Shown here one piece after another: positions 1-45,874 of a stretch of 45,874 bases of DNA. Each line of letters starts with the position of its first letter. Positions within the stretch are counted from its first letter, which is position 1. Under the pieces are notes generated by a model, which was not told the origin of the DNA, made no database searches, and saw only the letters and a program-made list of their open reading frames with translations. Source of the DNA: SAR324 cluster bacterium (lineage in GTDB: Bacteria; SAR324; JACQKK01); NCBI GenBank assembly GCA_022573975.1, contig JACZSY010000003.1:1-45874 (forward strand), read 5' to 3'. The position numbers and the translations under genes are program-made.

Positions 1-174
1 ATTTAATTTAAAATACTCCGTTTTTAGCAGAGCTGAGGGGATAGGCGTGTAAAATTTTGCATAAGATATTGGAATGAGCGTTTAAAATACTTGTTTTTCC
101 TCTAAAAAAGTTTGTTGAAATTTTTCAAAGTTTCCCCCCGGAGGGCCGCCGGAGGCCAATAAATCACACCCCTT
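1..174. other. Left-edge intergenic stretch, AT-rich, with dispersed repeat copy A
   Basis: No gene is supported here. The first 80 bases are AT-rich. Bases 81-156 form a repeat that recurs at 8521-8596. The stretch lies just downstream of the minus-strand acyltransferase stop codon. Confidence 0.6.
81..156. repeat. Dispersed intergenic repeat, copy A
   Basis: I count about 65 of 76 positions identical to 8521-8596, in the same orientation. Both copies carry TTTGTTGAAA, TTTCCCCCCG and a GGGCCGCCGGAGGC end. The repeat contains two inverted repeats (GAAA-TTTC type and CCGG-CCGG type). In copy A both stems are imperfect. Both copies lie shortly downstream of the 3' end of a minus-strand gene, so one reading is a terminator-like REP element. 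Confidence 0.75.
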
Positions 175-1662
175 TTAGTTTTGTGTACGGCTGCGTTTCG
201 CGGCCTGGGCCAGCTTGGCCAGTTCCACCTCCAGGTGGCGGCGCTTTTCGCGCATGTATTCCCGCAATTCCTTTTTGCGCAGGAAGACGAAGAACACGCG
301 GATGTTCTCCTGGATGCGGGTGCGTTCGCGCGACACGAATAGGGCCACCGCTCCGGCGACGGGCAGGGAAAGCAAATAGCCCAGCGCGGCCCATCCCCCG
401 GCCGCCTGCCAGACCCAGGCGGTCTGGCCGCCCCAGAACCCCCCGAAGAAGAGCATGCCCAGGGTAATGCGGGCGGTGTCATACTGGTAACGGCCCCGGG
501 CCAGCCGGGCGGCCAGCCAGCCGGTGAGCCAGTAGGGCAGGGCGCAGTTGAGGGCGCCCCACAGGGCCACGGGCACCATCACCAGCAACACCGACAGGGT
601 GCGCGCCACGAAACGCGCCACCACCATGGGGGTATAATTGAGCGTGAGGTGATAGTCCTTCACGCCGGTCTTGCGGCAAAGCCGCTCGAAGTGGTTGAGC
701 AGCAGCCGCACGCGCTCCACCTGGCCCGGGTGCTCCCGCCACAGCCTGAGGTGCGTTTCGTTCAGTTTTTTCAGGGTGCGGAAGCGCTGGCCCATGGTTC
801 GCTGGCGGATGCGGTTGCGGCGCAGGGCGAAGAAGCGCTCCAGCCGGCGCAGCAGGTCCAGGTCGCGCCAGCTTTCCGGGTTCAGCGTGACGGCTTCCAG
901 GCCGGCCTGAATCCGCCCGGTCAGCCGAATCACCGCCTCCTCCTCCGGTTCGCCCGGGGTGGATTCGTCCGGCGTGGACTCCACCGGCACCGGCTCGCCG
1001 AAGTTGACGAACACGCTGCTGCGGAAACGGCCCACCTCCGAAAAGTTCAACCCCACCGGCAGCACCAGGGGGGGACTGCCGCCGCGGGCCAGCGCGCCCA
1101 GGGCGATGCGGGCCGCGCCGGTCTTGAAGGTGCGCAGTTGGGAATCGGAATGGCTTTCTCCCTCGGGAAAAATCAGCAACACCTCCCCAGTGGCCAGGAA
1201 GTCGTAGCAGCGCTGGAAAGCATCCAGGTTTTTTCCCGTGGCCGGCTTGGTTGCCTCACCACCGGTAGCAGCCCCGCCGGTTTCCGCACCGCCGGATGCC
1301 GCACCGCTGGATGCCGCACCGCTGGTAGCAGCACCGCTGGCCGGAGGCTGGTCCTGGCGGCGGTAGATGGGAACGGCCTGCATGATGGCCAGCAGGGGAC
1401 GCAAGAGGGGGTTCTTGAACAGGCCGCTGCGGGCCAGCGGATGAAGGAGGCGTGGCGAAACCGCTTGCAGAATCACCGCGTCCACCAGGGCGTTGGGATG
1501 ATTGCCGCAGAGCACCACCGCGCCGGTGCGGGGCAGGCGCTCCAGGCCGAACACCTCGCAACGGCGGTAGAACACCCGCGTCACTATGCGGCAGAAGGCC
1601 CGGTACATCCCCTGCAGAGGGTGGATCGGTGGAATCGGTATTCGGCTTCGGATGTCCCCCAT
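175..1662 (-). CDS. PlsC-family glycerolipid acyltransferase with C-terminal membrane segments
   Basis: Probably transfers an acyl chain to a (lyso)glycerophospholipid at the inner membrane. With the start at 1662 the protein has 495 residues. The acyltransferase box NHPNALVD is at about 54-61 and the acceptor-phosphate box FPEGESH at about 165-171. Between them, at about 105-143, sits a low-complexity insert of Gly/Ala/Thr/Ser encoded by a 15-bp tandem repeat, which the family normally lacks. Two hydrophobic stretches follow at about 345-385 and 395-445, then a basic tail. The ORF track runs to 1770, but its first 36 residues look non-conserved, and ATG 1662 has a GGGGAG nine bases upstream, so I prefer it. 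ATG 1608 is also possible. It is larger than plain PlsC and resembles the two-part acyltransferase/GPAT-like proteins; the substrate is not determined. Confidence 0.85.
   Translation of the reverse strand: MGDIRSRIPIPPIHPLQGMYRAFCRIVTRVFYRRCEVFGLERLPRTGAVVLCGNHPNALVDAVILQAVSPRLLHPLARSGLFKNPLLRPLLAIMQAVPIYRRQDQPPASGAATSGAASSGAASGGAETGGAATGGEATKPATGKNLDAFQRCYDFLATGEVLLIFPEGESHSDSQLRTFKTGAARIALGALARGGSPPLVLPVGLNFSEVGRFRSSVFVNFGEPVPVESTPDESTPGEPEEEAVIRLTGRIQAGLEAVTLNPESWRDLDLLRRLERFFALRRNRIRQRTMGQRFRTLKKLNETHLRLWREHPGQVERVRLLLNHFERLCRKTGVKDYHLTLNYTPMVVARFVARTLSVLLVMVPVALWGALNCALPYWLTGWLAARLARGRYQYDTARITLGMLFFGGFWGGQTAWVWQAAGGWAALGYLLSLPVAGAVALFVSRERTRIQENIRVFFVFLRKKELREYMREKRRHLEVELAKLAQAAKRSRTQN
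1261..1335. repeat. 15-bp tandem repeat inside the acyltransferase gene, five copies
   Basis: Five degenerate copies related to GCACCGCTGGATGCC, in frame with the minus-strand gene. They encode a Gly/Ala/Ser/Thr-rich linker between the two catalytic boxes. A 15-bp period keeps the frame whenever copies are gained or lost. Confidence 0.8.
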
Positions 1663-2307
1663 CGGTCTCGGCTCCCCGGATCGGGTGGGTTGGCGTGTGC
1701 GAATTTCCCCCGGTAATTCCTTGCAATCCTTATCACGGAATGATGCAAAAAACATGGATGGAGGCAGCAAGGAGCCAGGGTATCCGCAAGATCGCCGTGT
1801 GCTTCCCGCAAGGCGTATTCAAAGCGGTTTCGGGTAATCCGGGGCGGCCTCGACCCCCCCGCGCTCCACGGTTTTTTAAAACAGCGCATGCGGAACGGGA
1901 GGGACTCCCTTCGCCATGTAATTGTAAACACAACGCTTTTCCCCTCTCCATCTGGGCTGTTTAAAATTACCGGGAGAGGGGAGGGAAGCCGAAGGCTGGA
2001 AGGGGTGAGGCTTCGAACGCCGGGCCGAAGGCTGGAAGGGGTGAGGCTTCGCCTGGCTCCATCGGTTGCCTTTGCGATGGCCCTGGCGGAAGGAGCGTGG
2101 CGAACGCATGCCGCAAGCTGCCGCAAAAGCTTTTTTTTCAGGGGGGCTGCCCCCTCAAGCTCGCGGCCCCTGAACCGCCGGGGCCATATGACCACAAGGC
2201 CTTTGGCCTGGGGTTGCCCTGCTTCCCCGCCCCCGGGATTGGACAGCACACGGAAAAAATCCCTAGACTGTAGGAAATCCTGTCCACTACAAGCGAGGAA
2301 ACACGCC
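1663..2307. other. Divergent intergenic region with a 28-bp direct repeat and GC hairpins
   Basis: This lies between the minus-strand acyltransferase start and the plus-strand AhpD-like gene. I see no credible gene: the long ORF-track reading frame here is an upstream extension without family similarity. It holds a perfect 28-bp direct repeat (1988-2015 and 2024-2051), an AGGGGG-GCTG-CCCCCT hairpin at about 2140-2155, and an AGGCC-TTT-GGCCT hairpin near 2200. No convincing promoter was found. Confidence 0.6.
1988..2051. repeat. Perfect 28-bp direct repeat, two copies
   Basis: GCCGAAGGCTGGAAGGGGTG followed by AGGCTTCG occurs at 1988-2015 and again at 2024-2051, with an 8-base spacer. Each copy begins CCGAAG and ends CTTCG, so it can also fold back on itself. 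Confidence 0.85.
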
Positions 2308-2919
2308 ATGCCGCGCGTACGAGAAATCGAAATCGAAGAGGTGCCCGAAGACACCCGGCCCATCTACCGGCGATTCGCAGCCGAATACGGACCGTTTCTG
2401 AACCAGGTCAAAATTTTCGCCCACCGGCCCGCGGCCCTGCGCCACATCATGGGCCTGCTGCTGGAGTTGGCCGAGGAGGAGATCCTGCCCAAACGCTACC
2501 TGGAAATCGTGCTGGTCACCGTTTCCAAGCTCAACGAATGCACCTACTGCGTGGCGCATCACGCGCCCCGGTTGGTGGAGCAGGGCCTGCCCCCGGAGTC
2601 CGCGGAGAACATCCTGGCCGGCACGGTGCCCGGCTTCGGCCCCGTGGACACGCTGGTGCGGGATTTCGCGGTGCAGGTGACCGAACAGCCGGGCCGCATG
2701 CGCGATAGCATGTTCGATGCGCTGAGGGAGCATTTCAGCGAGGAGCAGATCGTCGAGTTGACCCTGCGCACCGCCCTGTGCGGGTTTTTCAATCGCTTCA
2801 ACGACGCGCTGCAAATCGGCATCGAGGATGGGGTGATCGAGGACATGCTCTCCAAGGGCCTCTCCGGCGGCGAGATGAAAAAACACCACCCGGAGAACCT
2901 TGAGCCCGCGCCGGAATAA
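2308..2919 (+). CDS. AhpD-like / carboxymuconolactone decarboxylase-family protein
   Basis: 203 residues. Members are small alpha-helical proteins, many acting as thiol-dependent peroxidases or disulfide reductases. The diagnostic motif is visible at residues 77-85, ECTYCVAHH: a Glu before a CxxC pair and the following His of the AhpD active site. Helical hydrophobic segments surround it. ATG 2308 has GAGGAA seven bases upstream; the ORF track extends upstream to 1888 without similarity. It is monocistronic or leads the YchF-like gene 67 bases on. Both active-site positions are cysteine rather than selenocysteine, which matters because this genome makes selenoproteins. The physiological substrate is unknown. 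Confidence 0.85.
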   Translation: MPRVREIEIEEVPEDTRPIYRRFAAEYGPFLNQVKIFAHRPAALRHIMGLLLELAEEEILPKRYLEIVLVTVSKLNECTYCVAHHAPRLVEQGLPPESAENILAGTVPGFGPVDTLVRDFAVQVTEQPGRMRDSMFDALREHFSEEQIVELTLRTALCGFFNRFNDALQIGIEDGVIEDMLSKGLSGGEMKKHHPENLEPAPE

Positions 2920-2986
2920 CAGAACGCCGATCCATCAACCAGGGAAGGGGCCACGCCTTTGAAGGCACACCATTGAGACGGAACGC

Positions 2987-4057
2987 ATGAAAATAGGAAT
3001 CGTCGGATACCCGGGGGCGGGAAAGACCACCATCTTCAACGCGCTGACCGGGTTGCGCGCGGAAACCGGCCCCGGCGGACGCACCCGGGAAAACATGGGC
3101 GCCATCAAGGTGCCCGACCCCCGGGTGGATCTGCTGGCGGAGATGCATCGCTCCAGGAAAAAAGTCTACGCCGAAACGCTGTTCGTGGACGTGGGCGCCG
3201 CACCGGAAGGCGGCGCGGCGAAGGCCGGGCTTTCCCCGCAGGTGATCGGCGCCATGCAGGGTTGCGACGCCCTGGTGCTGGTGTTGCGCGCCTTCGAGAA
3301 CCCCGCGCTGGCCCAGCCCGCCGACCCCCTGCGCGACCTGCGCGACCTGGGCGCCGACCTGATCCTGGCCGACCTGGGGCCGCTGGAAAAACGGCTGGGA
3401 AAGCTCAGCAAAGAACCCGGCAAGCCCGGGGAAAAGGCCTTGCTGGAAAGATGCATCCCCCACCTGGAATCCGATGCTCCCCTCTCCACCCTGGGCCTGG
3501 ATGCGGCCGGACAGGCCCTGCTCAACGGGTTCGGGCTGCTTTCCACCAAGCCGGTGCTCTACCTGCTCAATCAGGCCGAAGAAGCCATCACCGCCGGGAT
3601 TCCGCCGGATCTGGCCGCGGCGATGAACACGGAGATGAACACGGCAGTGGAGGGCCGTTCCATGATGGCGATCAGCGCCCAGGTGGAAATGGACATCGCC
3701 GGGATGCCGCCCGGGGAGCAACCGGAGTTCCTGGAGGCCCTGGGGCTGGAAAGCTCCGCCCGGGACCGCTTCGTCCAGGCCGCCTACGGGCTGCTGGACC
3801 TGGTTGGTTTCCTCACCACCGGAGAGGACGAGTCCCGCGCCTGGCCCATCCGCCGGGGCACCCGCGCGGTCAAGGCGGCGGGCAAGGTTCATTCGGACAT
3901 CGAGCGTGGATTCATCCGGGCGGAAGTGATCGCCTACGATGCGTTGATCGCCCTGGGCGGGGAGAAGCAGGCCCGCGACGCCGGCAAGCTGCGGCTGGAG
4001 GGCAAGGAATATGTGGTCCAGGACGGCGACGTGATCAACTTCCGCTTCAATGTGTGA
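2987..4057 (+). CDS. YchF/OLA1-like P-loop NTPase with C-terminal TGS-type domain
   Basis: 356 residues, close to the 360-365 usual for YchF, a cytosolic, ribosome-associated ATPase of the Obg-related GTPases. The Walker A loop GYPGAGKTT is at 7-15, where classical YchF has PNVGKST. The nucleotide-base motif is NQAE rather than GTPase NKxD, agreeing with the relaxed specificity of the family. The last 90 residues match the YchF TGS region (TGEDESRAWPIRRG, EVIAYDAL, VVQDGDVINFRFNV). The switch region DVGAAP departs from the usual DIAGLV. It is therefore probably a divergent paralogue rather than the housekeeping ychF, and I give no symbol. The Shine-Dalgarno is weak. Confidence 0.8.
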   Translation: MKIGIVGYPGAGKTTIFNALTGLRAETGPGGRTRENMGAIKVPDPRVDLLAEMHRSRKKVYAETLFVDVGAAPEGGAAKAGLSPQVIGAMQGCDALVLVLRAFENPALAQPADPLRDLRDLGADLILADLGPLEKRLGKLSKEPGKPGEKALLERCIPHLESDAPLSTLGLDAAGQALLNGFGLLSTKPVLYLLNQAEEAITAGIPPDLAAAMNTEMNTAVEGRSMMAISAQVEMDIAGMPPGEQPEFLEALGLESSARDRFVQAAYGLLDLVGFLTTGEDESRAWPIRRGTRAVKAAGKVHSDIERGFIRAEVIAYDALIALGGEKQARDAGKLRLEGKEYVVQDGDVINFRFNV

Positions 4058-4113
4058 CGGAAACATCCACCAATCTTTCCATCCTCCCCACCATCCCCAA
4101 CCGGAGCACGGCC

Positions 4114-5094
4114 ATGATCCATACCCCCCTGTGCGATTTGCTGGAAATCCGTCATCCCGTCGTGTTGGGCGGAATGGCCAGCGGCACCTCCGTGCCGTTG
4201 GTGGCGGCCGTTTCCAACGCGGGTGGGTTGGGCACCCTGGGCGTCTCGACAATTCCTCCCGGGGATTTGCCGGGCATCATGGCCGCCATCCGCGAGGGCA
4301 CCGGGAAACCCTTCGGGGTGAACTTCCTGCTCTTCATGGTAACCGGGGAGGGATTCGCCGCGGCCCTGGAGGCGGCGCCCCCGATCATGGCCTTCGCCTG
4401 GCCCCGCGCGGAACAGGATTTGGCCGATTACTTCGATCGTTCCCGGGAGGCGGGCTGCAAGGTGATGTTCTCGGCCGGCAGCGTCCCCGGCGCGCTGCGC
4501 GCGAAAGCGGCCGGCGCGGACGTGATCGTGGCCCAGGGCACCGATGGCGGGGGGCATGTGGGGTGGATGGCCAGCATGGCCCTGCTGCCCATGGTGGTGG
4601 ACGCCGTGGCGCCCACTCCGGTGCTGGCCGCCGGGGGCTTCGCCGACGGGCGCGGGCTGGCGGCGGCGCTGGCCTTGGGGGCGCAGGGCGTGTTGCTGGG
4701 CACGCGCTTCCTGGCCACGGTGGAATCGCCGCTGCACCAAAACATGAAACAGGCCATCGTCGACAGCGACGGGCACGACACGGTGCTCACTGAAATTCCG
4801 GACCTGGCCCGCGACAGGGTCTGGCCCGGCGCCATGGCCCGCGCCAGGCGCAACGCCTTCATCGCGCGCTGGGCCGGGCGCGAATGGGATCTGCGCGCCA
4901 ACCAGGCCGAAGCCGCCGCCGGTCTTCTGCGCGCCGCCGAAGAGGGCGACGTGGACAACGCCTCGCTTCCGTACGGGCAGGACGCGGGGCTGATCCATGA
5001 CATTCCGCCCGCGGGCGATATTGTGACCCGCATCGTGGAAGAGGCGGAAGAAGTGCTCTCCAAGAGGCTGCCCGGGTTCGTCCGCAACGGCTGA
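4114..5094 (+). CDS. Nitronate monooxygenase-family FMN protein
   Basis: 326 residues. FMN-dependent TIM-barrel enzymes of this family oxidise alkyl nitronates or act as FabK-like enoyl-ACP reductases. Seen here: FGVNFLL at about 67-73, the phosphate/FMN loop motif QGTDGGGHVG at 141-150 with the conserved His, and AAGGFADGRG plus GAQGVLLGTRFLAT for the FMN phosphate loop in the last third. ATG 4114 has GGAG eight bases upstream. The ORF track runs far upstream through the YchF-like gene, which is a shadow. It follows that gene by 56 bases and could be co-transcribed. Sequence alone does not separate nitronate oxidation from the FabK activity; the His-containing QGTDGGGHVG favours the former. 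Confidence 0.87.
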   Translation: MIHTPLCDLLEIRHPVVLGGMASGTSVPLVAAVSNAGGLGTLGVSTIPPGDLPGIMAAIREGTGKPFGVNFLLFMVTGEGFAAALEAAPPIMAFAWPRAEQDLADYFDRSREAGCKVMFSAGSVPGALRAKAAGADVIVAQGTDGGGHVGWMASMALLPMVVDAVAPTPVLAAGGFADGRGLAAALALGAQGVLLGTRFLATVESPLHQNMKQAIVDSDGHDTVLTEIPDLARDRVWPGAMARARRNAFIARWAGREWDLRANQAEAAAGLLRAAEEGDVDNASLPYGQDAGLIHDIPPAGDIVTRIVEEAEEVLSKRLPGFVRNG

Positions 5095-5243
5095 GGCTTT
5101 TTTTCCGGGGCAAGAGGAAAAGAGGTTGAGGCCGCCCCGGCCTGGAATGCTCACATGGACTCGTGCAACGCCTTTCCCATTGCCGCGGGGAACTGTGGGC
5201 GGGTTGACAGGGCCCTTATCGTTCAAAACCTGTGGGAGAAATC

Positions 5244-6518
5244 GTGGAGAAGGCAGCAGGGAAGACGGAACCGCCGGGGCGGTTGCAGGGCGTGGCCCTC
5301 ACCGTTTTGATGTGCGCGGCCCTCGCCTTTGGGCTGCTCGGCTTTTCCACGCTTCCGGCGCTGTTGCCGGTGTTGATGAGCGAATGGGCCATCAGCGGGA
5401 CGGAGGCCGGGTGGGTGGCCAGCCTGATCTTCGCCGGGTACATGCTGGCCGTTCCCATCCTGCTGCCCATGACGGACCGGGTGGACGCCCGCGCGGTGTT
5501 CCTGGCCGGGGCCGTCGTGTCCTCGCTGTCCCTGGTGGGGTTCGGGATGTTCGCCGGGGGTTTCTGGAGCGGCCTGTTCTTCCGGGTGACGCTGGGCGTC
5601 GGCTTCGCGGGCGTCTACATGCCCGGCCTGAAGGTGCTGACAGACCGGCTGGACACGAAAAATCCCTCTCGCGGCATCGCTTTTTACACCTCCAGCTACC
5701 TGATCGGCGCCGCGTTGTCCTACTACCTGGCGGGCCGCATCGACGCCACGCTGGGGTGGCGCTGGGCCTTCGCCCTGATGGCGCTGGGGCCGCTGGTCTC
5801 GTTGCTGCTGGTGTGGTGGGGCACCGCGCCGGTTATCCCAAAAGCAGCCTCCAAGCCGCCGGGCGCCCCCTTCCGGCTGTTGCCGGACTTCCGGCCCGTG
5901 CTGAAAAACCGGCAGGCGTTAGGTTACATGGGGGCCTATGCCATGCACAGTTGGGAGCTCTTCGCCTCCCAGTCGTGGGTCATCGCCTTCCTCACCTTTT
6001 CCGCCGGCCTGCGCCCGGAGGCCACGGCGGGTTGGAACCTCACCGCCATCGGCTCGCTGATCACGCTGACCGCCCTGCCCGCCAGCATCCTGGGCAACGA
6101 GTTGGCCCTGCGCATCGGGCGCCGCCGCACGGTGACCATCATCATGTGGGTCTCGGCGGCCCTGGGGTGTTCCATCGGCTTCCTGGCGGATCGGCCCTTC
6201 CCCATCGTGGTGGCCCTCTGCGTGGCCTACGGCCTCACCACCACCGCCGAATCGGCCACCGTCACCGCCGGCGCGGTGATGTCCGCCACGCCCGAAACCC
6301 GGGGCGCGCTGATGGCGCTGCATTCCTTCATCGGCTTCGGCGGGGGGTTCATGGGGCCGGTGATCTTCGGGCTGGCCCTGGACCTGGCCGGGGGCCGGGA
6401 GACCGGGGCGGGCTGGCAGGCCGCCTTCATCACCGCCGGGGCCGCCGCCGCCCTGGGGCCGCTCTTCCTCTGGTGGCTGGGGGGGAAGAACGCAGGGGAA
6501 GTCCCGCAAAAGCAATAA
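5244..6518 (+). CDS. Major facilitator superfamily transporter
   Basis: About 424 residues with roughly twelve hydrophobic segments in two halves separated by a short loop near 195-215. The MFS motif region between helices 2 and 3 reads MTDRVDARAVF. This is an inner-membrane secondary transporter; the substrate is not predictable. Two GTG starts compete. I prefer GTG 5244 because GGGAGA lies about five bases upstream; GTG 5232 has no ribosome binding site. The 137-base gap before it contains a CCGGGGC/GCCCCGG inverted repeat with a long loop. Confidence 0.85.
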   Translation: MEKAAGKTEPPGRLQGVALTVLMCAALAFGLLGFSTLPALLPVLMSEWAISGTEAGWVASLIFAGYMLAVPILLPMTDRVDARAVFLAGAVVSSLSLVGFGMFAGGFWSGLFFRVTLGVGFAGVYMPGLKVLTDRLDTKNPSRGIAFYTSSYLIGAALSYYLAGRIDATLGWRWAFALMALGPLVSLLLVWWGTAPVIPKAASKPPGAPFRLLPDFRPVLKNRQALGYMGAYAMHSWELFASQSWVIAFLTFSAGLRPEATAGWNLTAIGSLITLTALPASILGNELALRIGRRRTVTIIMWVSAALGCSIGFLADRPFPIVVALCVAYGLTTTAESATVTAGAVMSATPETRGALMALHSFIGFGGGFMGPVIFGLALDLAGGRETGAGWQAAFITAGAAAALGPLFLWWLGGKNAGEVPQKQ

Positions 6519-6520
6519 TG

Positions 6521-6537
6521 GCCCGGCAGCCGGGTTT
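6521..6537 (+). terminator. Possible weak terminator after the MFS gene
   Basis: CCCGG-CAG-CCGGG hairpin two bases after the MFS stop codon, followed by only three T residues. The stem is good but the U tract is poor, so termination would be partial. Confidence 0.35.
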
Positions 6538-6563
6538 CAAGCGGACAGCCGGTTCCTTCCAAT

Positions 6564-6592
6564 TTGATTTGACGGCATAAAATAAATATAAA
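6564..6592 (+). promoter_or_regulatory. Predicted sigma-70 promoter for the DUF898-ridA pair
   Basis: TTGATT, a 17-base spacer and TATAAA, in an AT-rich island inside GC-rich DNA, about 130 bases before the DUF898 start. Fit to consensus and spacing are good; there is no experimental support. Confidence 0.55.
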
Positions 6593-6720
6593 GAAGACCA
6601 TTCCCTCCGTTCGTCTCTCTCCGGGCTTGAGGGCTGTGCCCGGTGCGTCAGGGCTGGATATGTTGGGGGCCCTGGCTGGGATTTTCCCTCGGCGGACAAG
6701 GGCTTGCGAGAGAAGGCGCC

Positions 6721-7887
6721 ATGACCGAACCCACCCTTCCCCCCCCAAATGGTTCCGGCTCATCGATATTTTCACCGCTTCCCACCATCGGGCGATTTGA
6801 GCACCATGGCCGGGTGGGGGAGTTGTTTCCCATCACCCTGGCCAATTTGTTCTATAAGGCGATCACCCTTGGGATTTACCATTTCTGGGGCAAGACCCGG
6901 GTGCGCCGCTACCTGTGGGGCCGCACCTCGTTCGAGGGGGACGCCCTGGAATACACCGGAGAGGGCATCGAACTGTTCAAGGGGTTGCTTTTCAGCCTGA
7001 AATGGTTGCTCCCCCCGATCCTCTTCTTTGTTATGATTATTGTTTTCTTCATAATTGGACTGGTTTCCAAAGATTCTTCACTCCTCCCATTCATTTTCGT
7101 CTTGTTCATCTATGGCTATGTGATTTTTTTGATGGGATATGGGCGTTACAGCGCCAGGAAATACATGTTCGGCCACACCCGGTGGCGGGGCATCCGGCTG
7201 GGCCTTTCCGGTTCGGCCAAGGATCATGCCCTGAAGGGCTTGCGATACACCTTCCTCACCGCTATAACGCTTGGCATCTACACGCCCTTCATGCGCAACC
7301 ATCTGGCCGCCAATTTCATCAATCACACCTGGATCGGCGACAGGAAATTGCATTATCCCACGGGCAAGGGGATAGCGGTGGGTTTCGTCGGCCGATTTTG
7401 GGGCATGGTGGCCATGGGCGCGGCCTATACCTTCATCAGGGATTTGGCATACCAAAAAACGGTTCAGGGCCTCGCGGACTATTTTATCCGCACGATGGAC
7501 GCCTCGGACAAGAGCATCATTTTCATGTTCCAGGCCTTGGTCATTTTCCTCGCCGCACTCTATTATATTCCCTTCGCCATGATCTGGTTCTGGTACCGCG
7601 CCGGTGAGATACGCATTTTCATCGACAACACCGAAATTGAAGGCGCCCACCTGCAAACGAACTTCGATACCGGTCCGTTCGTCTGGCTGCGCATCACCAA
7701 CATCGCCGCGGTGCTGGTAACCCTCGGGCTGGCTTTTCCCTGGGCGGCGGTGCGCACGGCGCGGTTCTTTTCAAACCACATCAGGATTGTTGGAACCCTC
7801 GACCTGTCTTCAATCGGCCAGAGTTCCGAGGAGGTGCTGCGGGAAGGCGAAGGGTTGGCCGAGGTGTTTGACCTTGGAATCATCTAA
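6721..7887 (+). CDS. DUF898 (YjgN-like) multi-pass membrane protein
   Basis: 388 residues, like E. coli YjgN (about 398). The family signature is present: repeats of a short module with LANLFYKAITLGIYHFWGK near 40-60, TFLTAITLGIYTPFMRN near 180 and a third version LVTLGLAFPWAAVRTARF near 340, each followed by a membrane helix pair. Function is unknown across the family. ATG 6721 has GAGAGAAGG just upstream; the ORF-track start at 6643 lies in the leader. Only 17 bases separate it from ridA, and a good promoter lies upstream of the pair, so they are probably one transcript. Confidence 0.85.
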   Translation: MTEPTLPPPNGSGSSIFSPLPTIGRFEHHGRVGELFPITLANLFYKAITLGIYHFWGKTRVRRYLWGRTSFEGDALEYTGEGIELFKGLLFSLKWLLPPILFFVMIIVFFIIGLVSKDSSLLPFIFVLFIYGYVIFLMGYGRYSARKYMFGHTRWRGIRLGLSGSAKDHALKGLRYTFLTAITLGIYTPFMRNHLAANFINHTWIGDRKLHYPTGKGIAVGFVGRFWGMVAMGAAYTFIRDLAYQKTVQGLADYFIRTMDASDKSIIFMFQALVIFLAALYYIPFAMIWFWYRAGEIRIFIDNTEIEGAHLQTNFDTGPFVWLRITNIAAVLVTLGLAFPWAAVRTARFFSNHIRIVGTLDLSSIGQSSEEVLREGEGLAEVFDLGII

Positions 7888-7904
7888 ACAAAAGAAAGGC
7901 CGCC

Positions 7905-8366
7905 ATGAGCGTCGAAGATCGTCTCAACGAACTGGGCATCACCCTGCCCGCCATTCCCGAACCGGTGGGCAATTACGTGGCCGCCGTGCGGACGGGCAAT
8001 CTGCTCTATCTGGGAGGCCAGGGGAGCGTGAACGCGGAGGGCGTCTACTTCTCCGGCAAGGTGGGGGCGGATTTCACGGTGGACGAGGCCTACCGGCACG
8101 CGCGCGCCATCGCCCTGCAACAGGTGGCCGTGATGAAGTCCGTGCTGGGAAGCCTGGAGCGGGTCAACCGTATCGTCAAGGTATTGGGCATGGTCAATGC
8201 CGGCCCCGATTTCACCCAGCACCCCCAGGTGATCAACGGGTTTTCGGACACGCTGGTGGAAATCTTCGGTGAAAAGGGCCGCCATGCCCGCTCGGCGGTG
8301 GGGATGGGTTCCCTGCCCATGAACATTCCGGTGGAAGTCGAATTGATCGTGGAAGTGACGGACTGA
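7905..8366 (+). CDS. RidA/YjgF/YER057c-family protein
   Basis: 153 residues. RidA proteins are small trimers; the archetype hydrolyses reactive enamine/imine intermediates made by PLP enzymes. The C-terminal signature GRHARSAVGMGSLPMNIPVEVE holds the conserved Arg that binds the substrate carboxylate. The slightly long N-terminus and the HPQVINGFSDTLVEIFGEKG block resemble the second RidA subfamily (YoaB/TdcF-like homologues with about 150 residues) more than canonical RidA. The archetypal activity is therefore not assured. ATG 7905 follows AAAGAAAGG. Confidence 0.87.
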   Translation: MSVEDRLNELGITLPAIPEPVGNYVAAVRTGNLLYLGGQGSVNAEGVYFSGKVGADFTVDEAYRHARAIALQQVAVMKSVLGSLERVNRIVKVLGMVNAGPDFTQHPQVINGFSDTLVEIFGEKGRHARSAVGMGSLPMNIPVEVELIVEVTD

Positions 8367-8460
8367 ACGTCCCGGCCCCGGCCGTGGGGCGCCCTACCCA
8401 GGCCCGGCCGGCGGCCATGCGATCACAGGCCTTTTATCAGGCATTTGACCAACCCAATGC

Positions 8461-8511
8461 GTGGGGGATTTCATCCCCCACACCCCCAGACCATTTTTTT
8501 GGAAAAAATGG
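8461..8511 (+). terminator. Double hairpin, probable terminator region for ridA
   Basis: GTGGGGGAT-TTC-ATCCCCCAC is a perfect 9-bp stem with a 3-base loop, followed after 12 bases by a run of seven T. That run is itself the left arm of CCATTTTTT-TGG-AAAAAATGG. A strong stem with a downstream T tract suggests termination, although the T run is not immediately adjacent. Confidence 0.5.
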
Positions 8512-8520
8512 ATTAAAACT

Positions 8521-8596
8521 TTTATTTTACTTGTTTTTCTCATCGGAAAGTTTGTTGAAACTTTTCAAAGTTTCCCCCCGGCGGGCCGCCGGAGGC
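8521..8596. repeat. Dispersed intergenic repeat, copy B
   Basis: Partner of 81-156. In this copy both internal palindromes are perfect: GAAACTTT/AAAGTTTC and CCGGCGG/CCGCCGG. It sits downstream of the RND gene on the minus strand, as copy A sits downstream of the acyltransferase. Confidence 0.75.
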
Positions 8597-8719
8597 GCCC
8601 CTCTCCTGCTCTCATAGAGTTGGTCACAGGCCCGTGCGATGGCCTTGCGGTGTTGCGGGGGTTCAACCTGAAATCCGCCGTGGCGGGCCGGGCGCGAGAG
8701 CCTGGGGGGGATGCCGCCC

Positions 8720-11287
8720 TTAGGACGGCTCCACCGATCCTTCCGGCCCCAGCGGTTTCAGAAAGATGATCAGTTGCGGCAACAGGGTCAGCGCGGTGAG
8801 CAGCGCGATGACCATGGCCAGGCCCGTGAGGAGCCCAAAGTAGATGCTGGGGATGAAGTTGGACAGCACCAGGATGGAAAAGCCGATGATGATGGTGATG
8901 GAAGTATAGTACATGGCGTAGCCGATGCTCAGGTGGCAGCGATGCATGGTGGCCAGGTAGTTGCGGTCCTTGGGAAATTCCTCCTTGAACCTGTGGATGT
9001 AGTGGATGGTGTTGTCCACGGCAATCCCGACGCTGATCGCCGCGATGGTGATGGTCATCAAATCGAGCGGGATTTTGGCCCAACCCATCAGTCCCAGCAC
9101 CACCCCGACGGAAAGGATATTGGGAAGAATGGCGATGAGGGAAATGGTCAGGGAACGGAACAGGATCAGAAACATCGCTATCAGCGCGAGGAGCACCACG
9201 CCCAGGGTCATGATTTGCGATTTAAAGAGACTTTGCAGCATGTTGTTGTAAAGCACCAGCAAACCGGCCACCTGGAACCGGTCTTCGGTCAACCCCATCT
9301 TTTCTTTCAGGTCTCTCTTGATCTTTTTCAGCAACTCGTTCCGCCGCAGGGCCGGGTCCGAATCGCGCACCAGGATCGAAAAGCGAACCTGATTGTTCTC
9401 CACGGAGACATAAGGATCGAGCACGATTTTCCGGTATTTTTCGGGCAGTTCGTTGTAGAGCAGGGCCAGGGCGAAGTTGTCCAGCGGGTCGCCATCGTTG
9501 AGGGATTTACCGACTTTGAGCATGGTGCCCAATGAGAGCACCTTGCCGGTTTCCGGCAGGTTGGCCAGATAGTCATGAATCTTTTCCACCTCTTCCATCT
9601 TTTCGGCGGTAAACCAGTATTGCGCCTGGCCCTTGGCCTCCTCGAACTCTTGTTCGAATGCATCGAACTCCTCGTCCTCCTCATCTTCCCCGTCCTCTCC
9701 CGTGTTGCCGGCCGGGGGCGCCTTCCGCCCGGGTTTCGGGCCGGGCTGTGTCTCCGTCTTCGGCTCCGTCTTCGGTTCCGTATTGAAGTTGAGCACCACG
9801 TCGAAAGGCGTGGTGCCTCCAAATTCCTGGTCGATCACCTTCATCCCCTGATAAATATCCGTATTTTCCTTGAAGTAATCGATGAAGCTGTTCTCAACCA
9901 TCAGCCGGGAGGCCCCGGCCACACAGACCACCAATACGATGCCGCTGACGACGAGAATGCTTTTTCCGTATTTCTCGGTCATGTTGGCCAGCACCTTGGT
10001 CAACCCGAAAAAGTTTTCGAAGGAAGTGTTGGGTGCGGCCTTGGGCAGCAGAACCAGCACCGTCGGGAAAACCAGGAACACCAGCACCAATGAAATGGCG
10101 ATTCCGGCGGACATCATCCAGCCGAAATTGATGACCGGCAAAATGCCGCTGAGGAGGAGCGAACTGAAGCCGGCAATGGTGGTGGTGACCATGAAAAGAC
10201 AGGGCTTGCCCATGAAGATCACAGTATCCTCGACCAGTTGCCGTTGATCGGCCTCGGGGTCGATTGTCACCAGTTCCCGGTAACGGACGATCAGGTGGAT
10301 GGTGAGCGCCATGGTGATGATGATTTGCAGGGAGATGAAATTGGAGGAAATGACCGTGACCTCCCAACCGAACATGCCCAACAATCCGCTGGTGGCCACC
10401 ACGGAGAACGCGCAGGTGACGAGGGGAAGAACAATCCAGCGGAATTGCCGGAAAATGATCCACAAGGTGATGATGAGAAAGAAGAAAACGCCCAGCCCGA
10501 AAACCAGCAGATCGTCTTTGATGAAGGTGATCAGGTCATCGGCGATCATGGTGACGCCGCCCAGGAACAGTTCGGCCTCGCCGCGGTAATTATCCATCAC
10601 GGCGCGAACGGCGAGAATCGTTTGATGTGCCTCGATCCGCACTCTGTCCCGATGTTTTTTGAACTCGGCGTGCAACCGGTCCAGTTCCCCTCGTTCCTCC
10701 GGGCTCAGCCCGCCCGCCCTTCTCTTTTCGCGCAACTGGTAGCGGCGGTCGATAAACTTCCGCCGGGCGGGGTCGTCGTCCAGGACGACCTGCAGCGCCG
10801 TGGTTTTGAAATCGCGGCTGACCAGCAGGTTTTTGTATATGGGACTGTTTCGAAATTCTTTTTCGGCCAGCGTCTTGTCTATTTGATGGGATTCAAGGGA
10901 GGGTACGTCCTTCAGCAGTTCCTTGAGCGGCTTGGGCGGGCTTTCCATCAAGGGCACGTCCAGGATGGAAACGATGGACGCCACCCCCTTGACGGCGATC
11001 AGCTCCTTCTTGAGGCGGCGTAGATTTTCCAGCGTTGAATCGGCGAGCAGGCCGTCGTTTTTCGGCGCATAGGTGATGACCAGGAAATCGGGGGTGCTGT
11101 AGCGCGCATTGATGACCCTGGTGATGCGAAGGTCCTCGTCGCCTTCCAGCATGAGGGTCTCCGCCGAGGCATCGACCTCCAGTTTGGTTGCCTGATACCC
11201 CAAAAACGCGATGGCGATGCAGATGAGGGTGAGAACGGTGCGGGGAAAGGCCAGCACATAATTCCGGTAGATGGATCTAAGCATCAC
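8720..11287 (-). CDS. RND superfamily (MMPL-type) lipid exporter of an Mla-like locus
   Basis: 855 residues. Topology is that of MMPL/HpnN-type RND proteins: one helix at about 13-32, a periplasmic domain to about 240, a five-to-six helix block, a second lone helix near 440, a second periplasmic domain, and a final helix block to the end. These proton-driven proteins move lipids or hopanoids across the envelope. At about 500-550 the second periplasmic domain carries an EPKTEPKTE repeat, then an acidic run ending EEFDAFEQEFEE, which mirrors an element in the upstream mlaA product. It is the last gene of a minus-strand set (membrane protein, mlaA, mlaC, RND), 18 bases after mlaC, and probably energises the lipid path in place of the MlaFEDB ABC transporter, which is absent here. 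The exact substrate is an inference. Confidence 0.88.
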   Translation of the reverse strand: MMLRSIYRNYVLAFPRTVLTLICIAIAFLGYQATKLEVDASAETLMLEGDEDLRITRVINARYSTPDFLVITYAPKNDGLLADSTLENLRRLKKELIAVKGVASIVSILDVPLMESPPKPLKELLKDVPSLESHQIDKTLAEKEFRNSPIYKNLLVSRDFKTTALQVVLDDDPARRKFIDRRYQLREKRRAGGLSPEERGELDRLHAEFKKHRDRVRIEAHQTILAVRAVMDNYRGEAELFLGGVTMIADDLITFIKDDLLVFGLGVFFFLIITLWIIFRQFRWIVLPLVTCAFSVVATSGLLGMFGWEVTVISSNFISLQIIITMALTIHLIVRYRELVTIDPEADQRQLVEDTVIFMGKPCLFMVTTTIAGFSSLLLSGILPVINFGWMMSAGIAISLVLVFLVFPTVLVLLPKAAPNTSFENFFGLTKVLANMTEKYGKSILVVSGIVLVVCVAGASRLMVENSFIDYFKENTDIYQGMKVIDQEFGGTTPFDVVLNFNTEPKTEPKTETQPGPKPGRKAPPAGNTGEDGEDEEDEEFDAFEQEFEEAKGQAQYWFTAEKMEEVEKIHDYLANLPETGKVLSLGTMLKVGKSLNDGDPLDNFALALLYNELPEKYRKIVLDPYVSVENNQVRFSILVRDSDPALRRNELLKKIKRDLKEKMGLTEDRFQVAGLLVLYNNMLQSLFKSQIMTLGVVLLALIAMFLILFRSLTISLIAILPNILSVGVVLGLMGWAKIPLDLMTITIAAISVGIAVDNTIHYIHRFKEEFPKDRNYLATMHRCHLSIGYAMYYTSITIIIGFSILVLSNFIPSIYFGLLTGLAMVIALLTALTLLPQLIIFLKPLGPEGSVEPS

Positions 11288-11305
11288 GTCTGCCCGCGAT
11301 TGAAA

Positions 11306-11923
11306 CTATTTTTTAACGGAGGGAGTTATCAATCCCCCTGTTTCCCGCAATTTTTTGAGGACGTCCTCAATGGTTCCCTTTCTCAGCAGCCCATTGAACT
11401 GAGAACGGTAAGTCTGAACCACGCTGACGCCCAGTATGACGATGTCATACACCCTCCATCCCCTCCGCTTCGATTTCCAGAACTTGTACACCATGTCCTT
11501 CTTGTCGGTCTTGGAAACCAGGCGGGTCAGGACATGGATCCGCTTTTTAACCTGTGTCGCGTTCTCAATGACCACATTTTCATCGGTGTAGAGATCCAAT
11601 TTTTCCAGATAGGATTCCTGCAGCCGCTTGACGAAGAGAGCGAGAAATTCCTTTTTCTGGGCCCTGGTCATGTTGACCCAGTGCTTCCTGCCCAGGCTAT
11701 TCCTGGCCATCACTTTAAAGTCGAAGAGCGGGTTTACCACCTCGACAATCCGTTTGTTTCTTTCCTTTTTGTCCAGCGTTTTGTTTTTCAGAAGTTGGAT
11801 CACCGTGCCGATCTTTTCACTGGTGATTCTTAAAACCTCACTTTTTTCATCGGCCAGTACCGGGTGAACGGAAAAAATGGCGCAGATGGAAAAAATCGCC
11901 GCCACGATCAACGGTTTCATCAT
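11306..11923 (-). CDS. mlaC: MlaC-type periplasmic phospholipid-binding protein
   Basis: 205 residues. An N-terminal Sec signal peptide with cleavage after about residue 24 (HPVLA-DE) sends it to the periplasm. The mature part matches the MlaC/Ttg2D family: VVNPLFDFKVMARNSLGRKHW, MTRAQKKEFLALFVKRLQESYLEKL, and a C-terminal YDIVILGVSVVQTYRSQF. MlaC shuttles phospholipids between the MlaA complex and an inner-membrane transporter. Its start codon lies 3 bases after the mlaA stop, with GGAG inside the mlaA end, so translation is probably coupled. Two consecutive ATG codons (11923, 11920) could both be used. Confidence 0.92.
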   Translation of the reverse strand: MMKPLIVAAIFSICAIFSVHPVLADEKSEVLRITSEKIGTVIQLLKNKTLDKKERNKRIVEVVNPLFDFKVMARNSLGRKHWVNMTRAQKKEFLALFVKRLQESYLEKLDLYTDENVVIENATQVKKRIHVLTRLVSKTDKKDMVYKFWKSKRRGWRVYDIVILGVSVVQTYRSQFNGLLRKGTIEDVLKKLRETGGLITPSVKK

Positions 11924-11926
11924 GAT

Positions 11927-12988
11927 TTACTCCAGTATCTTCTTCCTGCGGTTCTGTTCGTAGACATCCCTCAAAAATGGATAGAGGTCGATGGCGTCTT
12001 TTTTCAGGTTCTCATACTCCCCGATATGAAGGGAGGTGTCGTTGACTTTTTCAAATATTCGAACAGCCAACTCTTTCCGGGACGGATCGATAAATCGCTT
12101 GGGATCCAGGTAATAATCCGGAGCGAGGCTGAAAATGTCCCGCAGATTGGACGGCCCCAGGATGGGCAGGACAATATGGGGGCCGGCGCCCACCCCCCAA
12201 AATCCCAGCGTCTGTCCGAAGTCCTCTTCGTGGGCTTCCAGGCCGAACCATATCTTCGCCGGGTCCCACAACCCCAGCAGGCCAAGGGTCGAATTGATGC
12301 AAAAACGCAACAACTCTTCCCCCGCATTGAGGAATTTGGCCTGCAACACGTTGTTGATGAAGCGAACCGGGAAGAGCAGATTGCGCCAAAAATCGGCGAT
12401 CCTCCGCCGCCCGAATTCGGGCACGACGAAACGATATCCCCTGGCCGCGGGATCGAAGACATAAATGTAAAATCCATCGTTGAACGATGTGACGACGCGG
12501 TTGTAACCCTCGAAGGGATCGGAAATCGTGGCATCCAACGATTTTCCGAATTCCTCCTCGAACCCATCGAATTCATCGTCGTCATCGTCGTCATCGTCAT
12601 CCTTGGCGTCACCCCGGAGGTCCCTGTTTTTTTCGGGGGCGGCGGTTTTCTCCTCCGTTTGGGTTTTCCGCTCCGGCGGCCTTCCACCGGGGGCCGGGGC
12701 ATGCAAACCAACCAGTGTGATTCCGCTGTCCGGAGCGTTGGAAGCGTCATCGGGTCCGGTATCGCCGGCCCGGGCGGGAGGGGATACACGGCCAACGGCC
12801 GCAACAACCGCACCGGCCCCACCGCCCGCACCATCCGCGGCGATTGCACCGCCCGCACTGGCCGCACCGTCCCGGCAGGAGCCGTGGTTATTGGGATAGG
12901 GTCCAACAATCATGGCGGCCTGAAGTTCCGATCCCAATAAAAACCAGGGAATCAAAATACAGGTGACTACTCGAACGGCCTTTTTCAA
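11927..12988 (-). CDS. mlaA: MlaA (VacJ) outer-membrane lipid-asymmetry protein with acidic N-terminal extension
   Basis: About 353 residues with the start at TTG 12988, which gives a normal signal peptide (KKAVRVVTCILIPWFLLG, cleavage near LQA) and has AGGAAG five bases upstream. The ORF track starts at TTG 13051. The MlaA domain begins at about residue 150 with DPFEGYNR and continues with FPVRFINNVLQAKF, INSTLGLLGLWDPA and GVGAGPHIVLPILGPS, all typical of the family, which removes phospholipids from the outer leaflet. Two oddities: there is no lipobox Cys, though MlaA is normally a lipoprotein; and a long Gly/Ala/Pro-rich linker ends in nine Asp followed by EFDGFEEEF. The same acidic element occurs in the RND partner. 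It is first of the mlaA-mlaC-RND trio. Confidence 0.9.
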   Translation of the reverse strand: MKKAVRVVTCILIPWFLLGSELQAAMIVGPYPNNHGSCRDGAASAGGAIAADGAGGGAGAVVAAVGRVSPPARAGDTGPDDASNAPDSGITLVGLHAPAPGGRPPERKTQTEEKTAAPEKNRDLRGDAKDDDDDDDDDEFDGFEEEFGKSLDATISDPFEGYNRVVTSFNDGFYIYVFDPAARGYRFVVPEFGRRRIADFWRNLLFPVRFINNVLQAKFLNAGEELLRFCINSTLGLLGLWDPAKIWFGLEAHEEDFGQTLGFWGVGAGPHIVLPILGPSNLRDIFSLAPDYYLDPKRFIDPSRKELAVRIFEKVNDTSLHIGEYENLKKDAIDLYPFLRDVYEQNRRKKILE

Positions 12989-13351
12989 ATCCACTTCCTG
13001 TTTCGTGGGAATTCGGATTCGCGCCTTTTTTCGCAGAGGCCGAACCTGCAATTTTGACCATCACGCCGCCCCATCGGTTCACAGCGGCCTGGAACGGCAG
13101 GACATGGAACCAAATGACATGGGACAGGAATATCCTGTTTTTACAAAAATTTCCAGGGTGGAAATTTCCAGAGCCCTTCACAACCCAGTGGCCGTCAGAT
13201 CGTTTTTACCGTTCATAAGCGTCCATAAGGAAGAATTCCAACTGCGCCCCGTCAGGAATCTGAACGCGCCCGCGGTGAATTCAACCTCCGCGTTTTCCCC
13301 CATCGACGTTTTTCCCATCCAGCGCCAACGCAAAAGCACCAGGGCCAGCGG
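12989..13351. other. Leader region of mlaA with inverted repeats
   Basis: 363 bases between the upstream membrane-protein stop and the mlaA start. No gene is supported. It contains ACAGGA-ata-TCCTGT (13124-13138) and AAATTTCCA-ggg-TGGAAATTT (13147-13167), adjacent on the mlaA promoter side. I found no clear -35/-10 pair, so it is unclear whether mlaA has its own promoter or reads through from the upstream gene. Confidence 0.5.
13124..13167 (-). promoter_or_regulatory. Paired inverted repeats upstream of mlaA, possible operator
   Basis: Two adjacent dyads, ACAGGA-N3-TCCTGT and AAATTTCCA-N3-TGGAAATTT, lie about 135-180 bases upstream of the chosen mlaA start. Adjacent dyads of different sequence could bind a regulator or form tandem RNA hairpins. 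This rests on symmetry only. Confidence 0.3.
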
Positions 13352-15100
13352 TCATTTCGCCTTCCTGCCGCTGCCGGCGGCAGGGCGGATGCGGGCGTAG
13401 GCGCCCTCCACGAATCCCGCCAGCAAAAAGAAGGCCCAATGGGCATGGTAAGCGCCCAGCACCGGTGAAAAAAAGCCGATTGCCGCCACCAGCGCTCCGG
13501 AAAAGGCGAACAATCGCCAGCCGAGACTGGTCAATCCGGTGGTTCGGCCCGCGATGAACGCGGCATGGCCATACATGCGCCATGCGAACCAAATGGCCAG
13601 CAGCAATCCAAGGAAGCCATACCTGCGGAACAGATCCGACCAAAAGGGACGGTCCGGCGAGAATGGACTCAATTTGTTTTCCAGGGAAACATCCAGGCCC
13701 CACAGCGGCGAAAAGAACAACGTGTCCAGCATCGATCCGATCACGGTGCCGAATTTCAGGGGGTTGGGGTTGGGGGTTTTCACCGGGCGCGTTTCCGCCT
13801 GGAAAGCGCGCGCCCGCTGGGTCAGTATCGACAATCGGTTTTCACTGTCATATTCCAGCCCACGGAAATCGTCGTTGATCACGCGCTGTCCGGAATCGGA
13901 ATCCTGGCTCGGCCGGTAGGGGTCGCCCGCGAGGTTTTCCAGCCGCCAGAACAAAAAACCCTCGTGAAACCAGGCCGGCAGCCGGAGGGTCAGCGAGGCC
14001 GTGCCGGACTCGCCGGGAGCGAGCGACAAGGCGAGGGGCGCCCGGGCCAAAACATGATAACGGAGGGGGCCTTGTTGGGGCGCGACCAACACCCGGACGG
14101 CGATTTGATAGGGGAAATTTTCATTGTGGCCTATTTTCCGCCATCCGGTGTTGAGCAGTTCGAACGCCACGGTGATGCTTTTGCGGGAATAAAGGCGTTC
14201 GGGGATGGGTTGGGTCAGGGTCAGGCGGAAGGGAGCGCGGGCGGGGTCTTTGAGCAAAACCCGGTCGGTATATTCCGGAGCCAATCCATAAACGAATACC
14301 ATGGCCAGCAAAAATCCGAACACAGAACCGTTGGCCAGCAATCTCGCTCCGGGCTCACCGGAGGATTTCAAAAATCCACCCAACAAAACCAGGCCCAGGA
14401 ACACCACCGCCAGTTCCAGGGGGCCGCTTCCGGCGATGACCCCCAACCCGGCCAGAAGAACCATCACGATCAAAATCCACTTGCTCCAACCTTCCCTGTA
14501 TTCTTCGAGCGCCACCACCAAGGCCACCGCGATGGGAGGCGTCAGGAAAACCAGGAAGAGCAGGTATTGGAAGGATGAGTCGAACCCGGCGGTGAACTGA
14601 AACGGCCAGGGGCCTTCCGGCCCGCAGTTGAAAATTTCGCAACCGGGGCTCCAATAGAACCGCAGCAGCCATCCCAACCCTCCTATCGCCAGGGAGGCCC
14701 CGAGCACGATGGCGCATCCCCGGGCCAAGGGGTTGGCATCCAATCCGCCTTTGGCAAACCGGTACGCCGCGGCTCCCCAGATGAAATGAAGCCAGGTCAG
14801 CCCCATCACAACCGCCCCCATCGCCCACTGACCGCGCCAGGCCGCCAGGGCGGAGATGCATAACCCCAGCAACAGCCCGGGCAACAAGGCCGGAATCACC
14901 CGCAACCACCCCCCTTTCGCCAACAACAGCAGGGTCAATACCCCGCCCAGGGCCAGGGCCAAAGGGTAAACCGCTCCCGATTCCAACTTCAGCAGCGCCC
15001 AGGGCATGCAAAGGGCGATCACTCCCGCCCAAAAATACGAAGGCGCACGGAAAATCCGATCCAAACCCCTGCTTTTCCCTCGAAATGTTTCGCTTGCCAT
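13352..15100 (-). CDS. Polytopic membrane protein of unknown function with central extramembrane domain
   Basis: 582 residues; not recognised with certainty. About nine hydrophobic segments fill residues 20-285. A soluble, beta-rich-looking region follows at about 290-470 (RLTLTQPIPERLYSRKSITVAFELLNTGW). A further group of about four segments runs to the end, closing with GAYHAHWAFFLLAGFVEG. The last part recalls the C-terminal helices of O-antigen ligase/polymerase-type proteins, and the soluble block resembles an extracytoplasmic insert, but I would not assign that function. It precedes mlaA on the same strand and so may belong to the same envelope operon. The start lacks a clear ribosome binding site. 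Confidence 0.65.
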   Translation of the reverse strand: MASETFRGKSRGLDRIFRAPSYFWAGVIALCMPWALLKLESGAVYPLALALGGVLTLLLLAKGGWLRVIPALLPGLLLGLCISALAAWRGQWAMGAVVMGLTWLHFIWGAAAYRFAKGGLDANPLARGCAIVLGASLAIGGLGWLLRFYWSPGCEIFNCGPEGPWPFQFTAGFDSSFQYLLFLVFLTPPIAVALVVALEEYREGWSKWILIVMVLLAGLGVIAGSGPLELAVVFLGLVLLGGFLKSSGEPGARLLANGSVFGFLLAMVFVYGLAPEYTDRVLLKDPARAPFRLTLTQPIPERLYSRKSITVAFELLNTGWRKIGHNENFPYQIAVRVLVAPQQGPLRYHVLARAPLALSLAPGESGTASLTLRLPAWFHEGFLFWRLENLAGDPYRPSQDSDSGQRVINDDFRGLEYDSENRLSILTQRARAFQAETRPVKTPNPNPLKFGTVIGSMLDTLFFSPLWGLDVSLENKLSPFSPDRPFWSDLFRRYGFLGLLLAIWFAWRMYGHAAFIAGRTTGLTSLGWRLFAFSGALVAAIGFFSPVLGAYHAHWAFFLLAGFVEGAYARIRPAAGSGRKAK

Positions 15101-15807
15101 GAAAAATGAGATTGGCTATAAAAAAAAGTTGCGGTAAAACCCGGTTGTTGATAGCTTAGTGGATTCAACCCGATGCATTCCGCCTAGTTTCATATCAGGG
15201 TGGCGCATGGATTCCAAGGGTTCAATCGGGCTTGAGATGGAACCGGAGCGGAAAGGCTTCCCACCGTTCTGTCAGGCAGGACGTGAGACCTTTCGAGGGG
15301 ATTCCTCAGGGAATCGGTACCCAAGGTGTTTTCCCTTGAGCACGCTAAAATGAAACGGATGGCCGGAATGCCTCCGATTTTCCGTGGTCGTCTGATGGCC
15401 TCCAGTTGTCCCTGGCTGCCGGGCGGGTTCGCGGTGCCTGTTGCGCTGGTTGCCACGGGCTGTGAGAGCGCCGTGTGGCGGAGGACCGCCATCGTCATGA
15501 CCAAAGGGAAAAGGGCGGCAAGCGCAAAAATGTTGAAACACGGTTTTTAATGAAACACGGTTTTTAATGAAACACCGATTTTAATGAAACACGGTTTTTA
15601 ATGAAACACGGTTTTTAATGAAACACCGATGCCATGACCAGGCATGAAGGAACCGGACAAGGAATCGAACAGCGGCGCAACTCCCTGCCCAGCGGGAATC
15701 GAAGCACCGAAACCTGAAAGAATCGACCACAGCGGCACCCGGTTCCGACTGGAAATTTTTCCATTGGAATTCAACAGTGCCGACAGGCAGCTAAAAAGGC
15801 GCGAGAC
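15101..15807. other. 707-base divergent intergenic region upstream of the str operon
   Basis: This separates the minus-strand membrane protein from rpsL and must hold the promoter of the ribosomal cluster, yet I see no strong -35/-10 pair. Short ORFs here have no family features. The only clear structure is the 17-bp tandem repeat at 15534-15630. rpoB/rpoC or rplJL, often found before rpsL, are absent. Confidence 0.6.
15534..15630. repeat. 17-bp tandem repeat upstream of rpsL, 5.7 copies
   Basis: Units of TGAAACACGGTTTTTAA at 15534, 15551, 15585 and 15602, and of the variant TGAAACACCGATTTTAA at 15568 and (partial) 15619. The order is A-A-B-A-A-B, which implies a 51-bp block was duplicated after the first expansion. 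Confidence 0.92.
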
Positions 15808-16176
15808 ATGCCGACATTGAACCAGTTGGTCAGAAAAAAGCGGAAGGCCAAGCAGACCAAGGCCAAAACCCCCGCGCTGCAGGCCTGTCCCCAGAAAAGA
15901 GGGGTTTGCGTGAGGGTTTACACCACCACTCCCAAAAAACCCAATTCGGCCATCCGCAAGGTGGCGCGGGTGCGGCTCACCAACGGGATCGAGGTCAACA
16001 GCTACATTCCAGGCATCGGGCACAACCTGCAGGAGCACTCGGTGGTGTTGATCCGCGGCGGCCGGGTGAAGGATTTGCCCGGGGTGCGGTACCACATTGT
16101 CCGCGGCACCCTGGACACCGCGCCAACGGCCGACCGCAAACAAAGCCGTTCCAAATACGGCACCAAGCGCAGTTGA
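15808..16176 (+). CDS. rpsL: Ribosomal protein S12
   Basis: 122 residues, the usual length. Part of the 30S decoding centre. [18 protein letters not shown] is present, as is the streptomycin-site loop region [19 protein letters not shown]-like sequence (here [19 protein letters not shown]). The first lysine region reads TTPKKPNS, the standard sensitive form. It opens the fused ribosomal cluster. The TGA stop is the first base triplet of a 15-bp tandem repeat. Confidence 0.97.
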
Positions 16177-16219
16177 CACGGCGGTGATTGACACTGCGGC
16201 GATTAACACTGCGGCGATT
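16174..16219. repeat. 15-bp tandem repeat starting at the rpsL stop codon, three copies
   Basis: GACACGGCGGTGATT, GACACTGCGGCGATT, AACACTGCGGCGATT (16175-16219), with a decayed fourth copy after it. The first copy overlaps the TGA stop of rpsL. It fills the rpsL-rpsG gap. Confidence 0.85.
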
Positions 16220-16295
16220 GACGGCCAAGCGATGAACAGCGAATTTTCCGGCAAGGCGACTGAGAGCGCAAGCGCATAAAGAGCACACGATTACC

Positions 16296-16769
16296 ATGTC
16301 CAGAAGAAGACCCGCGGAAATCCGCAAAATACTGCCCGACCCCCGGTTCAACGATTTGTTGATCGCGAAATTCTGCAACGTGCTGATGGAGGACGGCAAA
16401 AAAAGCGTGGCGCGCAAAATCCTCTACCGGGCGATGGAGGAAATCGGCGCCCGGGAAAAAGAGTTTCCGCCGCTGGAAATCGTCAAGTCGGCCGTGGATC
16501 ACGTCAAGCCCACCGTGGAGGTGAAATCCCGGCGGGTGGGCGGCTCCACCTACCAGGTGCCGGTGGAGGTTCGCCACCAAAGGCGGGCGGCCCTGGCCAT
16601 CCGTTGGATCATTCAACACGCCCAGGCCAGGAACGGGAAAACGATGGAATCCAAATTGGCCAACGAATTGCTGGACGCCTTCAACAATCGGGGGGGTGCC
16701 ATCCGCAAGAAGGAAGACGTTCACAGAATGGCCGATGCCAACAAGGCCTTCGCCCATTATCGCTGGTGA
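16296..16769 (+). CDS. rpsG: Ribosomal protein S7
   Basis: 157 residues, typical. Binds the 3' major domain of 16S rRNA and shapes the 30S head and E site. It begins [18 protein letters not shown] and contains [19 protein letters not shown] and [26 protein letters not shown], all family signatures. No clear Shine-Dalgarno precedes ATG 16296, only GAGCAC. It sits 119 bases after rpsL, a wider gap than usual because of the repeat. Confidence 0.96.
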
Positions 16770-16871
16770 GAATTATTTTACCGAACCCTGAACCGGCCTG
16801 CCCTGAAATTTTTTTTCAATCCTGAAAGTTCACCAAACCCGATCGTCGCATATACTGGAGTTTAAGCGTCC

Positions 16872-18959
16872 GTGCCCAGACAACACCCTATCGACCATTA
16901 CCGGAACATCGGCATCATGGCCCACATCGATGCCGGCAAGACCACCACCACCGAACGTGTGCTGTTTTACACCGGGCGCAGCCACAAGATGGGAGAGGTG
17001 CATGAAGGCGCGGCCACCATGGACTGGATGGAACAAGAGCAGGAGCGGGGCATCACCATCACTTCGGCGGCCACCTTCTGCCAATGGGAGGTGGATGGCG
17101 AGGAGTATTTCATCAATATCATCGATACCCCCGGCCATGTGGATTTCACCATCGAGGTGGAACGTTCCTTGAGGGTGCTCGACGGCGTGATCGCCATATT
17201 CGATGCGGTCAACGGCGTGGAACCGCAGTCCGAGACCGTATGGCGTCAGGCGGACAAGTACAACGTGCCCCGCATGGGCTTCATCAACAAAATGGACCGG
17301 GTGGGCGCCGATTTCGACAAATCGGTCGAGAGCATGCGCGAGCGGCTCAAAGCCAAGCCGGTGGCCCTGCAAATTCCGATCGGGATCGAGGACAAATTCA
17401 AGGGCATGATCGACCTGGTGCGCATGAAAGGGATCGTTTTCCAGGAAGAAACCCTCGGGGCCAAGTTCGACGTGGGGGAAATTCCCGCGGAACTGCGCGA
17501 GGCGGCCGAACAGGCCAGGTTGAAAATGCTCGACCTCATCTCGGTGGTGGACGACGACCTGACCGAGAAAATCCTGGAAGGCCGGGAAATCGCCCCGGAG
17601 GATATCGAGCGGGCCATCCGCACCGGCACCATCGGCGGACATTTCGTACCGGTGCTGCTGGGTTCGGCCTTCAAGAACAAGGGCGTACAGCAGTTGCTGG
17701 ACGGCGTGGTGAAATACCTTCCCTCCCCCCTGGATGTCCCTCCGATCAAAGGCCTCTCCCCCGACGGCAAAACAACCATCGAACGCAAAACCAGCGACGA
17801 CGAGCCGTTTTCCGCCCTGAGCTTCAAGGTGATGAGCGACCCTTACGTGGGCCAGCTCACCTATTTCAGGGTGTATTCGGGGAAGATCGCCCAGGGCATG
17901 CAGGTCTTCAACCCGGCCAAGGGCAAAAAAGAGCGGGTGGGGCGCATCATGCGCATGCACGCCAACAAGCGCGAGGAGGTGAGCGAGGTGTACGCCGGGG
18001 ACATCGCCGCGGGCATCGGCCTCCACGCCAATACCGGCGACACCTTCTGCGACCCCAACCACATCATCGTGCTGGAAAAGATGGATTTTCCCGAACCGGT
18101 GATCGACATCGCCCTGGAGCCCAAAACCAAGGCCGACTACGAGAAAATGGGCACGGCCCTGCAGCGGCTTACCCAGGAAGACCCCTCGTTCCGGGTGCAT
18201 ACCGACGAGGAGACCAACCAGACCATCATTTCCGGCATGGGCGAGCTGCACCTGGAAATCATCGTGGACCGGTTGAGACGCGAGTTCAAGGTGTCCAGCA
18301 GCGTGGGCAAGCCCCAGGTGGCCTACCGCGAAACAGTCACCAGGCCCATTGAAGTCAACAACAAATATGTCAAGCAGACCGGAGGGCGCGGTCAATACGC
18401 CCATACGGTGATCAAGGTGGAACCCCTGGCTCCGGGTTCGGGGTTCGAGTTCGAAAACAAGATCGTGGGGGGCAATATTCCCAGGGAATACATCCCCGCG
18501 GTGGAAAAGGGATTGCGCGAGGCGTTGTCTTCGGGGGTGATGGCCGGATATCCCGTGGTGGACTTGCGGGTGACCCTGGAAGATGGGTCCTACCACGATG
18601 TGGATTCTTCGGAAATCGCCTTTAAGATTTGCGCCTCCATGGCCCTCAAGGACGCCATGCGCAGGGGCAGGCCGGTTTTGCTGGAGCCGTTCATGAAGGT
18701 CGAAGTGGTCGTTCCCACCGATTACATGGGAGAGGTGATGGGCGATCTCAACTCGCGCCGCGGCCACATCAAGGGCATGGAGGAACGCTCGGGTGCCCAG
18801 GTGATCGGGGCCGATGTGCCCCTGGGGGAAATGTTCGGTTATTCCACCGTGCTGCGCTCCATGTCCCAGGGCCGCGCGACCTTTACCATGCAGTTTTCAC
18901 ATTATGAAAAAGTGCCCGGTTCGGTTTCGGATGAACTGTTGGCCCGAAAAGCGGGATGA
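16872..18959 (+). CDS. fusA: Elongation factor G
   Basis: 695 residues. This GTPase drives tRNA-mRNA translocation. G1 is [13 protein letters not shown] at 17-29, switch I includes [12 protein letters not shown]3 is DTPGHVDF, G4 is NKMD and G5 includes [10 protein letters not shown]; domains II-V follow, with [27 protein letters not shown] in domain IV. Start is GTG 16872, with TGGAG about 11 bases upstream. It follows rpsG by 102 bases and precedes tuf by 81, the classical str order. Confidence 0.97.
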
Positions 18960-19040
18960 TATTTCGCCAGGAGCACCCGGAAGGTCATCGTGCATCGAAG
19001 CGAAGATGCGCACCACGCACAAACACAGGAGAAGGGTAAG

Positions 19041-20237
<1,197 letters not shown>

Positions 20238-20275
20238 CCAGGCCGCGCCGTTTGGCGAGCCGCCGGGAAGACCCC

Positions 20276-20584
20276 ATGACGCAACAAATCAAAGTCCGCT
20301 TCAAGGCCTACGATCACACCCTTCTGGACCAAACGGTGCGGGAGATTGTCAACGCGGTGAAACGCACCGGGGCGGATGTCAACGGCCCCATTCCGCTGCC
20401 CACCCAACGCACGGTGATCACGGTGTTGCGGTCTCCGCACGTGGACAAGAAATCGCGGGAACAGTTCGAGACCCGCACCCACAAGCGGTTGATGTACATC
20501 ATCGATCCCACGCCGCAGACCATGGAAGCCCTGATGCGTCTCGAAATCTCCGCCGGCGTGGACATTACGATGAAGCAGGACTGA
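20276..20584 (+). CDS. rpsJ: Ribosomal protein S10
   Basis: 102 residues, as expected. Part of the 30S head and, with NusB, an antitermination factor. It contains [56 protein letters not shown] and [12 protein letters not shown]. Start ATG 20276. The next gene is rplD rather than rplC, so the L3 gene normally found here is missing. Confidence 0.97.
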
Positions 20585-20593
20585 AGCCGCCCC

Positions 20594-20616
20594 CCGGGCC
20601 ACCGATTGGCGCCCGG
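20594..20616 (+). other. Hairpin in the rpsJ-rplD gap, where rplC is expected
   Basis: CCGGGC and GCCCGG arms with an 11-base loop, ten bases after the rpsJ stop. The gap is only 99 bases and no residue of an L3 reading frame can be found in it. Confidence 0.45.
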
Positions 20617-20683
20617 CAACCTTTCCATCCCATGATTCGCGGCCGGGATGGAAGACCACTTTTTGGATGGACCACCAGCAACC

Positions 20684-21307
20684 ATGAGCAAGGTGCCGGT
20701 CATCAAGATGGATCAATCCAAGGCGGACGCGCTGGAAATGCCCGACTGGATTTCCTCCGCGCCCTTCAACCCGCTGTTGATCAAGGACGCGGTGGTGTAT
20801 CAGCAGGCCAAGATGCGCCAGGGCACCCATTCCTCCAAATCCCGCGGTCAGGTCACCGGCAGCACCCGCAAGCTTTACCGCCAGAAGGGCACCGGAAATG
20901 CGCGGGTGGGAGACAACAAGGCGACCCAGCGCCGCGGCGGTGGAATACCCCACGGCCCGAAACCCCGCGACCATGCCTTCAAGCTCAACAAAAAGGTGCG
21001 CAAGCAGGCCCTGCGTTCGGCCTTGGCGGAAAAACTGCGCTCCAAATGCCTGCTGGTGGTGGAGAAGATCGAACCGGAAACCCATAAAACGGGGCCTTTC
21101 GCCAAGTGGCTGCAGGAACTCAACGCGCCCGAAGCGCTGATCGTGACCGATCGCATCGGCGAAAATCTGGCCCGGGCCACCGGCAATCTGCCCAGCGTAA
21201 TGGTGATTCATTTCGGGCAGCTCAACGTCTACAACCTGCTGGTGTTCGAAAAAGCGATTTTCTCCCGCGAGGCCTTGTCGGCCCTGGAGGAAAGGTTGGC
21301 CCTATGA
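20684..21307 (+). CDS. rplD: Ribosomal protein L4
   Basis: 207 residues, normal for L4, which lines the exit tunnel and in many bacteria represses the S10 operon. The extended loop reads [34 protein letters not shown], followed by FGPKPRDH-type sequence ([24 protein letters not shown]). ATG 20684 is preferred over 20648 because the extra 12 residues are not conserved, though neither start has a strong ribosome binding site. The stop overlaps the rplW start (ATGA). Confidence 0.95.
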
Positions 21308-21588
21308 ACCTGAAAGTATTGAAGACCCCGCGCCTCACCGAAAAATCGGTGCTCCAGAAGGAAGTGTCCAATCAGGTGACCTTCATGGTGAACAAGGCCG
21401 CCAACAAGATCGAGATCAAGCGCACCATCGAGCAGGTGTTCAAGGTGACCGTGCTCAACGTGAACACCATCAGCAACCGGGGCAAGAAAAAACGGATGGG
21501 ACGGTTCACGGGCCGCAGGCCGGACTGGAAAAAGGCCATCGTCACCTTGAAAGAGGGCGACAAGATCGAATATTTCGAGGGCGCATGA
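21304..21588 (+). CDS. rplW: Ribosomal protein L23
   Basis: 94 residues. Binds 23S rRNA at the exit tunnel and docks trigger factor and SRP. Signatures are [12 protein letters not shown] at the start, [29 protein letters not shown] in the middle and [24 protein letters not shown] at the end. Start ATG 21304 overlaps the rplD stop by four bases, implying coupled translation. Confidence 0.96.
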
Positions 21589-21595
21589 CCGCTCA

Positions 21596-21617
21596 TGGGC
21601 CGGTGCGCTCCGGCCCA
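21596..21617 (+). other. Intercistronic hairpin between rplW and rplB
   Basis: TGGGCCGG-TGCGCT-CCGGCCCA: a perfect 8-bp stem with a six-base loop, seven bases after the rplW stop, without a T run. It lies in a 164-base gap that otherwise shows no gene. Confidence 0.55.
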
Positions 21618-21752
21618 CCCATGGAACAGGGACGCCCCATGGGCGGCAGCTTGAGCGCGGAACTTTTACCGCCAAACCCTTTGCGTCCGGATTCACCGCT
21701 GGCGGCCCAGGCCGCCGGTTGACACAGGAAAAGAGAAAAACCGCCGATCATC

Positions 21753-22577
21753 ATGCCCATACGCAAATACAAGCCAACATCGCCCGGCAGACGCGGCATG
21801 AGCGTGTCCACCTTCGAGGAGCTGACCACCGGCAACACGCCCGAACGCTCCCTGTTGCGGCCGCTGAAGAAGTCCGGCGGACGCAACAACCGGGGGCGGA
21901 TCACCGTGCGCCACCGCGGCGGCGGGCACAAGCGCCGCTACCGGATAATCGATTTCAAGCGCAACAAAATCGGCGTGCCCGGGCGGATCGCCACCATCGA
22001 ATACGATCCCAACCGCAACGCCCGCATCTCCCTGGTGATCTACGCGGACGGGGAAAAGCGTTATATCATCTCCCCCAACACCATTGCCGTCGGCGACACG
22101 GTGATGTCCGGGCCGGAGGCGGAAATCCGGGTGGGCAATACGCTGCCACTGCGCAATATTCCCCTGGGCAGCATCGTACATTGCGTGGAACTCAAGGCGG
22201 GCAAGGGCGCGCAACTGGCCCGGGCCGCCGGAACCTCGGTGGTGCTGGCCGCCAAGGACGACAACTACGCCCAGATCCGGCTGCGCTCCGGGGAGATTCG
22301 CAAGGTGCGGCTGGAATGCATGGCCACCATGGGCGAGGTGGGCAATGGTGATCACAGACACATCCAACTGGGCAAGGCCGGCCGGAAACGCTGGCTGGGC
22401 ATCCGGCCCACCGTGCGCGGGGTGGCCATGAATCCCGTCGACCACCCCCATGGGGGCGGCGAGGGAAAGACTTCGGGTGGACGGCACCCGGTGACCCCCT
22501 GGGGCAAACCCACCAAAGGTCACCGCACGCGCCGCAACAAGCGCACCGACCCGATGCGGGTGCGGCGCAGGAAATAA
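21753..22577 (+). CDS. rplB: Ribosomal protein L2
   Basis: 274 residues, standard. Needed for subunit joining and peptidyl transfer. Contains [22 protein letters not shown], the RNA-binding core, and [17 protein letters not shown] with the conserved His in the HPHGGG loop. ATG 21753. It is separated from rplW by a longer gap than usual, containing a hairpin. Confidence 0.97.
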
Positions 22578-22675
22578 CCCCGCCGGGCAACCGCCCGGGG
22601 CTGGAGATATCCGCTTCGGGCTGGAGATGGAGCGGAGGAAATAAATTGGAACACAGCATCCTGCAAGGAGCTTAA

Positions 22676-22957
22676 GTGCCAAGATCATTGAAAAAAGGAC
22701 CGTTCGTCGACAAGCACCTGATGACAAAGGTACTGCGGGCAAAAGAAACCGACGACAGGAGGCTGATTCGCACCTGGTCCCGCAGGTCGGTGATCCTGCC
22801 CGAATTCGTCGGGGTCAACCTGGCGGTTCACAACGGGAACAAGCACATTCCGGTGCTGATTACGGAAAACATGGTGGGACATAAACTGGGCGAGTTCGCC
22901 CCCACCCGCACCTATCGGGGGCATACCTCGAAAACCGACCACCGCGGCGGCCGCTAG
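22676..22957 (+). CDS. rpsS: Ribosomal protein S19
   Basis: 93 residues. In the 30S head with S13. Reads [14 protein letters not shown] at the N-terminus and [17 protein letters not shown] near the C-terminus, as in the family. Start is GTG 22676 with AAGGAG six bases upstream. Confidence 0.96.
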
Positions 22958-23080
22958 GGAACCAACACACGGCGCCGGTGAACGGCGCCAAAAATATGGC
23001 ACAGGGCGGAATCGCCGCCCGCGGCGAGAAGTCCGCTTGAAGGCGGCATAACCCAAAGCAAGCAAACTGGCACGGCGATC

Positions 23081-23446
23081 ATGGCGGACAGTACGACAGA
23101 AAAGGCAACCTCGGCGGCATCCTATACGGCCGTCGCCAAAGGTATTCGCATCTCGCCGCGAAAGGTGCGGCTGGTGATCGACCTGATTCGGGGAAAGAAC
23201 GTGGCCCTGGCCCTGGGCATCCTGGACAGCGTCAACAAGGGCTCGGCCCCGGTGGTCAAGACCCTGCTCAAATCGGCCATCGCCAACGCGGAAAACCAGA
23301 ACGAGAATATCGAGGTGGACACCCTTGTGATCCAGAAAGCGTTCGTGGACGCGGGACCCACCCTGAAGCGCTGGAGGCCCCGCGCGATGGGACGGGCCTC
23401 GCCCATCCGCAAGCGCAGCAGCCGCATCACGCTGACGGTGGGTTGA
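23081..23446 (+). CDS. rplV: Ribosomal protein L22
   Basis: 121 residues, with about ten extra N-terminal residues rich in Ser/Thr/Ala compared with E. coli (110). Its beta-hairpin reaches the exit tunnel. Family blocks are [33 protein letters not shown] and [29 protein letters not shown]. The last three codons and stop (ACG GTG GGT TGA) are the first unit of the tandem repeat that fills the gap to rpsC. Confidence 0.95.
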
Positions 23447-23526
23447 AAAACGGTGGGCTGATTAAACGGGTGGGTCGATTTAACGGTGGTTGGACAAACG
23501 GTGGTTGGACAAACGGTGGTTGAAAT
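23435..23526. repeat. 15-17 bp degenerate tandem repeat from the rplV stop codon to before rpsC, six copies
   Basis: Units are ACGGTGGGTTGAAAA (23435), ACGGTGGGCTGATTAA (23450), ACGGGTGGGTCGATTTA (23466), ACGGTGGTTGGACAA (23483 and 23498) and ACGGTGGTTGAAAT (23513). The first unit is the coding end of rplV plus its TGA; homogeneity increases toward rpsC. Confidence 0.88.
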
Positions 23527-23587
23527 AATCAGAGGGTTGAAAATTCATGGATTCGATAATTCCGTGGGATGACACCAAGGAGGAACA

Positions 23588-24286
23588 GTGGGTCAAAAAG
23601 TAAATCCAATCGGCTTCAGGCTCATCCTCACCAAAAACTGGACCAGCAAATGGTATGCGGACCGCCGCACCTACGCCGACCAGTTGGAAGCGGATTTCAA
23701 GGTCACCCAGTATATCAAGAAGCACCTCAAGCATGCGGGGATTTCCCGCATCGAGGTGGAGCGGGCGGCCCAGAAAATCAAGGTGACCATCTTCGCTTCG
23801 CGCCCCGGGATCATCATTGGCCGGAAAGGCGAAGCCGCCGATCAGCTAAAGGATGAACTGGTCAAACTGGGCAAGACCGACGTCACGATCAACATCAAGG
23901 AAGTGAAACGCCCGGAAATCGACGCCCAGTTGCTGGCGGAAAACATCGCCACCCAGCTGGAGCGGCGCATCGCCTTCCGCCGGGCCATCAAGCGCTCGCT
24001 GGCTTCCGCCATGCGGCTGAACATCGCGGGTTGCAAAATCATGGTGGGCGGGCGGCTCAACGGCGCGGAAATGTCCCGCAAGGAATGGGTTCGCGACGGG
24101 CGCGTGCCCCTCCATACGCTGCGGGCGGAAATCGATTACGGCACCACCGAGGCCATGACCACCTACGGCATCATCGGCGTCAAGGTCTGGGTGTACAAGG
24201 GCGAGGATTACAACCAGCCCCGCCTCCTCCGCCGCCGCGGCGGCCGGGAGAACCGCTCCGACAACCCGCCCAGGAACAAGGAATAA
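23588..24286 (+). CDS. rpsC: Ribosomal protein S3
   Basis: 232 residues. At the mRNA entry channel. Begins [12 protein letters not shown]; the KH domain has [13 protein letters not shown], and the C-terminal domain [31 protein letters not shown]. Start GTG 23588 with a strong AAGGAGGAA. rplP follows after four bases. Confidence 0.96.
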
Positions 24287-24290
24287 AGCC

Positions 24291-24701
24291 ATGTTGATGC
24301 CCAAGCGCACCAAATACCGCAAAGTGATGAAAGGCCGCATGAAGGGCAATACCAAGGGGGGCGGCAAGCTCAACTTCGGCGCCTATGGGTTGCAGGCGGT
24401 GGAACGGGGCATGGTCACGGCCCGGCAAATCGAAGCCAGCCGCCGCGCCCTGACCCGTGAGATGAAACGGCGGGGCAAGGTCTGGATTTCCGTCTTTCCC
24501 CACAAACCCATCACCCAGCGGGCCGCCGAGGTGCGCATGGGCGGAGGAAAAGGGGCCGTGGACCATTGGTCGGCCGTGGTCAAGCCGGGCCGGGTGCTGT
24601 TCGAGATGGATGGCGTGGAAGAGGAGGTCGCCATGAGCGCGCTCCGCCTGGCCGCCTACAAGTTGTCCATCAAGACCACCGTGATCAAGCGCGGAGCATA
24701 A
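24291..24701 (+). CDS. rplP: Ribosomal protein L16
   Basis: 136 residues. Near the A-site tRNA elbow. Reads [19 protein letters not shown] and [25 protein letters not shown], classical L16 blocks. Start ATG 24291; the internal ATG two codons later is an alternative. Confidence 0.96.
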
Positions 24702-24707
24702 ACCAGC

Positions 24708-24914
24708 ATGAACACCAACGAGATGCGGCAATTTTCCTCCGAGGAACTGGAAGCCCGGCTCGCCGAATGGGAGGAAGATTTGTTCAAGGACCGCTGTTCG
24801 CAAGTGCTTGGGCAAGTGACCGACACCACCAGTATTCGCCTGAAGCGCCGTCACATCGCGCGGGCCAAGACCATTATCAACGAGATGAGGCGCGATGCCG
24901 CAAGCCAAGGCTGA
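24708..24914 (+). CDS. rpmC: Ribosomal protein L29
   Basis: 68 residues, two predicted helices, near the exit tunnel beside L23. [27 protein letters not shown] and [19 protein letters not shown] match L29, though the middle is more divergent than usual. It overlaps rpsQ by 20 bases. Confidence 0.9.
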
Positions 24915-25182
24915 AACCGAAAAACGCACCACCCGCCGCAAGGTAAGGCAAGGCGTGGTGGTCAGCGACAAAGCTGAAAAAACAATCGTGGTGAAGGTCG
25001 AACGCCGGATGACCCATCGCCTTTACAAAAAAATAATCCGGCGCTCGAAAAATTATCATGTGCACGATGAGGGCAATACCTCCAAGGTGGGCGATGTGGT
25101 TCGCATCATGGAATGCCGGCCTCTCAGCCGCACCAAACACTGGCGCCTGCTCGAAATCGTGGTCAGCGCGGAGCAGATATAA
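24895..25182 (+). CDS. rpsQ: Ribosomal protein S17
   Basis: 95 residues. Primary 16S binder of the 30S body. [28 protein letters not shown] and [36 protein letters not shown] are diagnostic. Start ATG 24895 lies inside rpmC; a later start is unlikely because the conserved N-terminal arm begins soon after. Confidence 0.94.
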
Positions 25183-25207
25183 AAACAGGCGGCTAAATAA
25201 AACGGCG

Positions 25208-25245
25208 CCATGGGCAAAAGCGGAAAATTCCGATTTGGCCCATGG
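25208..25245 (+). promoter_or_regulatory. Long intercistronic hairpin at the S10/spc operon boundary
   Basis: CCATGGGC and GCCCATGG (8 bp) enclose, after near-continuous A-T pairing, CGGAA-AA-TTCCG (5 bp). In total about 16 bp pair over 38 bases with two mismatches. It sits between rpsQ and rplN, the place where E. coli separates the S10 and spc operons. No T run follows. It could be a protein-binding leader, a processing site or an RNA stabiliser. Confidence 0.6.
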
Positions 25246-25280
25246 AACTTCGCAACTGTAATTATCGGAAACCAGCAGTC

Positions 25281-25649
25281 ATGATACAAATGCAAACCAT
25301 GCTCAGGGTGGCGGACAACACGGGCGCCAAAAAGTTGATGTGCATCAAGGTGCTCGGAGGCTCCAAGCGCCGTTATGCCTCCATCGGCGACATCATCGTG
25401 GCCTCGGTGAAGGACTCCGTCCCCAACAGCCGCATCAAGAACGGCGAGATCGTGCGGGCCGTGGTGGTGCGCACCACCAAGGAAATTGGCAGGAACGACG
25501 GCTCCTACATCAAGTTCGACGAAAACGCGGCGGTGTTGATCGACGCGAAAAAGGAACCGCTGGGAACCCGCATCTTCGGCCCCGTGGCCAGGGAATTGCG
25601 GTTCCGGCAGTTCATCAAGATCATTTCACTGGCACCCGAAGTGCTCTAA
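25281..25649 (+). CDS. rplN: Ribosomal protein L14
   Basis: 122 residues, exact family length. Contacts 16S rRNA at an intersubunit bridge. [27 protein letters not shown] and [23 protein letters not shown] are hallmark sequences. ATG 25281 is chosen; the ORF-track start at 25242 runs into the hairpin. Confidence 0.97.
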
Positions 25650-25696
25650 GGCGAAGACGCCCTGTATCCACCGGTCAACAGGAACGACGAGAGATC

Positions 25697-26020
25697 ATGA
25701 GAAGCGCGGTTCAGCCCAAGCTGAGAAAATCGAAATTCAAACAAGGGGATCAGGTAATGGTGATCTCCGGGAAGTCCAAGGGCAAAACCGGCGAAGTGCT
25801 GCGGATCGACCTGAGCAGGAGCATGGTGTTCGTCAAGGACTGCAACGTCCAGATGCGCCACACCAAGCCCCGCCGGCAAGGCGAAAGCGGAGGCATCATC
25901 CCCCAGGAAGGCGCCATCCATTTCTCCAACGTGTTGCAGCTTTGCGAGACGTGCAGCCGCGGGGTGCGCAAGCTGTGCGAAAAACCGGCGGAGTGCCGCT
26001 ACAACAAGAAGAACCAATAG
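25697..26020 (+). CDS. rplX: Ribosomal protein L24 with cysteine-rich tail
   Basis: 107 residues. Assembly initiator of the 50S. The KOW motif QGDQVMVISGKSKGKTGEVLRID is at about 15-37, followed by RRQGESGGIIPQEGAIHFSNV. The C-terminus reads LCETCSRGVRKLCEKPAEC, i.e. C-x2-C-x7-C-x5-C; many L24 proteins have a CPKCGKPTR element here, so this is a rearranged version that could bind zinc. Start ATG 25697. Confidence 0.94.
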   Translation: MRSAVQPKLRKSKFKQGDQVMVISGKSKGKTGEVLRIDLSRSMVFVKDCNVQMRHTKPRRQGESGGIIPQEGAIHFSNVLQLCETCSRGVRKLCEKPAECRYNKKNQ

Positions 26021-26025
26021 CACCT

Positions 26026-26034
26026 TGGTATAAA
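26026..26034 (+). promoter_or_regulatory. Possible extended -10 promoter before rplE
   Basis: TGGTATAAA fits an extended -10 (TG-N-TATAAT type), in an AT-rich patch between rplX and rplE. No -35 is visible. An internal promoter is possible but weakly supported. Confidence 0.25.
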
Positions 26035-26105
26035 TTATAGACACCCCGGGCGAAAAGCCGCCAACGCGCGGCCGGAGGCCCTTCATCGAACAGGTGGTTG
26101 GAATC

Positions 26106-26648
26106 GTGTCCAGATTGCAGGAAAAATACCAAAACGACGTCAAGACCACGTTGCTGAAGGAATTCAGCTACAAAAGCCCGATGCAGGTTCCCGGGATGGT
26201 CAAGATTTCCCTCAACATCGGGGTGGGAGAGGCCATTGGCAACGCCAAAATACTGGAATCGGCCCAGGCGGAAATGACCAGGATTTCCGGGCAGAAATCG
26301 GTGATCACCTACGCCCGCAAATCCATCGCCGCCTTCAAGCTGCGCGAGGGGATGGCGATCGGGGTGATGACCACCTTGCGGCGTCAGAAAATGTGGGATT
26401 TCATGGATCGCTTCATCTCCGTCGCTCTGCCCCAGGTGCGCGATTTCCGCGGGCTTTCCCGCCGTTCTTTCGATGGGCATGGCAATTATACGGTGGGAGT
26501 GCGCGAACAAATCATCTTCCCGGAAATCAGTTTTGAAGACATCGACCAGATTCGCGGCATGAACGTGACCTTTCACACCACCGCCAGAACCGATGAGGAA
26601 GGCCTGCGCATGTTGGAGTTGATCGGAATGCCGTTTCGGAAAAATTAG
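26106..26648 (+). CDS. rplE: Ribosomal protein L5
   Basis: 180 residues with start GTG 26106, the family length, and AGGTGG eight bases upstream. The ORF-track GTG 26094 has no ribosome binding site and adds four residues. Binds 5S rRNA and the P-site t[55 protein letters not shown] and [18 protein letters not shown] are typical. Confidence 0.95.
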
Positions 26649-26651
26649 CGC

Positions 26652-26693
26652 GATTTCAGTCTTTGGCGCCCCCGGCGGGGGCGTGATGAAATC
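26652..26693 (+). promoter_or_regulatory. Two-tier hairpin between rplE and rpsN
   Basis: An outer stem GATTTCA/TGAAATC encloses a perfect inner stem CGCCCCC-GGC-GGGGGCG. Both are perfect and together span 42 bases, starting three bases after the rplE stop. No T run. Possibly a regulatory or processing structure in the spc part of the transcript. Confidence 0.55.
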
Positions 26694-26762
26694 CGGCGAA
26701 CCGGGCCGATATTGGATAGTATGGAAAAGACGATAACCAGAACCGCATAAACGACAGGATCC

Positions 26763-26948
26763 ATGGCAAAAAAAAGCATGATCGCCAAGGCAAAGCGCCG
26801 GGCGAAATTCAAGGTGCGCCAACATTCCCGCTGCCGCTATTGCGGCCGCCCCCGCAGTTTCCTGAGGAAATTCGGGATGTGCCGGATTTGTTTCCGCATG
26901 AAGGCGCTCGCCGGTGTGCTGCCAGGCGTGACCAAGGCCAGTTGGTAG
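26763..26948 (+). CDS. rpsN: Ribosomal protein S14, zinc-binding type
   Basis: 61 residues, the short C+ form (type Z). [20 protein letters not shown] supplies the four zinc-ligand cysteines, C-x2-C then C-x2-[25 protein letters not shown] is the usual lead-in. The zinc-independent long form has about 100 residues, so this cell depends on zinc S14 unless a second copy exists elsewhere. Confidence 0.96.
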
Positions 26949-26958
26949 AGCGATCAAC

Positions 26959-27003
26959 GGCCTCGCTTTTCGGAGCGAGGCCTGAAAACCCCGGCTTTTT
27001 TTT
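26959..27003 (+). terminator. Hairpin plus T8 between rpsN and rpsH, possible attenuator
   Basis: GGCCTCGC-TTTTCGGA-GCGAGGCC is a perfect 8-bp stem starting ten bases after the rpsN stop. A run of eight T follows, but 13 bases later, so it is not a canonical terminator. As it lies inside an essential cluster, partial termination or RNA processing is more likely than full termination. Confidence 0.4.
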
Positions 27004-27081
27004 CGCCACCCGCGGCGGGAAATAGAGCCGCGGAACCTATATTTTGCAGCGCGACGCGCATAAAAATCAGGAGTTTGATTC

Positions 27082-27483
27082 ATGTCGATGACCGATCCGA
27101 TCGCGGATTTTCTCACGCATATCCGCAATGCCCTGATGAGAAAACACGCCTCGGTGGAAAGCCCATCCTCCAAAATCAAGACCGAAATCGCCCGGGTGCT
27201 CAAGGAGGAAGGCTTCATCGTGGATTGGAACATGACCGAGGATGAAAAAGGGATGCCGCGCATCGCGGTGGAACTGAAATACGACAAGAACGGGGAAAGC
27301 GTGATCCGGGGCATCAAGCGCATCAGCAAGCCCGGCCAGCGGCGCCATGCGGGGTGCCAGGATTTGCGCCCGATATACAACGGCCAGGGAATCGCCGTGG
27401 TCACCACTTCCAAGGGCCTGATGACGGATTTTTCCTGCCGCGAGCAAAAAATCGGCGGGGAAGTGATCTGCCATGTGTGGTAA
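27082..27483 (+). CDS. rpsH: Ribosomal protein S8
   Basis: 133 residues. Central 16S binder; in E. coli the repressor of the spc operon. MTDPIADFLTHIRNALMRKH at the start and VTTSKGLMTDFSCREQKIGGEVICHVW at the end are diagnostic. ATG 27082 has AGGAG nine bases upstream. Confidence 0.96.
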   Translation: MSMTDPIADFLTHIRNALMRKHASVESPSSKIKTEIARVLKEEGFIVDWNMTEDEKGMPRIAVELKYDKNGESVIRGIKRISKPGQRRHAGCQDLRPIYNGQGIAVVTTSKGLMTDFSCREQKIGGEVICHVW

Positions 27484-27569
27484 CGCGCCCCGGCAGCCCG
27501 CACCCAGGCGGCGGAGTGGCGTCACGGCGGCGCGATTTGACGCGGCATAACGGATAAGGAAACAAAGCG

Positions 27570-28112
27570 ATGTCCAGAGTGGGAAAAAGAATCATCCAGG
27601 TTCCAAAAGGCGTCGAAATCCGCTATGAGGCGCGCGAGATTCACATCAAAGGGCCCAAGGGGGAGAACCGGTTCAAAGTGCCCGAATTGGTGGAGTTGGA
27701 AATCGGCGGCGATGAAATCAAGGTGCAGGCCGATTACATCAACAACACCAAGGCCCGCGCCATGATGGGCACGGTGCAGGCTTGCATCAGCAACATGGTG
27801 GTGGGGGTTTCCGAGGGGTTTTCCCGCGGCCTGATGTTGGAGGGTGTTGGATACAGGGCCAAGGTGGAAGGGGAGAAGCTGGAATTGCTGCTGGGATTCT
27901 CGCACCCGGTCAGCCTGAAGCTCCCGCCGGGTGTGCGGGCGGAGGTGGTGGACATGAGAAGAATTATCCTGACCAGCCACGACAATGTGCTGCTGGGACA
28001 GACCGCCGCCAATATCCGGGCCCTTCGGCCGCCCGAGCCGTTTCAGGGCAAGGGCGTGCTCTACGAAAACGAGCACATCCGCCGCAAGGCGGGCAAGAGC
28101 GGAAAGAAATAA
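27570..28112 (+). CDS. rplF: Ribosomal protein L6
   Basis: 180 residues. Near the sarcin-ricin loop. MSRVGKRIIQVPKGVEI at the start and the C-terminal block QTAANIRALRPPEPFQGKGV...IRRKAGKSGKK identify it. ATG 27570 follows AAGGAAA. Confidence 0.96.
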   Translation: MSRVGKRIIQVPKGVEIRYEAREIHIKGPKGENRFKVPELVELEIGGDEIKVQADYINNTKARAMMGTVQACISNMVVGVSEGFSRGLMLEGVGYRAKVEGEKLELLLGFSHPVSLKLPPGVRAEVVDMRRIILTSHDNVLLGQTAANIRALRPPEPFQGKGVLYENEHIRRKAGKSGKK

Positions 28113-28195
28113 CACGGAAATATCGACGCCGGAAATTTTACACCGGGACAATCCAAACCGACGCCGAAACTCAAGGTCAAGGACTTTAACCCAGC

Positions 28196-28567
28196 ATGAC
28201 AACTCGACTTAGCCGGCCGGAACGGCGCAAGAAGCGCCAATTCCGGATTCGAAAGAAAATCAGGGGATCGAAGGAAATTCCCCGCCTCAGCGTATTCCGC
28301 TCCGCACGGAACATATACGTCCAGGCGGTGGACGATGACACGGGCCAGACCCTGACCACGGCCTCCACCAGGGAAAAGGAAATCAAGGAATCCCTCAAAG
28401 GGTATCCGGGCAACAAGGAAGCGGCCGCCATGGTGGGGAAGACCCTCGCCCAGCGGCTGAAAAAACTGGGTGTCGAAAAGGCCGTGTTCGACCGCGGAGG
28501 GAGCCGTTACACTGGCCGCGTGGCCGCCCTGGCCGATGCGGCCCGCGAGGGCGGATTGAAAATTTGA
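28196..28567 (+). CDS. rplR: Ribosomal protein L18
   Basis: 123 residues. Binds 5S rRNA. Basic N-terminus RPERRKKRQFRIRKKIRG, then PRLSVFRSARNIYVQAVDDD, and a C-terminal VFDRGGSRYTGRVAALADAAREGGL, all typical. ATG 28196. Confidence 0.96.
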   Translation: MTTRLSRPERRKKRQFRIRKKIRGSKEIPRLSVFRSARNIYVQAVDDDTGQTLTTASTREKEIKESLKGYPGNKEAAAMVGKTLAQRLKKLGVEKAVFDRGGSRYTGRVAALADAAREGGLKI

Positions 28568-28642
28568 CCCAACCCGCCTCCGCCCAATGGCGGGTGTGGG
28601 GGAATGAGCCAGAAACTTAATCGAAAATCACGAGGACAATCC

Positions 28643-29155
28643 GTGAGCGAGTCAGCAGGCGAAAAGAGCGACCTGATAGAAAAGGTAATCAGAATCAACC
28701 GGGTGGCCAAGGTGGTGAAAGGCGGCCGCCGGTTCAGTTTCAGCGCCCTGGTGGTGGTCGGCGATGCCAAGGGCCGCGTGGGTTGCTCCCTGGGCAAAGC
28801 CAACGAGGTGACCGAGGCCATCCGCAAGGGCATCGAAGGCGCCACCAAGGCCATGAAGCCCGTGGTGATCGAGGGACGAACGATTCCCTATCAGACCATC
28901 GGCAGGTTCGGAGCCAGCCGGGTGGTGATGAAGCCCTGCGAGCCGGGGCGCGGCATCATCGCCTCGGGGCCGGTGCGCGCCATCATGGAAGCCTTGGGCA
29001 TCCACGATATCTCCGCCAAGAACCTGGGCTCGAACAACCCCCATAACGTCGTCAAGGCGACCCTCTTCGCGCTGTACCAACTCAAATCCTTTGAGGAAAT
29101 CGCCGAGCGCAGGGGCGTGCCCGTGGAACGCCTGCGCGGCGCCATGGCCGGATAA
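28643..29155 (+). CDS. rpsE: Ribosomal protein S5
   Basis: 170 residues with start GTG 28643, which has GAGGA six to seven bases upstream and gives the normal family length; the ORF-track ATG 28604 adds 13 non-conserved residues. Maintains decoding accuracy with S4. [34 protein letters not shown] and [17 protein letters not shown] are diagnostic. Confidence 0.95.
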
Positions 29156-29170
29156 GGAGGAAGATCCAAG

Positions 29171-29368
29171 ATGAGCAAGGTAACGGTCAAGATGATGCGC
29201 AGCGCCATCGGGTTTCCCAGGGATCAGCGGGCCACCCTGCTGGGGTTGGGCCTGAAACGAATCAACCAACAGCGGGAGTTGGAAGACACCCCGGCGGTGC
29301 GTGGCATGATCTTCAAGGTGAAACACCTGGTCCATGCCGAACCGCCCAAATCGCCGGAACGAGACTAG
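29171..29368 (+). CDS. rpmD: Ribosomal protein L30
   Basis: 65 residues, the short bacterial form. [31 protein letters not shown] is the family core. ATG 29171 has AAGGAGGAAG. It sits between rpsE and rplO as in E. coli. Confidence 0.94.
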
Positions 29369-29374
29369 CACGAG

Positions 29375-29869
29375 ATGAATCTACATCAATTGGAAAACGC
29401 GCCCGGCGCCCGGCGCAAGGCCAAACGGAAAGGACGCGGACACGCCAGCACGCTGGGGAAAACCGCCGGCCGCGGCCAGAAAGGCCAAAAAGCGCGCAGC
29501 AAGGTGGCTCCCGGTTTCGAAGGCGGGCAGACGCCCTTGCGGAGAAGGCTGCCCAGGCGCGGTTTCAAGAACCCCTTCAAGGCGCGCTTCCATATCGTCA
29601 ACCTCCGCGACCTGGCCCGGCGGCCCTTGCTGGCGGACAAGACCACCATCGGCCTCGACGATTTGATCGCGGCCAATCTGATCGACAAGACTGTGAAGAA
29701 ACCCGCTGAAAACGGCGAGGGATTCACGCGAAAGCCCCGTTACCCGGTCAAAGTGCTGGGGACGGGGGATTTGGGACGGGCGGTCACCGTCCAGGCGCAT
29801 CGCTTCAGCCGTTCCGCCGCCGAAAAAATCAAGGCGGCCGGCGGAGAAGCGGTGGTGATCGAAGGATGA
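29375..29869 (+). CDS. rplO: Ribosomal protein L15
   Basis: 164 residues, slightly longer than E. coli (144) through an insertion of about ten residues near 110-122. LHQLENAPGARRKAKRKGRGHASTLGKTAGRGQKGQKAR and GFEGGQTPLRRRLPRRGF are diagnostic. It ends seven bases before secY. Confidence 0.95.
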   Translation: MNLHQLENAPGARRKAKRKGRGHASTLGKTAGRGQKGQKARSKVAPGFEGGQTPLRRRLPRRGFKNPFKARFHIVNLRDLARRPLLADKTTIGLDDLIAANLIDKTVKKPAENGEGFTRKPRYPVKVLGTGDLGRAVTVQAHRFSRSAAEKIKAAGGEAVVIEG

Positions 29870-29876
29870 TGAAATC

Positions 29877-31232
29877 ATGCTGAGCGCATTTCAAAACGCT
29901 TTCCGGATCGAGGAACTCAGAAACCGCATCTTCTTCACGCTGTTGATGCTGATGGTGTTCCGGCTGGGGGCTCATATTCCCACCCCCGGCATCGACAGCA
30001 CCGCCCTGGCGGAATTTTTCAAGGCGCAGGAAGGCACCATATTTTCGTTCTTCGACATGTTCTCCGGCGGCGCATTGCAGAGACTGACCGTGTTCGCGCT
30101 GGGAATCATGCCCTACATCAGCGCGTCGATCATCATCCAGTTGCTCACGGTGGTCTTTCCCTACCTGGAGCGCCTGAGCCGCGAAGGCGAGGCCGGGCGC
30201 CGCAAGATCACCATGTACACCCGCTATGGCACCGTCGGCCTGAGCATCGTGCAGGGTTTCGGCATCGCGGTGGGGCTGGAGTCCATGGCCTCCCCGGAAT
30301 CCGGCGCCCCCATCGTGATTTCCACCATGAGTTCCTGGGGGTTCCGCGCCCTCACCGTGATCACGCTGACCGCGGGCACGGCGTTTTTGATGTGGATTGG
30401 CGAGCAGATCAACGAGCGGGGCATTGGCAATGGGATTTCCCTGATCATCTTCGGCGGAATCGTCACCGACATTCCCGGCGCCGTCATCAACTCGATTCAA
30501 CTGGTTCAGGCCGGTCAGCTCGCTTCGTTGGTGTTGGCTCTGGTGGGCGTCATCATGATCGGCGTGATTTTCGCGGTGATCTTCATGGAAACCTCCACCC
30601 GCCGCATCGCGGTGCAATATGCCAAACGGGTGCAGGGCAACAAGATGTACGGCGGGCAAAGTTCACACCTGCCCTTGAAGATCAACTCCGCCGGAGTGAT
30701 TCCGATCATTTTCGCCTCTTCGATTCTGGCGTTTCCGTCCACCATCACCGGTTTCATCGCCACCAGCCAGTCGGACAGCCTGTTCATACAAATCATGCGG
30801 GCGGTCAGCCAGCAAATGACGCCCACGGCACTGTTGTATAATATTTTCTATGTTATGATGATCTTTTTCTTTTGCTTTTTTTACACGGCGATTCAGTTCA
30901 ATCCGGTGAAAATCGCCGACGAGATGAGAAAATTCGGCGGTTACATACCGGGCATCCGCCCCGGTCAGAAGACTGCGGAGTATATCAACCAGGTTTTGAC
31001 CCGGATCACCTTTGGCGGCGCGATTTATCTGTCGGCGGTCTCTGTGTTGCCGGTGATCCTTTTTTCAATTCTCAACGTTCCCTTTTTCTTCGGCGGCACC
31101 GCGCTGTTGATCGTGGTTGGCGTCGGGCTGGACACGGTGCGGCAAATCGAGGCCTTTCTCCTCAACCGCAATTACGACGGTTTTCTCAAGAAGAGCAAAC
31201 GCCGAACCGGTATGAGAACCTTGCGCATATAG
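29877..31232 (+). CDS. secY: Protein translocase subunit SecY
   Basis: 451 residues, ten transmembrane helices expected. Channel of the Sec translocon. FRLGAHIPTPGIDSTALAEFF follows helix 1, GIMPYISASIIIQLLTVVFPYLERLSREGEAGRRKI is the signature near 80-115, and the cytoplasmic loop carries FNPVKIADEMRKFGGYIPGIRPG. ATG 29877 follows AAGGATGATG. It is in its canonical spc position, nine bases before adk. Confidence 0.97.
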   Translation: MLSAFQNAFRIEELRNRIFFTLLMLMVFRLGAHIPTPGIDSTALAEFFKAQEGTIFSFFDMFSGGALQRLTVFALGIMPYISASIIIQLLTVVFPYLERLSREGEAGRRKITMYTRYGTVGLSIVQGFGIAVGLESMASPESGAPIVISTMSSWGFRALTVITLTAGTAFLMWIGEQINERGIGNGISLIIFGGIVTDIPGAVINSIQLVQAGQLASLVLALVGVIMIGVIFAVIFMETSTRRIAVQYAKRVQGNKMYGGQSSHLPLKINSAGVIPIIFASSILAFPSTITGFIATSQSDSLFIQIMRAVSQQMTPTALLYNIFYVMMIFFFCFFYTAIQFNPVKIADEMRKFGGYIPGIRPGQKTAEYINQVLTRITFGGAIYLSAVSVLPVILFSILNVPFFFGGTALLIVVGVGLDTVRQIEAFLLNRNYDGFLKKSKRRTGMRTLRI

Positions 31233-31240
31233 GGCAGCCA

Positions 31241-31882
31241 ATGCGGGTAATTTTCCTGGGCCCCCCCGGATCGGGGAAGGGGACTCAGGCCAAACGGTTG
31301 GTGGCATCCCACGGAATCCCCCAGATTTCCACGGGGGATTTGTTGCGGGAGGCGGTGCGGGACGACACCCCGTTGGGCCGTGAAGCCAATGGGTACATGA
31401 CCGCTGGAAATTTGGTGCCGGACCGTCTGGTGATCGCTTTGCTGTTGGAAAGGATCCGACGGCCCGATTGCGGCGGCGGTTTCATTCTCGATGGGTTTCC
31501 ACGAACCCTGGCCCAGGCCGAGGCGCTTGAGGAAGCCCTGAAAGAGAAAGCGCAGCCGGTGGAGGTGGTGGTCAATCTGGAAATCGACACCGGCGAAGTG
31601 GTGGAAAGGCTGATCGGACGCAGGGTCTGCCCCAACGGCCATGGCGAGTGGCACATCCGCTTCAACCCGCCAAAAGAGGCCAACCGATGCGACAGATGCG
31701 GCGACCCCTTGATTCAACGCGAGGACGACCAGGAAGAAAGTATTCGAACACGCATGGAGGCATATTCCAGGGACACCAAACCCCTGATCGATTATTACCG
31801 GAACCAGGGGTTGCTCCATACCATCGACGCCCTGGGGAATTTGGACCAGGTCACCGGGAAAATCGAGCGGATATTCAGTTGA
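31241..31882 (+). CDS. adk: Adenylate kinase with zinc-type lid
   Basis: 213 residues. Interconverts AMP and ATP with two ADP. GPPGSGKGTQ is the P-loop at 7-16, STGDLLR the AMP site and FILDGFPRT the NMP region. The long lid contains RRVCPNGHGEW and NRCDRCGDP: a Cys/His pair plus a CxxC, suggesting a structural zinc with one Cys replaced by His. ATG 31241 lies nine bases after secY. The next gene is infA; map, which often follows adk, is absent. Confidence 0.96.
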   Translation: MRVIFLGPPGSGKGTQAKRLVASHGIPQISTGDLLREAVRDDTPLGREANGYMTAGNLVPDRLVIALLLERIRRPDCGGGFILDGFPRTLAQAEALEEALKEKAQPVEVVVNLEIDTGEVVERLIGRRVCPNGHGEWHIRFNPPKEANRCDRCGDPLIQREDDQEESIRTRMEAYSRDTKPLIDYYRNQGLLHTIDALGNLDQVTGKIERIFS

Positions 31883-31965
31883 ACCGCGGTTCGGCCGCGA
31901 CCCAGTCCCCGCGGCGCCAGCCCGGGCCAGTGTAACAAACCATCACCCGCAACAAGGAGCCAGGT

Positions 31966-32184
31966 TTGCCGAAGGAAGATCATATCGAAGTAGAAGGCGT
32001 TGTTGTCGAATCCCTGCCAAACGCCATGTTCCGGGTGGAACTGCAGAACGGCAAGAAAATTCTGGCGCATATATCCGGCAAAATGCGGATGCACTACATC
32101 CGGATTCTCCCCGGAGACAAGGTGACGGTGGACATGTCACCTTACGACCTGACACGGGGCCGCATCACATACCGGGGCAAATAA
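31966..32184 (+). CDS. infA: Translation initiation factor IF-1
   Basis: 72 residues, the standard size. OB-fold protein occluding the A site during initiation. [64 protein letters not shown] is the hallmark sequence. Start is TTG 31966 with AAGGAG six to seven bases upstream. Confidence 0.96.
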
Positions 32185-32257
32185 CCCGCGGAGAATCGGC
32201 CCAGCATATTGAACATGCCATTTGGCGAAACCGTTAACAAAAGACATCAGGCACACC

Positions 32258-32371
32258 ATGAAAGTCAGATCGTCGGTAAAAAAGATGTGCGATCATTGCA
32301 AGCTGATCCGCCGCCGGGGGGTTCTGCGCGTCATTTGCCCGAACCCAAAACACAAGCAGCGGCAAGGCTGA
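32258..32371 (+). CDS. rpmJ: Ribosomal protein L36
   Basis: 37 residues, too short for the ORF track. It reads [20 protein letters not shown] then [14 protein letters not shown]. The zinc ligands C11, C14, C27 and H32 are all present, so this is the C+ form. It lies between infA and rpsM as in most bacteria. No strong Shine-Dalgarno precedes it. Confidence 0.96.
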
Positions 32372-32444
32372 CCGTCTTCATCCCATGACATCGCCGCGCC
32401 GCATGACATCGCCGCGGGCGGCGGGGTCGCTGTAAAGAGAGCTT

Positions 32445-32470
32445 ATTTTCCGCCGCCAGCGGCGGAAAAT
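32445..32470 (+). promoter_or_regulatory. Perfect 26-base palindrome at the spc/alpha operon boundary
   Basis: ATTTTCCGCCGC-CA-GCGGCGGAAAAT has perfect 12-bp arms. It lies between rpmJ and rpsM, 35 bases before the rpsM start. Flanking A and T runs would let it act as a bidirectional terminator or an RNA leader hairpin; in E. coli the alpha operon leader just before rpsM binds S4. A CATGACATCGCCGCG duplication lies just upstream. Confidence 0.6.
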
Positions 32471-32505
32471 GAACCCATTTAAAAAGATTCACCAAGGAGC
32501 AACAC

Positions 32506-32865
32506 GTGGCCCGAATCGCAGGGGTGGACCTCCCCAACAAACGAATGGTGGTGGCGCTAACCTATATTTTCGGCATCGGACGCACCACCTCGGGAAAAAT
32601 CCTGGCCAGGGCCGGCATCGACGAAAGCCTCCGCCCGGACTCCCTCACCGATGGGCAGATCACCTCGTTGCGGGAGCTCATTGGCGAAAACCGGGTCGAA
32701 GGAGAACTGCGGGGCGAGGTGCAATTGAACATCAAGCGCCTGATGGACCTGGGCAATTACCGGGGCCTGCGGCACAGAAAGGGCTTGCCGGTGCGGGGAC
32801 AACGCACCAAGACCAATAGCCGCACCCGCAAGGGGCCACGGCACAAGATCGGCGCCAAGAAGTAG
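32506..32865 (+). CDS. rpsM: Ribosomal protein S13
   Basis: 119 residues. Bridges the 30S head to the 50[26 protein letters not shown] and [26 protein letters not shown] are diagnostic. Start GTG 32506 with AAGGAG. Confidence 0.96.
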
Positions 32866-32942
32866 CGCGCGAACACAACCCATGCGCCGGGCGCTCCCCC
32901 AAGGCCCGGCCACGGACAACAATTTCACCATCGGGAATCCGA

Positions 32943-33335
32943 ATGGCCAGAGGCAAACGAACCAGCGGCAAACGAAAAGAAAAGAAGAATATTCCGGTTG
33001 GCATCTGCCACATCACCGCCAGCTTCAACAACACCATCATTTCTTTCACCGATCCCCAGGGAAACGTGGTGGCCTGGTCCTCCACGGGCACCGTCGGTTT
33101 CCACGGCTCGCGCAAGAGCACGCCTTACGCCGCCAAAACAGCGACCGAAGACGCGGTGCGCAAAGCCCGGGACCAGGGCATGCGCCAGGTGGACGTGCAC
33201 GTCAAAGGCCCAGGCAGCGGCCGGGAATCGGCCCTGCGCGCGCTGGCGGCCGAAGGATTGAAAATCACCAACATCCGCGATGTGACGCCAGTGCCCCATA
33301 ATGGGTGCAAACCGCCCAAGATGCGCCGGATTTAA
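32943..33335 (+). CDS. rpsK: Ribosomal protein S11
   Basis: 130 residues. In the 30S platform. [25 protein letters not shown] and [22 protein letters not shown]...[18 protein letters not shown] are typical. ATG 32943. Confidence 0.96.
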
Positions 33336-33378
33336 CGGCCTGCGGCGGCTCGATTTGGCGAACCCGGTTCGCACCGGG

Positions 33379-33464
33379 CACTGTTCACAGCAAGCACTGT
33401 TCACAGCAAGCACTGTTCACAGCAAGCACTGTACAGCAAGCACTGTACAGCAAGCACTGTTCAC
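33379..33464. repeat. 14/16-bp tandem repeat upstream of rpsD, six copies, each with a dyad
   Basis: CACTGTTCACAGCAAG at 33379, 33395 and 33411; CACTGTACAGCAAG (two bases shorter) at 33427 and 33441; and a partial CACTGTTCAC at 33455. Each unit carries CTGT-(TC)-ACAG; in the short units it is the perfect palindrome CTGTACAG. It ends about 20 bases before the rpsD start. Confidence 0.92.
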
Positions 33465-33485
33465 ACCTTAGCAAGGAGACCTCTT

Positions 33486-34115
33486 TTGGCACGTTATCTA
33501 GGCTCTGTCTGCCGCCTTTGCAGACGCGAAGGACTCAAGCTGTTTTTGAAAGGCGACCGTTGCTACACAGACAAATGCGCCATCGAGAAGCGCAGCTATC
33601 CCCCGGGCGCCCATGGCAGCAATTTCCGCCGCAAGGTTTCCGAATTTGGCATTCAGTTGCGCGAAAAGCAAAAGGTGAAACGCCTTTACGGCCTGCTGGA
33701 AAAACAATTCCGCCGTTTGTTCAAGGAAGCGGAGCGTCGTAAAGGGATGTCTGGAGAGAACCTGTTGATGCTGCTGGAAAAGCGGCTGGACAACATCGTT
33801 TATCGCGCCGGTTTCGCCAGTTCGAGGGCCGAGTCCCGCCAGTTGGTGACGCATGGCCACATTCAGGTCAACGGCAAAAAGGGGAGTTATCCCTCGATGA
33901 CGCTGAGACCCGACGACGTGGTATCGGTGCGGGAAAAGAGCCGGAAGAATGTTCAAATCAACAGCGCCATGGAAGCAGCCCTGCGCAAGGGCACATCCAG
34001 CTGGCTGGAAGTAGACCCGAAAAACTATTCGGTGAAAATCGTTTCCGAACCCAAGCGGGAGGAGTTGACCTTGCCCATTCAAGAGCAATTGATTGTCGAA
34101 CTTTATTCCCGTTAG
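33486..34115 (+). CDS. rpsD: Ribosomal protein S4, zinc (C+) type
   Basis: 209 residues. Nucleates 30S assembly and often represses the alpha operon. The N-terminal zinc knuckle is C9-x2-C12 with C26 and C31 ([20 protein letters not shown] then DKC). The S4 RNA-binding domain reads [32 protein letters not shown]. Start TTG 33486 has AAGGAG about seven bases upstream. Confidence 0.96.
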
Positions 34116-34140
34116 GCCCCTTCAAAAGATGGAGAGTTTG

Positions 34141-35169
34141 ATGTTTCAGAGAAATTGGGAAGAGTTGCAGCGACCGAAACGGATAGAGGCTGACCCCTCT
34201 ACCCAGACTTCAAATTACGGCAAATTCGTGATCGAACCGTTGGAGAAGGGATTCGGAGTCACCATTGGCCACGCCCTGCGCCGGGTTTTGCTCTCGTCCC
34301 TCCAGGGATGCGCGCCGATCGCGGTGAAAATAGAAGGCGTTTCCCACGAGTTCGAAGCAGTGACCGGGGTTCAGGAGGATGTGGTGCAGGTCATCCTCAA
34401 TCTCAAGGCCTTGCAGCTTCATCAATTGGAAGAAGGCGTTCATGAACTCGAGCTGGTGGGCGTCGGACCTACGCAATTGAGGGCCAAGGATATCGTGACC
34501 GGAGGCCGGGTGGAAGTGATGAATCCCGAGCAGATCATCGCCAACCTGGACGAAGGCGGCCAGTTGGAGGTGCGGCTGTTCGTCACCCAGAATCACGGCT
34601 ACATCACCGCCGAGGAAAATCAATCCGAGGATTTGCCGGCGGATGTGATTTACCTGGATTCGGTGCATACCCCCATCAAGAAAATCAACTACGAGGTGCA
34701 GAGCGCGCGTGTCGGGCAAAAAACCGATTATGATCGCCTGATTTTCGAGGTGTTCACCAACGGCGCGATGAATCCCGCCGATGCCCTGGCCTATTCCGCC
34801 AGGATCCTGAAGGATTATCTCAACATCTTCATCAATTTCGAGGAAGACGAAATCGAGGAGGAGGAACGGAATTTTTCCGCGGAAGGCTCGGCGCTCAACG
34901 ACAATCTGTACCGCCCGGTCAGCGAGTTGGAGCTTTCGGTGCGGTCGATCAACTGCCTGCAAAACGCCAATATCGAAACCATTGGCGAGCTGGTGCAAAA
35001 AACCGAATCCGAAATGCTGAAAACCAAGAACTTCGGACGAAAATCCCTGAACGAAATCAAGCACATTCTTTCCACAATGGGATTGAGCCTGGGAATGAAG
35101 CTGGAAGCGTTCGATCCGAAGAATAAACCGGTGGAGGATCAGGCCACCGGTGAAATCATGTACGATTGA
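34141..35169 (+). CDS. rpoA: RNA polymerase alpha subunit
   Basis: 342 residues from ATG 34141, which has GGAG six bases upstream; the ORF-track start overlaps rpsD. The N-terminal domain has [28 protein letters not shown] for dimerisation; the C-terminal domain [46 protein letters not shown] binds UP elements and activators. It ends eight bases before rplQ. Confidence 0.97.
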
Positions 35170-35176
35170 GGATGAG

Positions 35177-35866
35177 ATGCGACATTTAAAGGCCGGCAGG
35201 ACCCTGGGCGTCAAGCCGGCGCACCGCAAAGCCATGCTGCGCAACATAGTCACCTCCTTGCTCGAAAAGGAGCAGATCAAGACCACCGTGGCGCGGGCCA
35301 AGGAAATGCGCAAACCCCTGGACAACATGATCACCCTTGGCAAGCGGGGCGATCTCAGCGCCAGGAGAAAGGCGCTCGGCTTCGTGAAAAGCAAGGAAGC
35401 GATGGCCAAGTTGTTCGGAGAACTGGCGGAGCGCTACAAGGACCGTCCTGGCGGTTTTTCCCGCATCATGAAACTGGGACCCCGCAGGGGAGATGGCGCT
35501 GAAATGGCCCTGATTCTGCTGGTGGACAAACCGGACGATCCCTTCGCCGGAGAAAGCAAGCCCAGACGCCGGGGAGGGAAAAAGGAGCCCAAGGCGGTGT
35601 TGCAGGATGTGGCCGAAACAGTGCGGGAGGAAGCCTCCGGCCAACCCCCAGCCGATGCCGAACCCGCCAAATCCTCGAAAAAAGCCGCCGCCGAGGCCGA
35701 CCTGCAAACCGATGAAACCAAAGGCGCCGAGGCGTCCGCCCAGGAAGCGGCTGCCGATGATACCGCTCCGGATACCGTGTCCGGCGGTGCTCCCGAGGCC
35801 GATTCCGGCGGTGCTCCCGAGGCCGATTCCGGCGATGCGCCGGAAAAACAGGAAGAGAAAAAATAG
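35177..35866 (+). CDS. rplQ: Ribosomal protein L17 with long acidic, repeat-containing C-terminal extension
   Basis: 229 residues against about 120-130 in most bacteria. The L17 domain is complete in the first 120 residues: MRHLKAGRTLGVKPAHRKAMLRNI, EKEQIKTTVARAKEMR, and RIMKLGPRRGDGAEMALILLV. After about residue 125 the chain turns basic (SKPRRRGGKKEPK) and then strongly Ala/Glu/Asp-rich, ending in repeats of GAPEADSG encoded by a 24-bp tandem repeat. The tail should be disordered and acidic and would protrude near the exit-tunnel side, where L17 sits. ATG 35177 follows GAGGATGAG. Confidence 0.93.
   Translation: MRHLKAGRTLGVKPAHRKAMLRNIVTSLLEKEQIKTTVARAKEMRKPLDNMITLGKRGDLSARRKALGFVKSKEAMAKLFGELAERYKDRPGGFSRIMKLGPRRGDGAEMALILLVDKPDDPFAGESKPRRRGGKKEPKAVLQDVAETVREEASGQPPADAEPAKSSKKAAAEADLQTDETKGAEASAQEAAADDTAPDTVSGGAPEADSGGAPEADSGDAPEKQEEKK
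35780..35827. repeat. 24-bp tandem repeat at the 3' end of rplQ
   Basis: TCCGGCGGTGCTCCCGAGGC-CGAT twice without mismatch (35780-35803, 35804-35827), then a decayed third copy. Encodes the eight-residue unit SGGAPEAD in frame. Confidence 0.9.
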
Positions 35867-35888
35867 CCGTTCCGGAATCTTTGCATGA

Positions 35889-35908
35889 CCCCGCTGCAAG
35901 CGGCGGGG
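35889..35908 (+). terminator. Hairpin after rplQ, possible end of the ribosomal transcript
   Basis: CCCCGC and GCGGGG arms with an eight-base loop, 22 bases after rplQ. No T run follows, so intrinsic termination is doubtful; it may be Rho-dependent or only stabilise the 3' end. Confidence 0.35.
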
Positions 35909-36014
35909 ATAGGACCCCTGCAAAAAGAGTCTACCCCCACCTTTCCCAGGGTGGCGTTCATCGCAGGCCTTGGCAAGCTGCCGGGAGCGGGGGCGGCGCT
36001 CCAATGGTTCCTCC

Positions 36015-37364
36015 CTACAGCGCCTCGCGAAGCGCGGCCAGCCCCCGTTCGGCTTCCGCCGGATCGCAGTAAAGCGCCTCGATGGTGAAAACCTGATTGT
36101 ACCGCTCCAGCAGGACGGAAACCGCTTCCAGGGGCAGCCATTCCGGGCGGCCCAATATCTGCTGTTCCACATAGATGGGCGCCTCGTCCTTCCCCGTGTT
36201 GCTCCACCCCAGATTGGACAATCTCCGTTCCTCCTTGAGGTGGATGATTTCACATCCCTCGCCCTCCAGCTTGGCGACGGCCTTCATCACCCGCGCCCTG
36301 GATTCCCCATCGGGGAGGTCGCTCATCCGCAACAGGCGCGAAAGGGGGCGGCGATTCACGATTTTCGCGGCCCAGCGTCCTCCTTTGGCCCTGTGCAGCA
36401 GGTTCATCACGTGATCCTCGCGGGCCGAGAGAAAGCTTTCCAGGGAGCCGTCCAGCACCAGTTCGATTTCTCCGTCCTGGACCGCCCTTTTCAGAAAATA
36501 TTCGAACGGGAGCAGCGTCTTGTGAAAATATACCTGCATGGCCATATGGAATCGGGCCATCAGGAAATTTTCATAGGTATACAGGGCGTCATGGGCCAGG
36601 GTCATCACCAGCCCGCCGTCCATGACCGTACAGGAGAGCGATTGAATCAGCCTGGGCAGGTCGAACAGGCCGTAACTGACGCCGGCGAAATGGGCGTCCC
36701 TGCGCAGATAGTCCATGCGGTCCGCATCGATTTCTCCGCTGACGATCTGTTTGAGCAGTGGATACACCGTGATGCCGCTTCCCTGCCCGCCGCCAGACCC
36801 ATCGACGAGCGTGGCGCCGGGAGCGATACGCCGGTCGATGAGGGAGCAGATGGCCCGCGCATCCTCCATGGGCATCAAATCGGGTTTTTCTTCGGCCAGC
36901 GCGCGGATCGCCGCCACCGAATAATCCTCATGGGTGGCCCGCCCGGTTTTTTCGCCGCTCCGGTACCAGTCCCAGGGCAGTGGAAGTTGTTCCCGGCCGG
37001 GCAGCAGGGGTTCGAAAGAGTGGGAAAAGGGCGGATGTCCGAGATCGTGCAACAGGCCCGCCAGCCGGACGATGCCACGGAACCTGGCGTGGGCCGCGGA
37101 GGAAAATCCACAGTCCCGATAGGCCGCGGATTTGAGCGCGACCTGATCGAAAACCTGACCGGCGAGGTGCATCACACCCAGGGAATGACTGAAGCGGGTG
37201 TGCGTGGCCCCGGGAAAAACCAGGGAGGCGAACCCCAGTTGGGAGATGTATCGCAAACGTTGAACGAATCGGTGATCGATGATGGCGCGTTCGCGCGCAT
37301 CGAAAGGAATGGAACCGTGCAGAGGGCACCGCACCTCGAAGGGAGCCGGCGATGATGCATCCAT
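36015..37364 (-). CDS. HD-domain phosphohydrolase (dGTPase/SAMHD1-like, COG1078 type)
   Basis: 449 residues from ATG 37364; the ORF track begins at TTG 37463 with a non-conserved leader. The catalytic HD metal site is visible: H55-TRFSH60 and LLHDLGHPPFSH at about 104-115, with the distal Asp in DADRMDYLRRDA. The N-terminal PLHGSIPFDARERAIIDHRFVQRLRYISQLG matches this branch, which includes dNTP triphosphohydrolases and less defined phosphohydrolases. Which nucleotide it uses cannot be told. It faces the ribosomal cluster tail-to-tail. No good ribosome binding site precedes ATG 37364. Confidence 0.85.
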   Translation of the reverse strand: MDASSPAPFEVRCPLHGSIPFDARERAIIDHRFVQRLRYISQLGFASLVFPGATHTRFSHSLGVMHLAGQVFDQVALKSAAYRDCGFSSAAHARFRGIVRLAGLLHDLGHPPFSHSFEPLLPGREQLPLPWDWYRSGEKTGRATHEDYSVAAIRALAEEKPDLMPMEDARAICSLIDRRIAPGATLVDGSGGGQGSGITVYPLLKQIVSGEIDADRMDYLRRDAHFAGVSYGLFDLPRLIQSLSCTVMDGGLVMTLAHDALYTYENFLMARFHMAMQVYFHKTLLPFEYFLKRAVQDGEIELVLDGSLESFLSAREDHVMNLLHRAKGGRWAAKIVNRRPLSRLLRMSDLPDGESRARVMKAVAKLEGEGCEIIHLKEERRLSNLGWSNTGKDEAPIYVEQQILGRPEWLPLEAVSVLLERYNQVFTIEALYCDPAEAERGLAALREAL

Positions 37365-37444
37365 GAGGCTTAAAAATCCACGGCGGTGGCGGGATGGGCG
37401 CTCTTCTCGGTTTTCCGGGACGAATTCACAATAATCTCCACCGT

Positions 37445-37474
37445 TTGACAATCCAGGCCGCAATACCTGAAAAT
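37445..37474 (+). promoter_or_regulatory. Possible promoter for the SelW-like gene
   Basis: A consensus -35 (TTGACA) followed after 17-18 bases by a poor -10 (TGAAAA or GAAAAT). It lies about 75 bases before the SelW-like start codon, on the same strand. Confidence 0.35.
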
Positions 37475-37549
37475 ACCAATGTACCGAATATCGCTCTACT
37501 GAAAAGGATGAGCCACCCTATCATAATTTTCCCCGAAACGGCGTTGGTG

Positions 37550-37771
37550 ATGAAGATCGAGATCGAATATTGCGGGATGTGAAACTACCTTCCCGAGGCG
37601 GCCCGTGTGGCCTCCGAATTGAAAGGCTCACTGGGTGTGGAAACCAAATTGATCGAAGGCAGCAGGGGGATTTTCGATGTCAAGGTGGACGGGAAACTGG
37701 TGTACTCGAAAGACGAAACCCACAAATTCCCCGATCGGGGAGAGGTGTCCGGTCTGATTCAGGGCCGATAA
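37550..37771 (+). CDS. SelW/Rdx-family selenoprotein, in-frame TGA read as selenocysteine
   Basis: 73 residues, missed by ORF calling because of TGA at 37580-37582. Read through, the frame gives MKIEIEYCGM-U-NYLPEAARVA, continues with GVETKLIEGSRGIFDVKVDG, and ends VYSKDETHKFPDRGEVSGLI. This is the whole Rdx (SelW/SelT/SelH) thioredoxin-like fold: the beta strand, the CxxU redox motif at residues 8-11 followed by the conserved NY/aromatic-Leu-Pro helix, the GGxGxF-like turn and the C-terminal KxxxxFP. In Cys homologues the TGA position is Cys. Just downstream, GGCC-CGTGT-GGCC with flanking GG/CC could be the bacterial SECIS. The start could lie a few codons upstream (TTG, GTG or ATG 37508). 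The partner reductant and role are unknown; the family is thiol-redox. Confidence 0.85.
37597..37615 (+). promoter_or_regulatory. Candidate bacterial SECIS hairpin of the SelW-like gene
   Basis: GG-C-GGCC-CGUGU-GGCC-U-CC: inner 4-bp stem, a C-U mismatch, outer 2 bp. The apical loop contains GU and lies about 24 bases after the UGA, within the distance known for bacterial SECIS elements. A competing fold is GAGGC/GCCTC with a ten-base loop. No structure computation was run. Confidence 0.45.
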
Positions 37772-38080
37772 ACGTCTCCCTACGTTGGCGGAGGGTCACG
37801 GCCTGGAGCGATTAATTGGTCAAGGTGAATCTTTTTGCGCGGGTGCATCCCGCCGCCTGGGGCGAAAAAGAAGCCGGAGGTTCGATCCCCCGCTGTTTGC
37901 GGCGAGGCCGTTCATCGATTGTCTTGTCAGGGCAACGGATTTATTGTCAAGGCGAAGTAAGTATTGTCAAGCCCATGCAAAACCCCTAGGTTGGGGCAAT
38001 CATAAAAGGAAGAACACTGCCCGGATCGAAACGGTTCGTCTTCGGGTGGAGGACTCCCGGTAACTGGAGAAAAGCGGAAC
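37772..38080. other. 309-base intergenic region, no gene
   Basis: Between the SelW-like gene and the next plus-strand gene. It has AACGT/ACGTT arms just after the SelW stop, and a run of ATTGTC-type motifs (TTGTCAGGGCAAC, TTATTGTCAAGGC, GTATTGTCAAGCC) at about 37920-37975. A GGTTCGATCCCC stretch looks like a T-loop but no tRNA fold can be completed around it. Confidence 0.5.
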
Positions 38081-38452
38081 ATGGAAATCCACAAACCCCA
38101 ACGCGATAAACTCGGTGTCGGAAAATGGGACCTCACCACGACTCGCTATATTCCGTTGGGCGGCGGCTCCCGCTCCCGGCTCCCGGTTTACGACGATCCG
38201 ACACAAAGGCGGTATGTCGGTTTCGTCGGAATTGACGAATTCCTTTCCGCGGATATCTCCATGATCCCCACCCTGTATCAATTCCTGGGCGGGAAACCCG
38301 TGTTGCAGGAGGGAGACGCCGGAAAATTCACCGCCATGCTGCTCGGACAGACCATGGAGCGCCTGGAGGCGGCGACTTTGGCCATGGCGGATTCGGCGCC
38401 GGTGCTCGAGGAGGAGGAAGACGAAGAGGAGGCCGGCAATCCCGGCGATTAG
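38081..38452 (+). CDS. Small protein of unknown function with acidic tail
   Basis: 123 residues; family not recognised. Soluble, no signal peptide or membrane segment. Residues 1-105 look folded (KWDLTTTRYIPLGGGSRSR, YVGFVGIDEFLSADISMIPTLYQF), and the last 18 are almost all Glu/Asp (VLEEEEDEEEAG). ATG 38081 has CTGGAG about 12 bases and AGCGGAA about three bases upstream. It lies between the two selenoprotein genes, so a redox link is conceivable but not shown. It overlaps the convergent HTH gene at the 3' end by four bases. Confidence 0.65.
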   Translation: MEIHKPQRDKLGVGKWDLTTTRYIPLGGGSRSRLPVYDDPTQRRYVGFVGIDEFLSADISMIPTLYQFLGGKPVLQEGDAGKFTAMLLGQTMERLEAATLAMADSAPVLEEEEDEEEAGNPGD

Positions 38453-38793
38453 GCCGATTTCGGAGGCTTCGGCCGGGAGGGCGACCCTTTCCCCGTGATT
38501 TCCCTTCCCCCGGTTTCAGTCCGGGGGGTTCCCCGAGCCGCCGTGGTTCGAGCCTGCCGTGGCGTTCCGGCGGCCCCTTCCACCGCGCCCAACAGTTCCA
38601 GCATCGTCAGGCCCTTGCCCGAACCGCCGGGGAGGCGTCCATCGCGTTTCCAGCGTGTGACGGTTTTCGGGGAGACCCCCAGCATTTCCGACAATTCCAT
38701 GTTGTTGAAGTGGCGGAACAGGCCGCGGAAAAATGCCTCCACGTCGTCACCTTCATCCAATTCAATCTTTAAAGCGCCCAGTTCCAATCGCAT
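38449..38793 (-). CDS. Small helix-turn-helix DNA-binding protein, probable repressor
   Basis: 114 residues from ATG 38793, which has GGAGGAA seven bases upstream (the ORF track adds 12 residues). The HTH is clear at about 34-52: MELSEMLGVSPKTVTRWKRDGRLPG, with helix 3 followed by a GRLP turn as in MerR/XRE-type or excisionase-like proteins. A Thr/Arg/Pro-rich tail follows residue 80. Its promoter overlaps a large inverted repeat (38850-38880), which suggests autoregulation. It is divergent from the OsmC-like selenoprotein gene and may control it too. Confidence 0.75.
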   Translation of the reverse strand: MRLELGALKIELDEGDDVEAFFRGLFRHFNNMELSEMLGVSPKTVTRWKRDGRLPGGSGKGLTMLELLGAVEGAAGTPRQARTTAARGTPRTETGGREITGKGSPSRPKPPKSA

Positions 38794-38849
38794 GGTTGTA
38801 TTCCTCCGGCTGAAATGTTTCGTGTTCAAGGGGAATGAAAACAGGCTCT

Positions 38850-38880
38850 GCGGTATGTATACAAATGTATATTATACCGC
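38850..38880. promoter_or_regulatory. Inverted repeat operator in the HTH/selenoprotein divergent region
   Basis: GCGGTAT and ATACCGC arms 17 bases apart, with GTATAC and GTATAT inside. It lies in a 201-base divergent spacer and overlaps the -10 region of the predicted HTH promoter. A good candidate binding site for the neighbouring regulator. Confidence 0.6.
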
Positions 38881-38892
38881 GGCAAATGTCAA
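38864..38892 (-). promoter_or_regulatory. Predicted promoter of the HTH gene
   Basis: On the minus strand a consensus TTGACA (38892-38887), a 17-base spacer and TACATT (38869-38864). A perfect TATAAT is also nearby but at wrong spacing. It overlaps the inverted repeat. Confidence 0.5.
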
Positions 38893-38994
38893 TCCCCTTG
38901 GCCAAGGCCCTAATTGACCGGACATCCAATTAATGGTTGAGTAAAAAAAACCGTGCGATACCAGAAGGTTCACTCCTTGAAGAGGAATTCCACA

Positions 38995-39462
38995 ATGGGA
39001 GAGTTGATTCACACCTGCAAAATCAAGATTATCCGGGACAAAGGACCCGTGCGGCGGGCCTTCATCGAGCATTTCAAGGAACCTGTGTTCTACGGCATCC
39101 ATACCGCCATCGCCGATTTTTACGGGGTTCAACCCGAAGAGGAGTATCCGGCCACCCTGGACCACATGATATCCGCCATCGGCGCCTGACTGACCGGCAC
39201 TTTTGCCGGCGCGCTGGCAGCGCGCAAAATCCAATTGGGCCCGGGAGAACTTTGGAGCGAAGTGGAAGGCGATCTGGAGAAGGTCGAGCGCACCATCCGC
39301 ATCACCGAGGTGCGCGTCAAATATCATCTTCCGCTCAATCGCGAGGATGAGGAAACCGCCGAGCGGGTGATGAAGGTCCATCCGGCGGGATGCCCGGCCC
39401 ACGAAAGCGTCAAGGACTCGATCCGCATCAAAATCGACCGGGAATACGAGTATCGCGATTGA
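38995..39462 (+). CDS. OsmC/YhfA-like family selenoprotein, in-frame TGA read as selenocysteine
   Basis: 155 residues with TGA (39187-39189) at position 65. The ORF track splits it into 38953-39189 and 39235-39462, which are in the same frame. The joined protein reads LDHMISAIGA-U-LTGTFAGALA across the site and then VEGDLEKVERTIRITEVRVKYH, ending with the family signature VHPAGCPAHESV. In OsmC-like peroxidases the Cys at exactly this helix position (TAGCLTGT-like) is the peroxidatic residue; the second Cys, in GCPAH, is kept here. The enzyme thus probably reduces organic peroxides or a related electrophile with a selenolate. ATG 38995 has AGAGGAA eight bases upstream. Two GC hairpins follow the TGA. 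A frameshift is unnecessary since the frame is continuous, but a plain nonsense mutation is the alternative. Confidence 0.87.
39194..39225 (+). promoter_or_regulatory. Candidate SECIS region of the OsmC-like selenoprotein gene
   Basis: Two overlapping hairpins directly after the UGA: CCGGC-ACUUUU-GCCGG (39194-39209) and GCGCGCU-GGC-AGCGCGC (39209-39225). The second places its apical loop about 29 bases after the UGA, within the usual SECIS window. Which one recruits SelB cannot be decided by eye. Confidence 0.45.
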
Positions 39463-39511
39463 GCCTGACCGGCCGTTCGGTCCATTCCCCACACCCCAAG
39501 CCGGAGGCTGC

Positions 39512-39964
39512 ATGGGCATCGCACTCAACCAGGCGGAAATTGACCAGTACATGCTTTCCTCTCCCCGGGGCATCCTGTGTGTTTCCCGTGAAAATCAGGC
39601 GCCGCTGGCCCTGCCCATGTGGTTCGGATGGATCGATGGGAAGGTGATGATGAACACGCTGCTCACCTCTAAAAAGGTGGAACCCATCCGAAGGAACCCG
39701 CAAGTCTCCTTTCTGGTGGAATCGGGCGAAGCGTATTTCACCCTGAAAGCGCTGCTGGTCATTGGGACGTGCGAGATAATCGAGAATCAGGACGGCGCGG
39801 AGAACTGGATGCGGCGGCTCCAGCAGAACAAGCCCCTCTACCAGGCGTTGATTCCCGCCACGTGGCCCCCGCACCTGGAGCAGCATTATGCAAAGCCCCA
39901 TGCCGCCCTGGTGATCACTCCGTCCTCCATCACCTCCTGGGATTTCGGCAAAGTCCGGCGGTAA
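39512..39964 (+). CDS. Pyridoxamine 5'-phosphate oxidase-like (split-barrel FMN/F420) protein
   Basis: 150 residues. It begins with the QAEIDQYMLSSPRGILCVSRENQAPLALPMWFGW block typical of PPOX-fold proteins of the Rv1155/pyridoxamine-oxidase-like group, then KKVEPIRRNPQVSFLVESGE. Such proteins bind FMN, F420 or haem; the cofactor is not decidable here. It follows the OsmC-like selenoprotein by 49 bases on the same strand, so the two may be co-transcribed in a redox context. Its TAA stop is the start of a 31-bp tandem repeat. Confidence 0.8.
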   Translation: MGIALNQAEIDQYMLSSPRGILCVSRENQAPLALPMWFGWIDGKVMMNTLLTSKKVEPIRRNPQVSFLVESGEAYFTLKALLVIGTCEIIENQDGAENWMRRLQQNKPLYQALIPATWPPHLEQHYAKPHAALVITPSSITSWDFGKVRR

Positions 39965-40051
39965 CGCCGGCTTCATTGGCGCCGTCCGGCGTTGACGCCG
40001 GCTTCATTGGCGCCGTCCGCTGTTGACGCCGGACGCCATCGGCACCGCCTC
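39962..40051. repeat. 31-bp tandem repeat starting at the PPOX-like stop codon
   Basis: T(A/G)ACGCCGGCTTCATTGGCGCCGTCC plus GGCGT or GCTGT: copy 1 at 39962-39992 begins with the TAA stop, copy 2 at 39993-40023, and a decayed third copy from 40024. It fills the convergent gap to the SRAP gene. Confidence 0.88.
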
Positions 40052-40747
40052 TCAAGCGGTGGAATTGGGTGGATCGGCCGGTGCGATACAGCCGCTTCCC
40101 TCGTTGCTGGGATTGTTGACGTAGGTGCTCACGGGCACGGCCTCCATCCCCTCCCACTCACGGGAAGCCAGCAGGGAAAGGCGCTCGGGGCTTTCCCTTT
40201 CCTCCAGCTCCAGCCAGAGGGAATATTCATCCGGGAAGAGCAGGACGGGCATCCTGTGATGGATGGCTTTCATGGTGGAATTGGCGGCCGTGGTCAAAAT
40301 GGCGCAGGAGATAATCTCGGAGCCGTCCGCGCCCTGCCATTGTTCCCACAATCCGGCCATGGCAAAGGGAGCGCCATCGCCACGGCGGACATGATAGGGC
40401 TGTTTTCCATTGCCGGTTTTCGCCCATTCATAGAAGCCATCCGCGGGCAGCAGGCAGCGCCGCCTCTTGAAGGCGGAGCGGAAGCTGGGTTTTTCCGGCG
40501 CCGTTTCCGCCCGGGCGTTGATCATGCGGCTCCCCATGGCCGGGTCCTTGGCCCAGGAGGGCACCAGCCCCCATTGCAGGAACACCAATTCGCGTTCTCC
40601 CCTGACATTGCGCGCCTTCACGGCCACCACGGGTTGGCTGGGGGCGATATTGTAGCGGGGAGCCAGGGGCGGCAGGCTATCGAGCCCCAGTGAAAATTGT
40701 TCGGCCAGCGCCTTGGGATCGGAGGAAAGACTGAAGCGGCCGCACAT
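40052..40747 (-). CDS. SRAP-family (YedK/HMCES) abasic-site DNA-protein crosslink protein
   Basis: 231 residues. It starts MCGRFSL: after Met removal Cys2 forms the thiazolidine crosslink with abasic sites in single-stranded DNA. Other family residues are present: the Asn/Arg block INARAETAPEKPSFRSAFKRRRCLLPADGFYEW with the catalytic Glu, and the HHRMPVLL motif with the active-site His. Family members protect replication forks from AP-site breakage. It lies downstream of the anti-sigma gene on the same strand, separated by 119 bases that hold a GGCAGGGCC/GGCCCTGCC inverted repeat, so it may have its own promoter. Confidence 0.93.
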   Translation of the reverse strand: MCGRFSLSSDPKALAEQFSLGLDSLPPLAPRYNIAPSQPVVAVKARNVRGERELVFLQWGLVPSWAKDPAMGSRMINARAETAPEKPSFRSAFKRRRCLLPADGFYEWAKTGNGKQPYHVRRGDGAPFAMAGLWEQWQGADGSEIISCAILTTAANSTMKAIHHRMPVLLFPDEYSLWLELEERESPERLSLLASREWEGMEAVPVSTYVNNPSNEGSGCIAPADPPNSTA

Positions 40748-40775
40748 GAGGTGTTCATCTTGTTGAAGTGGAACG

Positions 40776-40829
40776 GGCAGGGCCCCAGCGTGACGCCCAA
40801 TCCGGGCAACACCGCCGGGCGGCCCTGCC
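40776..40829 (-). terminator. Long-loop inverted repeat between the anti-sigma and SRAP genes
   Basis: GGCAGGGCC (40776-40784) and GGCCCTGCC (40821-40829), perfect 9-bp arms with 36 bases between. It would fold after the anti-sigma gene on the minus strand. No T run, so its role as terminator is uncertain. Confidence 0.3.
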
Positions 40830-40866
40830 GGAGGAATCCCCCTGCTCGATGTTGTGGAAATAAAGC

Positions 40867-42114
40867 TTAGGGCGCCACGCCGGCGGGTTGGAGGCCATCC
40901 TCCAGTTTCGCATCGTTTTGTGATTCCGGGTCATCGGGGAATGGATCCGATTCGTTCAATTTGGGCTCCGCATCCGTTTTCGCCATCTCCTCCGCATCCA
41001 TCATGGCCTGAAGCTTCAACTTTTCGCCGGGTGGGGCCAGCATTTTTTCCAGCGGGGTCTCGGCGGCCGGGCCGAGCCCCGTGAAGGCCTCGGCCTTCGG
41101 GCGGGGGGGCGGGGGTCCGCCGGAAACTCCTGGGGTAAAAGGCGCGCCCGGGATCGGGGAGATGGGCTTGACCGCCACCCGGGGTTTCACGGCGCCACCC
41201 CCCGCAAGGCGGGAAGAGGCCTTTGCCCTGCTGCGGGAGGCTGCCGGGCGTCTGTTGCTCCGTGCTGGCGCGGTTTTGGGTCTTTTCGAGGCCACCGCCC
41301 GTGTCGTGGGGCCAACCTTCCCCCGCCGTTTGGCGGGCCGGGCCACGGTGCGGGTTGAAACCCGCACAGCCGGCCCGTCCAGCGCCGGTCTGTCCATCCC
41401 CATGGATTTCCTGTTTTGCAGGGAGCGGAACAGAATCACCGGAGCCGGGTGGCTGCCGGCGCCACTGCGCCACCGGTTTCGGACAAAGGAGGGAGCAGGG
41501 CCGCCCAGTTGCCTGATCACGGGGGTCGGGGTGAGCAAGGGCCTCCACACCGATTGTGGGAGTGCGGAAGGTGCGGGGAATCCCCCCCCAATGCGGAAGG
41601 ATTTGGCATTGCCGGCCGCGCGTTCCGTCCCGGCGGCGCTGGCGGCCTCCTTCCGGGGGGCTTCGGAAAGGGGGTCCACCGGCCAGAGCATCACGCCCGC
41701 CACCGTGGCCGCCACCGTGGCCGCCGAGATCGCCGAAGCCAGGGAAGCCATCATCCCCCATCTGCGATTTGGCCGTGATTTTTGCGTCTGGTCCGCTATC
41801 GGGGCCTGTGCCTGCGCCAGGGCCTGTGAGACCTGAGCGGAGGAGTCCCCGGAAGCCAGGTGGCTGGGGATCGGCTCCATGGTTTCGGCTTGGTCCACCG
41901 CATGGGTAAAGGCCTCCCAACTGGGCCCGAATTCCTTTTGCGCCCGCCCTTCACTCTCGATCTGTTTGAAAACGGCCAGGGTTGTGTCCAGCAGCTGTAT
42001 TTCCATCCTGCATTCGCCGCAGCCCTCCATATGCTCTTGCCAGGGCGGGGTCTGCAATTGCGCGGGGGATTCCACCGCCAGACGTTTTAACAGGGACATA
42101 CGATCACAGGGCAT
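40867..42114 (-). CDS. Membrane-anchored zinc-finger anti-sigma factor with long disordered periplasmic tail
   Basis: 415 residues from ATG 42114, which has GGAG seven bases upstream and overlaps the sigma stop by 11 bases; the ORF track adds 11 residues. The ZAS motif HMEGCGEC (H28-x3-C32-x2-C35, perhaps with C3) is at the cytoplasmic N-terminus and should clamp the sigma factor. A single membrane segment (MASLASAISAATVAATVAGVMLW) lies near 135-160. The rest, about 250 residues, is Pro/Ala/Arg-rich and low in complexity, with PPPRPK- and APPGEK-type stretches; it could sense the cell wall or be a protease target. The tail is unusually long for the class. Confidence 0.82.
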   Translation of the reverse strand: MPCDRMSLLKRLAVESPAQLQTPPWQEHMEGCGECRMEIQLLDTTLAVFKQIESEGRAQKEFGPSWEAFTHAVDQAETMEPIPSHLASGDSSAQVSQALAQAQAPIADQTQKSRPNRRWGMMASLASAISAATVAATVAGVMLWPVDPLSEAPRKEAASAAGTERAAGNAKSFRIGGGFPAPSALPQSVWRPLLTPTPVIRQLGGPAPSFVRNRWRSGAGSHPAPVILFRSLQNRKSMGMDRPALDGPAVRVSTRTVARPAKRRGKVGPTTRAVASKRPKTAPARSNRRPAASRSRAKASSRLAGGGAVKPRVAVKPISPIPGAPFTPGVSGGPPPPRPKAEAFTGLGPAAETPLEKMLAPPGEKLKLQAMMDAEEMAKTDAEPKLNESDPFPDDPESQNDAKLEDGLQPAGVAP

Positions 42115-42757
42115 GGACGTTCTCCGGCGATTGATGGCCTTCTCCATACAAAATCGGAGCCAGCACCTGTTTCAAACCTTCTCTCGCGTAATACAATCTT
42201 GATTTAACGCTGCCTTGGGGAATTTGCAGGATCACGGAGATTTCATGAACCGATTGATCTTCCAGGTAGTACAACACCAGGATCAGCCGGTGGTGTTCCT
42301 TGAGTTGGGCCAAGGCCCGATGCACCAGCGACTTTTGTTGTCCGTCAATCAAAATTCGTTCCGGATTTTTCCCGTTCTCCATCACCACCAGGGTGGAAGG
42401 AAGCTGAGAATACTCCGCTTCGTTTTCCGGCAAGGGCTGCCACCGTTTTCCCTTGTTTTTATGGCGGATGGCCTCGTTCACCGTGATCCGGTAGATCCAG
42501 GTCTTGAAAGCGGCCTGCCCCCGGAAATTTTCCAGATGGCGGTAGGCCAGCAGAAACACTTCCTGTACGATATCGTCCACGGCGGACTCGTCCTTGACGA
42601 TGGAGCAGGACAGACGCCCTACCATGTCGCGGTACTTTTTAAAGAGCACCTCGAACGCGGTCTGGTCTCCATTGAGGAAGGCCTTGATCAAAATATCGTC
42701 GTCAAGCCCGCTCCAGTCCGCCGTCTTTGCTCCCTGCTCTCCTTTTTTTCGCGACAT
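42104..42757 (-). CDS. ECF (sigma-70 family, RpoE-type) sigma factor
   Basis: 217 residues from ATG 42757 (the ORF track runs to TTG 42790). Region 2 is DQTAFEVLFKKYRDMVGRL...DDIVQEVFLLAYRHLENFRG...FKTWIYRITVNEAIRHKNK; region 4 is EHHRLILVLYYLEDQSVHEISVILQIPQGSVKSRLYYAREGLKQ, an HTH for -35 recognition. It is paired with the overlapping anti-sigma gene, the standard arrangement. The Deg-like genes directly upstream suggest an envelope-stress regulon. No clear ECF autoregulatory promoter (GGAAC-TCT type) was found. Confidence 0.93.
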   Translation of the reverse strand: MSRKKGEQGAKTADWSGLDDDILIKAFLNGDQTAFEVLFKKYRDMVGRLSCSIVKDESAVDDIVQEVFLLAYRHLENFRGQAAFKTWIYRITVNEAIRHKNKGKRWQPLPENEAEYSQLPSTLVVMENGKNPERILIDGQQKSLVHRALAQLKEHHRLILVLYYLEDQSVHEISVILQIPQGSVKSRLYYAREGLKQVLAPILYGEGHQSPENVHAL

Positions 42758-42834
42758 GATCCGTTTTCCGTCTGGTTCATGAAAATCCAATGCTGCCCCA
42801 GCAGTCTAACACCATCGTAATCCGAACCTTACCT

Positions 42835-42864
42835 TTTAGAGAAAAAATATGAATTTCCGTTCAA
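42835..42864 (-). promoter_or_regulatory. Possible promoter of the sigma/anti-sigma pair
   Basis: TTGAAC, 18 bases, TCTAAA on the minus strand, about 80 bases upstream of ATG 42757, in the only AT-rich patch of the gap. Resembles a sigma-70 promoter more than an ECF one. Confidence 0.35.
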
Positions 42865-42954
42865 ATGGGAAGACGTTATTTTCATGGCTCTCTCCGGTTG
42901 GAATTCGGCCCCAACGGCGTTATCCGGGCGATTGAGATTGAAAAAATGCCCGGC

Positions 42955-42996
42955 CGGGCCAACCCACCGCCCGCCCGGGCCAACCCACCGCCCGGC
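42955..42996. repeat. 21-bp tandem repeat in the protease/sigma gap, two copies
   Basis: CGGGCCAACCCACCGCCCGCC (42955-42975) followed by the same with a final GGC (42976-42996). Sits just downstream of the pseudoprotease stop, on its minus-strand 3' side. Confidence 0.85.
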
Positions 42997-43031
42997 CCGC
43001 CGGCGGGAGGATGGTGTTTTAGCGAAGATTT

Positions 43032-44624
43032 TCAGCGCTTTTTTTCAGGAATGCCATAGCGGCCGCGGATTCTGGCATTCACAGCCCGCATCTGGCTGGC
43101 GCGAAAAACCAGGCGCCCCCGCCCCGGTCCGGGCAGCAGTTGGACAATATGGTAACCGTTGACGGGGGAGCGCATCGCTTTCCGGAAATCGGCCAGGGTG
43201 TGGACCGGTTTTCCATTCAATTGTTTTAAAATGGCATTGTTCACGCTCTGATAGCCCAGGTTGGCCGGGTCGGGCAGCACCCGAGTGATGATCACGACCT
43301 TCTCCGGACCGGAACCATTTTTCCTCAGGTTGTTCATCACATATTCGATCACCAGGCGGGAGGGGGCCTTGTCCCTCCATTTGTCCCCCCATACCCGCAG
43401 GTAATTGACGGACAACTCCTGGAGCACCAATCCGCCGAAGACCTCGTAATCGTTGGGACGGTCGAAGCGCGGTGGATGAATCCGGTAGTCCTGGCTGGAA
43501 AAACCCCGGCGCCGCAACCGTAATTTCAACGGCTTCCCATCGCGCCGCACCTCCACGGGAAGATAGGGCTGCAACGACTCGTTCAAGGCCATCGAAAACA
43601 GGATCAACCCATAGTCCGGATGTTCGATTTTTCCCTCCGGGTCGATGGCGTATCCGTTGATCCGATGAAGAATGTCCATGGGGCGCAGTTTTTCCGACCC
43701 GGTGCCCCCGGAGAGCACCCGGCGGATCAACACCCCTCCATCGCTCATTTCGAGGCCGAAATAACTGCGCATATGGACTTGATTGAGCCTTTGCCAGGTA
43801 AACCCCCTGTGGGCGAAGCCCCGATATTCATTGCGGCGGGAAGCCTCCACCAACAACTCCATCAGGGCCCCGTTGATGGCCTGGATGCGCTGTTTGCTGT
43901 GGCTGGTGATGAGACCGACCACTTTTCCCTTCGCGGTCAGCACCTCGGCCCATCCCAGCCCCGCCATGGCGGTGATGCCGCGCATGGTGGGAAATTCCAT
44001 CAGCCCAAAGGGCGAGTTGGAGACCAAAAAATCCACGACTTCTCCCGACCCTTGCTGGAAGCGGCCGTTGGAGCGCCAGCGATTGATGACGAATCGTCCT
44101 GAGCGAATGGGCTTCGAGGCGATGGGCAATGGCCGCAGGCCCCGCCAAAATTCGGGGGCATCCACCTCCAGCAGCGCCAGGTTCAACTCATAGTCCACCA
44201 GCACGGCCCGGGCGATGAAATCGGGATAGCGCCCAAATTTCCGCACCTCCAGCAAGTTGGCGTTGCGCACCAGATCGGCCGTGGTCAATAACCGGTTCCC
44301 TTCCACCACCACCGCGTTGCCCCGGATCACGCGTTCGGCGTTCTTGTTCCAGGGCAAAATCTGGTCGAAGGCCTGGTTGGTGACCCGGATGCTGACCATC
44401 CCGTAAGCCACCGGGTTTTTTTGCCCAGCCCCGGAGCCGGTTTGGGCCAGCACGGCGGCGCCCGGCCAAGCCAGCACAGCGAACCACAGCACTGCCAGCG
44501 CCGCGCCGGTTGGCCGCCAGCCGCCCGGTAGCCAGCCGTTCAGTGGCCGGCCGTTCAGTAGCCGGCCATTCAGTAACCATCGTCCGGGGCCGATCATCTG
44601 GCGCTTCCCAATGCTCTCGATCAT
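43032..44624 (-). CDS. Deg/HtrA-like PDZ protein lacking the catalytic triad (pseudoprotease)
   Basis: 530 residues. An N-terminal signal (GAALAVLWFAVLAWPGAAVLA, cleavage near residue 62) exports it. The body parallels the upstream Deg-type gene, including a PDZ region around GVLIRRVLSGGTGSEKLRPMDILHRINGY and a C-terminal domain with VIITRVLPDPANLGYQSVNN against VISRVLPHPINSAYVGMVNY. All three catalytic sites have changed: TNAHVV-type His to TTADLV, DLALL-type Asp to NLALL, and GNSGGP to MAGLGWAE. It is therefore probably an inactive partner or chaperone. ATG 44624 overlaps the upstream stop (ATGA), with GGAGG six bases before it. Before the signal peptide lies a five-residue repeat (WLLNG RLLNG RPLNG). 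Confidence 0.82.
   Translation of the reverse strand: MIESIGKRQMIGPGRWLLNGRLLNGRPLNGWLPGGWRPTGAALAVLWFAVLAWPGAAVLAQTGSGAGQKNPVAYGMVSIRVTNQAFDQILPWNKNAERVIRGNAVVVEGNRLLTTADLVRNANLLEVRKFGRYPDFIARAVLVDYELNLALLEVDAPEFWRGLRPLPIASKPIRSGRFVINRWRSNGRFQQGSGEVVDFLVSNSPFGLMEFPTMRGITAMAGLGWAEVLTAKGKVVGLITSHSKQRIQAINGALMELLVEASRRNEYRGFAHRGFTWQRLNQVHMRSYFGLEMSDGGVLIRRVLSGGTGSEKLRPMDILHRINGYAIDPEGKIEHPDYGLILFSMALNESLQPYLPVEVRRDGKPLKLRLRRRGFSSQDYRIHPPRFDRPNDYEVFGGLVLQELSVNYLRVWGDKWRDKAPSRLVIEYVMNNLRKNGSGPEKVVIITRVLPDPANLGYQSVNNAILKQLNGKPVHTLADFRKAMRSPVNGYHIVQLLPGPGRGRLVFRASQMRAVNARIRGRYGIPEKKR
44510..44586. repeat. 15-bp tandem repeat encoding pentapeptides ahead of the pseudoprotease signal peptide
   Basis: About five copies, in frame, encoding WLLNG-RLLNG-RPLNG-WLPGG-WRPTG on the minus strand. 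On the plus strand the units read like GTAGCCGGCCATTCA. Copy-number changes would lengthen or shorten the N-region by five residues. Confidence 0.8.
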
Positions 44625-45874
44625 GGCAGCCTCCAGGCCTGGCGAATTCCATAGCGCTTCAGAATTACCGGGTGCGCCCGCTCGGCCAGTTTGGCGTTGA
44701 GAACGAGTATCCGCTCACCCGGATCGAGTAGAATGCGGTGAAAGCCTTTCCTGGAGGCCTTGAATCCTTTCAGCACATCGCCAAGGCGCTCAATGGGAAC
44801 GCCATTGATGGACGTCACGAAATAATTCACCATTCCGACATATGCGCTGTTGATCGGATGGGGGAGCACCCGCGATATCACGATCCGCTCGATCGATTTG
44901 GCGCTGTTCTCGTAGGAAAAGAAAAATTGCCGGTACAGCAGATGCTTGTCGGCGTGCTCCCAATAATTGCCAAAGGTTTTCAGATATTCCTGATCCAGTT
45001 TCATGAACACCAACCCGGCGTAAACCACATAGGATGGGGAGGTGTCGAACTGGGAGCGCATGCGTTCGGCATCGGGGAGCTTCTGCAACGGAAATTTCAC
45101 CTCGACTGTTTTCCCATCTCGCCAAACGGTCAAGCGGACTTGTTCTCCGATCTGTTTTTCTTCCACCACCTGAATATAGTTGAGGGAATACCCGCGGAAT
45201 TTGATGGTTCCATCGGAAAGCACCGGAATGCCGTCCACGGCCATGATCACGTCGTTGGGAAAAATGAAGGACGCTCCGGAGGCTCCCGGCAAAAGCCTGT
45301 CCACCACCACGCCGGTTTCCGCATCGGGGAGTTGCAGGAAATCCCTGAAAACCGGATTCATCAAATTGCTGGTCAACGCGCCCAAATCTCCATATCCATC
45401 GTAGGTCCCGTCCTTGATATCCGATAAAAAACGGTTGATCACCGGCGCCGGAATGAAATATCCCACATCGTTGAGCCTGGTGTTGGCTTGAAAGGCCACG
45501 CCGATCACCTTGCCTTCCTGGATCACCGGGCCGCCGCTGTTCCCCGGATTGATGGCCGAATCGGTCTGGACGGCCAGGTGGCTGTCCGCTCCGGGATGGA
45601 GATAGGTGATGAATTGAATGCGCGACACGACGCCTTCGGTGCGCGAGATCTTCTCTCCGCCCGCCGGATACCCATAAGTGCGCACCCGGCTGCGCAGGGA
45701 GGGGAGGGGGCCGATCTCAAGCGGCTTCACGCCCTTGGCGAAGGCGTTCGCCCCCGCTATGTCGGTCTCGAGCTGATCGCCGATCAACACCATGTCGCCG
45801 GAGATCACGCCCTTTTTCGCGGTCCGGTCCTCGGTCAGAACCACGAAACGGGGGTCGGGAGAGGTGGAATTCCG
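44621..45874 (-). CDS. Deg/HtrA-type serine protease with PDZ domains, 5' end outside the window and HAD-like upstream segment
   Basis: The frame is open to the window edge, so the start is unseen. The Ser site is intact: AVQTDSAINPGNSGGPVI, and GYPAGGEKISRTEGVVSRI before it is typical of the plant Deg9-like bacterial branch. Two PDZ-like parts follow. The N-terminal half of the protease fold, with His and Asp, should precede KGVKPLEIGPLP, but instead the frame reads MVLIGDQLETDIAGANAF, a HAD-superfamily (NagD-like) motif. So within this window the protease lacks its His and Asp. Either the gene is a natural fusion or the end of the sequence is a chimera with a break near 45741. It is first in a coupled pair with the pseudoprotease and is followed by the sigma/anti-sigma genes. 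Confidence 0.8.
   Translation of the reverse strand, partial: RNSTSPDPRFVVLTEDRTAKKGVISGDMVLIGDQLETDIAGANAFAKGVKPLEIGPLPSLRSRVRTYGYPAGGEKISRTEGVVSRIQFITYLHPGADSHLAVQTDSAINPGNSGGPVIQEGKVIGVAFQANTRLNDVGYFIPAPVINRFLSDIKDGTYDGYGDLGALTSNLMNPVFRDFLQLPDAETGVVVDRLLPGASGASFIFPNDVIMAVDGIPVLSDGTIKFRGYSLNYIQVVEEKQIGEQVRLTVWRDGKTVEVKFPLQKLPDAERMRSQFDTSPSYVVYAGLVFMKLDQEYLKTFGNYWEHADKHLLYRQFFFSYENSAKSIERIVISRVLPHPINSAYVGMVNYFVTSINGVPIERLGDVLKGFKASRKGFHRILLDPGERILVLNAKLAERAHPVILKRYGIRQAWRLP
45741..45874 (-). other. HAD-IIA-like (NagD-type) phosphatase motif fused to the protease frame
   Basis: On the minus strand the last 130 bases encode FVVLTEDRTAKKGVISGDMV then IGDQLETDIAGANAF. GDxxxTDIxGAxxxG is the third motif of HAD-IIA phosphatases, which bind Mg through the two Asp. 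It joins the Deg sequence at AF (GCCTTC), a residue pair that also fits the usual Deg sequence, so a micro-homology join is possible. Confidence 0.6.

Follow-up and report, generated by a model that had tools for sequence, protein, structure and literature searches.

A short acidic-aromatic element is found in two of the three products of a SAR324 operon, an MlaA-family protein and an MMPL/RND transporter, and it is likely that this element is a linear docking motif for the third product, the periplasmic shuttle MlaC, on both outer-membrane MlaA and inner-membrane MMPL/RND protein. Docking is inferred, as there are no binding data. The operon lies on the minus strand of the stretch of DNA that was analysed (the window, 45,874 nt), in the order mlaA, mlaC, mmpl, with mlaC in the middle. 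The genes and features are as follows.

11927-13051, minus: mlaA, encoding an MlaA-family protein that has a long linker at its N-terminus and lacks a C-terminal tail (Pfam PF04333 over residues 177-370 of 374, E 6.5e-68)
12575-12601, minus: nine-Asp run before the element in MlaA, from the translation
12548-12577, minus: MlaA acidic-aromatic element DEFDGFEEEF, residues 159-168, at the same position across the phylum
11306-11923, minus: mlaC, basic periplasmic lipid shuttle (Pfam PF05494, E 6.9e-38), aligning with solved MlaC structures
11651-11689, minus: MlaC residues 79-91 (RKHWVNMTRAQKK), proposed docking site with charge co-variation, aligned with Leu78-Tyr82 and Arg90, a patch of E. coli MlaC
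11441-11494, minus: MlaC residues 144-161, second stretch tracking element charge, aligned to the E. coli MlaC beta3/beta4 hairpin
8720-11287, minus: mmpl, MMPL/RND transporter, a distant relative of HpnN (Pfam PF03176, E 8e-29)
9644-9676, minus: MMPL acidic-aromatic element DEEFDAFEQEF, residues 538-548, conserved in the phylum and beyond

In the window's MlaA, nine Asp residues and then EFDGFEEEF stand directly ahead of the Pfam domain. In the MMPL protein, DEEDEEFDAFEQEFEE is found past residue 530, in the loop preceding a conserved YWFT helix; this places the element in periplasmic domain 2, past the seventh membrane segment (segments were counted by eye from the RND pattern, not computed). 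A sequence-only reading had described both stretches accurately, and the EFD-x-FE-x-EF module that it proposed as common to the two proteins also held. Its suggestion of mutating two Phe residues needs correction, since the element has three, spaced i, i+3, i+7 (F-x-x-F-x-x-x-F). By DNA pattern search, the strict pattern F-[DE]-x-F-[DE]-x-[DE]-F occurs at exactly two places in the 4.38-Mb genome, the MlaA and MMPL genes of the operon, and the reversed control pattern has no match anywhere in that genome. Shuffles of the linkers that keep their composition yield the strict pattern in just 0.06% (MlaA) and 0.03% (MMPL) of cases. Searched across 52 genomes of the phylum, the pattern matched 65 times, with 30 of the matches counted inside the operon, vs. 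14 in all for the reversed control.

The two Mla proteins score above the curated family cut-offs, at 228.7 bits for PF04333 (cut-off 25) and 130.5 bits for PF05494 (cut-off 26). MlaC is strongly basic, with a mature pI of about 10.2 and 41 Lys and Arg residues to 21 Asp and Glu. The Pfam domain of MlaA stops 4 residues short of the stop codon, and the match to the NCBIfam MlaA model ends at profile position 220 of 252, leaving 221-252 unmatched; judged by these profile ends, the acidic amphipathic helix that follows the domain in E. coli is absent from the window's protein. No lipobox Cys follows its hydrophobic stretch, although characterised MlaA members have a lipid-anchored N-terminus. 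The domain match stands without a lipobox, and the protein is filed here as an MlaA-domain protein, not as a proven lipoprotein. A simple pattern found lipoboxes in eight of 31 MlaA sequences from the phylum and missed at least two plausible ones. MlaA proteins of the phylum (window 11927-13051 and L006-L064) often have an ordinary cleavable signal in place of the lipobox Cys, and it is possible that MlaA is not a lipoprotein there.

Conservation within the phylum was assessed from the surroundings of 31 MlaA genes, the window's among them. MlaA and MlaC occur together at all 31 loci, and an MMPL gene is next at 30; at the remaining locus (L051) the contig ends first. Nearly every operon has the element in both the MlaA linker and the MMPL loop, with 27 of 30 positive for both proteins under a strict automatic criterion. 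The three failures are one MMPL sequence cut at a contig end and two operons where one Lys falls within the scoring window. In one genome (L048 / L066) MlaC is strongly divergent, sharing 26% identity with that of the window, and the elements of MlaA and of MMPL are both degenerate.

Outside the phylum, 80 loci came from searching genome contigs with the MMPL alignment. By record title, three-gene operons are found in Desulfobacterota, Nitrospirota, Planctomycetota, Campylobacterota, Lentisphaerae, and Elusimicrobia, and the element itself recurs in operons of the first four. Both proteins carry it by the automatic criterion in 17 of 24 such operons, those that fail including truncated, Lys-containing, and Scalindua MlaA sequences. 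The sequence-only reading had proposed co-occurrence of the module in Mla-like operons as a check, and the outcome that would have counted against it, homologous operons with the module in only one protein at random, was looked for and not seen; both carry it. The Scalindua MlaA is acidic but has no Phe element, though the Scalindua MMPL protein does. At four loci from Scalindua and a related Brocadiaceae genome (L080, L081, L083, L086), the MlaA stretch is acidic and free of Phe (e.g., EYVDDENVDYVD) and the MMPL loops keep their Phe residues.

Variants of the element match within a genome, most clearly in Sulfurimonas, where at locus L103 the MMPL protein has ELDSFTDEFK and MlaA has ELASFTDEMK, with FTDE common to both. 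At L111 the corresponding sequences are ELDSFADEFE and ELEGFADEFE, sharing FADE. In 29 genomes the MMPL gene does not adjoin mlaA in the stretch fetched; an acidic-aromatic element is present in MlaA in 20 of these, more often in the C-terminal tail, as in E. coli MlaA. Matching is seen here too, with GFVDEGF and DFVDEGGF as the pair in Saccharospirillum, DPFASD in both MlaA and MMPL in Marinobacter, and a Thalassomonas MlaA element that closely matches its own MMPL loop. Ranking the MlaA and MMPL linkers by simple similarity gave a noisy result, with the MMPL loops of the phylum matching everything well, so the comparison was made by permutation among divergent representatives. Over 30 divergent genomes, the within-genome match between MlaA and MMPL elements exceeded that of permuted pairs (p about 1e-4, composition-corrected); for each group alone, the composition-corrected effect was weaker (p 0.02 to 0.25). 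Gammaproteobacterial MMPL proteins encoded apart from mlaA (L100, L106, L114, L117, L129) have acidic-aromatic repeats of DPFA or GFVDE type in the same loop, and the MlaA proteins of L146-L173 have elements similar to these repeats, in the C-terminal tail or the linker. A common neighbour of the orphan MMPL genes was sought, and no shared periplasmic protein was found.

There is precedent in E. coli for two proteins meeting MlaC at one site. The acidic C-terminal tail helix of MlaA (AIQDDLKDIDSE, sequence checked) and the FEDPEL loop of MlaD bind the same MlaC cleft (PMC10245069, PMC10719372, PMC11289387). The isolated tail peptide binds MlaC (PMC10245069, PMC10719372), with a K_D of 57 uM, and the MlaA substitutions I241N, L245N, and I248N reduce or abolish binding (PMC10245069). 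Charge reversals in MlaA also disrupt binding, and D243R/D244R is rescued by K84D/R90D in MlaC (PMC10719372). The MlaD segment F118-E-D-P-E-L123 (FEDPEL sequence checked) occupies this cleft, and binding by the F118A mutant is undetectable (PMC10245069, PMC11289387). The MlaA tail and the MlaD loop are predicted to be mutually exclusive on MlaC.

Like the E. coli MlaA tail helix (residues 238-251, PDB 8I8X), the window's MlaA element is short, acidic, and amphipathic, lies in a flexible tether, and presents some three bulky hydrophobic side chains along a single face of the helix; the same basic, hydrophobic site on MlaC is proposed for it. Unlike the tail, it is N-terminal to the domain, uses Phe instead of Ile or Leu, is much more acidic, and has its hydrophobic residues at i, i+3, i+7 rather than i, i+4, i+7. 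Since the window's MlaA has no tail and carries its element before the domain, a swap of position with retention of the same job is suggested. The MMPL element resembles the MlaD beta6-beta7 loop in being acidic-aromatic and on an inner-membrane partner, with FEDPEL similar to FEEEF; it differs from that loop (i, i+5) in having one fewer residue between hydrophobics and in belonging to an MMPL/RND protein, not an MCE-domain protein. Hopanoid transport by HpnN and HpnM likewise combines an RND transporter with an MlaC-like periplasmic protein, and the window's MMPL and MlaC proteins match HpnN and HpnM weakly, but the scores are far under the curated cut-offs (103 vs. 752 and 67 vs. 160 bits) and the window's operon has MlaA. 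Identification of the MMPL protein as a true HpnN hopanoid transporter was rejected, at 103 bits against the TIGR03480 cut-off of 751.85.

The charge of the MlaC cleft varies with the acidity of both elements. Five cleft positions (window MlaC residues 79, 80, 83, 90, and 91) were identified by alignment to the sites in the E. coli literature, and their net charge was set against the acidity of the 30-residue stretch that contains each element. These positions were picked after reading the papers and seeing the basic MlaC columns, and before any correlation was computed. Over 51 operons, their charge correlates with acidity in both partners, at rho 0.61 for the MlaA linker and rho 0.56 for the MMPL loop, a combined value reached by 0.1% of random sets of five variable-charge MlaC columns; the correlation for the remainder of MlaC is only 0.06. 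With phylogenetic contrasts, the five positions give r 0.57 for MlaA (p 0.0016) and r 0.55 for MMPL (p 0.006), while the rest of MlaC gives 0.18 and 0.16, neither significant. The acidities of the two elements also go together once phylogeny is corrected for (r 0.69, p 5e-5). Controls using the folded domain of MlaA and the MMPL protein outside the loop showed no significant relation. A scan of MlaC in 13-residue windows singled out residues 144-161, a region found in the data rather than set beforehand; the beta3/beta4 hairpin to which it aligns is the other wall of the published cleft.

The co-variation expected of a docking element is present, strong in the phylum (rho 0.59 for MlaA and 0.67 for MMPL in its operons alone, n=29) and weak outside it (0.28 and 0.33, not significant, in the 22 operons of other phyla alone). 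The MMPL co-variation vanishes when only 16 residues are counted. That MlaC might be the common partner, as the sequence-only reading had suggested, gains support from both the E. coli precedent and this charge co-variation; the contact itself is inferred.

The usual inner-membrane partner of MlaC appears to be missing. The window's genome (93% complete) has no match to PF02405 (MlaE) or PF02470 (MlaD), so the protein set of the canonical MlaA-MlaC-MlaFEDB pathway is not found there. Neither protein was detected in 28 of the 32 MlaA-bearing genomes of the phylum; each is present in four of these 32, vs. 14 of 20 (MlaE) and 16 of 20 (MlaD) genomes without MlaA (Fisher p 4.6e-5 and 1.4e-6, respectively). 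Incompleteness of the genomes may conceal some MlaE and MlaD genes. With neither protein detected in the window's genome or in most MlaA-bearing genomes of the phylum, the leading candidate for MlaC's partner at the inner membrane is the MMPL protein, and in this phylum it probably replaces MlaFEDB. In other phyla, MlaE is present in many of the operon-bearing genomes, and often in Campylobacterota; the MMPL protein is therefore no simple MlaFEDB replacement there, and two routes may coexist. Genomes of the phylum without MlaA and MlaC mostly have MlaE and/or MlaD (G001, G002, G004-G006, G009, G027, G028, G031-G037, G041), and the two gene sets are nearly mutually exclusive.

In the mechanism proposed, each copy of the element would lie in a flexible acidic linker and fold to a short helix on binding, with its Phe side chains (i, i+3, i+7) entering a hydrophobic groove of MlaC and its Asp and Glu residues meeting the Lys and Arg around that groove (window MlaC residues 79-91 and 144-161). 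MlaC would be captured, loaded or unloaded, released, and then captured at the opposite membrane; it would be held at one membrane at a time because both copies are proposed to use the same site. The MlaA motif would take over the job of the E. coli C-terminal tail helix, relocated ahead of the domain, and the MMPL motif that of the MlaD beta6-beta7 loop, with the MMPL protein standing in for MlaFEDB. Physical binding, helix formation, and mutual exclusion are all inferences, and for the lipid cargo and the energy source the protein families are the sole ground of inference. The families are also the only basis for a direction of lipid flow, and none is established.

Of the alternatives considered, the one that survives best is that both elements bind a common partner other than MlaC, such as an outer-membrane porin, a component of the cell wall, or a periplasmic chaperone yet to be recognised, with MlaC a mere genomic neighbour. 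In its favor, MlaC binding is inferred without binding data, and gammaproteobacteria have matching elements as well, with an MMPL gene that does not neighbour mlaC. Against it, the centre of the co-variation is the MlaC cleft in which MlaA and MlaD are known to bind, the mlaC gene is placed between or next to mlaA and mmpl in the operons, and the E. coli tail whose place the element takes is itself bound by MlaC (PMC10245069, PMC10719372). On this evidence another partner seems unlikely.

Slightly less credible is convergence of low-complexity acidic linkers with chance Phe residues and no common partner. Acidic and Phe residues do form low-complexity linkers, and the possibility that these converge remains as a caveat; both elements lie in such linkers, and their sequences vary considerably between lineages. 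The pattern is nonetheless produced by just 0.06% and 0.03% of composition-keeping shuffles, is unique to the operon in the window's genome and concentrated in it over 52 genomes, and matches within genomes better than in permuted pairs, and the acidities of the two elements remain linked when phylogeny is corrected for (r 0.69, p 5e-5). That each element packs against the protein that carries it, or links MlaA directly to MMPL as a bridge across the periplasm without MlaC docking, would be compatible with two co-encoded, periplasm-facing proteins, but it is very unlikely, since two like-charged acidic peptides would not be expected to bind each other and element acidity tracks the charge of the MlaC cleft and not that of the MlaA domain or the remaining MMPL protein.

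Docking on MlaC is thus retained as the preferred reading, and a bolder version of it, toward which the balance tips only slightly, is that MlaA, MlaC, and the MMPL/RND protein form a complete three-part lipid route without MlaFEDB, presumably powered by the proton gradient. A single portable docking motif, present at both membranes, would set the stops of the shuttle, having shifted between the N- and C-terminal sides of MlaA and arisen on an unrelated inner-membrane partner. Which way Mla-type lipid transport runs and what powers it are matters of debate; if this reading is true, with an RND-type pump in the place of the ABC transporter and the same MlaC handle at both ends, the direction and the energy source could each be tested using two short peptides and one shuttle. 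A function would also follow for a widespread MMPL group, along with a sequence signature for MlaC partners where the genes are scattered. No treatment of an MMPL or RND protein as an MlaC partner was found in the open-access literature searched, which mostly excludes subscription journals. Near the operon, at 6643-7887 of the window and on the opposite strand, is a gene for a DUF898 membrane protein of unknown function.

Follow-up and report, generated by a model that had tools for sequence, protein, structure and literature searches.

The ribosomal protein L3 gene lies outside the S10 operon across sampled SAR324 genomes

The canonical bacterial S10 operon runs rpsJ-rplC-rplD-rplW-rplB-rpsS-rplV-rpsC-rplP-rpmC-rpsQ, and few bacterial gene orders are as stable as its rpsJ-rplC-rplD segment. 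Other breaks in the S10-str region are known: in some phyla S10 is separated from the other operon genes, and in the known cases rplC remains beside rplD. The SAR324 phylum is alike in that a conserved ribosomal operon has been broken by relocation of one part, but it differs in that an internal gene, the L3 gene rplC at position 2 of the canonical order, has left and both of its neighbours have closed up, with a spacing of −1 to 99 nt between rpsJ and rplD. A second well-described cluster, the trmD operon (rpsP-rimM-trmD-rplS), is also relevant. Contig C382 of the genome studied here likewise carries ffh, rpsP, rimM, trmD, rplS, rnhB, and yraN in order, and in the family to which this genome belongs (f1) the 3′ end of the operon is extended by rpsT and the relocated rplC. 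The relocation of operon genes is known in kind, and the notable part is the phylum-wide loss of so conserved a gene order. Literature searches of open-licence papers returned no report of rplC relocation or of SAR324 ribosomal operons.

The window, which is the whole 45,874-nt stretch of SAR324 DNA analysed here (contig C83), keeps all other members of the S10 operon in order, with the str cluster fused on at the 5′ side (tuf-rpsJ) and spc-alpha at the 3′ side. Its str-S10-spc-alpha order is rpsL, rpsG, fusA, tuf, rpsJ, 99 nt, rplD, rplW, and on to rplQ (Table 1). The start of rplD lies exactly 99 nt after rpsJ, and no L3 frame was present when this gap was inspected. In addition, an L3 family search over all 428 contigs of the assembly gave no match on C83, while the checked r-protein genes from rplD through rplQ were all found in the window by Pfam or NCBIfam. 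It had been noted in the initial annotation that L3 is missing from between rpsJ and rplD and from the remainder of the window, with the other S10, spc, and alpha members present; the first two statements hold, and the third holds for the genes checked. An Rfam search of the window and of the sampled L3 loci gave no known leader. The rplQ frame encodes 238 aa, in which the L17 domain occupies residues 29–125 and is followed by an unmatched C-terminal extension of ~110 residues.

Table 1. Positions of the ribosomal genes, the empty rplC site, and the rplC-associated features discussed in the text.
Feature	Sequence	Position	Strand	Basis
rpsL (S12), start of str part	window	15808–16176	+	translation read by eye
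rpsG (S7)	window	16296–16769	+	translation read by eye
fusA (EF-G)	window	16872–18959	+	Pfam EFG domains
tuf (EF-Tu)	window	19041–20237	+	Pfam GTP_EFTU domains
rpsJ (S10), gene 5′ of empty site	window	20276–20584	+	PF00338, E=1.2e-36
empty site, 99-nt rpsJ-rplD junction, position of rplC in other phyla	window	20585–20683	+	gene coordinates and phylum comparison
rplD (L4), gene 3′ of empty site	window	20684–21307	+	PF00573, E=3.8e-61
rest of S10-spc-alpha, rplW to rplQ, with secY, adk, infA, rpmJ, rpoA	window	21304–35866	+	Pfam/NCBIfam matches for genes tested
rplQ frame	window	35150–35866
rplC (L3)	C382 (L001)	12072–12704 (1207–1839)		L3 family search
TIGR03625 match within rplC	L001	1207–1836		TIGR03625
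rpsP (S16) with long tail	L032	7483–8343
hairpin upstream of g11 rplC	L002	1133–1215		alignment A2, with nine other loci
Xer-like tyrosine recombinase, f3	L050	5702–6676	−
Xer-like tyrosine recombinase, f3	L049	5654–6646	−
Xer-like tyrosine recombinase, f3	L047	6180–7154	+
tuf in two pieces	L080 (G031:C3)	about 806–808 kb

The whole assembly holds exactly one L3 match, which lies on C382. This gene is complete, encodes 210 aa, and scores 262.6 bits against TIGR03625 (curated cut-off 142.9, E=2.5e-78) over profile positions 1–201 of 202. Judged by these sequence matches, its product is a full-length bacterial ribosomal protein L3 (TIGR03625, PF00297). It is the last gene of a same-strand cluster, ffh-rpsP-rimM-trmD-rplS-rnhB-yraN-rpsT-rplC, in which rimM and rnhB were assigned from reading translations and the others by homology or family search. 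The trmD-yraN-rpsT-rplC order occurs in all eight family genomes where L3 was found (one has trmD only partly on its contig), and ffh is upstream in all five whose fetched stretch extends to it. Relocation of L3 was one of the possibilities raised in the initial annotation, to be followed up by a search of the remaining genome; the single complete copy on another contig, in a neighbourhood common to 8/8 family genomes with L3, bears it out. In L032, the S16 domain of rpsP is followed by a tail, longer than 150 residues, that is rich in Ala, Glu, and Lys.

C382 could in principle be contamination, with the true genome lacking or hiding its L3, and its G+C content of 63.6% compared to 59.6% in the window would fit such a reading. 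However, the tetranucleotide make-up of C382 correlates with that of the window at r=0.96, compared to 0.95 when the first 17.6-kb piece of the window is set against the second, and the estimated contamination of the assembly is 0.93%. Moreover, the L3 of this genome is 66–78% identical to that of seven other family members, in which the gene order is alike. Contamination is thus highly improbable, and the shared family gene order and L3 identity leave neither it nor assembly error as a reasonable explanation.

The wider phylum, a group described in PMC9031357, was sampled with 52 genomes, all of them draft assemblies from one class and four families. A 16S rRNA sequence was recovered from one of nine genomes searched, and neither 16S nor a FISH probe yielded a sequence usable for placing the phylum. 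L3 was found in 45/52, L4 in 47/52, and both in 42/52; the lack of a detected L3 in the other 7/52 is consistent with incompleteness of the drafts. In the 42 genomes with both genes, L3 and L4 are never adjacent and are mostly on separate contigs, and in the two genomes where they share one contig they are 305 kb (G004) and 181 kb (G031) apart. The rpsJ-rplD junction could be read in 35 genomes, with each of the four families represented, and was L3-less every time, with a spacing of −1 to 99 nt, of which the 99 nt of the window is the longest. Chance is no issue for this junction because it recurs in so many genomes. In G031, tuf is found in two pieces in different frames, which is likely a frameshift or sequencing error.

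These comparisons bear on a second proposal of the initial annotation, namely that a local deletion in this strain or an assembly collapse took rplC out of the window. The assembly is a fragmented draft, and ribosomal protein genes are known to drop out of metagenome-assembled genomes (PMC9723686), both of which count in favour of the proposal. It is nevertheless contradicted by the same L3-less junction in 35 separately assembled genomes (34 relatives, whose arrangement was to be checked, plus the window), by the same-contig separation of L3 and L4 in G004 and G031, and by the intact L3 elsewhere in the same genome, and its probability is accordingly very small. Phylum-wide sharing means that the rpsJ-rplD gap goes back to an ancient rearrangement passed on by descent, not to a fault of the assembly. 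A collapsed assembly, a deletion specific to this strain, and contamination were all rejected on the grounds that the junction is shared phylum-wide and that C382 carries an intact, family-conserved L3.

Outside the phylum the arrangement is the canonical one. A set of 80 named L3 loci was fetched by L3 sequence alone, with L4 counted as adjacent if within 300 nt. L4 lies within this distance in 79/79 named loci from outside the phylum, which cover Firmicutes, Chloroflexi, Acidobacteria, Poribacteria, Thermotogae, and others. The sole exception among the 80, L082, apparently comes from a phylum member (G026). L3 also adjoins L4 in 5/5 outgroup genomes, in one of which (G055) no S10 was found next to the pair. 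Adjacency outside the phylum indicates that the move of rplC is derived and, by parsimony, took place in one event before the phylum radiated.

It is therefore very likely that rplC moved out of the S10 operon a single time, earlier than the last common ancestor of the phylum, that the site closed, and that one intact copy elsewhere supplies L3. In such a single ancient event, rplC would have been copied to a new site and the old copy then lost, and the old site would have closed cleanly to leave rpsJ directly followed by rplD. A native origin of the gene was examined with one tree for L3 and one for L4+L23. The 30 phylum members sampled form one group in both, with support of 0.93 for L3 and 0.98 for L4+L23. 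Family f1 is recovered in both trees, while f3 is recovered in the L4+L23 tree and has the f4 genome nested inside it in the L3 tree.

An alternative is that native rplC was lost and that a horizontally acquired L3 was inserted elsewhere before the phylum diversified. The gene does sit at a new site, and the L4+L23 tree places the phylum beside Acidobacteria (support 0.89), whereas the L3 tree, built from a short alignment whose deep branches are poorly resolved, gives no resolution there. Against this, the L3 sequences of the phylum form one group, no outside lineage is a supported sister, and holding L3 to the Acidobacteria placement costs only 4.8 log-likelihood units and is not rejected (p-AU 0.35). 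The L3 trees thus carry no sign of foreign replacement, which leaves a foreign origin improbable, and relocation of the native rplC appears to be the simplest reading of the two sets of sequences.

After the move, rplC came to occupy diverse surroundings. Comparison of 2.5 kb on either side of the gene across genera gives nine unrelated neighbourhood classes in the phylum, and so at least nine settings. These are the trmD-rpsT cluster in f1; a position beside mltG in genus g11, a carbamoyltransferase class in g14 and g15, and four further classes in g12, g13, g16, and g17, all within f2; a recombinase class in f3; and ftsW/rodA-rplC-cmk in f4. The neighbourhood of a solitary gene is expected to drift, so this diversity of settings does not have to reflect active mobility.

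L3 acts early in the assembly of the 50S subunit (PMC10931766). With rplC outside the S10 operon, L3 would have to be expressed from a different promoter and would escape any L4 feedback acting on the operon. The window's family would probably have solved this by expressing rplC along with another ribosomal cluster. Scanning C382 for promoters gave none upstream of rplC, and the rpsT-rplC interval has no terminator-like site on the forward strand. Both results agree with co-transcription without proving it; rplC is probably transcribed together with the ffh-rpsT cluster in this family. In g11 and f3, sigma70-like promoters were seen by eye just upstream of rplC, and in these groups it would be a lone gene behind its own putative promoter. 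In ten g11 species, a conserved 7-bp hairpin lies between this promoter and the ribosome-binding site, with 94% of alignment cells pairing compared to 36–53% in slid controls and only one double compensatory change. Three other g11 species look different at this site, and a regulatory leader on the lone g11 rplC is a weak lead from alignment.

Family f3 is distinct in that a tyrosine recombinase adjoins the 3′ end of rplC in 10/10 genomes. In G041 and G043 the two genes point the same way, whereas in the other f3 genomes they converge. The recombinase copies are 57–67% identical to that of G051 and are single in each genome except G050, which has a second copy (49% identical); at E<=1e-20 the recombinase is absent from f1, f2, and f4. 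The family matches that score best are of the Xer type (XerA_Arch, E from 3e-19 to 7e-25, below the curated cut-off), and XerA and a XerC-like recombinase are the best-matching relatives of solved structure. XerS and XerH are known Xer systems with one recombinase located next to the dif site.

In the three f3 genomes examined, the rplC-recombinase pair lies 13–30 kb from the cumulative GC-skew peak: at 340.6 kb with the peak at 310.5 kb on a 577-kb contig in G043, at 63.3 kb with the peak at 76.4 kb in G046, and at about 68.7 kb with the peak at about 50 kb in G048. Where dnaA was found in f3 genomes, it is on a different contig from the pair. A search for a shared dif-like site around the recombinase found no 12-mer common to 7/9 genomes. 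Together, sequence and position suggest that the pair is at the replication terminus with a Xer/dif role. That rplC has settled permanently next to a Xer-like system that has one recombinase, is inherited vertically, and lies at the terminus, the lowest-dosage place on the chromosome, is a tentative proposal, somewhat less likely to be right than wrong. A terminus position would not be general, since rplC is far from the GC-skew peak in the f1 genome G004.

If the proposal is true, L3 in f3 would be an essential ribosomal protein with a gene dosage opposite to the usual origin-proximal position, and rplC and the recombinase would have been carried as a linked pair through several neighbourhood changes. 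For the phylum as a whole, the clean loss of rpsJ-rplC-rplD shows that function can be retained when an internal gene moves out of the operon. The L3-less junction can serve directly as a rare-genomic-change marker for the phylum. There is a practical caution as well, as pipelines that gather their ribosomal proteins from the S10-spc block will overlook L3 here or call it absent. Finally, the phylum offers a natural test of whether the supply of L3 has to be coupled to that of L4 and the other operon members.
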